DNA of 64,000 bases from Humulus lupulus (taxonomy: Eukaryota > Streptophyta > Magnoliopsida > Rosales > Cannabaceae), in NCBI RefSeq assembly GCF_963169125.1, contig NC_084802.1:36044607-36108606 (forward strand), in the 5' to 3' direction. Below are positions 1-64,000 of the stretch, in pieces. Made by a program: the position numbers and the translations under genes. The first letter of the stretch is position 1; each line of letters begins with the position of its first letter. The notes under the pieces were generated by a model, which saw nothing but the letters and a program-made list of their open reading frames with translations, did no database searches and was not told the DNA's origin.

Positions 1-1701
1 TAATGCTACGGATTCATATTCTCCCATCTTTCTCTTATTAGACAGGATCTCTTTCATAAATTTGACGTAGCGAGGCATTTTTTCCAGGGCTTCAGTCAAA
101 GGAATATTAATATGCAGCTTCTTGAACACCTCCACAAACTTTGCAAACTGTTTATCCAGATTTTGCTTGCGGAGTCTTTGTGAATATGGGATCTTGATAT
201 GGTGCTCAATGCTCACTAGAGGTACCACTTCTTTTTTTGGGAGGCCATCAGTAACCTTCTCTTCACTAGGCTTCTTTTCTGCTGTGTTCTTTATCCTTTG
301 ATCGTGACTCATCTCATCTGACTGATTCTTTCTTGGCCCTTCATACTGTGTCCCACTCCTCAAGATAATGGGTTGCCACTTTCTTTAGGATTTACTTTAG
401 TAGTGCTAGGAAAACTTTCTTGAGCCCTGTTTGTCATTAAAGTGGCCAACTGACCAATCTAAGTCTTCAAACTTCTAATAAATGCCCTTGTTTCAGTCAT
501 AAACTTATTTAATACATCATGTTGTGCTTCAGGTTTCTTCATGGGAAGTGGCTGCTGTGGTGGTCTATTCTGTGGTTGATAGAACCCAAGAGGGGGATGT
601 TGGAAAGACTGTTAGGGTTGTGGGAAAGGATGATGGTTTAGTGGAAAAGGTTGTTGTGCTCCTTGATTATTTTTCCATGAGATGTTAGGATGGTTCCTCC
701 ACCCTTGGTTATAGGTCATGGAATATGGGTTATTGTCTGGCCTTTGGAAATTTCCTATGGCATGAACTTATTCCATAGGAAAAAATTTTAAATCCACTCC
801 AGGGCACTGATTAGGTGGATGAGTCATTCCACACATTTCACACACACTTTGCAATTGCATGGCTTGAGCTGCGAGGTTATTCTATTGTAACTGCTTCGTC
901 AAGGATGCCACTTGAGTTGTAAGCATTAAGATGTCATCTAATTCAATCATCCCAGCCACCTTCTTTGTATTTTCCCTCTCAGTAGGCCACTGATAGTTGT
1001 TCATGGCCATCTCCTCCAGTAATTCTAACGCTTTGTTAGCACTCTTTCTCATGAAAGCACCCCTGTTGCTGCATTAATTATGGTACGAGTAGTACCACCC
1101 AACCCATTATAAAAGTTGTGGACCAACATCCACTTCTCAATTCCATGATGGGGACACTTCCTTAACAACTCCTTGAAGCGCTCCTATGCATCATGCAATG
1201 AGTCCCCATCATTTTGGTGGAAGTTATTAATTTCGCCTCTCAACTTTGCAGCTTTTGCTGGAGGGAAAAACATGGCAAGGAACTTTTGGGCTAGTTCCTC
1301 CCATGTCGTGATGGAATTGGCATGCAGTGAAATTTACCAACTCTTCGCTCGGTCCCTTAAGGAAAACGGGAATAGTCTTAGTTGAATGGCATCGTCACTC
1401 ACCCTATTCATCGTAAACGTTGCACACATCCCTAAGAAATTGGCTATGTGCAAGTTTGGATCCTCAGTCAATAACCAAATTGGATGGTGGACTACACCAT
1501 TTGTAAAATTGTTGGCTTGATTTCAAAGTTGTTAGCAGCAACGGTAGGGTGTCTGATGCAGGAATGCATTCCTGTGACCGTGGGAAGTACATAATCTCTT
1601 AGGGTCCTTGGTCTTTGTTCAATAGAGACCTCTACAGCAGCTGCTGCTCTTTGAACATTATTAGCAGTATTATTCGCTGCATTCCCTTGATTCTCAGCCA
1701 T
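1..1701 (-). pseudogene. Decayed Athila-type gag
   Basis: Gag would form the capsid of the retrotransposon particle. A minus-strand ATG at 1701 begins [11 protein letters not shown] and runs to a stop near 1492. Beyond this, recognisable gag continues in shifted frames: EDPNLHIANFLGMC, ITTWEELAQKFLAMFFPP, FKELLRKCPHHGIEKW and LVHNFYNGLGGTTRTIINAA. A zinc-knuckle-like stretch CEMCGMTHPPNQCPG lies at about 870-790. The segment QFAKFVEVFKKLHINIPL to PRYVKFMKEILSNKRK (about 150-10) is the conserved part just before the protease. In-frame stops occur, for example a TAG within DA*ERF near 1180 where the family has Trp. This is a dead copy. Confidence 0.85.
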
Positions 1702-1908
1702 GGTGTTCTCCACCCTCTTCTTCTTTTTGTTCCGTCTGCAGGTTCTCTCTATCTTAGGATTCGTTGGTATGATTTCAAATGACTTTCCACTTCTCATATA
1801 CCAAAACTGCCTGAGATTAGAAAATTCAGACACAAACTAAGTTGGAATAACAAGAAAAACAATCAAATTAGAATAAAAATTAATTGAATTGATATTAATA
1901 ATTTTCAA

Positions 1909-1926
1909 TCTCCGACAACGGCGCCA
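1909..1926 (-). promoter_or_regulatory. Primer binding site of the Athila-type element
   Basis: The minus strand reads TGGCGCCGTTGTCGGAG, the usual primer binding site of Athila and related elements. It lies about 20 bp inside the LTR end at 1946. It marks the 5' side of the element and fixes its direction. Confidence 0.85.
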
Positions 1927-1945
1927 ATATCTTGTTGTGAAAAAT

Positions 1946-3113
1946 TGATAACGCAAGTATACATATCGTTTCAAGTAATAAAGTGCACAAACACGAGTAT
2001 TGTCCCACGAAAACTGAATTACCAAGTACCAATATTTAATTCCTAATCTCTATTTGGCTAATGAAGAATTGTCGAATAAATAAAACTAAAACATAAACAT
2101 AAAAATTATCAAAACAAAATAATTAAAACTATGAACGCTAAACAAATAATGCTAAAGATAATTAATTAATGGATGAAAAATTATGGAATTTAATCTCGTC
2201 ATCTTTCCACTCTCTATTTCCTTAATGCAATATTCTCACAAATAATTTCTTCTAATTGAGATAGCAAGTTACAAAAGCATTCTATATTCGGGTTAAGATA
2301 AATAAAACCCGACCTATGTGTGAATTTTCTATATTTCTATGATAAACTCAACCTATAGGAAGCATTAAGCATGAGAACTCATAAACTACATAAACCATAT
2401 TGATCCTTTCGTTCAATATCGAAATCTACGTCTAATCAGTTATAACATGTTTAAATCTTACTACTAGATTTTGAATCAAAATCATATAAACCATGCAATA
2501 GATGGTCAATCAATCACAATCAATAAGCATAAATTGAAAATATCTCAATAATGAAGAACAAAACATAAAATTTGCATTAATTCATAGTAGACTTTCAAGA
2601 GACTCAATTAAAAACCCTAAACTAGATTTAGTTCATATTCATAATATTCAAATCCATAAAACTAACAATCAACGTGACATAAAGATGAAAGAAATAAAGA
2701 AAATAAAAAAAACTCTAAGCGATAATGAGCATCCAGTTGTCTTCCCCAAGTCCCAACTCTGAAAAAACCAAGGTTTTATGATGAAAATCGCATTAAAATA
2801 CGTAACCCTACGTTTTCTCCACGTGAAATGACCAAAATTCCATTCATTAAAAATCCGCAGAAAATCCTCATTTCCAGCCACCTAGCACGGTCGCGCTCTA
2901 CAGTAGCGCGGTCACGCTACTTGCCCTGAAACACCAGTTTTTCCAGAATTTCTTCTTTTTTTTTATTTTCACCTCATTTTGTTCCAAAACATCCTCAGTC
3001 CTTCAAAACCTAAAAACAAACCAAAACAAGTGTAAAATAGAACAAAATAGCCCTAATTAAATAAAACACTACCTAAAAAGACACACTAAAACGAGTCTAA
3101 AACTTGTTTATCA
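1946..3113 (-). repeat. 5' LTR of the Athila-type element
   Basis: The 1168-bp repeat has inverted ends TGATAACGCAAG at 1946 and CTTGTTTATCA at 3113, so it is TG...CA bounded. A GC-rich block at about 2883-2925 (CGGTCGCGCT and GCGGTCACGCTA) stands out from the AT-rich background and is common in LTRs of this group. The other LTR is outside the window. Confidence 0.75.
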
Positions 3114-4295
3114 TTAAGGAATCTTCATGAGTACCTCTTGCTTACAACATCTTTAGGTCGGACCAAATCAGCATTTATTTTCATAATTTTACTTTGTTCA
3201 CTTTCGCTTCAAGCGTTATTAGACTTATTCTGACTCAATTTAAATAATATTGATTTGCAATTGGCATACATATATGTATGATTTTATCATTTTGAACTTC
3301 TGGTTCTTATTTTGTGCAAAGATTATTTTTCAAAACATTCATCGATCCAACTGCAATTCTCTCCCTTGAATTGAGAGAATTTCTAAAAAATTAATACAAC
3401 CTGTAAAGGTTTCAATATATCACAATAAATCAATATTTGTTCAAACTCATATTTATTATTGGGTCAATGAACTTTAGGTTCAATAAATCACAATTATGAA
3501 CTTATTTCATTTTCAAAAATGAGTAATATATATATGTGTATAATTAGAAATATATAAGCTTATAACTTTTGTGAGTCTATGATCATATGATCTTATCACG
3601 TCGATAAGAAATTATGTAATAAAAATTCAACAATGATTCAATATTGCAAAGGGAATATAATCCAACAATTTTCTATCAAAATAATTTAATATTTGTTTTC
3701 ATACATATCGAAAAGAAAAAAAATAGCTACATATATAACACAATGATTTATATAGGCAAAATAATTTTCACTATAAATATAATTTCAACTTATAAATAAT
3801 TATGAAAAGTTTTAGAGATGAATGCACTAATTAACATTCTAATTACTAGTATTTTTAGAAATTATACATGAAGAAAAAAATTTAACAATAAAATTTTACA
3901 AGTTAAATCTTTTAGAAAATAAATTATTTGAAAACTAGTTGATTTTTACGTACTTTTCGTTTAAAATTGCAAAATATTTAAATTCATTTTCACTTTCCAT
4001 GTTAAAAAAATATGTACATGTTTCCTTGAGCACCATATATGAATTAATAATGAAAAGAATATTTTGGTTCTTCATTAAAATTTAGAAAAATTATTAACAT
4101 TTTATTACATATGATTGATCATGTCAAAATAATTCAATTAATGAACTTCAGGCTCACTATACTTTGTATTTCAGTGAAATTTTTAGCATATAAGTGTTAC
4201 AAGTTTTATTTTTATATACTAGAGAATGAAATACTTTTATTATCCTTCAAAACATATAATAGTATTGACTTTTTTATTCATTTTTTATAATATTG
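3114..4295. other. AT-rich stretch with no gene seen
   Basis: I see no convincing coding frame or RNA gene. The DNA is very AT-rich with long A/T runs. A short phrase resembling caatgaactttaggttca recurs in variant form near 3465 and 4140, so it may be an old decayed repeat. Confidence 0.6.
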
Positions 4296-4338
4296 TTTTT
4301 TTTTTTTTTTTTGCTTGAGCAACGTGTTCATTAGAAAA

Positions 4339-5738
4339 TTAAAAGAGTTTGATGGGAACCACAGGAAGCGGTCCCTCCCTCAGGCAAACACCAGCCTCAC
4401 TGCTATCAACTCTAGCAATTTTGGCTAGACCATCGGTTACAACATTCAGCTTACAATTAATGAAAATAAAACTACAACTAGATAGTTTGTTACACAATTC
4501 TAAGACTTCAACAAAAGCAGTCCATAGCGTCCAAATGGGTGGGTATTTCCTCTTTGTCAAAGTAGTCACTACAACCTGTGAATCTGATAGAAAGACAGCA
4601 TTACTCCAGTTCCTTAACACTGCCCAACTTACTGCCAATTTGATTGCCAGGAGCTCTCCTTCTAGAGCCGAGCACGCTTCAATTTTCCTTAAGTTTGTTT
4701 CCCACTGCGAGTTATGCAAGTTAACCGCAAAGGATGCTAAACATGCAACTCCATTCTTCCATGAAGCATCTATGAAGATGACTCTGACTGCTTCAAAAAA
4801 GGATCTTCCCTTCAAACTTTGAAGATGGGCCGAAAATCGACTCCTCCAAGGACTCTATGATCTTAGCATTGAACTCTTCCCATCTGGCCTTTATGCTTTG
4901 TGCAATCAAACCTGGAGAGGTGATGTGTCCATAAATCAACGTGGCATTTCTTTGTTTCCAAATTGTCTCAAATAAGCAGCCCGCATAGGTGAGGAAAGAG
5001 ACCGGTGCAATTCTCTAAATTGGTCGATTGCTTGTATCATGAACTCCCCCATGGAATTGGCTGTAATATAACTTGACGGCATTGGGAAAGGATCCACAAA
5101 CCATAAAGCCCATGCCAGGGCGCATTCTTTAAATACATGCAAGCTAGTTTCCTCCTCTTCTTGACACAACACACATCGAGGTCTTGGACAAAATCCAACT
5201 TGTGTTAGGTTGGGAGGACATCTGCAATAACTCTCCATAGGATGAGACTAAGTCTTAGGTGAATGCCACACCTTCCTCCAAATGGATCTCTTTACATCAA
5301 ACATATGTTTATGGTCCTCTATATATGCTGATTTGGTTGTTAGCAGATCGTTCGATGTCAAGATGTCCCTGTGGTGGAGGGGTAGACGCTAAATCTTGAG
5401 AATTTTATTTCCAAAATCCTCTCCAAAGATGTCGATCACATATCTTTGATTCCATGTATTGTTGTTAGTTGTAAGATGGAGCAAAGTCTTCATGTGAGGG
5501 GCTTTTACTCTACAGCTTTCCATGGTGTCCCGAAACTCTCTATAGGACATCCAAGGGATCCAAGGCTATTTCCAAACATCAACACTAGAACCATCACCTA
5601 CCATTGAATAACATCCTTTTCTCAAAAAAAAAATCTTGCTTCAAGGATGCCCCTCCACTTAGGGGTATCACTAGAACGGTGTTCAACATCCTAAAAGGAC
5701 TTGTTCCCACAATATTTCTTTGACAAGCAATTCACCCA
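4339..5738 (-). pseudogene. LINE ORF2 C-terminal part: zinc-binding tail and RNase H
   Basis: From high to low coordinate the minus strand gives DTPKWRGILEAR and KGCYSMVGDGSSVDVWK (about 5690-5570), then a zinc-binding segment CVLCQEEEETSLHVFKECALAWALW (5238-5090). An RNase H domain follows at 4815-4339, with VIFIDASWKNG (first Asp), CSALEGELLAIKLA (Glu), VFLSDSQVVV (Asp) and NVVTDGLAKIAR (last Asp). All four acidic catalytic positions of RNase H are still visible. Frameshifts and stops separate the parts, so no working protein is expected. Confidence 0.85.
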
Positions 5739-5959
5739 ATGCCCTAAAAGCATGTAAAGACATTTTATTGGTTTTAAATAAAAGTACAGTTTTATTATAA
5801 TTGAATGTTATAATTATTGTTTCTATTAATTATATATTAATATCAAGAAAATTTCTTATTCATTCATGAGAATATGATCTTGTATTAGTACAAGAGAATT
5901 AAGATCATATATAATAAATAAAATAGTCAATAACATATTAAAGTAAGGAATATTTATTG

Positions 5960-5964
5960 AATAG
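5960..5964. repeat. Target site duplication of Tat element 1, left copy (AATAG)
   Basis: AATAG stands directly before the LTR start TGTTGACGCGG. The same five bases follow the other LTR at 18450-18454. This perfect 5-bp match shows a single intact insertion event. Confidence 0.9.
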
Positions 5965-6722
5965 TGTTGACGCGGTTCTTTGCCAACAGGTAATTAAGAA
6001 AAGAAGAGAAAAGGATTAGTGCTAATGTTGAACCGTAACAGATATATGATCTTGGAAAAGTGAAATGGTGACTCAAGACACGTTTTTTAAGTGGTTCGAA
6101 GGTTAAAATCCTTCTACTCCACTAGTCAGTATTATTGCTATATACTGGATATTTGATTACAGGGTATTTCTTACAAGAGATCATCCAACCTCTATTAACT
6201 CCCAGGGTCTCCATATTTATAGGAGAAGGCACCTGGGAGTTGGTAAGAAGGTCATCCCGTGACCTTCTTACCTATCGTATCAACTCTGTGACATTCATGA
6301 TTAATTCCTAAACCTGACACATAAGTGTGGTCAAATCAATAGGTAAGGAGATAATGGGCCGCACGGCCCAACCCAGTCGTGAGTGTCTGAATACGCACGT
6401 TCCTGCTGTGTGTCCGAGAATTCAGGGGCATATCAGACACGTGATGTCTGATATATGCACGTTTACCTTGCGTGTGTTGACTTTACAAAGGTTCATAGTC
6501 TCCAGGTCCAGCTCATACCACGATCTGGATACCTAACTCGACCTTCGGCCTTCAGAGTCAGGACTCAGTTCTTAGGCAAGCTTGGCGAACCCTTGGGTTA
6601 CCTCGATCTAAGGAGGTACGACCTTATGACGGAAGCTCCGATTTTGGGGATGTCCACGAGATAATCATGATTAGGCCGTGGCTCAGCTCGCTAATCAGCC
6701 CGTGGGAAAATCAGGGCGTACA
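5965..6722 (-). repeat. 3' LTR of Tat element 1
   Basis: Bounded by TGTTGACGCGG and GGGCGTACA, 758 bp. By eye it differs from the other LTR (17692-18449) at about 22 positions with no length change, roughly 97% identity. On the minus strand a TATA-like CCTATAAATATGG lies at 6223-6211. Short open frames in it, such as 6327-6536, also occur in the other LTR and are not genes. Confidence 0.92.
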
Positions 6723-6746
6723 TCTGCCCCCCGAGCCCCTGCTCGT
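6723..6746 (-). promoter_or_regulatory. Probable polypurine tract of Tat element 1
   Basis: Directly inside the 3' LTR the minus strand reads GGGGCTCGGGGGGCAGA, a purine-rich stretch where the plus-strand DNA primer is expected. Confidence 0.65.
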
Positions 6747-6985
6747 GGTATACCACCTCGTATAAGGCCACAGTAGGGGCTTTTAGGCTTCCCCATTAAC
6801 TCTTCACATTCCACCTCTTACGCAGGCGCCTGATACGTAGAACATCGTGGTTGGTGACGGTACGTCTTACGAGAACCGCATTTAATGGCCTAGCCTATGC
6901 CCAGCCATCGTTTTGTATTTCGAGTGGAGGGCCTCGGATCCCTCATCAGGGCCATCCAACGGCCCTCTATACGTGACCCTTCACG

Positions 6986-6994
6986 TATATAAAA
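6986..6994 (+). promoter_or_regulatory. TATA box of the antisense gene of Tat element 1
   Basis: TATATAAAA is followed by a GC-rich stretch and then a pyrimidine-rich leader with CTTCTTTCC-type runs from about 7030. It lies about 730 bp before the first ATG. The distance is explained by a likely leader intron (7222-7712). A promoter separate from the LTR would let this gene be transcribed against the element. Confidence 0.65.
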
Positions 6995-7221
6995 GGGGTG
7001 GCCACCCTACGCATGGGCCACCCTTTCATTTGAAATTTCTCAGAACTTCTTTCCTTCTTCTCTCTTCATCTCAGAAGAAAAAAGAAACCCTCCTTTCTGC
7101 GACCGCCATTCTTAGTGTTCAAGAAGCTCAGGCGTGAGGATTCCCTTGAATCTTTGGAGACAGCAACTCCTACGAAGCTCCAATCTAGGCGACACCTTTA
7201 TTCACCTCCCAACCAAACACT

Positions 7222-7712
7222 GTAAGTCTCCTGACCAGGCGTGTTTTGAAAATATTTTTCACTATAGCTTAGGTAAATATTTACTGTAGCCACATGCAAG
7301 GGTTTACTGGTTTTTGTGGGTATGAAGGGTGAAAGCCTTTTAGGTTAGGGTATTTTTTGCTGTAGGAAATCGTTTAGGAGTATGGTTTGTAGGATGCATT
7401 TTCTGGGGAAAATTTCTGGGTAGGAGTTTTAGAATTTTGGGTGCAAAACCGGGTAGCTTAGGGGACACGCTTCATAGGCGATTTTGCAATCTTTGCCTAC
7501 TAAAACTTCCCCCCCAAGGAAAATTCTATCCTGACCCTCCTGACACACGAATTCCAAGTAATCGGGGATCTGTTGGGAGCACAGGCGCGTGTTCATTGAA
7601 CCGCGTGGTCCCACTCTCCACGGGCTGGGCTTACCTCAGCTCGTGCAAATAACATTTGATTTTTCCTCACGCTTGGGTCTCCTTTTCTGAAATATTTTCT
7701 TTTGTTCGTTAG
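7222..7712 (+). other. Likely intron in the 5' leader of the antisense gene
   Basis: The donor GTAAGT at 7222 fits the plant consensus. The acceptor is a T-rich stretch ending in TTCGTTAG at 7712, eight bases before the ATG at 7721. There is no convincing coding frame inside. Confidence 0.55.
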
Positions 7713-7720
7713 GCGACCAG

Positions 7721-10394
7721 ATGGCACCGAAGAGGAGCGCTCCAAAGAAGACCGTCGGCAGCTCGATCTCTCAGCAAGACAAAGGAAAGGCGGTGATGCC
7801 GGACTCCCCGATCCCCAACTTTGGGCCGGCCGTGGAGCAGGAGTTCGAGGTCGCTCCTGATGCCTTCTTTGAGGCGGAGTGGATCGTCTCAAAGGTCACC
7901 GACCAGGCGAAGATCAACAAGATCTTTCTCTCCTACAACATCGCCCTGGGGAGAACATCTGTGGTTGCCCGACCCCCCGCGGAAAGCGAGCGAAGCTGCG
8001 CGCCACTCGACGAGGTATTCGCGGCCTGGAGCGGCGAGCATTTCAAGGTGGGGGCATTCCTCCCGCTGGACCAGTATTTCGTGGACTTCCTCAATTATGT
8101 GATGTTGGCACCATTTCAGCTCCCCCCCAACTCTTATCGGTTGTTGGCGGGGTTGAGATATTTATTTCTGAAGCACGAGTGGGAGGTCCCTACTCCAGCG
8201 GACATTTTGTACTTCTTCTACCTCAAGGCCAGCCCGGATCAGCGGGGGCGAGGCGACGGTTTTTATTACTTGACCCGATTTCCCAACACGGCTGCGGTCA
8301 TCGAGCTGCCCAGCCACCCCAACGACTTTAAGGATCAATTCTTCATGTCGACGGGGTTCAGAAACTGCGAGCTCCACTACTTCAATCGTCCTCATAAGTG
8401 TTTTTTTTTTGTATCCTTAGCTCGTAAGTTAAGTGTCGTTTTAGCTCCTCTGGTATCCCTTTCTGACTTAGACTAATCCTGCAGCCATCTTCGCGAGGAC
8501 AGAGAAATCTGTGACCCTCGGGGCCCAATACGAGACACTGGCAGGCCTGCCCCCCAGTGAGAAAGATTACCGCGTGCTCGTAACAGACGAGACAATGGTA
8601 GCCTGCAAGCTAATTTTCCCAAATCAGAATTTGAACCTCAGGAGGCCCCGGGGGCTTCCCCCAGCTCGCGACACCAGACCCATCATCGTGGAGGAGGTCA
8701 CGGGAGACGAAGATGAGAAGGATGAGGGCGACGAAGTTCCCCTCGTGAGGAATAGGAAGCGGGCTTTGGAGGTCGCCGAGAGGACGGGCGAGGAGAGGAT
8801 CCAATTCGGAGCAGTCGCGGGTCCTTCTGGCCAAGGTAACCCTTACATGTTTAGGAGTCTAGATAGGGCCACAGCAGATCCCTGGCTGGCTAGGTTCAAC
8901 CCTAGGCAGCTCGTCCATCGTCACTGAAGTGATCCGGACCTGAACACAGCCCTGCTCCAATGTGTCGACCGGCTTGTGCTGGATTACCAAGATAGCCGAC
9001 CTAGGGGTACCGTAGTAGTAGATAACACCCTAGCCTTTAGGTCAATCCTATTCGAGGAGTATGGGACCAACCTTCGGTCATGGCCATCACTCCGGAGGGG
9101 CGCCGTAGCTCCGGGGCTTAAGCAATATGTAGAAGAATCTAGCCCGGAACCAGAGTCGGATCCAGAACTTTCACCAGCTCGGGAGATAATCGACTTAGAT
9201 TCTCCTGTGGGAGCTCCGGAGCCGATGGTCGTAACCATAGGTTCTTCTAGCCCGGGGGGTAGGATCCCTTTTAGTATACATATACTTTAATTTCTCTTTT
9301 TCCCCCCTTGTTTTTGTTTGTGTGATTGCTAACTTGTACTAATCATGTCTTTGCTTTGACAAAAGAGATGTCTCAGCCCGAGGAGAGCCTGCGAGGTGCA
9401 TTCTTCGGGGGGAACCCCCCAGCAGGGGCCGCTGGGCCAAAAATGAAGAGGCTCCGGACATCCAAGCACGCTGCCGGGACCCCCACCAAGTCTCCTGCAA
9501 AGGAGAAGGAGCAAGCCCCAGCTGCTCAGGTCGTGGGAGCGGTCCCTCCTGCTGCAGGGGGAAGCAACATGCCTCCACCTCCTCCGCGAGCTCCGGCCAT
9601 CGCCCGGGACGTAGGAACGAAGCTCAGGACCTCGGCGATTGTGCCCTCCGAGGTACATATCCCAGTCAATCCCCAGGACCTGGAGAAGATCCCAGAGGCC
9701 TTCCGGGGAACGGTGTATGAGTCGGCGAACTACGCCGTCAGCCACATATACAGGTTCAACGAGAAGGAGCTCCGGGCCATCGAGACAATGAGCCCGGTGG
9801 GCGTGCTGGAGTCTTCACTGGGCATGACCCTAACGGTAAGCTGTCTTTACCCCTTTATGGCTTTTATTATTACACCTTGCCCTGTTTTTTCTTTCTTCTC
9901 TTTTTTCTAAGGAAATTGTCTTTTCACCTTTGCAGAGCGCCGTTGCCCTTCACCGGAGCATCGCTAGGACCAAAACTCAGCTCGAGGACATGAGGAGCGA
10001 GCACCAGACTACCCTGCAGGCGGCTAAGGATGCCTTGGCAGCCTCGCAGGCCAAGTTGGAAAAAACCCGCTCGAAGGTCCAAGAGCTCGAGACTTCCCTC
10101 GCCACCTCGCGGACGGATCTAGATGCCGCGAAGGCTGAGGCTCAGGCCATCCAGGCCGCCCTAAAGGCCGAGCAGACAACTTCGGAAAAGTCCCTGGAAG
10201 ACCTGTTCTACCATTGTTGGGCCTACAATCCAGACGTTGACTTCTCCTTCCTGTCAGCGAGCCTCTGGGAGCGCTTGCTGGTGAAGTTCCAAGCTCGCCT
10301 TGATAAGGAAGCGCCCTCCGAGGCCGGGGAAGGCTTTGGCGCAGCTGAGCAAGGCGAGACGGCGACCTCCAAGGGGCCACCTGGCGGAGCTTAG
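7721..10394 (+). CDS. Antisense accessory protein of Tat element 1 (putative gypsy-type transposon domain plus coiled coil), five exons
   Basis: Function unknown; the product is carried by some Tat-type retrotransposons on the strand opposite gag-pol. Coding exons by GT-AG sites and frame: 7721-8399, 8485-8835, 8950-9258, 9366-9835 and 9936-10394. Every junction keeps the frame and the total is 2268 nt, about 755 residues plus stop. The intron 8836-8949 removes an in-frame TGA at 8925. Residues about 110-190 (FLPLDQYFVDFLNYVMLAP, PADILYFFYLK) resemble the Pfam 'putative gypsy type transposon' domain. The middle is low-complexity (acidic, then Pro/Ala-rich). The last exon is a coiled coil rich in Ala, Glu, Lys and Gln, then a Gly/Ala-rich end. 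Unlike the facing gag-pol, this frame looks intact. The exon model is inferred and has no transcript support. Confidence 0.75.
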
Positions 10395-10540
10395 GGCGTT
10401 TCCTCTCTTGTGCCCTTCACTATTTTTTTAATATTTTTTGTGTAACCTTTGCATGAGGTGCTTCCACCTCGAGACAATTTGATTTAACATTTTTAATTGA
10501 TCTTCTTTCTTGCTCTTACGCATTTTGGTTACAATTTTTT

Positions 10541-11870
10541 AAAAAACTTAGTTCGCCTTAACTTTTACCCATATCTCGAGCTCTTTAGGAAGAACAACGA
10601 TCAATAGATTTAAATCAACTTCTAAGTTTTGTGACCCGGTTATGACCAGGAACTTATTTTGAAAACTTAGTTCGTGTTAACTTTTACCCATATCTCGAGC
10701 TCTTTAGGAAGAACAACGATCAATAGATTTGAATCAACTTCTAAGTTTTATGACTCGGTTATGACCAGGAACTTATTTTGAAAACTTAGTTCGTGTTAAC
10801 TTTTACCCATATCTCGAGCTCTTTAGGAAGAACAACGATCAATAGATTTGAATCAACTTCTAAGTTTTATGACCCGGTTATGACCAGGAACTTATTTTGA
10901 AAACTTAGTTCGCGTTAACTTTTATCCATATCTCGAGCTCTTTAGGAAGAACAACGATCAATAGATTATCAACTTCTAAGTTTTATGACCCGGTTATGAC
11001 CAGGAACTTATTTTGAAAACTTAGTTCGTGTTAACTTTTATCCATATCTCGAGCTCTTTAGGAAGAACAACGATCAATAGATTTAAATCAACTTCTAAGT
11101 TTTATGACCCAGTTATGACCAGGAACTTATTTTGAAAACTTAGTTCGCGTTAACTTTTACCCATATCTCGAGCTCTTTAGGAAGAACAACGAACAATAGA
11201 TTTAAATCAACTTCTAAGTTTTATGACCCGGTTATGACCAGGAACTTATTTTGAAAACTTAGTTCGCGTTAACTTTTATCCATATCTCGAGCTCTTTAGG
11301 AAGAACAACGATCAATAGATTTAAATCAACTTCTAAGTTTTATGACCCGGTTATGACCAGGAACTTATTTTGAAAACTTAGTTCGCGTTAACTTTTACCC
11401 ATATCTCGAGCTCTTTAGGAAGAACAACGATCAATAGATTTCAATCAACTTCTAAGTTTTATGACTCGGTTATGACCAAGAACTTATTTTGAAAACTTAG
11501 TTCGCGTTAACTTTTATCCATATCTCGAGCTCTTTAGGAAGAACAACGATCAATAGATTTAAATCAACTTCTAAGTTTTATGACCCGGTTATGACCAGGA
11601 ACTTATTTTGAAAACTTAATTCGCGTTAACTTTTACCCATATCTCGAGCTCTTTAGGAAGAACAACGATCAATAGATTTAAATCAACTTCTAAGTTTTAT
11701 GACCAGGAACTTATTTTGAAAACTTAGTTCGCGTTAACTTTTATCCATATCTCGAGCTCTTTAGGAAGAACAACGATCAATAGATTTAAATCAACTTCTA
11801 AGTTTTGTGAGCCGGTTATGACCAGGATAGGACTTAGTTAGCGTTTAATCCTTATCAATATCTCGCATTT
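10541..11870. repeat. 119-bp tandem repeat, about 11 copies, inside Tat element 1
   Basis: Copies start near 10541, 10661, 10780, 10899, 11015, 11134, 11253, 11372, 11491, 11610 and 11720. Each contains CATATCTCGAGCTCTTTAGG, CAACGATCAATAGATT and GACCCGGTTATGACCAGG. Some copies have short deletions and the last is decayed. The array sits between the 3' end of the antisense gene and the truncated end of pol, so transcripts from both sides would converge here. No coding frame. Confidence 0.95.
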
Positions 11871-11988
11871 TTTAAGAAAAACAACGGTCAATCGATATGA
11901 ATCAACTTCTAAGTCATTAAGGAGACCTGGTTATATCCAGGTACCATATGCCCCCCAAGTAACTGGGAAAGGGTCTTGCGTGGTTACT

Positions 11989-14223
11989 TTAGATTACACT
12001 TGCAAACATGTACAAAAGCTGATCTTCATTAATACATAAAAAATGGCCTGCCTCAGCCCACTTCGTAAAGTAGTCGATGGCTACCACGGCGTAACGGATT
12101 CCGCCCTTTCTAGTGGGGAGGGCGCCAACCAAATCGATCCCCCAAACAACAAACGGCCATGGGGAAGAGATCATCTTCAGCTCGACTGGGGGAGCTCGGG
12201 CAACTGCGGTGAATCGCTGGCACTTGTCGCACTTCTTCACGTGTGAGATCGAGTCTTTGGACAGAGTTGGTCAGTAATACCCCTGCCTCAGGACCTTTAA
12301 GGCCAAGCTCTGCCCCCCAGTGTGGTCTCCGCAAAAACCCTCGTGCACCTCCTGCAGGATGGCCTTTGCTTCATCTGGAAGAACACATCGTAGGAGAGGC
12401 AGCGAGTGCCCACGCCGGTATAACACCCCATCTACTATCGTATACCTGGGAGCTTGATAGAGTACTTGTCGTGCATCATTACGCCCTTCAGGCAGCTTTC
12501 CCTCGATGAGATACTCAAGGATGGGGGTCATCCAGGTCGGCCTGGCATCGATCATCTCGACCTCCGTCCCGACTTCTTCTATACTTGGTTTCTCCAAGAA
12601 TTCTACTGGTACTAACCCCAAGGTCTCCGTTTCCCCAGAGGTGGCGAGCTTGGCGAGAGCGTCTGCGTTAGCGTTCTGCTCCCGGGGTATCTGTTCGATC
12701 GAGCCTCGCTCAAATGCGGACAGCTCAACTTTTACCTTTGCCAGATAGGCGGCCATCTTGGGTCCCCGCGCTTGATATTTGCCCAGAACCTGATTTACCA
12801 CGAGCTGGGAGTCACTGAAGCACTGGACGGAGCTCGCCTTCAACTCCTGGGCTATCCTCAGCCCGGCCAGCAAAGCTTCGTATTCGGCCTCGTTGCTGGA
12901 GGCTTTAAATCCGAACCTCAGCGCCGAGTGGAATCTATGTCCCTCGAGGGATATCAAAATGATTCTAGCTCCGGAGACGTTCTCGTTGGATGAACCATCT
13001 ACAAAGATCCTCCACGATGCCTGGGGCGGGGTGATTTGGTGTGAGTCTTCTGCGGGATCCTCCTGGAATCCCTTGCATTCTGCCATAAAATTGGCCAGGG
13101 CCTGACTTTTTATTGCAGTCCGCGGAGTGTACAAAATCTCGAACTGACTGAGTTCGATTGCCCATTTTAACAAACGTCCCGATGCTTCAGGTTTTTGCAA
13201 AACCTGCCTTAAAGGTTGATCGGTCATGGCATGTATCGAGTGGGATTGGAAGTACGGCCTGAGCTTTCGCGAGGCCGTGATAAGGCAGAACGCTAATTTC
13301 TCCATCAACGGGTACCGAGATTCAGCTCTGAGAAGTCTCTTACTGATGTAGTAGACTGGTCTCTGAACTCGGTCTTTTTCTCGTACCAACACGGCACTAG
13401 CTGCATCCCTGGTGACAGCCAGGTAGAGAAAAAGAGGCTCTCCTGCTTTGGGTTTGGATAATACGGGTGGCTCGGCCAGATGTGCCTTCAGGTCGAGGAA
13501 TGCGCTTTCGCACTCTTCTGTCCATTCAAACTTCTTGTTTCCTCGGAGCAAGTTGTAGAATGGCAAACATTTATCGGTGGATTTGGAAATAAACCGATTG
13601 AGGGCTGCCACTCTTCCTGTCAGGCCTTGGACATCTTTTCGCGACCTGGGCGAGGGAAGCTCGAGCAGTGATCTGATCTTGTTGGGGTTTGCTTCGATTC
13701 CTCGGGTATTGACGATGAACCCCAGGAATTTCCCTGACGCAACACCAAAAGTGCACTTCTGTGGATTAAGCCTCATGCCATACTCCCGTAGTATCTTAAA
13801 ACATTCTTCCAGGTCGGAAACATGGTCATCGGCAGTCTTTGACTTGACTAGCATGTCATCAACGTACACTTCCATGTTTTTTTCGATCTGGTCCGCGAAC
13901 ATTCTATTGACTAACCTTTGGTAGGTAGCTCCGGCGTTCTTCAACCCGAACGGCATGACCTTGTAACAATAAACGTTTGTCGGGGTCATGAAACTGGTGT
14001 GTTCCTGGTCCTCCGGATTCATGGCGATCTAATTGTAGCCTGAGTACGTGTCCATAAAGGACATGAGCTCGTGCCCCGCCGTGGCGTCTACCAGCTGGTC
14101 AATCCTTGGCAGGGGAAAACAATCCTTAGGGAAGGCTTTATTCAGGTCGGAGAAGTCTATGCAGGTCCGCCATTTTCCGTTGGGCTTCGGGACCAGCACG
14201 GGGTTGGCGACCCAGTTGGAAAC
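11989..14223 (-). pseudogene. Tat element 1 pol: reverse transcriptase, two RNase H domains, truncated integrase
   Basis: One frame from about 14223 to 11989 with two stops (TAG at 14029-14031 where the sister copy has Gln; TGA at 12271-12273). Reverse transcriptase shows MPFGLKNAGATYQRLV and the catalytic YVDDMLVKS (about 13875-13850). The Ty3-type RNase H follows (VYYISKRLLRAESRYPLMEK). A second RNase H (WRIFVDGSSNEN, NEAEYEALLAGLR, CFSDSQLVVNQVLG, NANADALAKLA) is the mark of the Tat branch. Integrase begins with the zinc-binding part (EVHEGFCGDHTGG, then KKCDKCQRF) and the first core Asp (WGIDLVGALP), but ends at 11989 before the second Asp and the Glu. Upstream, a one-base shift near 14223 separates it from the protease frame. 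The copy cannot integrate by itself. Confidence 0.9.
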
Positions 14224-15107
14224 TTGGCTTCACGGATAAAGCCGCATTTCTTGAGTCGGGCCACCTCTTCCTTCAAGGCTTCAGGTCGAGCTTTTCCTAG
14301 GCGTCTTTGCTTCTGGGACTTGGCGGGAATGCTTTCATCCAGATGAAGTGTATGCATGATGACACTTGGGCTGATTCCCACCATGTCCTCATGGGACCAG
14401 GCAAACACGTCCAGGTTATCCCGCAGAAAATTAGTCAGCTCCTCCTTCCTCTTGCTACAGAGGTTTTTCCCGAGCTTGGCCATCCGTGATGGGTTCTGCG
14501 GATCAATGTTCACTTCCTCGAGCTCCTCAATCGCCTGGAGCTCGAATCTGTTCTTGCCTATTCGGGGGTCAACATCCTCACTTAAGACGACATTTTCCCC
14601 TTCGGCGCTTTGAGGTTTTTCAATCTCAGGATTAGCTAGGGGTTCCTGAGATTCCTCTTTACCACCTTGAATGGCCATTGCCAGCTGCCCGGGTTTAGAT
14701 TTTCCCTTCATAGAAATGCTGTAGCATTCCCTGGCAGCGAGCTGATCGCCGCGAATAGTGCATATTCCCATGGAAGTAGGGAATTTCATCACGAGGTGGC
14801 GAATGGAAGTGACGGCCTCAAACGCCATGAGCGTAGGTCGCCCCAAGATCGCGTTGTATGCAGTGGAGCAATCGATGACCACAAATTCAAGGAGCTTGGA
14901 GACTGTCCGAGATCCTTCTCCTAGGGTGATTACCAGCTCGATCGTCCCTATTGCTGCTGATCCCTCTCCCGAAAAACCATACAGCATCATGGAGGTCTCC
15001 TTCAGCTCAGCGACGGTTAAACCCATCTTTTCTAACGTGGATCGAAACAAGAGGTTCACCGAGCTCCCATTGTCGATCAGCACCCTCCTCACCCTTCGAT
15101 TGGCAAG
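14224..15107 (-). pseudogene. Tat element 1 protease and start of reverse transcriptase
   Basis: The frame opens after the TAG at 15108-15110 with VRRVLIDNGSSVNLLF, an aspartic protease active site in which the usual DTG/DSG is DNGSS, as in element 2. The frame continues through YNAILGRPTLMAF into the linker EELTNFLRDNLDVFAWSHEDMVGI and ends in the start of reverse transcriptase (CGFIREAKFP). A base is missing near 14223, so the following NPVLVPKPNGKWR-type segment is read out of frame. Confidence 0.85.
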
Positions 15108-17636
15108 CTAAACTGCCATGAACAAAGGGTCATTGTGAGGGAACTGGACATGGCTTGCATCTTCCTCCGTAAAAATGATCGGTTGTCTCTCCAACCGCTG
15201 TTGTTTTGACTGGCGCTGCTCCGGGACGAACTCTACTCCGTTATGAGCCTTTAGTTCGTTCACGTATCTCTTCTGGGCACCCCTGCTCGTGCCGGCCATG
15301 TGCGGACCCCCAGAGATGGTGGATATCTCTCCTCCAACTACAGGAGGAGGGACGTCCTGATCTATCCGAGGCCCGGGCTGACTGGCCGGGACTTCTGGAG
15401 CAGGATGACTTGCTAGAACCCTGTTCCGCGCGTATTGAGCCAAGGGACCGGCTCGGATGAGAGTCTCGATCTCATCTTTTAAATTCCTACAACCGTCGGT
15501 ATTGTGGCCAACATCGTTATGAAAACGGCAAAACTTGGAGGTGTCTCTCTTCCCCTTATGGTGCTTTAATGGCTCCGGCCTCTTCCAGGGGACTCGAGTA
15601 GAGTTGGCTAGGAAGATGTTCTCCCTAGACTGGGTGAGCTCTGTATAAGTCGCGAAGACGGGCTTGAATTTGTCTACGGACTTATTCTTCTTTTGGTCGT
15701 GCTGATCGTTTTCGCCATTCTCTTTTCTCTTGCCTCCGCCGGGCTGGTTGTTCTGTGAGACATTTTGGGTCGCTATCACGACCTCCGTCCCCACTCCAGC
15801 GGGCTGTTCGGGGACCTGGCTGGTTCCCGCAGCTGAGGCTTCGGCTTCCTCCAAGTTTACCCATTCTTGGGCCCTGTTAAGGAATTCGCTAACCGAGCTG
15901 ACTCCCTTCCTTTGTATATCCTTCCAGAGATCTCCTCCGACGAGGATTCTAGTTCTCATGGCCATGAGCTTGGAACTATCATCCGCGTCTCTAGCTCGAG
16001 CAGCGACGTTTGCAAATCTGCTCAGGTAGGTCTTCAGGGTCTCACCAGGCTGCTGCCTCACGTTAGCCAGGGAGTCAGCCTGAACACGGGCGGCCTGGGA
16101 GGCTCGGAATGCCCTTTTGAAATCTACCGAGAAAGTCTTCCAGGAGCTGATTGACTGTCTTTTACTTTGCTTGAACCACTGCCTGGCAGGTCCAGTCAGT
16201 GTGGAAGGGAAGATTAAACATCTCAGCTCGGGGCCAATGTTGTGGGCCATCATTAGGGTGTTGAACATCCCTAGATGGTCCGATGGATCTCCGTCCCCAT
16301 TGAACTTTGACAAGTGCGGCATACGGAAACCAGATGGCTACGCCGTTGCTGCTATACTGGGGGTGAAGAGTTCCATCTCGTCCCCTGAATCATATTCATC
16401 TTTTTCTTTTTCTGATAGGAGCTTCCTCATCAGCTCCTCCATCTGAGTCAGGCGCTCGAGGGTTTGGTCTTGATGTCCGTGGTTATTCTGGGGCTGTTCA
16501 ACAGCTCCGGATCCATTGTACATATTTGGTGGGTTATTGCCCCTCCTATCTTGAGATAGGTTATTTGGGGCATTCCCTCCGTTACGTACTTCGGACAGGG
16601 CCCCCCCCCCCCCTGAGCGAGCGTGGCCATCTCCTCCTGCTGGTTCCCCTCTATGAGAGTTAAGGCGATCTCGAAGGTCGCCTCCCTGGGTGGTTTGATG
16701 ACTTTGTGCCGAACTCAAACGCTGACGTAGGTCTCCCCCAGAGAGATCACTCTTGTGACTGCCGGTCCAGTGGCTCCTGCTAGATAGGCTTGGAGTTCGC
16801 CCTTGGTGGTGATGATCTAGGCTTTCCCTTGGCGCCCTGCTACTCCGGGAAGGTCCAGCTGATGGCGTGTTTCTCCGACTACTCCCATATGCTTGGATAT
16901 CTCGGACGGGCCGAGGAGGAGACGGATATCTGATGGGAGACGGAGGATGCCTGACTAGAGAGGCAATCCTAGTTCCGTCAGGAAGGATCAAATTTGGTGG
17001 GGGCCTTTCGGCCCTGCCAACCTGCTGGTCCCGCGTCTGGCGATCTGGACGAGGCGCAGGATGGTTGTTGGGGACGGGCTGATGCTGCAAGCCCTCCTCG
17101 GATCTCCTTCGGGAATTTCCTCGAGCTCCCCTTGGCGCTCTCAAGGATGGCTAGGAGCTAGGAGTTGACGTTCTGACCAAACGGTTGTATTGCTGTTGCT
17201 TGGCTCCAGGCACTTCTTCGAAGCTTGCCTCTCGATGGTGTGATGAGGGAGTGGAGTTGGATGTCGGAAGTCTGTCCGAACGGCTATGCCTGGACCGGTT
17301 ACCCCAGCGAGACTTAGGAGCCTCGCCTTGCCTCTCTCCGACGTTAGCGTCGGTTGTGAGAGGGGGTAGTCGGGCCAGCACATCCTTGATCTGCTGGATA
17401 TCTATTGCTAGCTGGCTCCTTAGCTGAGCGTTCTCCATCTCCACCGCCGTGTAATAACACGGGTTTGGATTAGGTGGCCGGGGGGCCAAACTTCCGGTGT
17501 CATCTTGGCCCACCGGCTGCTTTCCTGGCCGCTGCTGGGTCTCAGGAACTTGTTCACCAGGGGTGGCAGTATGATGAGCCTCCTGCCCATCATGCTGCTC
17601 TGTCTCGTTACCATGCCTAGATCGAGTAGTCACCAT
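15108..17636 (-). pseudogene. Tat element 1 gag, interrupted by stop codons
   Basis: The ATG at 17636 follows the leader (MVTTRSRHGNETEQ). The first third is Pro/Arg/Gln-rich and includes PPSPIRYPSPPRP, matched by the same phrase in element 2. The capsid-like part runs from about 16322 (MPHLSKFNGDGDPSDHLGMF, ARQWFKQSKRQSISSWKTF, LANVRQQPGETLKTYLSRF). The zinc-knuckle-like CRFHNDVGHNTDGC lies at about 15535-15494. Three TAG stops (17151, 16338, 15108) break one single frame; the last replaces a Gln present in element 2. Confidence 0.88.
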
Positions 17637-17671
17637 AGTTGGATGTTTGCGACAGCACTAACCAAACTTGC

Positions 17672-17691
17672 TCTCAATGAAAGCACCAAAC
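17672..17691 (-). promoter_or_regulatory. Leader / primer binding region of Tat element 1
   Basis: Directly after the 5' LTR the minus strand reads GTTTGGTGCTTTCATTGAGA. The same sequence follows the LTR of element 2 at 58837, which supports both the LTR borders and the close relationship of the two elements. I cannot name the tRNA primer. Confidence 0.75.
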
Positions 17692-18449
17692 TGTTGACGC
17701 GGTTCTTCGACAACAGGTAATTAAGAAAAGAAGAGAAAGGGATTAGTGCTAATGTTGAACCGTAACAGATATATGATCTTAGAAAAGTGAAATGGTGACT
17801 CAAGAAACGTTTTTTAAGTGGGTCGAAGGTTAAAATCCTTCTACTCCACTAGTCAGTATTATTGCTATATACTGGATATTTGATTACAGTGTATTTCTTA
17901 CAAGAGATCATCCAACCTCTATTAACTCCCAGGGTCTCCATATTTATAGGAGAAGGCACCTGGGAGTTGGTAAGAAGGTCATCCCGTGACCTTCTTACCT
18001 ATCGTATCAACTCTGTGACATTCATGATTAATTCCTAAACCTGACACATAAGTGTGGTCAAATCAATAGGTAAGGAGATAATGGGCCGCACGGCCCAACC
18101 CAATCGTGGGTGTCTGAATACGCACGTTCCTGCTGCGTGTCTGAGAAGTCAGGGGCATATCAGACACGTGATGTCTGATATATGCACGTTTACCTTGCGT
18201 GTGTTGATTTTACAAAGGGTCATAGTCTTCAGGTCCAGCTCGTACCACGATCTGGATACCTAACTCGACCTTCGGCCTTCAGAGTCCGAACTCAGTTCTT
18301 AGGCAAGCTTGGCGAACCCTTGGGTTACCTCGATCTAAGGAGGTACAACCTTATGACGGAAGCTCCGATTTTGGGGATGTCCACAAGATAATCATGATTA
18401 GGCCGCGGCTCAGCTCGCTAATCAGCCCGTGGGAAAATCAGGGTGTACA
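17692..18449 (-). repeat. 5' LTR of Tat element 1
   Basis: 758 bp, same length as the copy at 5965-6722, bounded by TGTTGACGCGG and GGGTGTACA. The minus-strand TATA-like CCTATAAATATGG lies near 17950-17938. It is followed by the second target duplication AATAG (18450-18454). Confidence 0.92.
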
Positions 18450-18454
18450 AATAG
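18450..18454. repeat. Target site duplication of Tat element 1, right copy (AATAG)
   Basis: Matches 5960-5964 exactly. Confidence 0.9.
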
Positions 18455-20266
18455 TTACTAGTACGGTTTGCTAAGCATACGAGATGCAAATAATCTATAT
18501 TCGGATTACTGATGTGGATAGACATCTTAGTAAAGGTGTTGTATATAATAGAGATTATATATGACAGGACCAATGAGAATTAATTATCTTTATAAACTTG
18601 TCGTTTGACGTAAAGATTTAATTCTTGTCATAATAGATGATCATTTGTAGATCAGTCTAAATCCTGAGTATTCTTGAATTCTTATTTATGTTTATTGAAT
18701 CTTTTAATTCACTCGTTAAGGTCTCTTAGAATAATGAGGTTAATGACTTTTATTTTGGAGATTCAATATCATGGATGGCTGGGAACATGAATTATAATAT
18801 TGGAATCCATGTTTTCCTAACGGATCGAATATTGGTTCCCTTAAGGGTTGATTCTGAAACTGAATAGTTAATCTATAATTATATTATAGATTAATTATTC
18901 ACTAGTGAATTAATGATACTTAAGGACCAAGAGGTAATTAGAAGGGAAAAATGGTAATTCTGACCAGCTTTAATTAACGAACCAATAATGGAAGATAGGA
19001 CTACATATATTAATTATATCAATTGACTACTAGAGAAAACTCTGTAAATATAATTCTATAAATACTTAGAGTGTAATTCCATATTTATAGTGGATTAATC
19101 ATGGAATTAATAAATAAGATTATTGGATTAAAGATTTTAATTAATAATATGGTTTATTAGAGCTTCGTATTATAGGTCCATGGTCCCCAGATCACCTCTG
19201 TTCTACACTGTCAAGGGTAAGGAAGTCAAAAGAAAGATTTGTAAAGAGAAATGACTAAATTGCAAAGGAATTAATTTTATAGGGCAAGGAAATAATTATG
19301 TGATAATCATGGGTAATTGATTAATTGTGAATTAATTAATTATTTAATTATATAGTTTTTATTTTAAAAAACTAGGTTAAAATTAATATTAATCTTCTTT
19401 GCATTAATATAAAGAGAGAATAATAAATATCTTATTTATAATATGATATTTATTTATTTAATTTAAAACTAATATTTTAAGATAAAATTAATTTTGAATT
19501 AACTGATATTTATGTTGGGATAAATATATTGTCTTAAAAGTTGATTAAATAAACAAATGAGAGAATTAGGGAAACCCTAATAGGGCTGGGCGACACACAC
19601 TGTATAGTACAGTGTGTGGCGCCTAGCATGAGGGATTTTTATCCCTAGGATTTGAATTTTGAATTTCAAATAAGTTTGTTTAATCAGTCATTTAATTATT
19701 CTTTTTAAATATGATTTAAATAAATAATTAAATGAAAATATCTAATCAGTTTTTAATTTGAATTATATTTTAATTAAATAAAGATTATTTAATTAGATTA
19801 AATATGTTTATAAGTCTGATAGTACGTGACTTTCGTAATAAGGCTTTTATTATTATTTTGAATAATAAAAATACAGACTCTCTCTCTAAAGCTATAGTTT
19901 TCTCTAAACCTGAAAACTATTATAAACATTCTCTCAGTCAAAACTCTCTAGATCTCATATGTTGAGTATATCTAGGGAATCACATAAATCAACATTTTGA
20001 ATCCTATGTGCCCACACACGTCCTTATGTGTTTGAGGATTGGTCAGGAAGATCTGGGTGTGAGATCTCAGAATACTGGATAGGAAGATCATTGATTTATA
20101 CAAAAAGACTCAAGGATATTTGATAGGCTACAAGAGGTAATCCCTGATCTATTTGTATGTGATTTAATATTTATATATGTGTATGATCCTGACCGGTATT
20201 AATATTTATTAAAATGGGTCAATATATTCTGCTGCATACCTTTGATTTGATCATTTAATACCAACA
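18455..20266 (+). repeat. LTR A, right-hand piece
   Basis: This is the main part of LTR A. No coding sequence is seen. It includes a TATA-like TCTATAAATA near 19055, a small perfect palindrome (CACACACTGTA and TACAGTGTGTG arms, 19594-19618) and a pyrimidine-rich stretch near 19870-19950. It ends ACCAACA. LTR B carries the same order of sequence on the other strand. Confidence 0.75.
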
Positions 20267-20320
20267 ATCCCTTCTTTTGTAGCTATGTTCCAGGCTTATT
20301 TGACTAGCAAAGCTCTATTG
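20267..20320 (-). pseudogene. Middle piece of the old LINE ORF2 between LTRs A and B
   Basis: The minus strand reads NRALLVK, a stop, then AWNIATKEG, which is the conserved LINE phrase (N-ALL-KQAW) that follows the RRLKDTN end of the piece at 22152-22640 and precedes NCLSKKYCGNKSF at about 5725-5690. Only 54 bp survive between the two LTR insertions. It is the evidence that both LTRs entered one LINE. Confidence 0.8.
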
Positions 20321-22151
20321 TGTTGGTTTTTATAGATCAAATCAGAGATTATACGCAGCGGAACAACAATCAAAATTGTTGATTTAACCCCACATGATTT
20401 TTAGATCTACTTCTTCACATACATATATATTGAATCAAAGAGATGAATAGAAAATTACCTCAAGTCCTTCCTTGCTGCTATCTTTTTGTACGGCAAAATC
20501 CTTGAATCTCACACCAGAATCTTCCAAAATATTCTCAACACACAAATAACGAGTGTGGGCTCATTATACAAAACATTAGGCAAGATCTATTTATCTGATG
20601 TTCTTAACACATGAGATCTGATAAAGTTTGGACCTAAATTTGGGAAGAACAGTAACCTATGCTTGTAGCACTGTTCTCTTTCTCTCACGGAGATTTCACG
20701 ATATAATTTCTATCACTGAAAAGTATCGCTCTGAAAAACTAATCTCCTATATTTAATATATCCAATATATTAAAATAAATAATGTTAGTTATTTTGAACA
20801 ATTATAAAATCACTAATCAATTATCAGATTTTTGTTTAAATAATAATATTTTAATCATATTAAAATATCTCATTATTTATTTAATATTTAAATAACTGTG
20901 CACTGTGCTACACGCTCACTCATGCCAGGGAAGGTATGTGATTTTTCCCAATTTTTATCATTATTTAAATACCAAAAAATCCCAAAAAAAAATTAATTCA
21001 AAATTATTATATTTTAAAATCAAATAATTAATTAATTACACATAATTATACAATAATTATGTTTAGTGCGTAGAAAAATATTTTACTTATCAAATAAGTC
21101 ATTTTGCCCATTTCTGTATTTATCTTTGTCAGTATTTGTTTGAGCCATTTCGGGGACCATAGACCTATAACATTAAGCTCCAATAAATTAAAACTAAATA
21201 ATTAAATTATTTAATCATTATAGTTAATTTGTTAATTCTGATATTTCTCCACTATAAATTCAGAATTGAACTCTTTATGTTATAGATATACTTTTACAGA
21301 AATCTTATTTTAAGTTATCCATTTATATAACCATCTTACAATAGTTCAACCCTCTAATTAATTAGTTCATAAATTAGAATGGAAGAATTACCATTTTACC
21401 TTTCTAATTTAATTCTTATTCCTTAAGTACCATTAATTCACTAGTGAACAATTAATCTATAATCTAATTATAGATTTGAGCTCAAGATCATTCAATTCCA
21501 GAATTAACCCTTAAGGGAACCAATATACGATCCGTTAGGAAAGATTAGATTCCGTATTGTTGATACATGTTCCCAGCCATCCATGATATTAAATCTCCAA
21601 AACAAAAGTCATTAGCCTCATTCTATGAAGAGACCTTAACGAATGAATTAAAAGAGTTAATAAACATAAACAAGAGTTCATGAACACTCAGGATTTAGGT
21701 TGATCTATAAATGATCATCAGTTATGATATGAATTACAAATCTTTATTATTAAATTGTTTTTGGATAAAGACTTTTATTCATATCGATCCCTGTCATATA
21801 TAATCATATTATATAAAGCACATTTACCGAGATGTCTTACCACATCAATAATTTGAATCTAGATTATTTGTATCAACATGATACTCAGTAAACTGTACTT
21901 ACAACCTCAATTAAAGAATTCCATAACTTCAATTTGTTGTTGACTATTTTTATTCATTTATGTGATATTAATTCTCTCGTACTAATACAATATCACATCC
22001 TCAATAATGAATATGGAATTTTTCTGATATTTACAAAAATTATTCAAACAATAATTTAATAATCTAAATATAACAATAATAGACCATTGTATTTATTTAT
22101 TCATTGAAATAATAAATGTCCTTTTCATGATTTTAGGATATACTCCTAACA
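20321..22151 (-). mobile_element. LTR B: solo LTR of the same family as LTR A, opposite orientation
   Basis: 1831 bp, TGTTGG at 20321 and CCTAACA at 22151, flanked by a perfect 5-bp target duplication TATTG (20316-20320 and 22152-22156). On the minus strand it begins TGTTAGGAGTATATCC and matches LTR A in order and sequence, for example CATGGATGGCTGGGAACATG. It has no internal region, so it is best read as a solo LTR left by recombination between two LTRs. Confidence 0.85.
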
Positions 22152-22640
22152 TATTGGTATCTTTTAAGCGCCTGAACCCCAACCCTACTGCTGACTTTGG
22201 TGGATAGAGACGATCCCAAGACTTCAAAGCTCTGAACCTATTTTTATCCAAGCTTCCTACCCACCAAAATTTCCTAACAGCGGCATCCATTTATCTGCAT
22301 ATAGTGAGTGGAACTCGACATGAAGACATCTTGTACTCATAGCCACCGATTTTATTAAGGTCATGCGCCCTGCATAGGATAGGAGTTTAGCTTTCCATCC
22401 TTCTAGTATAAACAAGAATTTTTCCTTCAAAGCATTGTACTCCTCCATTTTCCTTCACTTAAATAAGAAGGTATTGCCCAGGTGCATTTCTTTAGGTTGC
22501 ATTTCCGAGACTTGCAGAATCTTGAATAGGTTTGTCTTTCTAGCCTCTGACAAATTACTTAAAATCAATAAGCTTGATTTGTGTTTACTACATTTTTTTC
22601 CAGACCATTCCTCAACGGTCTTGATACACTGCGCGAGTGA
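22152..22640 (-). pseudogene. Upstream piece of the old LINE ORF2 (reverse transcriptase thumb region)
   Basis: Minus-strand reading in shifting frames: CIKTVEEWSGKKCSKHKSS (about 22630-22570), LGNTFLFK, then [35 protein letters not shown] (22448 down) and [18 protein letters not shown] to GLGFRRLKDTN (to about 22155). This is the standard order of plant L1 ORF2 after the catalytic reverse transcriptase core. It stops abruptly near 22640. Confidence 0.85.
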
Positions 22641-23698
22641 GTATCAGCAACATTATATTTCACTATTTTATCTATTCAATTGTGTGTGCTTAAAAGCACA
22701 ATTATTTTTCTAATATAAATAATTTCATCATTCACTGAAGTTACTAAACAATGATAATAATCATATTTGTTGTATCCAAATAGATATAATCATAATATGA
22801 ATATATCAAACATTTTTTTCTTATTCCTTTCCAACAAGTAGTCAAATTTATTAATGAAATAAAACATTCCTCATTTTTATGCCTTGATATATTATATATA
22901 TTTAAATGTACGATCGGTGTATATGATAAGTCATTTCTTGCCATATTCACAATCAAATAGAAATTATAAAAAAATACAAACAAAGAATTTAACTTTAGCT
23001 AGCAATTGGTTTAAAATTTCATTAAGAACCTTTAAAAATAATATTTGTGGCTCTCTAACATTTTGAGGAATATAATTATAAATTACATTTTAACTAATGA
23101 CAAAGTTTACTATAATATCAATAATTTGAACATTCACTTCTAGGAATGTGCAATGAATAATTGACACAAGTGGTGACTATATATTCTTCTTATTACCGAT
23201 AATTATTTGAATATCATTTACTTCTAGAAAATGATATTGTATTATATTTATATTTTGTTAGTGATCATTGATATAATTTATAATGAAAACAGGTCATTAT
23301 AACTTATATGATATACTATAATGAACACAAATTACATTGAAAATATATATATATATTTGCTAACAATGATATCTCAATGAATAATAATTGTAATAGCATT
23401 CACTTCAAAGAATAATATTAAAAAGACATTACTTGTTTTTGGCAAGAAAAATTACATACACGATAACATGACTAATATATGGAATATCGATACTCTTTAA
23501 AATTAAATTTTATTTTCTATCATTCTCTTCACAGTTGGATATTTAAATATTTTTAAATGTACAACAAAATTGATATACATGTTAACTTTTTTATTATTCA
23601 ATAGTTTGTCCTTTTCATATATATATATATTTATATTGAAATTCCATTTTTTATGATTACCAACTTAATTATTCAAATTAAATAATTAATTGTTGAAT
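22641..23698. other. AT-rich stretch with no gene seen
   Basis: No gene found. Variants of the phrase ATTCACTTC followed by GAATG recur near 22730, 23130, 23220 and 23400, which suggests an old degenerate repeat. Confidence 0.55.
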
Positions 23699-24603
23699 TG
23701 TTACAGAAATGTTTAAACAGATTATCACCAGGAGATAAAAAAGAGCATAAAGTAAAGAACACATGAAATTATACGTGGTATCAGCAATCTTTGCAGATTG
23801 CTACTAATCCACAGGGCCACGCCCAGAGAATGAAATTTATTAGAAGAATATCTAAACGATTACAAAACCAAATTGACTTATACAAATAAAGACTCCCTCT
23901 TGAATTTGTCGCAACTGTTGTAATCTAAACTCCTAATCAAATTTCGGAAGTGCTAAGATCTTGAACTCCCTTCAAATCATAACACTTGCACTTTTCCTCC
24001 CGAAAAGTGGCTCACGAACAAGACTTCTCCCGAAACTTGATGAACAATGTCCAAGTGTGTTCTACCTGCACAATTAGCACAAAGAAAATAATACAAAAGT
24101 ACACTGTAATAAACCACTAAGAACTTGTTGGACTCAAGTTCTTCACATAATAAAAAAGTCTCTCTAAAACTTGAAAATATTTGGAAAATAATACACCAAG
24201 AGAGATGATCAAAAACCAACGACCTAAGGATGATTATATACCCTTTAGAATCCCTTTAGGTCATGGAAAACAAATGAGAAACCAATCAGCCAATAAATGG
24301 AAAATCTTCCCAAAAAAGAAAGTCAGAATCTGTTCAAACAGACTGGCAATCCGTTCAAACAGATTCATTGAACCTGGACAGTTTTTAAACCTATTTTCCC
24401 TAAATAAATAAGGAAACAATATATACATTATCTCTGCAAGTTGTACACGGTTTCTGGACAACCAAATCAAATCAAGAATTAAAATAAATACCAATAATTT
24501 CCATATAAACAAAATTCAAGAAAATATATTCTTTTATAGGAAATTATATATTTATTTTATTAACATATATAGAATAATCTGATTAGAAAATATTTCACAA
24601 CAA
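23699..24603 (-). repeat. LTR-like remnant (probable solo LTR)
   Basis: Possible ends TGTTACAG at 23699 and TTTCACAACA at 24603. The interior has features common in plant LTRs read in reverse: ACGTGGTATCAGCAATC followed by a short 'CTACTAATCCAC' stretch near 23775-23812. No primer site or coding region adjoins it and I could not find a target duplication, so the exact ends and the solo status are uncertain. Confidence 0.45.
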
Positions 24604-24875
24604 AACAAGAAACTATCAATTTCAAAAATACCACACAATATATTTCGAAAATGCATTCCATAATTAATTTTGTCAATTTTATCAAATATGTCAATAAATG
24701 ATTATATATATATTTCAATCATGTTCATCTTTATTTCATGTTTTAATGCAATTTTCTTAAAAAAAAAAAAATTGGAATTGAAAGAATAACAGGCTCCAAT
24801 TGAATCTATCATAAAATATTTCAATGTTGTTTTGGTTGTATTCATAAATGTAATTATATATATATGGAAGACTTC

Positions 24876-25260
24876 TCAATGGTTACTACCCATAGATGAA
24901 TACTAACAATTATGATGATGCGACAATATAGTGACTTGGTATAGCAAGTCACCAACAGGTAAATATTTTTTTTCTACATTAATTTCAAATTTAGTTTTTT
25001 TTGCCATAATTAATGTTGTTTCCAACCAATGAGAGACACTAGCTATATTTAGAAATTGACATGCATTTGAAAAATGAAAATTTTACAATATTATATTTTC
25101 ATAATAAATACACTTTTTTCATTAGGTAACCCTTCCAAAACTTTGAAAAAATCAAAATTTATTTTTAGAAATATTAATTAACAACTATAAATATGAGTCA
25201 TTGATCTTAACCCAATGATTAATATTAAAGTAACTATCCATGGGTAGTAACCATTAAGAG
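24876..25260. mobile_element. MITE-like element with terminal inverted repeats
   Basis: About 385 bp with inverted ends: CTCAATGGTTACTACCCAT at 24876 and, reversed, ATGGGTAGTAACCATTAAGAG at 25240-25260. It contains no coding frame. Target duplications are unclear because AT microsatellites flank both ends. The superfamily is not identified. Confidence 0.6.
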
Positions 25261-25440
25261 TGCACACACACATATATATATATATATGTGTGTGTTCACT
25301 CTTAATGGTGATTGAGTTTTTTCCCCATGGATGGGTTGTCAATTAATAGCTATTGGATTAAGATCCAATGGTCCACATTTAAGATGTTAATTAATGCTGT
25401 CTTTGACTTTTTCAAACTTGGTAATGGGCTACCTGCTGAC
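25120..25440. repeat. Inverted repeat with arms of about 140 bp around an AT/CA microsatellite
   Basis: The right end of the MITE (25120-25258) matches 25300-25440 in reverse, imperfectly but along its length (CTCTTAATGG, CCATGGAT, GGTTAAGATC / GGATTAAGATC, GTTAATTAAT, GACTTTTTCAAA). The centre (25251-25308) is a near-perfect palindrome with CACACACATATATA arms. It may be two related elements head to head. Confidence 0.65.
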
Positions 25441-25680
25441 ATGGCGGTCACCTTTTAATTTAATTAAATAATTAAAAAAATCATTATTTAAGATTCATTC
25501 CAAGATTCCATATCCCCATTCCTTCTCCATTCCTTTCATTCATTGTTCATTCCATGTTCTTTCCAGATTCATTCCTTATGCATTAATGACTCATATCTTC
25601 CCAACTACAATTAGTTGGCTAATTAATATAGCATATTTCAAATTTTATATATATTATATATATTTTTATACAAAATTTAC
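25441..25680. other. Non-coding stretch before the Ulp1 fragment
   Basis: AT-rich, with a repeated CATTCCTT/CATTCATT motif near 25500-25570 and no coding frame. Confidence 0.5.
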
Positions 25681-26360
25681 TCATCTTAAAAAACTTGTTT
25701 ATTGAAGAAGCTCTCATTTTTTAAAGTGTTTTCAAGTAAGTTTTCTATGTCATTTTCGAAAATCACTAGTAGATTTTCTATTTTTTTCAAAAAAAAATCC
25801 ATCTTTTTTTTTGTTATGTAGTATTTGAAATTCACATAGATGAGTAAATCTTATTTCTCTTGAAAAACTTGTTTAGTGAACACCCACAAGAATTATTTTT
25901 TTGAAAGTGTTTGATGAAAAAACTCTAGATTTTTCATAGTGTTCTTTGTAAGATTTTCAATCGTTTTTGTGCTTTCTTTATTTTTACAAACAAATTATCA
26001 TCTATTTCTCCAATTTCATATTTCGAAATTCACTACTAGATATTTTTTTTTTAAAAAAAATATCAACTTAGTTTTATTTGTCATGTAGAATTTGAAATTA
26101 TAAAAAAAAAAAGACTAAATCTTATTTCTCTTGAAAACTTGTTTAGTAAAATCTCACAAGAACAATTTTTAAAAAAAAGGTTTGATGAAAAAGCTCTAGA
26201 TTTTCATAGTGTTTCTTGCGAGATTTTCAATCATTTTTGTGATTTCTTTATTTTTACAAACAATTTATCATCTATTTCACAAATTTCATATTTCGAAATT
26301 CACTACTAGATCTTTTTTTTTTAAAAAAAAAATTCCAACTTAGTTTTATTTGTCATGTAG
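25681..26360 (+). repeat. Roughly 265-bp segment repeated about three times before the Ulp1 exon
   Basis: Three imperfect direct copies contain AACTTGTTTA, CTCTAGATTTT, TTTACAAACAA, ATTTCGAAATTCACTACTAG and a closing TTATTTGTCATGTAG. The copies end near 25821, 26091 and 26360. The last GTAG is the splice acceptor of the first recognisable Ulp1 exon, so the repeated block would be intron sequence carrying three acceptor-like sites. Confidence 0.65.
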
Positions 26361-26930
26361 GATTTGACTTTTCCTATGATACTTAAAGAAAAAAAAGTAG
26401 AAATTTGGGACTCACTTGCCAATGAAAAGAATCCTATATTACAGTCATCTAAGATTGTTGATATTGTAAGTTTTTATTGGTTGAATATATTACTTTTTTA
26501 TAAATTTTAAATTTATAAATTCTGATGTTAGAGTGCAAATGCAGCTACGCAATCTAGATTTGTTCTTGGAGAATCAGATCAAAAGGAAACCTGGTAGTTT
26601 CAACTTTGCTAGTTTTGGTATAGTTCGTGGTAGAAATGTCCCTAGACAACAAAATTTGTACGATTGTGGAGTCTTTGTCATATTATTTATTATGAATAGT
26701 TGTAAGCTCGACTCGCGATCTTTTGTGGTAAGTAGATTTCATACTAAGTTTTTTTTTTTTTAATTTTGTTCTTATCATACTATACTTGAGTTTTTTTTTC
26801 ACTATTGTAGTTCGACTCTAATGAAGAAAGGTGTCACATAGCTTCGTGGATTGCATGCTCAAATTTCAACAAGAATAGAGCAAAATTATTGAAAGATGTT
26901 CGAGAGTTCATTTCAAGCAGAGGAATATAG
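26361..26930 (+). pseudogene. Ulp1-type SUMO protease (C48 family), C-terminal fragment in three exons
   Basis: Ulp1 proteases cut SUMO from proteins. Exon a (26361-26465) reads FPMILKEKKVEIWDSL, matching the region around the catalytic Asp. Exon b (about 26532-26727) reads VPRQQNLYDCGVFVILF, the Gln and catalytic Cys motif (Q..N..DCGVF). Exon c (26811-26930) reads FDSNEERCHIASWIAC to ISSRGI and stop; the b-c join keeps the frame. The a-b join does not, so a base change or a missed exon is likely. No His-containing part is seen upstream. Plant Mutator-like elements often carry such domains, so this may be a transposon-captured copy. Confidence 0.7.
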
Positions 26931-28032
26931 TACTAGGGACAATGATCTTTGCCCTAATTTTGTTATTCTCAATCAAGTTGTGTAAAAGAAAGAAATTTGT
27001 ATTATTATTTATCATCTTTGAGAAATTAGAAGATGATCAATATTTGGGAGAATTTGAATAGTTTATTTCTTAATTAGTTATTTATTAACAAGATTGAAAT
27101 ACAATTTAAATTTTATCATTTTCACAATCAGCGTTAATGTTTATTGGAAGTTTCAAATGGTAGTTGTAGACATTAATATCATATTTATTAAATAAAAACT
27201 ATTATGTAAATGTTAATTTCGAGTTTATTAATTAATATATCAACCAATCAGAATTTTGAGCATAATGTTAGGGAATTGGAATGGATTTATGGAGACATGC
27301 ATTTAATGAAATTAGTTGACATGATCTTAATTGTACACGTTTTTTTATGAGAAATGATTAATAACCCAACAAAACATAAATAGAGCATGATATTAGGGTA
27401 TTGGAATAGATTTATGAATACATGCATTTAATGCAATTAGGTGGAATTTTCTAAATTAATTGCTCACGTTTTTTAAGTGAAATTTTAATAAAATATATTT
27501 TTTTTTTACACAAACTAACTCAACCAAACCTTTTTATCTATAAAAAAATTAAATATATTTCGAAATTGTGTTTTAAATTTAAATTAAAAATCAATGCATA
27601 GTAACTAAACTAGTTAATACCAACCTAACCATTTAGAATTTAATGGTATAATTATGCATAATCAACCTAACCAATAACAAAATTATTGTGTTATTTTTGG
27701 GAATTGAAATATGTTCATTTTATGTTTTGAGAAATGTAACTAATCATAGTTTTGAGCATGGTTTTTGGGATATGGAATAGCCCATCACTTGCTATATTTT
27801 CCATAATTATTACCCATCTTATTTATTAATTTAACCAAAACAATTCAAGTATTGGTTCAAAATGGAATTCAGTTTTTTTTTTAAATGGATATTTTAAATG
27901 TCATAATTTCGAAACTATGTGGTTTTTAATACTATTTATAAATCATTTTATCTTATATACACTGATATCATTTGTAGGCAAACATAAACTTTGTTTTTAG
28001 GTAGAGTTTGAAATCATTTTATATTTTTAAGA
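26931..28032. other. AT-rich spacer with an imperfect direct repeat
   Basis: No gene. A segment of roughly 105-115 bp containing GAGCATAATGTTAGGGAATTGG and ACATGCATTTAATG (about 27258) recurs at about 27378, and a shorter echo (GAGCATGGTTTTTGGGATATGG) occurs near 27755. Confidence 0.5.
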
Positions 28033-28266
28033 ATGTGTCCATTTACTCAATATTATGATGACTTAGGAGAGGAAGAAGTTAAAGAGATTGTGTTGCTTGC
28101 TACACATTTGATTGATCATGTTGGAGTGAGTTTTGGATCCGACAATCGCGAAGCATTATTTGAGAAAATGAAGAAACTATTCGAAGAGGAACAAACAAAA
28201 GTTGATGAGCACTTGAAAAATATGGATGCGCTCTTGAGAATGATGGAAAAGTTGAAGAGAGCGTAA
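28033..28266 (+). CDS. Unrecognised 77-residue protein
   Basis: I do not recognise this gene. The frame starts MCPFTQYYDDLGEEEVKEIV and ends in a Lys/Glu-rich, strongly helical part (EALFEKMKKLFEEEQTKVDEH, then ALLRMMEKLKRA). There is no signal peptide or membrane segment. It faces the minus-strand gene at 28466-29062 tail to tail, 200 bp apart. In size and charge it resembles the cluster genes that start at 30203, but I see no shared motif. An upstream exon is possible. Confidence 0.4.
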   Translation: MCPFTQYYDDLGEEEVKEIVLLATHLIDHVGVSFGSDNREALFEKMKKLFEEEQTKVDEHLKNMDALLRMMEKLKRA

Positions 28267-28465
28267 GGAAATTGTTTGTTTGTCTATCTACTATTGTACT
28301 TTGTAGATTTTTATTTTTATGTTTGATTGAACTAATGAAATTTTACTTTTTATTATATAATGGTTTAATTTACAACACTCATAAGATCCTTGCAAACATA
28401 AAATATAAATAGCTATCATATAATTCTTAGTACAAAAAAAGCTTGATGCATATATATAGAGACAA

Positions 28466-29062
28466 TCATGCATCACAAATTGCACCAATAAGATTATTAA
28501 TAGCATCTTTCAAATCCAAAAGCTTGATGCGAGTTTCAAATTTTAATCCTTTATCAAGACAATCATGCATATCTTTACTTCTTCTACGCAAGTCTTTTGC
28601 TTTCATGAGAATGTTATAGAAACATTTCGAGTTTGGAAAGGTTTTGGTAGAAGAAGGGATATTATCTACCTGGACATCATCGTTTCGTTCAAGCTCCTTA
28701 TAATATTCATTCGAATCTGTACATATTGTTGGTGAACCATTGATATTTTTAATTAATTGGACAACATCTATTTCCCCGTCAGTGTCGCTTGATTCAACAT
28801 CAAAAAAGCCTTCCGAAAACTCCATATCGAGTAATGCTTGAGGCCATTTTCCGAGTACATGAAAATGTTGTTCTTCCTTAACTTGATCGATTGTATTGCT
28901 ACTTTCGCCTTCAACAACAATGTCTTTGTCTGGTTCACGCGAGATAATGTCTTCATATTCAACCTCATTCTCTGCATCTTTGACTTCATAGTTGGATTCA
29001 CTTTTTGTTTCATGATTGCCACTATCTTCATCAACCCTTCTAGGCTCCATAGTAATCTCCAT
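28466..29062 (-). CDS. Unrecognised acidic 198-residue protein
   Basis: I do not recognise it. The first half is very acidic (MEITMEPRRVDEDSGNHETK; further Glu/Asp-rich runs), which suggests a disordered region. A middle stretch reads LGKWPQALLDMEFSEGFFDV, and the C-terminal third is basic and helical (FYNILMKAKDLRRRSKDMHD, RIKLLDLKDAINNLIGAI). No signal peptide or membrane segment. The uninterrupted frame in AT-rich DNA and its amphipathic end support a real gene. It is transcribed away from the nine-gene cluster that begins 1.1 kb further on. Confidence 0.5.
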   Translation of the reverse strand: MEITMEPRRVDEDSGNHETKSESNYEVKDAENEVEYEDIISREPDKDIVVEGESSNTIDQVKEEQHFHVLGKWPQALLDMEFSEGFFDVESSDTDGEIDVVQLIKNINGSPTICTDSNEYYKELERNDDVQVDNIPSSTKTFPNSKCFYNILMKAKDLRRRSKDMHDCLDKGLKFETRIKLLDLKDAINNLIGAICDA

Positions 29063-30202
29063 CTTGGAAATTATACTAATTTTTGTGTTATATTTAAAAT
29101 TTGATGAGAATAATAAAAAGCATTTATGATAGGTGGTTAGGAATATGAATAACTCCCTTTTAAAATGTTATACATAATTATTAAAAAGACACTTGTTCAA
29201 CTTCCAACCATTGTATTTTTCGAAATGGGAAGAATGGGAAGTGAATATGTATATTTTTAATAATTATGTATAATTTTCATTAATTAATTTTAAAAAATAC
29301 AATGGTAAATTGAACAGTTGCTTTTGTTTAATGGGAAGTTGAACAAGTATCTTTTCAAAAACTATGTATACTTTTTATTAAATAATTTTGAAAAAATACA
29401 TTGGTAAATTGGAAGTTGAATATGTATCTTCGTATTAATTATGTATAGCTTTTGTTAAATAATTTCGAAAAAAAATACAGTGGTAAATTGAATTGTTTCT
29501 TTAATGGGAAATTGAACAGGAGTCTTTTCAATAATTATGTACAAATTTTTAAATTAATTTCAAAATAAAAGAAAATTAAATTTGAACAAATGTGTTTGTT
29601 CAATGGGAAGTTGAACAAGTGTATTTTTAATAATTATGTGTAACATTTTTTAAAAAATGAATTAAATAAAAATCGAAATATAAAATAATATTAAATTAAT
29701 ATGGCAAAAATTAATGTAAATTTGTTTAAAATTTATTATGAAATTCGAAATTAATATTTTTTAATTGAAAACTTGTCTTTTGAATAACCCATAGAGTGTA
29801 ATAAATGTATACAAATATTGAATTAATTTTGATTCTACGCCTAGGTTCTTTGAACATAATAAATGTTGTTTAATTATATTTTGAAAATATATAATTATTA
29901 ACTTTTTTAATTGGTGTTGTGAAGATGAATAGGGGTCTTGATAAATTAAACATGTGATGTAACAAATGTGTAGAAATTTGTGAGAATAAATTCATTTTTT
30001 GAAAACACAATTTTTTAAAAATTTATATTGAAAAATTCAAAAAAATAATAGGGAATCTCAATAGGTGTTACTCATATTAATTTGATAAGATACCATCATT
30101 ATTAACTACACTATTGAATGATAAGTTTTAAAATTATTTATAAATAATCTATTACATGTATTAGTATTACATGAAAAACAAGGTTGAGAAAGAGAAGGAA
30201 AA
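29063..30202. repeat. Spacer with a degenerate repeat of about 90-105 bp
   Basis: Between about 29200 and 29660 a phrase like GGGAAGTTGAACAAGTAT plus an AATTATGTATA and a TTTCGAAAAAAATACA phrase recurs about five times (near 29229, 29332, 29411, 29505, 29606). The rest is AT-rich. I see no gene here. Confidence 0.55.
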
Positions 30203-30656
30203 ATGAAAGACATGAACAAAAAGGATAATGGGAAGCAGAAAATGGAAGACCTGAAGAAAAATGGGAAAATGAAGCAAAAGAATGAGGGGTGTACTACAGA
30301 TGATGTATCTCACATGTCGGAGGAACCAAAGTGTTTGGAAACCATTGTTCCAAAAAAAAAAAGATGTCCAACAACTTATAATACAATTCGAAAATAGGAG
30401 GTACGATATAAACACTCGTCTTCTTTGCATTAGTAGTAAAATAAATACCATTCAACAACTCTTGTTGTCAGGAAGCATCTCTACTAATCTTAACTGTGTT
30501 CCGGCCCGTGAGCTCCAAATGCTCCAAACTGAAACCTGTCAAAGGCTCATCCATGCTCTAGAAAAGGAAGATTACTACATGCGGATTGAACTCGTCAAGC
30601 TTGAACGCGATATTACTTTTCAAAAGTGGTGCTTGAAAAATTGGATCAAAGATTGA
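30203..30656 (+). pseudogene. Cluster gene B1 (type B), frame shifted at an A run
   Basis: Function unknown. The N-terminal part (30203 on: KDMNKKDNGKQKMEDLKKNG) is Lys-rich and low in complexity. The C-terminal part (30363-30656) reads TIQQLLLSGSISTNLNCVP and then RLIHALEKEDYYMRIELVKL, the EKED motif shared with type A. The two halves are in different frames, joined at a run of 11 A (30352-30362). B2 has the same arrangement and the same direction of shift, so both halves belong to one gene. Whether it is dead, mis-sequenced or read by slippage cannot be told from sequence. Confidence 0.55.
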
Positions 30657-31262
30657 AGACTGTTGTCTCGTTTTACAATTTTTATTTAAATGATTGTACT
30701 CTCTCTTTTTTTGTTAGATGTATGTTGAATTTAACATATTATTATGAAATAGAAATTTTATTTTTTTAATGGTTATAAATATTGTTATTTTGTAATATGT
30801 ATATTTATTTTTTATCTTTATTTTTCGTTATAAAAAATGTAATAAAAAATTAGTGGGTTTTGTCGAAAGTTTAAAAAGTCATTACTTTTTTTATATAATT
30901 TTTTAATATAAATAATGACAATTTTTCGAAAATATTGTTAAAAAATACTTAATTATACATGTTAATAGAATTAATAAATAAAAAAATAAGAATATGAGTA
31001 GTCAATGACATTTATGGATTTATTTGTATTTATTACAATTAATATTTTTATTTGGTAAACTAATTAATTATAATAATAATAATAATAATAATATTTGTAG
31101 TATTTCAAAAATAGCAAATACTTAGCATAATTGACTCCTTGTATTTCCCATCAGTCATTATTATTCCTCATGTTTTATCTTCTTTATTATTACTTCATTA
31201 TATATATGTGGCTAGAACATATTTTTTTTATCATCATAAAGATTGTTCATCATAGAGAGAAA
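30657..31262 (+). promoter_or_regulatory. Spacer and promoter of gene A1a
   Basis: AT-rich spacer with a (TAA)n microsatellite near 31069-31093. A TATA box TATATATATG at about 31199-31208 lies about 55-60 bp before the ATG at 31263. The leader ends GAGAGAAAATGGAC, much like that of A1b. Confidence 0.6.
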
Positions 31263-31613
31263 ATGGACATAAACAAGATAGAGGAGATCATTCTTACTAG
31301 ATCACTTTCGAAATTCAAAGAAAAATTCTCAAGTGGAGAGTTGTACAGTTTCATGGAAGAGATTAAGATACGCCTCAATAGATCATTTGAAGAAAGAATT
31401 ACAATGAGAAAGGCAATGATGGATCAAGCATTTAGATAATGGAGTGGAGAAAGCCCTAAAGTACGTGAAATTCGACACATTCAGAATGAATTATTCCAAA
31501 AGTTCATCGATGCTTCTGAGCAGGAGTACTTGTATTGGATGACACAAATGTATGATGTTGAACGTGAAATTGTATATCATGAAATGTTGTTGGATGCTTT
31601 CAAGAACATTTAG
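31263..31613 (+). pseudogene. Cluster gene A1a (type A) with one internal stop
   Basis: Function unknown. It starts MDINKIEEIILTRSLSKFKE and is closely similar along its whole length to A1b, including IDASEQEYLYW and YDVEREIVYHEMLLDAF. An in-frame TAA at 31437-31439 replaces a Gly codon (A1b has FGEWSGES), after which the frame is open to a TAG at 31611-31613. One base change separates it from an open 116-codon frame, so it died recently or the stop is an allele. Confidence 0.7.
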
Positions 31614-32107
31614 GGATTGTCTATTTTGTCTACAAAAATTAGAGTGTTTGTTCATCTATATTGAATTAAGAATTTTATTCTTGTAAATGGAAATTTGATC
31701 TTTTTTTTAATTATTATTATTGTTAGCAATTTACATATCAATTTTTTTTTCTTGTAGCAATATATTTCAAAAATGAACAAAGCCATTTATCCTATAAAAT
31801 GTATTTCGAAAATGACTAATTTTTTACTAAGATATATTTCGAAAATGATATATTTTAAAAAAATCCTTAGTGTAAATTTAAAGTAAATATTTTTTATAAA
31901 TATTATTAATTATTCCAGAGTAGTTGACTCCTCGTCTTGCTCATCACTCATTATTATTCCCGGTGTCTTCTCTTACTTATTAATTATCTGTGTAGAAAAA
32001 CAATGTTGAATACAAACTCTTTATATATATATATGTGTGACTAGGCAACCCTAGTTCATCATCATCACTAAGGTTGTCCATTTAGGTACCAAAAAAATAG
32101 AAAGAAA
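31614..32107 (+). promoter_or_regulatory. Spacer and promoter of gene A1b
   Basis: AT-rich. The last 180 bp echo the DNA before A1a (TTGACTCCT, CATCA.TCATTATTATTCC, TATATATATG, TTCATCATCATCA), with a TATA box at about 32022-32033. The upstream DNA was therefore duplicated together with the gene. Confidence 0.6.
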
Positions 32108-32458
32108 ATGGACAACAAGATGATAGAGGAAATAATTCTTACTAGATCACTTTCGAAATGCAAAGAAAAATACTTAAGTGGAGAGTTGTACAATTTCGTG
32201 GAACAAATTAAGTTGCGCCTCATGAGATCATTCGAAGAAAGAAGTATAGTGAGAACCGTCTTCATCGATCAAGTATTTGGAGAATGGAGTGGAGAAAGCA
32301 CTAAAGTATGCAAGATTAGAGAAATTCAGAATGAATTAGGACAAATGTTCATCGATGCTTCTGAGAAGGAGGACTTGTATTGGAGGCGTCTAATGTATGA
32401 TGTTGAACGCGAAATAGTATATCATGAAACTTTGTTGAACTCTTTCATGAATATGTAG
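32108..32458 (+). CDS. Cluster gene A1b (type A), intact 116-residue protein
   Basis: I do not recognise the family. The protein is charged and predicted helical throughout, with no signal peptide, membrane span or Cys pattern. It starts MDNKMIEEIILTRSLSKCKE. A conserved type A core includes SLSKCKE, SFEERSIVR and, near the end, FIDASEKEDLYWRRLMYDVE, followed by YHETLL. The start follows a TATA box by about 75-85 bp and the ATG context AAAATGGAC is good. Paralogues are A1a next door and A2 at 42719. Conservation of these motifs between copies that differ at many other sites argues for selection on the protein. Confidence 0.75.
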   Translation: MDNKMIEEIILTRSLSKCKEKYLSGELYNFVEQIKLRLMRSFEERSIVRTVFIDQVFGEWSGESTKVCKIREIQNELGQMFIDASEKEDLYWRRLMYDVEREIVYHETLLNSFMNM

Positions 32459-33459
32459 GAATATTCATACTTTGTTTTAAAATATTATATAATGATTTAT
32501 CGGTTATGAATTGAAAGTTAATTTTTATGGTTATTTTTTATAATTAAAACTTTGCAAGTTCATTTAAAAATAATAAAATTTGATATTATTTTACTATAAA
32601 AATTAAATTAAATTAATACTGAAAAATATATTTAATTGTCCAATTAATTTTTATTTTTTTATATTTTAATTATTATGCATGATTTAAGTATAGTGGTGAT
32701 AATAAAATTTGCATTTAATATTGATTTTTCTTTTTAAAAAACTGAAAAAATCATGTTGTTTATTATTATTTCAATACATATTGATGATAAAATCAAATCT
32801 TTCTACTCCCCATATTTATCCCACTTTCCCAAAAAAATATAAATATAAATGTATTATTTTATTGGGAAGATGAATATGTATCTTTCAAATGAATAAGTCT
32901 TTCTGATTAAACATGCAATGTTTTGTTATATAAATATTGAAATCTAGGTTTTATGTATAGGTTCGAAAATATGTATAGGTTCCCAAAAAAATATAAATGT
33001 TATTATCTAAATCCTATTAATTTTTATCATGTTTAAATATAATATAATATTTTTTGAAAATATAAATAGGGTATTTCGAAAATATGTATAGGTTCCCAAA
33101 AAAATATAAATGTATATTTTAAAAATAAAGTTTAAAATAATAATAATTATAATTAAATGTGAAATCTAGGTTTTATGTACATGCATGAAGGTTTAGAGTT
33201 GAAAAAAAAATTATATATATAATAATAGTTATTAATGTGGCCGAAATTTTGTTGTCTCTCCAACAACATTAATGGCTGAATATTTTTTTTCTAATTATAT
33301 AATATTTAAATCAATGAAGTTGAAGAGTTGCAATTGTTAATAAATTAATATTATTTTTTTAATTATTTAAGAACACACTTTATATATTATACACTTCTTC
33401 TTCAAACACAACCTACTTTACTCTCCTTTCACATATTTCTTTGTCTTTCAACATTCCTC
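32459..33459 (+). promoter_or_regulatory. Spacer and promoter of gene C1
   Basis: AT-rich. A phrase with GTATAGGTTCCCAAAAAAATA and AAATGT occurs twice (near 32971 and 33086). A TATA box TTTATATATTA at about 33380 precedes the ATG by 75-80 bp, with a pyrimidine-rich leader in between. Confidence 0.55.
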
Positions 33460-33466
33460 ATGGATA

Positions 33467-33482
33467 ACATGATTCAAGATCT
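33467..33482. repeat. LINE target site duplication, left copy (16 bp)
   Basis: ACATGATTCAAGATCT, identical to 38411-38426. The length is typical for LINE insertion. Confidence 0.92.
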
Positions 33483-34702
33483 AGCAGTAAAAGCAGAAAC
33501 CTCAACAATATTCAAGGCGTGTGATAATTCTCTCTCTCTCTCTCTTCCCGTGGCTCGGAAGAAGAAAGGTTTATCGAAGTCGGTGGTGGTTTCCGATGAG
33601 GTGGTGGAAGACCTCCCTTCGATCCAAGAAGAGGTACCAGTTCTGATTCCTGATGACGAATTTCATGACCCGTGTGATGAGCTGGAGTTGGACCGTGGAG
33701 TAGATTTGAATTATGCTGGAAATGTGAATCGTTCCTCTCCCAATTCAGTGAGTTGGGCTGAGGAGGCTGAGGGATCTGAATATCAGAGGACGACTAAGGA
33801 TGTTTGGAGTAAGTTTAAGTCGAACCAGGTCCTTACCCCTTCTACTCGCTTGAATTATACTGAACCTCTGATAGTGGGTGACCAAATTGTGGCCCGTTTA
33901 GACATGGAGGAGGTGGAGACTGAAGCTTCATTCTGGAAGAATGCTATTGTATGTATTGTGCTGGGAGCTAACCCACCCTTTAGAGTGTTTGAAGGGTTTG
34001 TCAAGAGAATTTGGGGCAACTTAGGTGTTGATAAGATAGTTAGAATGCACTCAGGTTTTACCCTTGTTAACTTCAGGGATGAAGCTACTCGGGATCTGAT
34101 TTTGGAAACAGGAGTTATACATTTTGATAAAAAAACCGGTGGTTCTTCGTCCTTGGACGTCAGATATGGACTCAGTGAGAATGGTCAAGTCGGTGCCGGT
34201 TTGGATTAGGCTGAATGGGTTGGGTCTGCAATACTGGGGAAAAAATAGTCTCAGTGCTATGGTGAGCACTATTGGGAGGCCGGTTATGGTGGATAAAGTG
34301 ACGCAAAATAGATCGATGGTGAAATATGCTAGGATTTTGGTGGATATGGAGATTTCGGATCACCCTCCGAAATCTATTTCTTTTATCAATGAAAGGGATC
34401 AGTTAGTAGAACAGTTGGTGGAGTATGAATGGTTACCCTCTAAGTATGCTGCTTGCTCGAACTTAGGTCATGTTTTGGCGAACTGTAATAAGAATAATGG
34501 TTTGAGTTGGAAGAAGAAACCTACTGTTGAGAATGGAGCTAAATTAGACAAGTTAAAAGGCAATTCAGAGGAGGAGAATCAACAGCCTTCTGGGTCTGTT
34601 AGTCCTGCTACCAGAGCGGGTATGTCCTCAAGTAATGGAGATAAGGAGAGGACCAGGAGTTCAATTGAGTTAAATGATTCTAAGGATAGTAATGTAGTTT
34701 AG
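33483..34702 (+). pseudogene. LINE ORF1 (DUF4283-type RNA-binding protein), frameshifted
   Basis: ORF1 proteins of plant LINEs bind the RNA. The first frame (to 34209) holds an acidic N-terminus and a DUF4283-like domain (ASFWKNAIVCIVLGANPPFR, FEGFVKRIWGNLGVDKI, GFTLVNFRDEATRDLIL). At the A run near 34127-34133 the frame shifts and the domain goes on in the second frame to 34702 (VVLRPWTSD, SVPVWIRLNGLGLQYWG). The zinc knuckle is degenerate: CSNLGHVLANC remains but the first Cys is gone. The first frame is open through the target duplication into the host ATG at 33460. Confidence 0.85.
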
Positions 34703-34911
34703 GACATCTCAAATGTTGCTCAGCAAGTTGGAACAGGGAGTTCTGTTGGTGCTGGAAACTGGATTACTCCCAAAAGGAGAGGGTCTCGACAGGTTATAGC
34801 AGATCCTTATAAGACAGATAAAGCTTTAGGCAAGGGTATTTCGGGTAATGATTATGCTGTTCTTCAAGAAACTGGGGTTGGTCATTTGGTTACTAATTCT
34901 AACCCAATTAA

Positions 34912-37900
34912 GTGATGGAGGTTTGTAATATGATAGGGTGGAATGTGAGGGGTATGAATAAAAGAGATAAGAAACATGCTATTCTTAGTATATGTAAGGA
35001 AAATAAGGTTGGTTTTGGAGCTTTATTTGAGACTAAGGTGAAACATGAGAAGATTAAGGAAGTTTTTGAAAATAATTTTCACAATTGGGATTACTTTTCT
35101 AGTCCTATTGTTTCTGGTAGAATCTTAGTTTTTTGGCAAGCTAAGTTTGTGAAGGTTGACATCTTACTTGAAGATCCTCAACTAGTTCATTGTAGGATCA
35201 GAGTGAGTGGCCAGCAGAAAGTGTTTTTTGCTACAGTGGTTTATGGAAGTAACTCAATGGGGGAGAGGAAAAAACTGTGGGATAAGTTAGCCAGTATTGG
35301 TCAGTTAAAGTTTCCTTGGATCATTTTTGGAGACTTTAATGCCATGTTTAGCTACCTAGACAGGAATGGTGGGAAACAAATCCTTGCAAAGGATATTGCT
35401 GATGCTCAAGATTGGTTGGCTTTAGGCCAAGTAGAGGAACTCAAATGTGCTGGTGCTCTCTATACGTGGTCGAACAAACATGAAGCAGGAGACCGCATTT
35501 TCTCTAAACTAGATAGAGTCTTTATTAATGATTTGTGGCTGGATGCTTTCCCGAAGACTGAAGCTTGCTTCAAATGGGACTGTATTTCCGATCATAGCTT
35601 CTATGTGATTAGAAGTCAAGAAGTTAACAAGGTGGGTTTCATTCCTTTTCGTTATGGTAACCATTGGTTGCAGTATAGAGGCTACAGAGATGCTGTTCTT
35701 CATTGTTGGAATGCACCAGCAGGTTCCGGTAGAGGTCTTAGCAAGGTGGTTCAGAAATTATTTAGAGTAAAACATATTTTGAAAAGGTTCAACAGGGAAG
35801 AGGTTGGAGATGTTGTTTTGACTTATAGGGAGGCTAAGGAAGAGTTCAGTAAAGTTCAGGAGGCTTTGGCAGTTAATCCTTCTGATGTGTCTCTGCATCA
35901 ATCTGTTAAACAAGCTCAACACAATGTTACAGTAATGCAGAGCCGATATGCCAGTTATCTCAAACAGCAGAGTAAACTTAATTGGGTCAAGTTCAGTGAT
36001 GAAAATTCGAGGTTCTTTCATGCTTTTATGAGGAAGAGAAGAGTTGATAATAGAATTACGTATGTCACTATTGGAGACAGAATAGAAGAAGATTATCCCA
36101 AAGTTGTTGAGCACTTTCTCTCCCATTTTAAGAATTTCATGGGGAGGAGAAGTTTGGCGACTAAAGAAATTGATAAAAACTGTATATTCCAGGGTAACAG
36201 ATTGTCTTTGGATCATCAAGTCAGGTTATTGAGACCGTTTAACAAGAGTGATGTGAAGAAGGCTCTTTTTAGTATTCACTCCTTTAAAAGTCCTGGTTTG
36301 GATGGTTTTGGCTCGGGTTTCTTTAAGGGTTTATGGACTGATATTGGTGATGAAATTTCTACTGCTGTGTTGGAATTCTTTCAGGATGGGTTCTTGCCGA
36401 AGGAATTGAATGAAACCGTGATTTCTCTTATTCCTAAGATAGCTGATCCGAGCTCAGCTAGTGACTATCGCCCAATCGCGTGTTGCAATACTCTCTACAA
36501 GTGTATCTCGAAGATGATTTGTTCTAGACTTTCGGAAGTGCTTCCCTTCCTTGTTCATAGTAATCAAGGGGCTTTTATTAAAAACAGAGTTCTAGCTCAT
36601 AATATTATGATTTTCCAGGATCTCCTCAAAGGGTACACTAGAAAGAATATTTCAGCTAGATGCTTAATGAAGATAGATCTGAGCAAGGCTTATGACACAG
36701 TTGATTGGCTTTTTGTGGAGGAGTTTCTTAAGCATCTTTGCTTCCCCTCTAGATTTATTGATTGGATTCTAGCTTGCTTGAAAGGTACCAACTATAATCT
36801 TCTAATGAATGGTAGAATTCAGGGCCCTTTTAAAGGGGAAAAAGGCCTTCGGCAAGGGGACCCTATGTCTCCTCTCTTGTTTGTGCTTATTATGGAGTAC
36901 CTTACTAGATTATTAGCTCATTTCTCTGATAAAAAAGGCTTTGGTTTTCACCCTTTGTGTAAACATCTTAGGTTAACTAACCTATGTTTTGCAGACGATT
37001 TGATTATCTTTTGTAAAGGTAATGTCAGTTCAGTGAGTAAGATTCAAGAAGCCTTCACTTCGTTTTGTGATTCTACAGGGCTCTCTGCGAATAAATCTAA
37101 ATCCCATATCTACTTTGGTGGGGTTAAGGAAACCATTAAAGTTCAGATACTTGGGTTGATGCAAATGGAAGAAGGTTCCTTTCCCTTGAAGTACTTGGGG
37201 GTTCATCTTCGGCCTACCAAGTGGAAAGCTTCAGACTGTGGGGTGATCCTGGATAAGCTGAACAAGAAACTTAATTGTTGGGCGAGTAGAAATTTGTCAT
37301 TTGCTGGTCGTGCCCAACTTATACACTCAGTTTTGCTTGGTATTAGAAACTTTTGGATGAGTATATTTATACTTCCGTCCAAAATCACTACAGCCATTGA
37401 TAAAAGTTGTCGGGACTTTCTTTGGGGCACTAATGCGAATAGAAGTAAGCTTCATCTCCCTTCTTGGGAAAAGGTTTGTCTCCCTAAAAAGCTGGGGGGG
37501 TATTGGTTTTCGTGAAGGTAAGAAATGGAACATGGCTTTGATGGCGAACTTCATTTGGGCGACAACTTCCAAACAAGACTGCCTTTGGGTTAAATGGATT
37601 AGTTCTATATATCTGAAGGAGTACAACATTTGGAATGTTCCTATCAATCAGGATATGAGCTGGTATTTTAAGAAATTGTTGAGGCTGAGACAAGTTATTG
37701 ATGAGGGTTACTTGAAGCAAGCTGTTAAGGGAGGTAAATTTCGTATCAAACACTTTTATACCTCTCTTATTTCTGCTCAACTAGTTGGGTTTGCTAACAC
37801 GGTGTGGAACAAACTTATAGTGCCCAAACATAGATTCATATACTAGCAGATTTTCAACAATCAATTGCTTACTAGAGATCATTTGAGCTGGTTCTTGCAT

Positions 37901-38290
37901 CTATCCTCTGCTCTCTGCCCTGTTTGTGAGGATGGTTTAGAATCTCACAGCCATTTGTTCATGGATTGTATATATTCCAGGAAAGTGTTTGAGGAAATTG
38001 GTAATTGGCTGGGTCATTTGCATTGGCCCTAATCTTATGAGGAGCTTAATCTGTGGTGCTTGGAAGCTAAGCAAGATCTGAAGAACCAGATTGTTAATGC
38101 AGTTTTGTCAGCGTCCTGGTATTTTATTTGGAGCAACAGGAATAACTGCATTTTTAACTCAGTTTGTAAATTGGCCAGCAGCATTAGTTTGGACATCAAG
38201 GATTCAGTGAAGTATAGAATTTTGGGCTTGGGTTCTCTTTGTCATAGAAAAAGGGACTTGTATTTTCGTAAGGTAGTAGAGGGCTGGTAG
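34912..38290 (+). pseudogene. LINE ORF2: endonuclease and reverse transcriptase, frameshifted near the end
   Basis: The main frame runs 34912-37515 (867 residues). An apurinic-type endonuclease is shown by GWNVRGMNK (residue 9), FETKV (about 39), FGDFNAM (about 138) and SDHSF (about 225). Reverse transcriptase is shown by ASDYRPIACCNTLYK, SKAYDTVDW (about 588), GLRQGDPMSPLLF and the catalytic FADDLIIF (about 690). A run of 7 G (37494-37500) shifts the frame. The next frame (GIGFREGKKWNMALMANFIW) meets a TAG at 37844-37846, then a zinc-binding CPVCEDGLESHSHLFMDC, another TAG near 38031, and ends at 38290. Confidence 0.9.
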
Positions 38291-38410
38291 TTTTATGTTA
38301 TCCTTAGTGTTTTGCTGAGTTAGTAGCTTGCTGGTTTGTAGCAGCTGCTTTCTTTGAGTTGTGTACTTGGTTTGTTTTTTAATAACGTTTTTCTTTTGTT
38401 CAAAAAAAAA

Positions 38411-38426
38411 ACATGATTCAAGATCT
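38411..38426. repeat. LINE target site duplication, right copy (16 bp)
   Basis: ACATGATTCAAGATCT, identical to 33467-33482. Confidence 0.92.
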
Positions 38427-38739
38427 CATCTCTCTTGCTGAAGGCATGATAAAAAAATTGAAATTCATTTTGTCAGTAGCAGAGATCTTGCCTTCATCAA
38501 AATTTACTGAGTTCGAAGATGGAACAAATTTTCCCTACAAGTTTGCCACAATATCTCGAAAAATAAGGAGGGGATTGAACAAGATATATGTTGAAAACTT
38601 GAAGGAAGAAATTGAAGATTGGAACAAAGAACTTGTCAAAATGAAGAAGACTCGTGAAAGCATCAAGAAGAGGATTATGGAAGATGAAGAAGGAGAAGGA
38701 GAATCTTCAAATAAAAAGATAAAGGGAAATGAAGAGTAG

Positions 38740-39455
38740 ATTTTAAGTTAGAGAATATTAATTATTTGTATTTTGTTTTTATTTTATGCTTAATTTTTAA
38801 TATGAACAAATATTTTAAGTTTTTCAGTAAAAAGTTTAAAATTTATTGTGTTTCTTCTCGTTATTTAACATCTTACAAAATTATATTTAATACAGTGAAA
38901 TTAAAAAAAAAATTAAATTTAAAAAAAATGATTATTGTCAATTAATAATAAAAATGTTTATTTTACCCAATAAATAATTAAATAATATGATTTAATATTC
39001 AATTAATATATGACCATTAAAAAGATACCTAATCGGTTTCCAATTAATGTCTTTTTTTCATACACCATTTCAATAAAATAGGAACAATTTTCGAAAAAAA
39101 ATAGGTGGCCAAATAATACCCTATATTTTCGAAAATGGGAATAACCACCTCAAAATTAATAGATGCAATTATTCGTATCATAAATGCACACTAAATGAAA
39201 AGTTGCATGTGGCCAAATAATACCCTATATTTTCGAAAATGGAAACATGCATGTATTTGAAAAGTTGCAATTACTCATTAAATATATTATTTTCATAAAC
39301 AAACAATTAAAAAATATTTTTTCATAACCCTACACAACATCTTCTTTGGCTATATATATTCTAAAGTAGATTAAATAGTTTTCATAAAAATATATATCTC
39401 TTCATCAGTTTCTCTAGAAAATTCCTACATCTCTTCTAAACAATTTTTCATTATT
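38740..39455 (+). promoter_or_regulatory. Spacer and promoter of gene D1
   Basis: AT-rich spacer. The phrase GTGGCCAAATAATACCCTAT with TTTTCGAAAATGG occurs twice (near 39105 and 39211). A TATA box CTATATATATTC at about 39350 precedes the ATG by about 105 bp, with a leader rich in TCTCTTC. Confidence 0.55.
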
Positions 39456-39833
39456 ATGGAAGACTTTATAACTTTCCATGTACCTATTCTTTCAATGATT
39501 GAATTGCTGGAACGCCAATTATCCATCGTCAAAACATTTGCCAAAGAAGATACTTCTCAAAGAGAAAGCGAATCGGAGTCTGAAATTGTCATTTTTGCCA
39601 AGAAGCAACAACAAAGAAGAAAATGTTTGACTTCTCTTATGGTTGAAAATTTGGAATATGAAATTGAACTTTGGAGAGAAGAACTTCAGAAGGTGAGGAA
39701 GGATGACGAAGACGTCTTCGATCAATTATTGGGTGGCAACGAAGAACTATTCAAAAAGAATATGAAAGTTCTCTTGGAGGATGAAAAAATCGATATCAGT
39801 GGAATTTATTTGAACTCCGACAAGGATGAGTAG
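39456..39833 (+). CDS. Cluster gene D1 (type D), intact 125-residue protein
   Basis: I do not recognise the family. Starts MEDFITFHVPILSMIELLER, a mildly hydrophobic helix rather than a signal peptide, then a Glu/Ser-rich stretch, then LTSLMVENLEYEIELWREEL, which carries the same VENL..EI..W motif as type C. The C-terminal part is acidic (DQLLGGNEELFKKNMKVLLE). The frame is open and preceded by a TATA box. The paralogue D2 at 47185 is similar over the whole length. It closes the first B-A-A-C-D set. Confidence 0.72.
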   Translation: MEDFITFHVPILSMIELLERQLSIVKTFAKEDTSQRESESESEIVIFAKKQQQRRKCLTSLMVENLEYEIELWREELQKVRKDDEDVFDQLLGGNEELFKKNMKVLLEDEKIDISGIYLNSDKDE

Positions 39834-41203
39834 ATTATCAGTTTTATTATTTTACTTAAATTATTATCAAGTTTCTTCTTTGTTTTATTTTGTAAGTTTA
39901 TGAGTTTGTTATGACATTGTTCTTCAGTCCTAGTGATTGATTCTTACATTAATCTCTCTAATATTATTAAGAATTTCAAGTTTTTTTTTTATTTTGTCAA
40001 AATTTTTTATTATTTTTCATGTATATTTTATTAAAAATAACTTATATGCATCATTCATGAGAATTGGTTATATTTTCCAATTTATTTTTTTTTTAAAAAA
40101 ATTATTGAAAATTTGACCAAAATTTGTAACTAATAATAATAGCATGTTTGAAATTTTGGATTCCTTTATGGAAAAAAATTAATGAAAGAAAAACATATTA
40201 AATTGATAAGCAAAAATTTCTCAAAATCGAAAAATGCAATAAATATATAAATAACTACCTTTATTATTTTGGCTGAATTTTTTGAAATATTATATAAGTG
40301 TGTAATTCAAATAATAATAGTAATAAATGATGGGTAGTTGAACAATTGCCTTTACAATAAAGTCATAATAATTTTATTATAATTTAAAACTTAAACTTTG
40401 TATTGGAAGTTAAACTAGTAATTAAATACATTTATAAAAAGGTGTGTGGTATACAATTTTTATGAGAATATCGAAATTTATTAAATTGAATAAATGAATT
40501 TTTTTTTAATTTCTAATTAATTTTTTCATCTAGTTAGGTTATAAAAACTCTTTATATATGTAGGTCAAGAATTTACAAAGATAACCTAAAAAATAGATAA
40601 ACATAATAAAAAAACGGAGTACATCAACGATATGTAACTAAAATTAATAACTAAATGAATTGGTTATATTTTCCTTTTTTTTTTTTTTTAATTATTGAAA
40701 ATTTGACCAAAGTTTGTAACTAATAATAATAGCATGTTCGAAATTTTGGATTCCTTTATGGAAAAAAATTAATGAAAGAAAAACATATTAAATTGATAAG
40801 CAAAAATTTCTCAAAATCGAAAAATGCAATAAATATATAAATAACTACCTTTATTATTTTGGCCGAATTTTTTGAAATATTATATAAGTGTGTAATTCAA
40901 ATAATAATAGTAATAAATGATGGGTAGTTGAACAATTGCCTTTAAAATAAAGTCATAATAATTTTATTATAATTTAAAACTGAAAATTTGTATTGGAAGT
41001 TAAACTAGTAATTAAATACATTTATAAAAATGTGTGTGGTATACAATTTTTATGAGAATGTCGAAATTTATTAAATGGAATAAATGAATTTTTTTTTAAT
41101 TTCTAATTAATTTTTTCATCTAGTTAGGTTATAAAAACTCTTTATATATGTAGGTCAAGAATTTACAAAGATAACCTAAAAAATAGAGAAACATAATAAA
41201 AAA
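39834..41203 (+). repeat. Spacer holding a direct duplication of the promoter region of B2
   Basis: Copies 40061-40634 and 40657-41224 are nearly identical for about 570 bp, from GAATTGGTTATATTTTCC to ACATCAACGATATG. The second copy ends in the start of B2. In the first copy the start codon is ACG instead of ATG and a stop follows within a few codons, so it is a promoter copy without a gene. Both have a TATA-like TTTATATATG about 55-60 bp before the start position. Confidence 0.85.
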
Positions 41204-41837
41204 ATGGAGTACATCAACGATATGGACAAAGAGAATGAAAACAAGGAGGGTATCAAGACTATCGATAAAGAGAATCAAAACAAAGATATGGTCAACGATA
41301 TGGAGAAAGAGAAGCAAAAAATGACTGATATTATTATTTTTGAGGAAGGCAAGCAAAAAATGGACGACATCAACGATGTACAGAAAGATAAGCCAAAAAT
41401 TGAAGACATTGATCATATAGCAAAAGGGAAGCAAAAATGGGCAGATGTTACGGATGAGGAAAAAAAAATTGGTAGACGTGAAGGATATGGAACTAGACGA
41501 TGTGTTCCTCAATAAAGTTGTTGAATTACTATCTGATAATACAACTATTAATCTTAAAGAGCTCACCACATCGGTAGATATAAAAAAAAAGAAGGATGAA
41601 ATCAATCAACTCTTGGTTCTTCTCTGTACCAGAAAGACTAAACTTGGGTCTCTCTTTTCATCTCGATGCATCTCAAGTCGCCTATGGAGTCCTGAGGCAT
41701 GCAAGATGCAACTTTCTCAACATATCATCCTTCAGAAATTCATCCATGCTGTAGAGAAGGAAGAACACTTTTGGCTCCAAGAACTCTTGAAGATTGTTCA
41801 TGATGAAAATAAAGATCATAGTCTACTCAAATTTTGA
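41204..41837 (+). pseudogene. Cluster gene B2 (type B), frame shifted at an A run
   Basis: Function unknown. The N-terminal part (MEYINDMDKENENKEGIKTI, with repeats of the kind KGKQKMDDINDVQKDK) is highly charged and repetitive. At a run of 9 A (41460-41468) the open frame changes and continues VDVKDMELDDVFLNKVVELL, then LQKFIHAVEKEEHFWLQELL near the end, the type B/A motif. B1 has its frame change at the same place and in the same direction. The product would be about 210 residues if the frames were joined. Confidence 0.6.
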
Positions 41838-42718
41838 AAAATGTTATTTCTCATTAAAGTTTTTATTTTGACAATATTAGTTTTCTTCTCTCTGTAATTT
41901 TTCGTCTATGAATTTTATTTTATGAATTTTAGTTTCTCTACAATATTCTTCAATTTATTTGTTTGCAATGTTCTTCAACACATGAACATTATAAATTGTT
42001 ACGATAAGTAAATGGCAAAATGTTAAGAGTAACTTATGATAATAATTTCTCACTAAACCATAATATATTTTAAGTAACTATAATTATTTAATAATAATAA
42101 TTTTCAGAAATTATAATTAATCTAAAATTTAGTAATTTATTTAATATTTTTTTAGAATTTGATAACTTTTAAAATTAATAAAACATTACATAAAATAACT
42201 ATAATTATTTATTAATATTAATTATCGAAATGTATATTAAATATAAAATATAGTAATTTATTTAATATATCTTTGTAGATCTCGAAAACTATACAAATTA
42301 TTAAAAACTAAAATGTTACATAATACCCAAACACACATCCCACAACTATAATAAATACTAAAACACACATGCCACAACTATAATTCTTGGATATGTAAAA
42401 GGTCTTCTCGAAATTATCAATTTATATTTAATCACTGTAATAATAGTAATGAAAAATGCTATAAAAGCCTATCTTAATTACTTTTATTTAAAAAAAACAA
42501 ATATATATTTTTGTTTAGATATGTAAATATATTTTCGAAGTTACCAATTGAATATTTAATTATTATAGTTGGAACATGTTACATCTCTTTATAATCAATG
42601 TAACCATTTTAATGGGAAATGCATTGAACTCTCATATTCCATAGTTAATTATGATTAATAATAAAAGCATACTATATAAGTGACAACATTATTCATTATT
42701 GAAAAGTGATAGTTCAAG
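41838..42718 (+). promoter_or_regulatory. Spacer and promoter of gene A2
   Basis: AT-rich. A phrase TAACTATAATTATTTA with TAGTAATTTATTTAATAT is repeated near 42067 and 42195, and an AACACACAT.CCACAACTATAAT phrase near 42330 and 42363. A TATA box ACTATATAAGTG at about 42669-42680 precedes the ATG by about 40-50 bp. Confidence 0.55.
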
Positions 42719-43096
42719 ATGAGTCACAACATAATGCATAACAAATTTATGGTGGAAATTGTTCACCGTCATTCCATTTCCAAATGCAAAGAAAGATTCA
42801 TCACTAGAGACTTACATGCTTTGCGGGATGATATTCAGTCGCGCATCTTGCAAAATTTTCATGAAAGAAGTACAATAAGGATGATCTTGGCAGATCTGGT
42901 AATCCAACGATACTCGACAAATCCTTTGGATTTGAAAGATATTGAACAAGCTCAAAAAGATTTAGCGTTATCTTTTATTGAAGGTTCGGAGAAGGAAGAC
43001 TTGTTTTGGAGGCAACAACTGCTTGATGTTGAATATGAAATTAATTATCATGAGTCTTTGCTTTTCAATCACATGCATGGTTCAAATAAAAAATAA
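42719..43096 (+). CDS. Cluster gene A2 (type A), intact 125-residue protein
   Basis: I do not recognise the family. It keeps the type A landmarks of A1b: HSISKCKERF, NFHERSTIRMILADL, and LSFIEGSEKEDLFWRQQLLD followed by YEINYHESLL. The middle (STNPLDLKDIEQAQKDLA) has diverged. The open frame, TATA box and kept motifs support a real gene. An alternative start is the Met at codon 6 (MHNKFMVEIV), which would fit the length of A1b better. It lies in the second cassette between B2 and C2. Confidence 0.73.
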   Translation: MSHNIMHNKFMVEIVHRHSISKCKERFITRDLHALRDDIQSRILQNFHERSTIRMILADLVIQRYSTNPLDLKDIEQAQKDLALSFIEGSEKEDLFWRQQLLDVEYEINYHESLLFNHMHGSNKK

Positions 43097-43530
43097 CCAT
43101 ATGTTCCTCTTTATTTTCTTTAGGTAATCAAATGTACTACATTGGAAGTTGTTTTGTTATTTAATGTTATAATATTATATCAATTCCAAAATTTTGTTAA
43201 TAATTTGCTGGATTTATTAACAATTGCCAATTACCATTATTTTCAAAATAGCATAGGTGGCTGAATCTTATGTGTTCAAGTGTTTCATATTTATTAATAA
43301 AATAACGTTATTATCTACTTTCCAATAATATCCAATTCCCTATTAAATGGCCAAAAATTAGGTAATTATGTAGTGGTCTTGGTCGAAATTTATTAAAAAA
43401 ATTGAACAGGCACTTGTCTTTGAAACCCTACTTATTTATATATCACACACCTTAATTTGAACCTCTACATATCTTATTATTTTAGTAAAAAAATTAACAC
43501 AGTTTTTATCATCTCTTTCTACTCTTAGCC
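43097..43530 (+). promoter_or_regulatory. Spacer and promoter of gene C2
   Basis: AT-rich. A TATA box TTTATATATCAC at about 43435 precedes the ATG by about 95 bp, and the leader is pyrimidine-rich (ATCTCTTTCTACTCTTAGCC), like that of C1. Confidence 0.5.
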
Positions 43531-43938
43531 ATGTCTGATATAGATCAAGAATAGTTATCTCTAGTAGAAGGAATGATTGAGAATCTTCAATCCTTGATGA
43601 AGATTGCCGACACTTTGCCTACCTTGCCAATCACCAAGGTTGGAGACGGTACACATTTTGAAGATGGTGGCCGAATTCCTTATCCATTTGCCAGTATATC
43701 AAAGACAATGAGAAGGGAACTAACCCAGTTATATGTTGAAAACTTGAAGGAGGAAATAAATAAATGACAAATTAAACTAGCAAAGATCAAGAGAGATTGC
43801 AAACAGATTTAGAAGGTGCCACATGAAGACTACAAAGAGGTAACTATGAAATTTCTTCATCATATCAGTGAAAACCCAACAAAGAAGATGATGATCGAAG
43901 AAGATCACGCCAATAAGAAGAGGAAGGCCGAAGATTAG
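43531..43938 (+). pseudogene. Cluster gene C2 (type C), three in-frame stops
   Basis: Function unknown. It lines up with C1 from the start (MSDIDQE, then LSLVEGMIENLQSLMKIADTLP) through YPFASISKTMRRELTQLYVE and NLKEEINK, to a Lys-rich end (KKRKAED). Stops in the same frame are TAG 43552, TGA 43765 and TAG 43810; the final stop is 43936-43938. The frame is otherwise continuous. From the Met at 43573 only 64 residues could be made. Confidence 0.75.
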
Positions 43939-46303
43939 TAGTTTTGTTTTAATTTTTTTTACTATTTCCACAAGTATTTTATGTTTAATTTTGTTGATTT
44001 TATTTTTATTATTGTACCCTTTCAAATATCTATATTGTCTTGAATATGACTATTATTATATAAAAGGAGAGTTCTTGAATTTTAAGATGTGTAATTATTT
44101 TTTATTTTTAATCTTAAAAAATTTCAATATTAATTGTAAACCATAATTGGCATAGCCGAAATTAGGGTTTGGATAGTTAGTTATTGTCTTTGAATATGAA
44201 GAGGTGCATTTAATAATTAGTGTAAACCCTAATTATACAAATTAATTGAATTTTCACAATTCTCAAAACTATATTTAATTTTTTAGAAAAAAAATAATTT
44301 TTCTCTCTAATATTTTGTTGTGGCCGAAAAAAGGGTGTATAAAAATATTAATTTAATAAATTTTGATTTAATACCAAGATTTTGATAGTTGGTTAGAGTG
44401 TTTGAATTTGATAAGGTGCAAATTAATTGAATTTTCACAATTATCAAAACTATATTTATTTTTTTTAAAACAAAACAATTATTCTCCTAATAAATGTAGT
44501 GGCCGAAAAATGGGTTTAAAAAAATATTAATTTAGTAAATTTTGATTTAATACTAAGATTTTGATAGTTGGTTAGAGTGTTTGAATTTGAAAAGGTGCAT
44601 TTAATATTTAAGATATATTCAATATTTAATTGTTCAAACTAATAATTAGTGTAAACCCTAATTATACAAATTAATTGAATTTTCACAATTCTCAAAAGTA
44701 TATTTAATTTTTTTGAAAAAAAATAATTATTCTCTAATATTTTGTTGTGGCCGAAAAATGGGTGTATAAAAATATTAATTTAATAAATTTTGATTTAATA
44801 CCAAGATTTTGATAGTTGGTTAGAGTGTTTGAATTTGAAAATGTGCATTTAATATTTAATATATATTCAACATTTAATTGTTCAAACTAATAATTAGTGT
44901 AAACCCTAATTATGCAAATTAATTGAATTTTCACAATTCTCAAAACTATATTTAATTTTTTTTTAAAATAATTTTTCTCTCTAATATTTTGTTGTGGCCG
45001 AAAAATGGGTGTATAAAAATATTAATTTAATAAATTTTGATTTAATACCAAGATTTTGATAGTTGGTTAGAGTGTTTGAATTTGAAAATGTGCATTTAAT
45101 ATTTAAGATATATTCAATATTTAATTGTTCAAACTAATAATTAATGTAAACCCTAATTATGCAAATTAATTGAATTTTCACAATTCTCAAAACTATATTT
45201 AATTATTTAGAAAAAAATAATTATTCTCTAATATTTTGTTGTGGCCGAAAAATGGGTGTATAAAAATATTAATTTAATAAATTTTGATTTAATACTAAGA
45301 TTTTGATAGTTGGTTAGAGTGTTTGAATTTGAAACGGTGCATTTAATATTTAAGATATATTCAATATTTAATTGTTCAAACTAATAACTAGTGTAAACCC
45401 TAATTATGCAAATTAATTGAATTTTCACAATTCTCAAAACTATATTTAATTATTTAGAAAAAAAAATAATTATTCTCTAATATTTTGTTGTGGCCGAAAA
45501 ATGGGGTATAAAAATATTAATTTAATAAATTTTAATTTAATACCAAGATTTTGATAGTTGGTTAGAGTGTTTGAATTTGAAAATGTGCATTTAATATTTA
45601 AGATATATTAAACATTTAATTGTTCAAACTAATTATTAGTGTAGGCCCTAATTATGCAAATTAATTAAATTTTCACAATTCTCAAAACTATATTTGTTTA
45701 TTTTTTAAAAAAAACAAAACAATTATTCTCCTAATAAATGTAGTGGCCGAAATTTTTTTGATTGAGTGCTAGAATATAGATAGTTGAATTTGAAAATGTG
45801 CATTTAATATTTAAGATATATTCCATATTAATTATTATTTTTTAATATTGCCAAAAAAAATCTCTAAGGAAACCGAAATTCTATATAAAAAAAGACATTG
45901 AAAATGTTGCATTGCTTCATAATACTTAGTTAGAGTGTTTGAATTTGAAAAGGTGCATTTAATATTTAATATATATTCAACATTTAATTTGCAAACTAAT
46001 TATTAGTGTAGGTCCTAATTATGCAAATTAATTAAATTTTCACAATTCTCAAAACTATATTTATTTATTTTAAAAAAAAAACAAAACAATTATTCTCCTA
46101 ATAAATGTAGTGGCCGAATTTTTTTTGATTAAGTGCTAGAATATAGATAGTTGAATTTGAAAAGATGCATTTAATATTTAAGATATATTCCATATTAATT
46201 ATTATTTTTTAATATTGCCAAAAAAAATCTCTAAGGAAACCGAAATTCTATATAAAAAAAGACATTGAAAAGGTTGCATTGCTTCATAATACTTGGTTAG
46301 AGT
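43939..46303. repeat. Tandem array with a roughly 245-bp unit downstream of C2
   Basis: Units are marked by GTGGCCGAAA near 44320, 44502, 44747, 44993, 45242, 45491, 45741 and 46110. Each also has GTGTTTGAATTTGAAAA, GTGCATTTAATATTTAAGAT and CCCTAATTATGCAAATTAAT. The last two units (about 45610-45940 and 45970-46300) are longer (about 365 bp) and include TCTATATAAAAAAAGACATTG. The first part (44085-44260) is a different arrangement that matches the 460-bp satellite unit further on. No coding frame. Confidence 0.9.
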
Positions 46304-47097
46304 TGTTGACGCCGTTTGTCGTCAACAGTGAAAGAAGAGCACGTAAACAATAAACAGTAATGGCCAATAAAAATACGATGATACAAAACACGATTTTTAC
46401 GTGGTTCAGCAGTTAAATCTGCCTAGTCCACGAGTCTTTCTTATTAAGACTTAAGAATATCTCTGAAAATCCTTCAAGGATGAATTCTTCAGAGTTTTCC
46501 TTAAGCTCACAAAAGTTCGGTCCCTTACAATAGTGCATGACCTCTCTATTTATAGAGAAGATTGTAGAATACTATCCCACATATTTTGGGTAGTTACTCT
46601 TTTTATGCAAATAAATTAAATGGCCTTAAATGCCTGCAATCTGATGTAAAAGGAAACGTCCCCTGAAGACCAGGTGGCGTATAACTAATCAAATAATATC
46701 CCCTGATTGTAGGGGATTTACAGTAATAAATGTAGACCGCGTCTCTTATAGACGACTCATTAGGATATTCAAGGTTATTATCCTATATCACCAAGGCCCT
46801 ATTCTCCCAGGTCTCCTATCGACTTTCGAGCTAATAACATCTCCCGAGGCCACATGACTTCGAGATCGTATGCGTCAGGCTCGGAGCCCATGATCCGAGG
46901 TCATCCCTGAGAACAGATGCACCTCGGGGGGCCTACCTTTCGAGCTTATGGATTTCGAAGCCACCATCTTCGAAGTCATCTCAGCTTTGCAGGCTCGATG
47001 TCTAGATTTGGAACATATTCCAGACTTTACGAGTTCATTCATTATGTGTCCAGCTTTCGAGGTTACACTTCTCATGGCTCGAAATCTGGGTATAACA
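46304..47097 (-). mobile_element. Solo LTR of the same family as Tat element 2
   Basis: 794 bp, TGTTGACGCCG at 46304 and GGGTATAACA at 47097, with a perfect target duplication AGAGT (46299-46303 and 47098-47102). Reversed, it matches the 58046-58836 LTR, including the TATA box (minus CTATAAATAGAGA near 46556-46544). It lies between a TATA-like sequence (46248-46260) and the start of D2 (47185). Short open frames in it (46875-47175) are not genes. Confidence 0.9.
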
Positions 47098-47184
47098 AGA
47101 GTATTGTCCTATATATTCTACATTTCAAAGACAGATAGAAAAAAAAATCTTTATATTTGGTTAGAGTTAGAATAGATGTTGAGC

Positions 47185-47544
47185 ATGGAAGATTTCATTG
47201 CCTTTCAATTACCAATTCTGGTTATGATTGATTTATTAAGGGAGCAATTGTCAATAGTAGAAACATTGGCCAAGGAAAGAGACTATCATGTCCCACGAAG
47301 CAACGTTTGTGATCTCATCAACTTCTCCATCGCCCAACAAGAGAAAAAAGCGGAGTTAACCAAGCTTATGGTTAGAAACTTGATGTTGGAGATCCAAATT
47401 TGGAATAAAGAAATGGTGAAAGTTCAGATTGGTGAACAACGAATCTTTAAAGTTTTAACAGGCGGTGACAAAAAACGCTTTGAAAAGTATATGAAGATGC
47501 TAATAGATGATGAAACAATTAAAACAACAAAGCAAGGTCAATAG
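47185..47544 (+). CDS. Cluster gene D2 (type D), 119-residue protein
   Basis: I do not recognise the family. Starts MEDFIAFQLPILVMIDLLRE, matching D1 closely, so I prefer this Met to the upstream one at 47176. It continues QLSIVETLAKE, then KLMVRNLMLEIQIWNKEMVK (the type C/D motif) and FKVLTGGDKKRFEKYMKMLI, which parallels D1 (LLGGNEELFKKNMKVLL). The frame is open. A solo LTR has entered its presumed 5' leader, so normal expression is doubtful. Confidence 0.7.
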   Translation: MEDFIAFQLPILVMIDLLREQLSIVETLAKERDYHVPRSNVCDLINFSIAQQEKKAELTKLMVRNLMLEIQIWNKEMVKVQIGEQRIFKVLTGGDKKRFEKYMKMLIDDETIKTTKQGQ

Positions 47545-47699
47545 ATTTCTAAGATTTTATTTATGATTGTTATAGTTTTTTCTTGATGTATTTTTTTTAA
47601 ATTTTTTTTGTTTAGTTTATGATTAATATAATAAATGTTGACCTTGCAGATTTTGGTTTAGTTTTTTGTTTTTTTAAATGTTATAGTTTTTTCTTGATG

Positions 47700-50600
47700 T
47701 ATTCTCAATACCATGATTAAATAACTTCTCCTATTTCGAAATTAAAAAAAAATTAATAATTAGCCCTATTTTTTTGGTAGCCGAAATTAATTTAAAAAAA
47801 ATGACTTAAAACCCTAATTATGCAAATGAATTAAATTTTCCAATTCTCAATGCCATGTTTATAATATTTGACAAAAAAAACAATTAAAACAATAGATCCA
47901 AATTTATCAAAAATTAATGATAAAAAATATATTTTTATATAATTAATTATTTGAATCTTTCAATTTGAAGATATGCATTAACAATTAAAACTACATATTT
48001 TTTTAGCCGAAATTAATGATAAATTTCAATATTAATTGTAAACCACAATTGGCATAGCCGAAATTAGGGTTTATATATTAATAAATTTTACACATCTAAT
48101 TATAATTTTTTAAATTAGAGTTTAGATAGTTGGTTATTGTCTTTGAATATGAAGAGGTGCATTTAATATTTAACATATATTCAATATTTGATTGTTCAAA
48201 CTAACTATTAGTGTAGGCCCTAATTATGCAAATGAATTAAATTTTCCAATTCTCAAAACCATATTTATAATATTTGAAAAAAAAAAAAATAATTAACCCT
48301 ATATTGTTGTAGCCGAAATTAATGATAAAAAATATATTTTTATATAATAATTAATTATTTGCTAAATGATAGGATATATATAGTCTTTGAATCTTTCAAT
48401 TTGAAGAGGTGCATTAACAATTCCCACTTCTCAATACCATATTTAAGATGTGCAATTATTTTGTATTTTTAATGCTAAAAAATTTCAATATTAATTGTAA
48501 ACCACAATTGGCAAAGCCGAAATTAGGGTTTGTATATTAATAAATTTTATACTTCTAATTATAATTTTTTAAATTAGGGTTTAGATATTTGGTTATTGTC
48601 TTTGAATATGAAGAGGTGCATTTAATATTTAACATATATTCAATATTTAATTGTTCAAGCTAACTCTTAGTGTAGGCCCTAATTATGCAAATGAATTAAA
48701 TTTTCCAATTCTCAATACCATAATTATAATATTTGAAAAAAAAAAACACAATAATTAACCCTATATTTTTGTAGCCGAAATTAATGATAAAAAATATATT
48801 TTTATATAATAATTAATTATTTACCAAATGCTAGGATATATATATAGTCTTTGAGTCTTTCAATTTGAAGATGTGCATTAACAATTCCCACTTCTCAATA
48901 CCATATTTAAGATGTGCAATTATTTTGTATTTTTAATGCTAAAAAATTTCAATATTAATTGTAAACCACAATTGGCAAAGCCGAAATTAGGGTTTGTATA
49001 TTAATAAATTTTATACTGCTAATTATAATTTTTGAAATTAGGGTTTAGATAGTTGGTTATTGTCTTTGAATATGAAGAGGTGCATTTAATATTTAACATA
49101 TAGTCAATATTTAATTGTTCAAACTAACTATTAGTGTAGGCCCTAATTATGCAAATGAATTAAATTTTCCAATTCTCAATACCATATTTATAATATTTAA
49201 AAAAAAACACAATAATTAACCCTATATTGTTGTAGCCGAAATTAATAATAAAAAATATATTTTTATATAATAATTAATTATTTGCTAAATGCTAGGATAT
49301 ATATAGTCTTTGAGTCTTTCAATTTGAAGAGGTGCATTAACAATTCCCACTTCTCAATACCATATTTAAGATGTGCAATTATTTTGTATTTTTAATGCTA
49401 AAAAATTTCAATATTAATTGTAAACCACATTGGCATAGCAAAAATTAGGGTTTGTATATTAATAAATTTTACACACCTAATTATAATTTTTGAAATTAGG
49501 GTTTAGATAGTTGGTTATTGTCTTTGAATATGAAGAGGTGCATTTAATATTTAACGTATATTCAATATTTAATTGTTCAAACTAACTATTAGTGTAGGCC
49601 ATAATTATGCAAATGAATTAAATTTTCCAATTATCAATACCATATTTATAATATTTGAAAAAAAAACACAATAATTAACCCTATATTGTTGTAGACGAAA
49701 TTAATAATAAAAAATATATTTTTATATAATAATTAATTATTTGCCAAATGCTAGGATATATATAGTCTTTGAGTCTTTCAATTTGAAGAGGTGCATTAAC
49801 AATTCCCACTTCTCAATACCATATTTAAGATGTGCAATTATTTTGTATTTTTAATGCTAAAAAATTTCAATATTAATTGTAAACCACATTGGCATAGCCA
49901 AAATTAGGGTTTGTATATTAATAAATTTTACACATCTAATTATAATTTTTGAAATTAGGGTTTAGATAGTTGGTTATTGTCTTTGAATATGAAGATGTGC
50001 ATTTAATATTTAACGTATATTCAATATTTAATTATTCAAACTAACTATTAGTGTAGGCCATAATTATGCAAATGAATTAAATTTCCCAATTCTCAATACC
50101 ATATTTATAATATTTGAAAAAAAAACACAATAATTAACCCTATATTGTAGTAGCCGAAATTAATAATAAAAAATATATTTTTATATATTAATTAATTATT
50201 TGCTAAATGCTAGAAAATATATAGTCTTTGAGTCTTTAAATTTGAAGAGGTGCATTAACAATTCCCACTTCTCAATACCATATTTAAGATGTGCAATTAT
50301 TTTGTATTTTTAATGCTAAAAAATTTCAATATTAATTGTAAACCACAATTGGCAAAGCCGAAATTAGGGTTTGTATATTAATAAATTTTATACTTCTAAT
50401 TATAATTTTTGAAATTAGGGTTTAGATAGTTGGTTATTGTCTTTGAATATGAAGATGTGCATTTAATATTTAACATATATTCAATATTTAATTGTTCAAG
50501 CTAACTATTAGTGTAGGCCCTAATTATGCAAATGAATTAAATTTTCCAATTCTCAATACCAAAGTTATAATATTTGAAAAAAAAAACACAATAATTAACC

Positions 50601-53600
50601 CTATATTTTTGTAGCCGAAATTAATGATAAAAAATATATTTTTATATAATAATTAATTATTTACCAAATGCTAAGATATATATATATATATAGTCTTTGA
50701 GTCTTTCAATTTGAAGATGTGCATTAACAATTCCCACTTCTCAATACCATATTTAAGATGTGCAATTATTTTGTATTTTTAATGCTAAACAATTTCAATA
50801 TTAATTGTAAACCACAATTGGCATAGCCGAAATTAGGGTTTTTAATATTAATAAATTTTACACATCTAATTATAATTTTTGAAATTAGGGTTTAGATAGT
50901 TGGTTATTGTCTTTGAATATGAAGAGGTGCATTTAATATTTAACATATATTCAATATTTAATTGTTCAAACTAATTATTAGTGTAGGTCCTAATTATGCA
51001 AATGAATTAAATTTTCCAATTCTCAATACCATATTTATAATATTTGAAAAAAAAACACAGTAATTAACCCTATATTGTTGTAGCCGAAATTAATAATAAA
51101 AAATATATTTTTATATAATAATTAATTATTCGCTAAATGCTTGGATATATATAGTCTTTGAGTCTTTCAATTTGAAGAGGTGCATTAACAATTCCCCCTT
51201 CTCAATACCATATTTAAGATGTGCAATTATTTTGTATTTTTAATGCTAAAAAATTTCAATATTAATTGTAAACCACATTGGCATAGCAAAAATTAGGGTT
51301 TGTATATTAATAAATTTTACACACCTAATTATAATTTTTGAAATTAGGGTTTAGATAGTTGGTTATTGTCTTTGAATATGAAGAGGTGCATTTAATATTT
51401 AACGTATATTCAATATTTAATTGTTCAAACTAACTATTAGTGTAGGCCCTAATTATGCAAATGAATTTAATTTTCCAATTCTCAATACCATATTTATAGT
51501 ATTTGAAAAAAAAACACAGTAATTAACCCTATATTGTTGTAGCCGAAATTAATAATAAAAAATATATTTTTATATAATAATTAATTATTTGCTAAATGCT
51601 AGAAAATATATAGTCTTTGAGTCTTTAAATTTGAAGAGGTGCATTAACAATTCCCACTTCTCAATACCATATTTAAGATGTGCAATTATTTTGTATTTTT
51701 AATGCTAAAAAATTTCAATATTAATTGTAAACCACAATTGGCAAAGCCGAAATTAGGGTTTGTATATTAATAAATTTTATACTTCTAATTATAATTTTTG
51801 AAATTAGGGTTTAGATAGTTGGTTATTGTCTTTGAATATGAAGAGGTGCATTTAATATTTAACATATATTCAATATTTAATTGTTCAAGCTAACTATTAG
51901 TGTAGGCCCTAATTATGCAAATGAATTAAATTTTCCAATTCTCAATACCAAAGTTATAATATTTGAAAAAAAAAACACAATAATTAACCCTATATTTTTG
52001 TAGCCGAAATTAATGATAAAAAATATATTTTTATATAATAATTAATTATTTACCAAATGCTAAGATATATATATATAGTCTTTGAGTCTTTCAATTTGAA
52101 GATGTGCATTAACAATTCCCACTTCTCAATACCATATTTAAGATGTGCAATTATTTTGTATTTTTAATGCTAAACAATTTCAATATTAATTGTAAACCAC
52201 AATTGGCATAGCCGAAATTAGGGTTTTTAATATTAATAAATTTTACACATCTAATTATAATTTTTGAAATTAGGGTTTAGATAGTTGGTTATTGTCTTTG
52301 AATATGAAGAGGTGCATTTAATATTTAACATATATTCAATATTTAATTGTTCAAACTAATTATTAGTGTAGGTCCTAATTATGCAAATGAATTAAATTTT
52401 CCAATTCTCAATACCATATTTATAATATTTGAAAAAAAAACACAGTAATTAACCCTATATTGTTGTAGCCGAAATTAATAATAAAAAATATATTTTTATA
52501 TAATAATTAATTATTTGCTAAATGCTTGGATATATATAGTCTTTGAGTCTTTCAATTTGAAGAGGTGCATTAACAATTCCCCCTTCTCAATACCATATTT
52601 AAGATGTGCAATTATTTTGTATTTTTAATGCTAAAAAATTTCAATATTAATTGTAAACCACATTGGCATAGCAAAAATTAGGGTTTGTATATTAATAAAT
52701 TTTACACACCTAATTATAATTTTTGAAATTAGGGTTTAGATAGTTGGTTATTGTCTTTGAATATGAAGAGGTGCATTTAATATTTAACGTATATTCAATA
52801 TTTAATTGTTCAAACTAACTATTAGTGTAGGCCCTAATTATGCAAATGAATTTAATTTTCCAATTCTCAATACCATATTTATAATATTTGAAAAAAAAAC
52901 ACAGTAATTAACCCTATATTGTTGTAGCCGAAATTAATAATAAAAAATATATTTTTATATAATAATTAATTATTTGCGAAATGCTAGGATATATATAGTC
53001 TTTGAGTCTTTCAATTTGAAGAGGTGCATTAACAATTCCCACTTCTCAATACCATATTTAAGATGTGCAATTATTTTGTATTTTTAATGCTAAAAAATTT
53101 CAATATTAATTGTAAACCACATTGGCATAGCCGAAATTAGGGTTTGTATATTAATAAATTTTACACACCTAATTATAATTTTTGAAATTAGGGTTTAGAT
53201 AGTTGGTTATTGTCTTTGAATATGAAGAGGTGCATTTAATATTTAACATATATTCAATATTTAATTGTTCAAACTAACTATTAGTGTAGGCCCTAATTAT
53301 GCAAATGAATTAAATTTTCCAATTCTCAATACCATATTTATAATATTTGAAAATAAAACACAATAATTAACCCTATATTGTAGTAGCCGAAATTAATTAT
53401 AAAAAATATATTTTTATATAATAATTAATTATTTGCTAAATGCTAGGATATATATAGTCTTTGAGTCTTTAAATTTGAAGAGGTGCATTAACAATTCCCA
53501 CTTCTCAATACCATATTTAAGATGTGCAATTATTTTGTATTTTTAATGCTAAAAAATTTCAATATTAATTGTAAACCACAATTGGCAAAGCCGAAATTAG

Positions 53601-56600
53601 GGTTTGTATATTAATAAATTTTATACTTCTAATTATAATTTTTGAAATTAGGGTTTAGATAGTTGGTTATTGTCTTTGAATATGAAGAGGTGCATTTAAT
53701 ATTTAACATATATTCAATATTTAATTGTTCAAGCTAACTATTAGTGTAGGCCCTAATTATGCAAATGAATTAAATTTTCCAATTCTCAATACCAAAGTTA
53801 TAATATTTGAAAAAAAAAACACAATAATTAACCCTATATTTTTGTAGCCGAAATTAATGATAAAAAATATATTTTTATATAATAATTAATTATTTACCAA
53901 ATGCTAAGATATATATATATAGTCTTTGAGTCTTTCAATTTGAAGATGTGCATTAACAATTCCCACTTCTCAATACCATATTTAAGATGTGCAATTATTT
54001 TGTATTTTTAATGCTAAACAATTTCAATATTAATTGTAAACCACAATTGGCATAGCCGAAATTAGGGTTTTTAATATTAATAAATTTTACACATCTAATT
54101 ATAATTTTTGAAATTAGGGTTTAGATAGTTGGTTATTGTCTTTGAATATGAAGAGGTGCATTTAATATTTAACATATATTCAATATTTAATTGTTCAAAC
54201 TAATTATTAGTGTAGGTCCTAATTATGCAAATGAATTAAATTTTCCAATTCTCAATACCATATTTATAATATTTGAAAAAAAAACACAGTAATTAACCCT
54301 ATATTGTTGTAGCCGAAATTAATAATAAAAAATATATTTTTATATAATAATTAATTATTTGCTAAATGCTTGGATATATATAGTCTTTGAGTCTTTCAAT
54401 TTGAAGAGGTGCATTAACAATTCCCCCTTCTCAATACCATATTTAAGATGTGCAATTATTTTGTATTTTTAATGCTAAAAAATTTCAATATTAATTGTAA
54501 ACCACATTGGCATAGCAAAAATTAGGGTTTGTATATTAATAAATTTTACACACCTAATTATAATTTTTGAAATTAGGGTTTAGATAGTTGGTTATTGTCT
54601 TTGAATATGAAGAGGTGCATTTAATATTTAACGTATATTCAATATTTAATTGTTCAAACTAACTATTAGTGTAGGCCCTAATTATGCAAATGAATTTAAT
54701 TTTCCAATTCTCAATACCATATTTATAATATTTGAAAAAAAAACACAGTAATTAACCCTATATTGTTGTAGCCGAAATTAATAATAAAAAATATATTTTT
54801 ATATAATAATTAATTATTTGCGAAATGCTAGGATATATATAGTCTTTGAGTCTTTCAATTTGAAGAGGTGCATTAACAATTCCCACTTCTCAATACCATA
54901 TTTAAGATGTGCAATTATTTTGTATTTTTAATGCTAAAAAATTTCAATATTAATTGTAAACCACATTGGCATAGCCGAAATTAGGGTTTGTATATTAATA
55001 AATTTTACACACCTAATTATAATTTTTGAAATTAGGGTTTAGATAGTTGGTTATTGTCTTTGAATATGAAGAGGTGCATTTAATATTTAACATATATTCA
55101 ATATTTAATTGTTCAAACTAACTATTAGTGTAGGCCCTAATTATGCAAATGAATTAAATTTTCCAATTCTCAATACCATATTTATAATATTTGAAAATAA
55201 AACACAATAATTAACCCTATATTGTAGTAGCCGAAATTAATTATAAAAAATATATTTTTATATAATAATTAATTATTTGCTAAATGCTAGGATATATATA
55301 GTCTTTGAGTCTTTAAATTTGAAGAGGTGCATTAACAATTCCCACTTCTCAATACCATATTTAAGATGTGCAATTATTTTGTATTTTTAATGCTAAAAAA
55401 TTTCAATATTAATTGTAAACCACAATTGGCAAAGCCGAAATTAGGGTTTGTATATTAATAAATTTTATACTTCTAATTATAATTTTTGAAATTAGGGTTT
55501 AGATAGTTGGTTATTGTCTTTGAATATGAAGAGGTGCATTTAATATTTAACATATATTCAATATTTAATTGTTCAAGCTAACTATTAGTGTAGGCCCTAA
55601 TTATGCAAATGAATTAAATTTTCCAATTCTCAATACCAAAGTTATAATATTTGAAAAAAAAAACACAATAATTAACCCTATATTTTTGTAGCCGAAATTA
55701 ATGATAAAAAATATATTTTTATATAATAATTAATTATTTACCAAATGCTAAGATATATATATATATAGTCTTTGAGTCTTTCAATTTGAAGATGTGCATT
55801 AACAATTCCCACTTCTCAATACCATATTTAAGATGTGCAATTATTTTGTATTTTTAATGCTAAACAATTTCAATATTAATTGTAAACCACAATTGGCATA
55901 GCCGAAATTAGGGTTTTTAATATTAATAAATTTTACACATCTAATTATAATTTTTGAAATTAGGGTTTAGATAGTTGGTTATTGTCTTTGAATATGAAGA
56001 GGTGCATTTAATATTTAACATATATTCAATATTTAATTGTTCAAACTAATTATTAGTGTAGGTCCTAATTATGCAAATGAATTAAATTTTCCAATTCTCA
56101 ATACCATATTTATAATATTTGAAAAAAAAACACAGTAATTAACCCTATATTGTTGTAGCCGAAATTAATAATAAAAAATATATTTTTATATAATAATTAA
56201 TTATTTGCTAAATGCTTGGATATATATAGTCTTTGAGTCTTTCAATTTGAAGAGGTGCATTAACAATTCCCCCTTCTCAATACCATATTTAAGATGTGCA
56301 ATTATTTTGTATTTTTAATGCTAAAAAATTTCAATATTAATTGTAAACCATATTGGCATAGCAAAAATTAGGGTTTGTATATTAATAAATTTTACACACC
56401 TAATTATAATTTTTGAAATTAGGGTTTAGATAGTTGGTTATTGTCTTTGAATATGAAGAGGTGCATTTAATATTTAACGTATATTCAATATTTAATTGTT
56501 CAAACTAACTATTAGTGTAGGCCCTAATTATGCAAATGAATTTAATTTTCCAATTCTCAATACCATATTTATAATATTTGAAAAAAAAACACAGTAATTA

Positions 56601-58045
56601 ACCCTATATTGTTGTAGCCGAAATTAATAATAAAAAATATATTTTTATATAATAATTAATTATTTGCGAAATGCTAGGATATATATAGTCTTTGAGTCTT
56701 TCAATTTGAAGAGGTGCATTAACAATTCCCACTTCTCAATACCATATTTAAGATGTGCAATTATTTTGTATTTTTAATGCTAAAAAATTTCAATATTAAT
56801 TGTAAACCACATTGGCATAGCCGAAATTAGGGTTTGTATATTAATAAATTTTACACACCTAATTATAATTTTTGAAATTAGGGTTTAGATAGTTGGTTAT
56901 TGTCTTTGAATATGAAGAGGTGCATTTAATATTTAACATATATTCAATATTTAATTGTTCAAACTAACTATTAGTGTAGGCCCTAATTATGCAAATGAAT
57001 TAAATTTTCCAATTCTCAATACCATATTTATAATATTTGAAAAAAAAACACAATAATTAACCCTATATTGTAGTAGCCGAAATTAATTATAAAAAATATA
57101 TTTTTATATATTAATTAATTATTTGCTAAATGCTAGAAAATATATAGTCTTTGAGTCTTTAAATTTGAAGAGGTGCATTAACAATTCCCACTTCTCAATA
57201 CCATATTTAAGATGTGCAATTATTTTGTATTTTTAATGCTAAAAAATTTCAATATTAATTGTAAACCACAATTGGCAAAGCCGAAATTAGGGTTTGTATA
57301 TTAATAAATTTTATACTTCTAATTATAATTTTTGAAATTAGGGTTTAGATATTTGGTTATTGTCTTTGAATATGAAGAGGTGCATTTAATATTTAACATA
57401 TATTCAATATTTAATTGTTCAAGCTAACTATTAGTGTAGGCCCTAATTATGCAAATGAATTAAATTTTCCAATTCTCAATACCATAATTATAATATTTGA
57501 AAAAAAAAACACAATAATTAACCCTATATTTTTGTAGCCGAAATTAATGATAAAAAATATATTTTTATATAATAATTAATTATTTACCAAATGCTAGGAT
57601 ATATATATAGTCTTTGAGTCTTTCAATTTGAAGATGTGCATTAACAATTCCCACTTCTCAATACCATATTTAAGATGTGCAATTATTTTGTATTTTTAAT
57701 GCTAAAAAATTTCAATATTAATTGTAAACCACAATTGGCATAGCCGAAATTAGGGTTTTTAATATTAATAAATTTTACACATCTAATTATAATTTTTGAA
57801 ATTAGGGTTTAGATAGTTGGTTATTGTCTTTGAATATGAAGAGGTGCATTTAATATTTAACATATATTCAATATTTAATTGTTCAAACTAACTATTAGTG
57901 TAGGCCCTAATTATGCAAATGAATTAAATTTTCCAATTCTCAATACCATATTTATAATATTTGAAAAAAAAACACAATAATTAACCCTATATTGTTGTAG
58001 CCGAAATTAATAATAAAAAATATATTTTTATATAATAATTAATTA
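47700..58045. repeat. Satellite array: about 21 copies of a roughly 460-bp unit
   Basis: The phrase GTGCAATTATTTTGTATTTT recurs every 457-469 bp (48460, 48913, 49372, 49831, 50290, 50758, 51218, 51675, 52141, 52605 and so on to 57676). Each unit has two related halves: one with GAGGTGCATTAACAATTCCC and one with GAGGTGCATTTAATATTTAA; both are followed by TCTCAATACCATATTTA. The unit thus looks like a dimer of an older monomer of about 230-245 bp. The first units (47700-48420) are decayed. The array is cut on the right by Tat element 2. No coding frame. Confidence 0.95.
52141..57676. repeat. Higher-order repeat: four 460-bp units, about 1.845 kb, three copies
   Basis: Unit types can be told by variants: TAAACAATTTC with AGGGTTTTTAATA (type 1), CCCCCTTCTC and GGCATAGCAAAAATTAGG (type 2), CATTGGCATAGCCG (type 3), CAATTGGCAAAGCCG with CAAGCTAAC (type 4). 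The order 1-2-3-4 repeats at 52141, 53987 and 55831 and a type 1-like unit follows at 57676. Periods are 1846, 1844 and 1845 bp. A shorter set lacking type 3 precedes it (50758-52140). Confidence 0.88.
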
Positions 58046-58836
58046 TGTTATACCCAGATTTCGAGCCATAGTAAATATGACCTCGAAAGCTGAGTTCGCA
58101 ACAAGTGGTCTCGTGAGGATTTGAGTGATCTAGGATCGTAAGTCGAACCTGCAAGGTATGATGTATGATCTCGAATGCAGTGATCTCGAAATGACCTCGA
58201 TCTCGAAAGGTAGCTCTGAGAACACCTTCATCTTCAGGAACTTCGGAGCATGGTTCTTGAGCTCGATATCCCATCTCGAAAGAAACGTTAGCTCGAGAGA
58301 TGTCAGTGGCTCGCACAATGACATGAGACCAGAAATGCTGGAGCCTTGAAGATACGCTATAACCACCATGAATATCTACAAGTATTATAACTATGAGATG
58401 TAATCCTCATTAATTGATGTAAATCCCCAAGAATCGTGGGATATTATTTAGTCAGTTATGCGTTCCCTGGTCATCAGGGACGTTTCCTTTTTTATCTGAT
58501 TAAAGGCATTTAAAGCCATTTATTTTTATTCACAAAAGAGTAACTACCCAAAATATGTGGGATAGTATTCTGCATCCTTCTCTATAAATAGAGAAGTCAT
58601 GCACCATTGTAAAGGACCGAAATTCTGATCCTTGAGAGAAAACTCTGTAGAATTCATGCTAAAGAATTGTTCAGAGATAATCTTGAGGTTAATAACAGAG
58701 ACTCGTGGACTAGGCAGATTTAACTGCTGAACCACGTAAAAAACCGTGTGTTTGATTCGTTTGTTTCTTTTGGCCATTGTCTTTAATTGTTTGCGTGTTC
58801 TCTTCTTTTATCTGTTGACGAAAAACGGCGTCAACA
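58046..58836 (+). repeat. 5' LTR of Tat element 2
   Basis: 791 bp, TGTTATACCC to GGCGTCAACA. TATA box CTATAAATAGAGAAG at about 58582. The downstream part has GTGGACTAGGCAG and GAACCACGTAAA, typical of the 3' half of plant LTRs. The inverted solo copy is at 46304-47097. Confidence 0.92.
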
Positions 58837-58856
58837 GTTTGGTGCTTTCATTGAGA
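58837..58856 (+). promoter_or_regulatory. Leader / primer binding region of Tat element 2
   Basis: GTTTGGTGCTTTCATTGAGA directly follows the LTR, identical to the leader of Tat element 1. The tRNA primer is not identified. Confidence 0.75.
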
Positions 58857-58884
58857 GCCTCAAGCATTCATCCCTGAGAGATTC

Positions 58885-61800
58885 ATGGCTGCAAACAATC
58901 AGAACACTCCTGAAGAAAATTACCCAAGGCGTCCTGGAAAACAGCCAATGGAGAACCCGGACGCTGATGAAAGGAGTGGGTCCTCTGATTCCCGGGGACC
59001 ACCTCCACAACCAAGGGATGAGGACATGTACTATAACCCTGAACGTTATGTCCCTATTGTGGAATTGGAGAATCGGCAGCTGAAACAGTTGTTGGCAGAA
59101 GCCAACAAACGTAACGAGGAGTTGACTAGGATAGCCGCAGAGGCGCAGGTGGCTCAACCCCCGCCTCCGCGCGAAGACCAAGTCCCTCCTCCAAGGGACG
59201 TGCACGTTCCTCCCCAGAGGCCCCGTGGACGTCCACGAAAAAATGCTGCCACAAGGAGGCCAGCACAACCTCCAGCACCAACAGAGCCATCTGCTCCTCC
59301 TAGGCCTCAGAGGAGTACACGAGCTCAGGTCCCGCCTAATCCTCCTGTGGAAGTTCCTGCAGGAACTGAGAACAACCGAGCTCCTTCCGAGGCTCGGACT
59401 CAGGTTCCTGGTAGTGCACCGAACGCAACTGGCCCATCTCGGGCAAATTCTGGACCCTCCAGGCCGAGGCAAGGACGACAACCACCGTCACCTATACGGT
59501 TCCCTCCGTCTCCCATAAGATATCCTTCACCTCCCCGCAGAAACGCTCAACCTGGTCGAGATCAGGATCAAGGGCGTACAGGGGAAAGACAAGGAAACAG
59601 AGAGACGTTCCAGGGGCGGAGAGGCGCGCCATCTGAGAGGAGTCAGACGTCCCGATCTCGCATTGCGGAGACAAGGCGACGTAGAAAGGATCCACCACGA
59701 AATGACCGATCAATGAGTTTCACCAGTGATGAGTCCGGAGAAACTAGGTCCGTCAGTAAACACGACCGGGGTCGTAAAAATACTGGAAATCACAAGAGCC
59801 ATCCTGACCTGCGAAATCATCTGAATCAGAGCAGGGGGAAAGGAGATCAGACAAATCCGGATCTAAGGAATCATCTGAATGGGCGTAGAGATCCCCCACG
59901 GAGACGCGAGCCTGGGATCGCGATTAATGACTATCAATTCCAGACACCCCCTAAGGACCCAGTCCAAGAAAGGATTTATCAGCTCGAAAAAGCCTTTAGG
60001 CTTTTGAAGAATAAACGAGGGAATGGTCGATACGAGGACTCCGATGAGGAGCTCGAGCCGTTTGCTCCCAATATTTCTAACACTCAGTTTCCTCAAGGGT
60101 TCCAGATTCCTCACGTCCCAGCGTTTGAAGGAAAAACCGACCCATGTAGCCACCTGAGTACATTCAACACTATCATGAGAGCTAGTAACGTGGGTTACGA
60201 GCTCAGATGCATGTTGTTTCCAACATCATTAGCCGGACCTGCCAAGAGTTGGTTCGAGAAGTACAAGAGACACTCGATAACCTCATGGGATCAGTTGTCT
60301 AGGGACTTCAAGAAGCAGTTCCGGGCTATGATGGGAGTCAGACCAGAGGCATCCACTTTGACCAACGTCCGACAACAGCCGGGCGAAACACTGAAAAGCT
60401 ATCTAACAAGATTTAATCTTGAGGTCGCCCGAGCTCGAGACGTGGATGACAGTGGGCACTTGATGGCCATCCGAGCTGGTGTGTTACCTGGAAGTGCCCT
60501 TTGGGATGACATGCAAGGGAAACCGGTGAGGTCAATAACCGAGTTTAACAAGCGGGCGCAGAGATTTGTCAATGTAGAGGAGGCGAGGTCAACGCTAAAA
60601 GCAACCTCGCAAACCGAAACTACAACGATAAACATTAACTCCGCCTCAACTTCGGCTGACCCAGCGGCTTCACAGCCTACCTCAGAGAATCCCTCTAAGA
60701 GGAAAAAGAGCGAGGGAAATAACCCCGAGGCTGAAGGAGGAAAGAAAAAGAAAGGAGAAAGGTATTACTCCGTATATAAAGTACACACCGAGCTCAACGA
60801 GTCTCGGGAAAATATATACCTGGCTAATGAAAACCAGGTCCCCTTCAGGCGTCCGGACCCAATGAGGAATCAAAAGTCCAAGAGGGATTCCAGCAAGTAT
60901 TGCCGGTTTCATAGAGACACCGGACACACAACTGATGAGTGCCGACAGCTGAAGGACGAGATCGAAGGGTTGATCTCGAGAGGTTATTTCCAGCAGTATG
61001 TCAAAAACCAGAGTACTGGACAGACTACTGCAAGCCAGAGAGTAGCCGCACTTCCGGCAGCACAGAATAATAACTCCCGATCTCGGGAAGAAGACAGGCC
61101 TCCGCCGATAGATGGAGAGGACGTAATAACCATCTCGGGAGGTCCTCATCTCGCAGGAGGGGGTAGAAATGCTCAAAAGCGATATGTGAACGAGCTGAAG
61201 ACAGGGGACGGGTCTCCTTATGAACCCGAACCAAGGGCACCAAAAAGCCAAAGGGTTGAAACTCAGCCTATAACCTTCACCGAGGAGGATGCCTCCCATG
61301 TCCAGTTCCCTCATCATGATCCACTTGTCATCACCCTACAGCTTGCCAACAAAAGAGTGCGCCGAGTTCTTATAGACAATGGGAGCTCAGTTAACATTCT
61401 TTATAAAGCAACACTAGAAAAAATGGGACTCTCCCTTCGCGACCTGAAGGCTTGTGCAACCACGTTGTACGGCTTTTCTGGAGAAGGAACCGCCTGTATG
61501 GGATCCATCGAACTCCCTGTGACCTTGGGAGACTATCCAGTCTCGGTGACCAAGATGATGGAGTTCGTGGTAGTAGAGTTACCATCTGCCTACAATGTAT
61601 TGCTCGGGAGACCCGCCCTGGTCGGGCTGGGGGCAGTTTCATCTGTAAGGCATCTAGCCCTTAAGTTCCCAACTCCAAGCGGAGTCGGAACATTGAAAGG
61701 AGATCAATTGGCAGGAAGGGAGTGCTACAGCATTTCCTTGAGGGGAAAGAAACAAACGAGCGCTCAAGCACTCGTTGTCATACAGAATAAAGATGGGACA

Positions 61801-61950
61801 GTTTTAGAAATTGATGAGGAGAACGATCCGAGGATTGAGGAGAAGGTTGACCTCCAACCTTTGGAAGAGCTCGAAGAGGTTCAGCTCGAGGAGGCTGATC
61901 CCTCAAAGAAGGTGAAGGTCGGGAAACACCTCCAAGACGAATCAAAATAG
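58885..61950 (+). CDS. Tat element 2 gag-protease polyprotein, 1021 residues
   Basis: Gag forms the particle, and the aspartic protease processes the polyprotein. The ATG at 58885 is about 50 bp after the LTR (MAANNQNTPEENYPRRPGKQ). A short coiled-coil-like part (VELENRQLKQLLAEANKRNE) is followed by a long Pro/Arg-rich disordered region with PPSPIRYPSPPR. The capsid part starts at about residue 410 (FEGKTDPCSHLSTFNTIMRA, LTNVRQQPGETLKSYLTRF). The zinc-knuckle-like CRFHRDTGHTTDEC is at about residue 672. The protease active site VLIDNGSSVNILY is at about 827 and YNVLLGRPALVGL follows. The frame ends in a TAG at 61948-61950, in the same frame as the reverse transcriptase that follows, so the stop probably broke a single gag-pol frame. 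Confidence 0.9.
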   Translation: MAANNQNTPEENYPRRPGKQPMENPDADERSGSSDSRGPPPQPRDEDMYYNPERYVPIVELENRQLKQLLAEANKRNEELTRIAAEAQVAQPPPPREDQVPPPRDVHVPPQRPRGRPRKNAATRRPAQPPAPTEPSAPPRPQRSTRAQVPPNPPVEVPAGTENNRAPSEARTQVPGSAPNATGPSRANSGPSRPRQGRQPPSPIRFPPSPIRYPSPPRRNAQPGRDQDQGRTGERQGNRETFQGRRGAPSERSQTSRSRIAETRRRRKDPPRNDRSMSFTSDESGETRSVSKHDRGRKNTGNHKSHPDLRNHLNQSRGKGDQTNPDLRNHLNGRRDPPRRREPGIAINDYQFQTPPKDPVQERIYQLEKAFRLLKNKRGNGRYEDSDEELEPFAPNISNTQFPQGFQIPHVPAFEGKTDPCSHLSTFNTIMRASNVGYELRCMLFPTSLAGPAKSWFEKYKRHSITSWDQLSRDFKKQFRAMMGVRPEASTLTNVRQQPGETLKSYLTRFNLEVARARDVDDSGHLMAIRAGVLPGSALWDDMQGKPVRSITEFNKRAQRFVNVEEARSTLKATSQTETTTININSASTSADPAASQPTSENPSKRKKSEGNNPEAEGGKKKKGERYYSVYKVHTELNESRENIYLANENQVPFRRPDPMRNQKSKRDSSKYCRFHRDTGHTTDECRQLKDEIEGLISRGYFQQYVKNQSTGQTTASQRVAALPAAQNNNSRSREEDRPPPIDGEDVITISGGPHLAGGGRNAQKRYVNELKTGDGSPYEPEPRAPKSQRVETQPITFTEEDASHVQFPHHDPLVITLQLANKRVRRVLIDNGSSVNILYKATLEKMGLSLRDLKACATTLYGFSGEGTACMGSIELPVTLGDYPVSVTKMMEFVVVELPSAYNVLLGRPALVGLGAVSSVRHLALKFPTPSGVGTLKGDQLAGRECYSISLRGKKQTSAQALVVIQNKDGTVLEIDEENDPRIEEKVDLQPLEELEEVQLEEADPSKKVKVGKHLQDESK

Positions 61951-63360
61951 CAATTAATTTGCTTTCTGAAGAAAAACCAGGATGTCTTCGCGTGGTCACA
62001 CTCTGACATGGTGGGAATAAGCCCTAATGTAGCGAGCCACGCATTGAATATAGACAAAAGCTTTCCCCCGAAGCAGCAAAAGCGAAGGCAGCTGGATGAA
62101 GACAGAAACAAAGCACTAAAGGAGGAGGTGGACAGGCTGAAATCAAATAATTTCATAAGGGACGCTTTTTACCCGGACTGGGTGGCCAATCTAGTGTTGG
62201 TCCCGAAGCCCAATGGGACGTGGAGAACGTGCATTGACTACTTGGACCTCAACAAGGCCTGCCCGAAAGATTGTTTTCCCCTGCCGAGAATTGACCAGCT
62301 CGTAGACGCCACGGGGGGGCATGGTCTGATGTCGTTCATGGATGCCTATTCTGGATATAACCAGATTCCCATGCATGCCCCCGACCAAGAGCATACGAGC
62401 TTCGTCACAGATAAAGGGCTCTACTGCTACAATTTCATGCCATTCGGACTCAAGAATGCCGGAGCCACGTACCAGCGGCTCGTAAACATGATGTTCTCAG
62501 AGCAAATAGGGAACAACATGGAAGTTTATGTTGACGACATGCTTGTAAAGTCTCAACTTAACAAAAACCATGTTGATGACCTCGAAGAGTACTTTGGCGT
62601 GCTCAGAAAATACAACATGAAGTTGAATCCTCAGAAGTGCACTTTTGGGGTGTCTTTAGGAAAATTTCTGGGTTTCATTGTCATTTCTCGTGGGATCGAG
62701 GCTAATCCCGACAAAATAAAGGCCCTGATCGATATGCCTTCGCCTCAGAAACATAAAGATGTTCAAAGCTTGACTGGCAGGATGGCAGCTTTGAGCAGGT
62801 TCATCTCGAAGTCAACGGACCGCGATCTCCCATTCTTCAACTTATTAAAAGGAAGTAAGAAGTTCGAATGGACAGATGAGTGCGAGCTGGCCTTTCAGGA
62901 GCTCAAAAAGCACTTAGCCAAACCGCCCATCCTATCGAAGCCTGAGACGGGGGAAATACTGTTCCTATACCTCTCAACTATCGAACACGCGATAAGCGCG
63001 GTGCTCGTACGAGAAGAAGAGAAATTACAGAAACCCGTCTACTATATCAGTAAAAGATTACTGGGGGCAGAATCAAGATATCCACTGATGGAGAAGCTCG
63101 CCCTCAGTCTAATCCACTCATCTCGCAAGCTCCACCCTTACTTTTAGGCACATCCTATCCATGTACTGACAGATCAACCATTAAGGCAAGTCTTGTCTAA
63201 ACCAGAGGCGTCTGGTCGACTCCTAAAGTGGACTGTTGAGCTCGGACAGTTCGAGATCACCTACCATCCAAGAACGACCATTAAAGCACAAGCGTTGGCG
63301 GATTTCATAGTGGAGTGCACCGGTATAGCCGACGACGAGGTAACAACCACAGGCCCACGA
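61951..63360 (+). pseudogene. Tat element 2 reverse transcriptase and Ty3-type RNase H
   Basis: Same frame as gag-protease. Linker FLKKNQDVFAWSHSDMVGIS, then reverse transcriptase: VPKPNGTWRTCIDYLDLNKA, SFMDAYSGYNQIPM, MPFGLKNAGATYQRLV and the catalytic YVDDMLVKS (about 62525-62551). RNase H follows: VYYISKRLLGAESRYPLMEK and HVLTDQPLRQVLSKPEASGR. A TAG at 63145-63147 (HPYF*AHP) stands where element 1 has Gln. Near 63361 a one-base shift moves the frame. The enzyme motifs themselves are intact. Confidence 0.9.
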
Positions 63361-64000
63361 GCTGTGGAAACTTTACGTCGACGGGTCATCAAATGAAAAT
63401 GGAGCGGGGGCAGGAGTTATTCTGATCACCCCTGCAGGGAGCAAATTTCACTCTGCGTTAAGGTTCGGCTTTAAAGCATCTAATAATGAAGCTGAGTACG
63501 AGGCTTTACTTGCGGGACTACGAATAGCAAAAGAGCTCAAGGCCAAAGCTATACATTGCTACAGCGACTCCCAGCTCGTGGTTAATCAAATCTTGGGAGA
63601 ATACCAGGCTCGTAGTACAAAAATGGCAGCTTATCTGGAGAAGGCAAAGTCCGCATTAGAGTTTTTTGAGTTTTATGCAATCGAACAGGTTCCCCGAGAA
63701 CAAAACTCAAATGCAGATGCCTTAGCTTGGCTCGCCACCTCCGCCGAAAATGAGGAGCTGAATGTTGTACCCGTAGAACACCTGTTAGCACCCAGTATTA
63801 CTGAGCCGGACGAGGAAGATGTGTGTATGATCGAGACAGAGCCGACCTGGATGAGCCCGATAGTTGAGTACCTCGAAAATGGAATTCTTCCAAAAGATCG
63901 AAATCAGGCTCGGAAACTAATGTATCAACTTCCTCGTTACACCATCCTGGATGGAAGGCTATACAGAAGAGGGTATTCCATGCCATTGCTCAGATGTGTA
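63361..64000 (+). pseudogene. Tat element 2 second RNase H and start of integrase (cut by window end)
   Basis: After the shift the frame reads WKLYVDGSSNENGAGAGVIL, NNEAEYEALLAGLRIAKELK, CYSDSQLVVNQILGEYQAR and NSNADALAWLATSAENEE: the second RNase H of the Tat branch with its acidic residues. Then a linker (ETEPTWMSPIVEYLENGILP) and LDGRLYRRGYSMPLLRCV, the segment just before the integrase zinc-binding domain. Open to the window end. Confidence 0.88.

Follow-up and report, generated by a model that had tools for sequence, protein, structure and literature searches.

A cassette of small genes in the hop genome is probably the cargo of a giant Mutator-like DNA transposon

A row of small genes in a 64,000-nucleotide stretch of the hop (Humulus lupulus) genome, hereafter called the window, is probably carried as internal cargo by a large DNA transposon of the Mutator-like group, which has a transposase of the FAR1/MULE type and whose own length is at least about 27 kb. 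The assignment to a Mutator-like element follows from dispersed collinear copies, a co-located transposase, a fragment of an Ulp1-type gene, and a left end that is common to the copies. The first-pass annotation had described a lineage-specific cluster in which single copies decay. What we found instead was an element dispersed in many near-identical copies; two of the genes that are broken in the window, A1a and C2, contain no stops in the copy on contig C3 (the C3 copy). The small genes are transposon genes by location, not by sequence match; their copies do not all match a known transposon-encoded protein.

Nine genes or gene remnants are present on the plus strand in the order previously given, B1-A1a-A1b-C1-D1 followed by B2-A2-C2-D2 (Table 1). 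The evidence that these are real genes exceeded chance expectation. There are six ATG-initiated open reading frames (ORFs) of at least 108 amino acids in 13.9 kb of DNA with a GC content of 25%, whereas in 300 first-order Markov simulations the mean number of such ORFs was 0.05 and the maximum was 1. All nine genes have a TATAWA sequence 40 to 130 bp upstream, compared with a background of 0.29. Also inside the element, at positions 28466-29062 of the window, is an acidic minus-strand ORF of 198 amino acids (ORF F); its DNA is 98% identical in the C3 copy, with a 2-base gap.

Table 1. Features of the element in the window (positions are those of the window).
Feature	Position	Strand	Remarks
Visible part of giant Mutator-like element (probable), nested insertions included	25292..58046		Left end to last satellite unit
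Ulp1-type (Peptidase_C48) fragment	26485..26760	+	PF02902, E 3.1e-6, above cut-off; same stretch in C3 copy
ORF E, 77 aa	28033..28266	+	99.1% identical in C3 copy, without stops
B1	30203..30656	+	Read in two frames that overlap around an 11-A run
A1a	31263..31610	+	One inner stop; C3 copy without stop
A1b	32108..32458	+	Intact
C1	33460..38739	+	Split by LINE: first codons 33460-33482, remainder 38410-38739
Nested L1 LINE	33483..38409	+	17-bp target-site duplication; RVT_1 1e-37, endonuclease 4e-6
D1	39456..39833	+	Intact
B2	41204..41837	+	N-terminal part in other frame; split near a 9-A run
A2	42719..43096	+	Intact
C2 gene	43531..43938	+	Several inner stops; none in C3 copy
Tandem repeats, units of ~180, 248, and 367 bp	44238..46303
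Solo LTR	46304..47097		5-bp duplication; directly upstream of D2 TATA box
D2	47176..47544	+	Intact
459-bp satellite, 21.7 units	48021..58046		Much shorter in C3 and C2 copies

The genes had been sorted into four types, which hhalign reduces to two. A aligned with B at an E value of 4e-8 and C with D at 2e-7, and neither score was reached in any of 100 column shuffles. On these profile alignments, A and B group as one family and C and D as another. Comparison of A+B with C+D gave an E value of 0.03 (0 of 100 shuffles), a result that the unrelated ORF F equals against A+B (E 0.04; 0 of 60 shuffles). The description of the products as small helical proteins of unrecognised families held: there was no credible match in Pfam, NCBIfam (C/D set), or the PDB, and at the Pfam cut-offs no match was obtained for A to D, ORF E, or ORF F. 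In structural models, both families are predicted to form soluble helical hairpins, and neither has a known domain. The mean pLDDT was 84.6 for A1b (5 sequences), for which the other four models averaged 42 to 74, and 71.9 for D1 (11 sequences).

The 2.48-Gb genome (121 contigs, ten of them large) was searched with A1b and D1. With 150 of 293 candidates scored, A1b has at least 150 matches; for D1 the number is at least 130, from 150 scored candidates out of 232. Matches to each gene occur on all ten large contigs. The best 29 A1b places besides the window have 91 to 98% protein identity, and the divergence of their DNA from the window copy has a median of 2.0% and a maximum of 3.5%. An ATG start is present in 29 of the best 30 A1b copies and an inner stop in 3, but these best-ranked figures flatter the family, and lower-ranked A1b matches often contain stops. 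Of the 40 best A1b places, which include that of the window, 36 have a D gene no more than 20 kb away, compared with a random mean of 0.05; this count used 121 of the 130 D matches, the nine omitted being second pieces beside included ones, and the random control omitted contig C38. Nested insertions aside, the C3 copy is collinear with the window, at 95 to 98% identity, between 25.3 and 48.8 kb. Both it and the C10 copy contain about 1.2 kb near window position 26370 that is missing from the window.

Much of the damage in the window is absent from the C3 copy, which has no inner stops in A1a, A1b, D1, A2, the C2 gene, D2, or ORF E, and none in B2 from its 16th base onward. The B1 frame split is identical in the two copies. 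C1 had been given a start at 38413; however, the L1 LINE interrupts this gene after about eight codons, and the true start is at 33460, upstream of the LINE. A database protein, P0008, spans the LINE site unsplit. The LINE is not in the C3 or C27 copies and so is private to the window copy among those compared. The solo LTR is likewise absent from the C3 copy, whose DNA runs straight across the site. The window is plant-type DNA, and Gypsy elements flank both sides; the left one contains a 119-bp tandem array of 10.9 units (window 10543-11827). Outside the element, at window positions 18460-21899, 2 kb of DNA are enclosed by an inverted repeat (about 740 bp, 77%); this is possibly another long-ended transposon.

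The left end falls at the same base (approximately window position 25292) in the window, C10, and C3 copies, with an AT run adjoining it in each and different DNA further left. Just left of the giant element is a small palindromic-ended element (window 24880-25263) with ends that resemble the giant element's left end; a relative of this small element is found at the C3 locus (82%). On the right, the remainder of the giant element lies beyond a Gypsy element that starts at approximately 58047. In the C3 copy, the distance from the left end to the end of an array shared with the copy on contig C2 (the C2 copy) is about 49 kb. Subtracting insertions of approximately 12.4 and 9.6 kb, which are absent elsewhere, leaves about 27 kb, so the element's own length is at least about 27 kb, rising to about 29 kb if the final stretch, seen in the C3 copy alone, is part of it. 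No inverted copy of the left end was found in the right-hand stretches examined, which stop short of the right end; some MULE groups lack terminal inverted repeats.

We next consider selection on the small genes. C and D are under purifying selection: ω was 0.10 for C1/C2 and 0.13 for D1/D2 (P < 1e-6), with dS near saturation. Values for A1b/A2 (0.82) and B1/B2 (0.51) were not distinguishable from 1, and pN/pS among 30 A1b copies was 0.80 (0.44 to 1.45), so that A1b shows no sure constraint. The dN/dS comparison suggested in the first-pass annotation was thus mixed, in favor of constraint for D1/D2 but not for A1b/A2. That annotation had also proposed that a whole cassette was duplicated. An ordered, duplicated set is indeed present, but one single event is doubtful because the best estimate of dS is about 0.8 for A1b/A2, whereas C1/C2 and D1/D2 both reach about 2 or more. 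The spread is smaller in a plain count of changed codons, which gave 0.37 for A1b/A2 versus 0.44 and 0.62 for C1/C2 and D1/D2.

The selection results bear on whether the small genes do anything for the element. It is conceivable, if rather unlikely, that they are captured host passengers of the Pack-MULE kind with no such role. MULEs do capture host genes (PMC13317346), and the ω of A1b, being indistinguishable from 1, is what a passenger would give. However, ω is about 0.1 for C1/C2 and D1/D2, two families have been duplicated inside the element with frames kept open and promoters retained, and no host donor gene was found within this genome.

The window itself shows no transposase, and the 40 places scored (of 144 candidates) include none at the window locus. 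In the C2 copy, FAR1 (2.8e-17) and MULE (PF10551; 2.7e-21) domains are encoded on the minus strand to the right of D2 and a short satellite; a SWIM match was below its cut-off. The transposase gene in this copy is in several ORF pieces (introns or damage) and is followed by a RING-H2 ORF (1e-12). The order D2, satellite, transposase, RING-H2 gene is common to the C2 and C3 copies at 94 to 96.5% identity, although the RING ORF of the C3 copy has a stop, and in both copies a 223-bp tandem array then comes after the RING gene. Among the 40 scored places with the transposase stretch, a D gene lies within 20 kb in 25 cases and within 50 kb in 29, compared with random means of 0.09 and 0.15. In C3 alone, a small ORF that has a TATA-like box of its own was seen to the right of the RING gene, at the low end of C3:75607001-75615000; its frame stays open for 118 codons, up to where the examined DNA stops, and it contains IKVE and IKTE, which we take to resemble SUMO sites.

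At the remaining 11 of the 40 scored transposase places, no D gene lies within 50 kb. This would be expected if the small-gene unit and the transposase belonged to two mobile elements that are often found together, the unit moving by other means, for example, with the satellite or as a nonautonomous element. The C28 copy also fits such an arrangement in that it has both D1 and D2, yet the 20 kb to the right of D2 contain no match to the C2 transposase stretch, and in the C27 and C28 copies the stretches that were compared had no long match to the transposase part of C3 or to the C2 stretch. We nevertheless consider two elements distinctly improbable. The series from D2 through the satellite and transposase to the RING gene is collinear in the C2 and C3 copies despite different nested insertions, and C2 DNA beyond the transposase is 97.8% identical over 92 bp to DNA from inside the element in the window. 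A lineage-specific cluster of host genes with birth-and-death turnover, which would account for the ordered paralogues, the TATA boxes, and the purifying selection on C and D, is hardly credible given the dozens of near-identical dispersed copies, their common left end, and a copy number that contradicts it.

A short motif recurs in the DNA of the element. TTTCGAAA was observed 22 times versus 1.7 expected from trinucleotides (13-fold) and ranked first for enrichment among all words of 7 or 8 letters; the count covers 9.8 kb of noncoding, nonsatellite element DNA, 2.2 kb of it from the C2 copy. For TTCGAA the count is 28 in the element parts (about 18 kb) versus 4 in the remaining window. The density of this hexamer in coding DNA (7 in 4.5 kb) equals that of the element overall, which counts against a purely noncoding signal. 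Of 18 CpGs within TTCGAA, 16 are retained in C3, versus 31 of 43 other CpGs, which is not clearly better. In the 459-bp satellite, GCCGAAAT, which is related to the TTTCGAAA palindrome, occurs 37 times and accounts for 37 of the 48 satellite CpGs.

If the small genes are indeed cargo of one giant Mutator-like transposon, it would have inserted beside AT repeats and been amplified recently across the genome. The element may be autonomous, its movement driven by the transposase gene that lies to the right of the satellite, convergent with the small genes. Each small gene would be expressed from its own TATA box, and the A/B and C/D proteins would be accessory factors made by the element that act on, and may bind, its own DNA or chromatin, where TTTCGAAA palindromes recur. 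In VANDAL elements, vanC recognises short motifs in noncoding DNA and lowers methylation, and Ulp1 is present in some such MULEs (PMC6446971, PMC13317346). By analogy with this motif recognition, we tentatively propose that the A/B and C/D proteins could be anti-silencing or transposition cofactors. A more specific version, which we consider unlikely, is a regulatory system of the element's own, with no sequence relation to vanC, in which A/B or C/D proteins would recognise TTTCGAAA palindromes, and the GCCGAAAT of the satellite, throughout the element and keep copies unmethylated and mobile, with Ulp1 and RING-H2 acting on the SUMO/ubiquitin side of silencing.

The hop element has partial counterparts among known MULEs. 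VANDAL (Hiun) elements with vanB and vanC and the Ulp1-bearing KIU (Kaonashi) elements likewise combine a MULE transposase with further genes (PMC6446971, PMC13317346); the hop element resembles KIU in having an Ulp1 domain, here only as a fragment, and VANDAL in having a repeated short motif. Unlike either, it has nine small helical genes (two families with no Pfam match), a RING-H2 gene, satellites, and a FAR1-bearing transposase. FAR1 together with MULE is also found in the Jittery sub-group, whose transposase has FAR1 at its N terminus and which is listed for dicots and monocots in the table of PMC6446971; that table gives Jittery one ORF, whereas the hop element has at least a dozen. Pack-MULEs, too, are MULEs with nontransposase genes. 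However, they carry host gene fragments (PMC13317346), whereas here no donor was found within this genome and C and D are under purifying selection.

A large transposon with a dozen accessory genes is difficult to recognise: it is fragmented by satellites and nested retrotransposons, and its proteins are missing from the family libraries that were tried. Our results also caution that, where small orphan genes cluster in a large plant genome, they may be cargo of a transposon. If the helical proteins prove to be anti-silencing or transposition factors, they would provide a new, testable case of plant transposons evading methylation.
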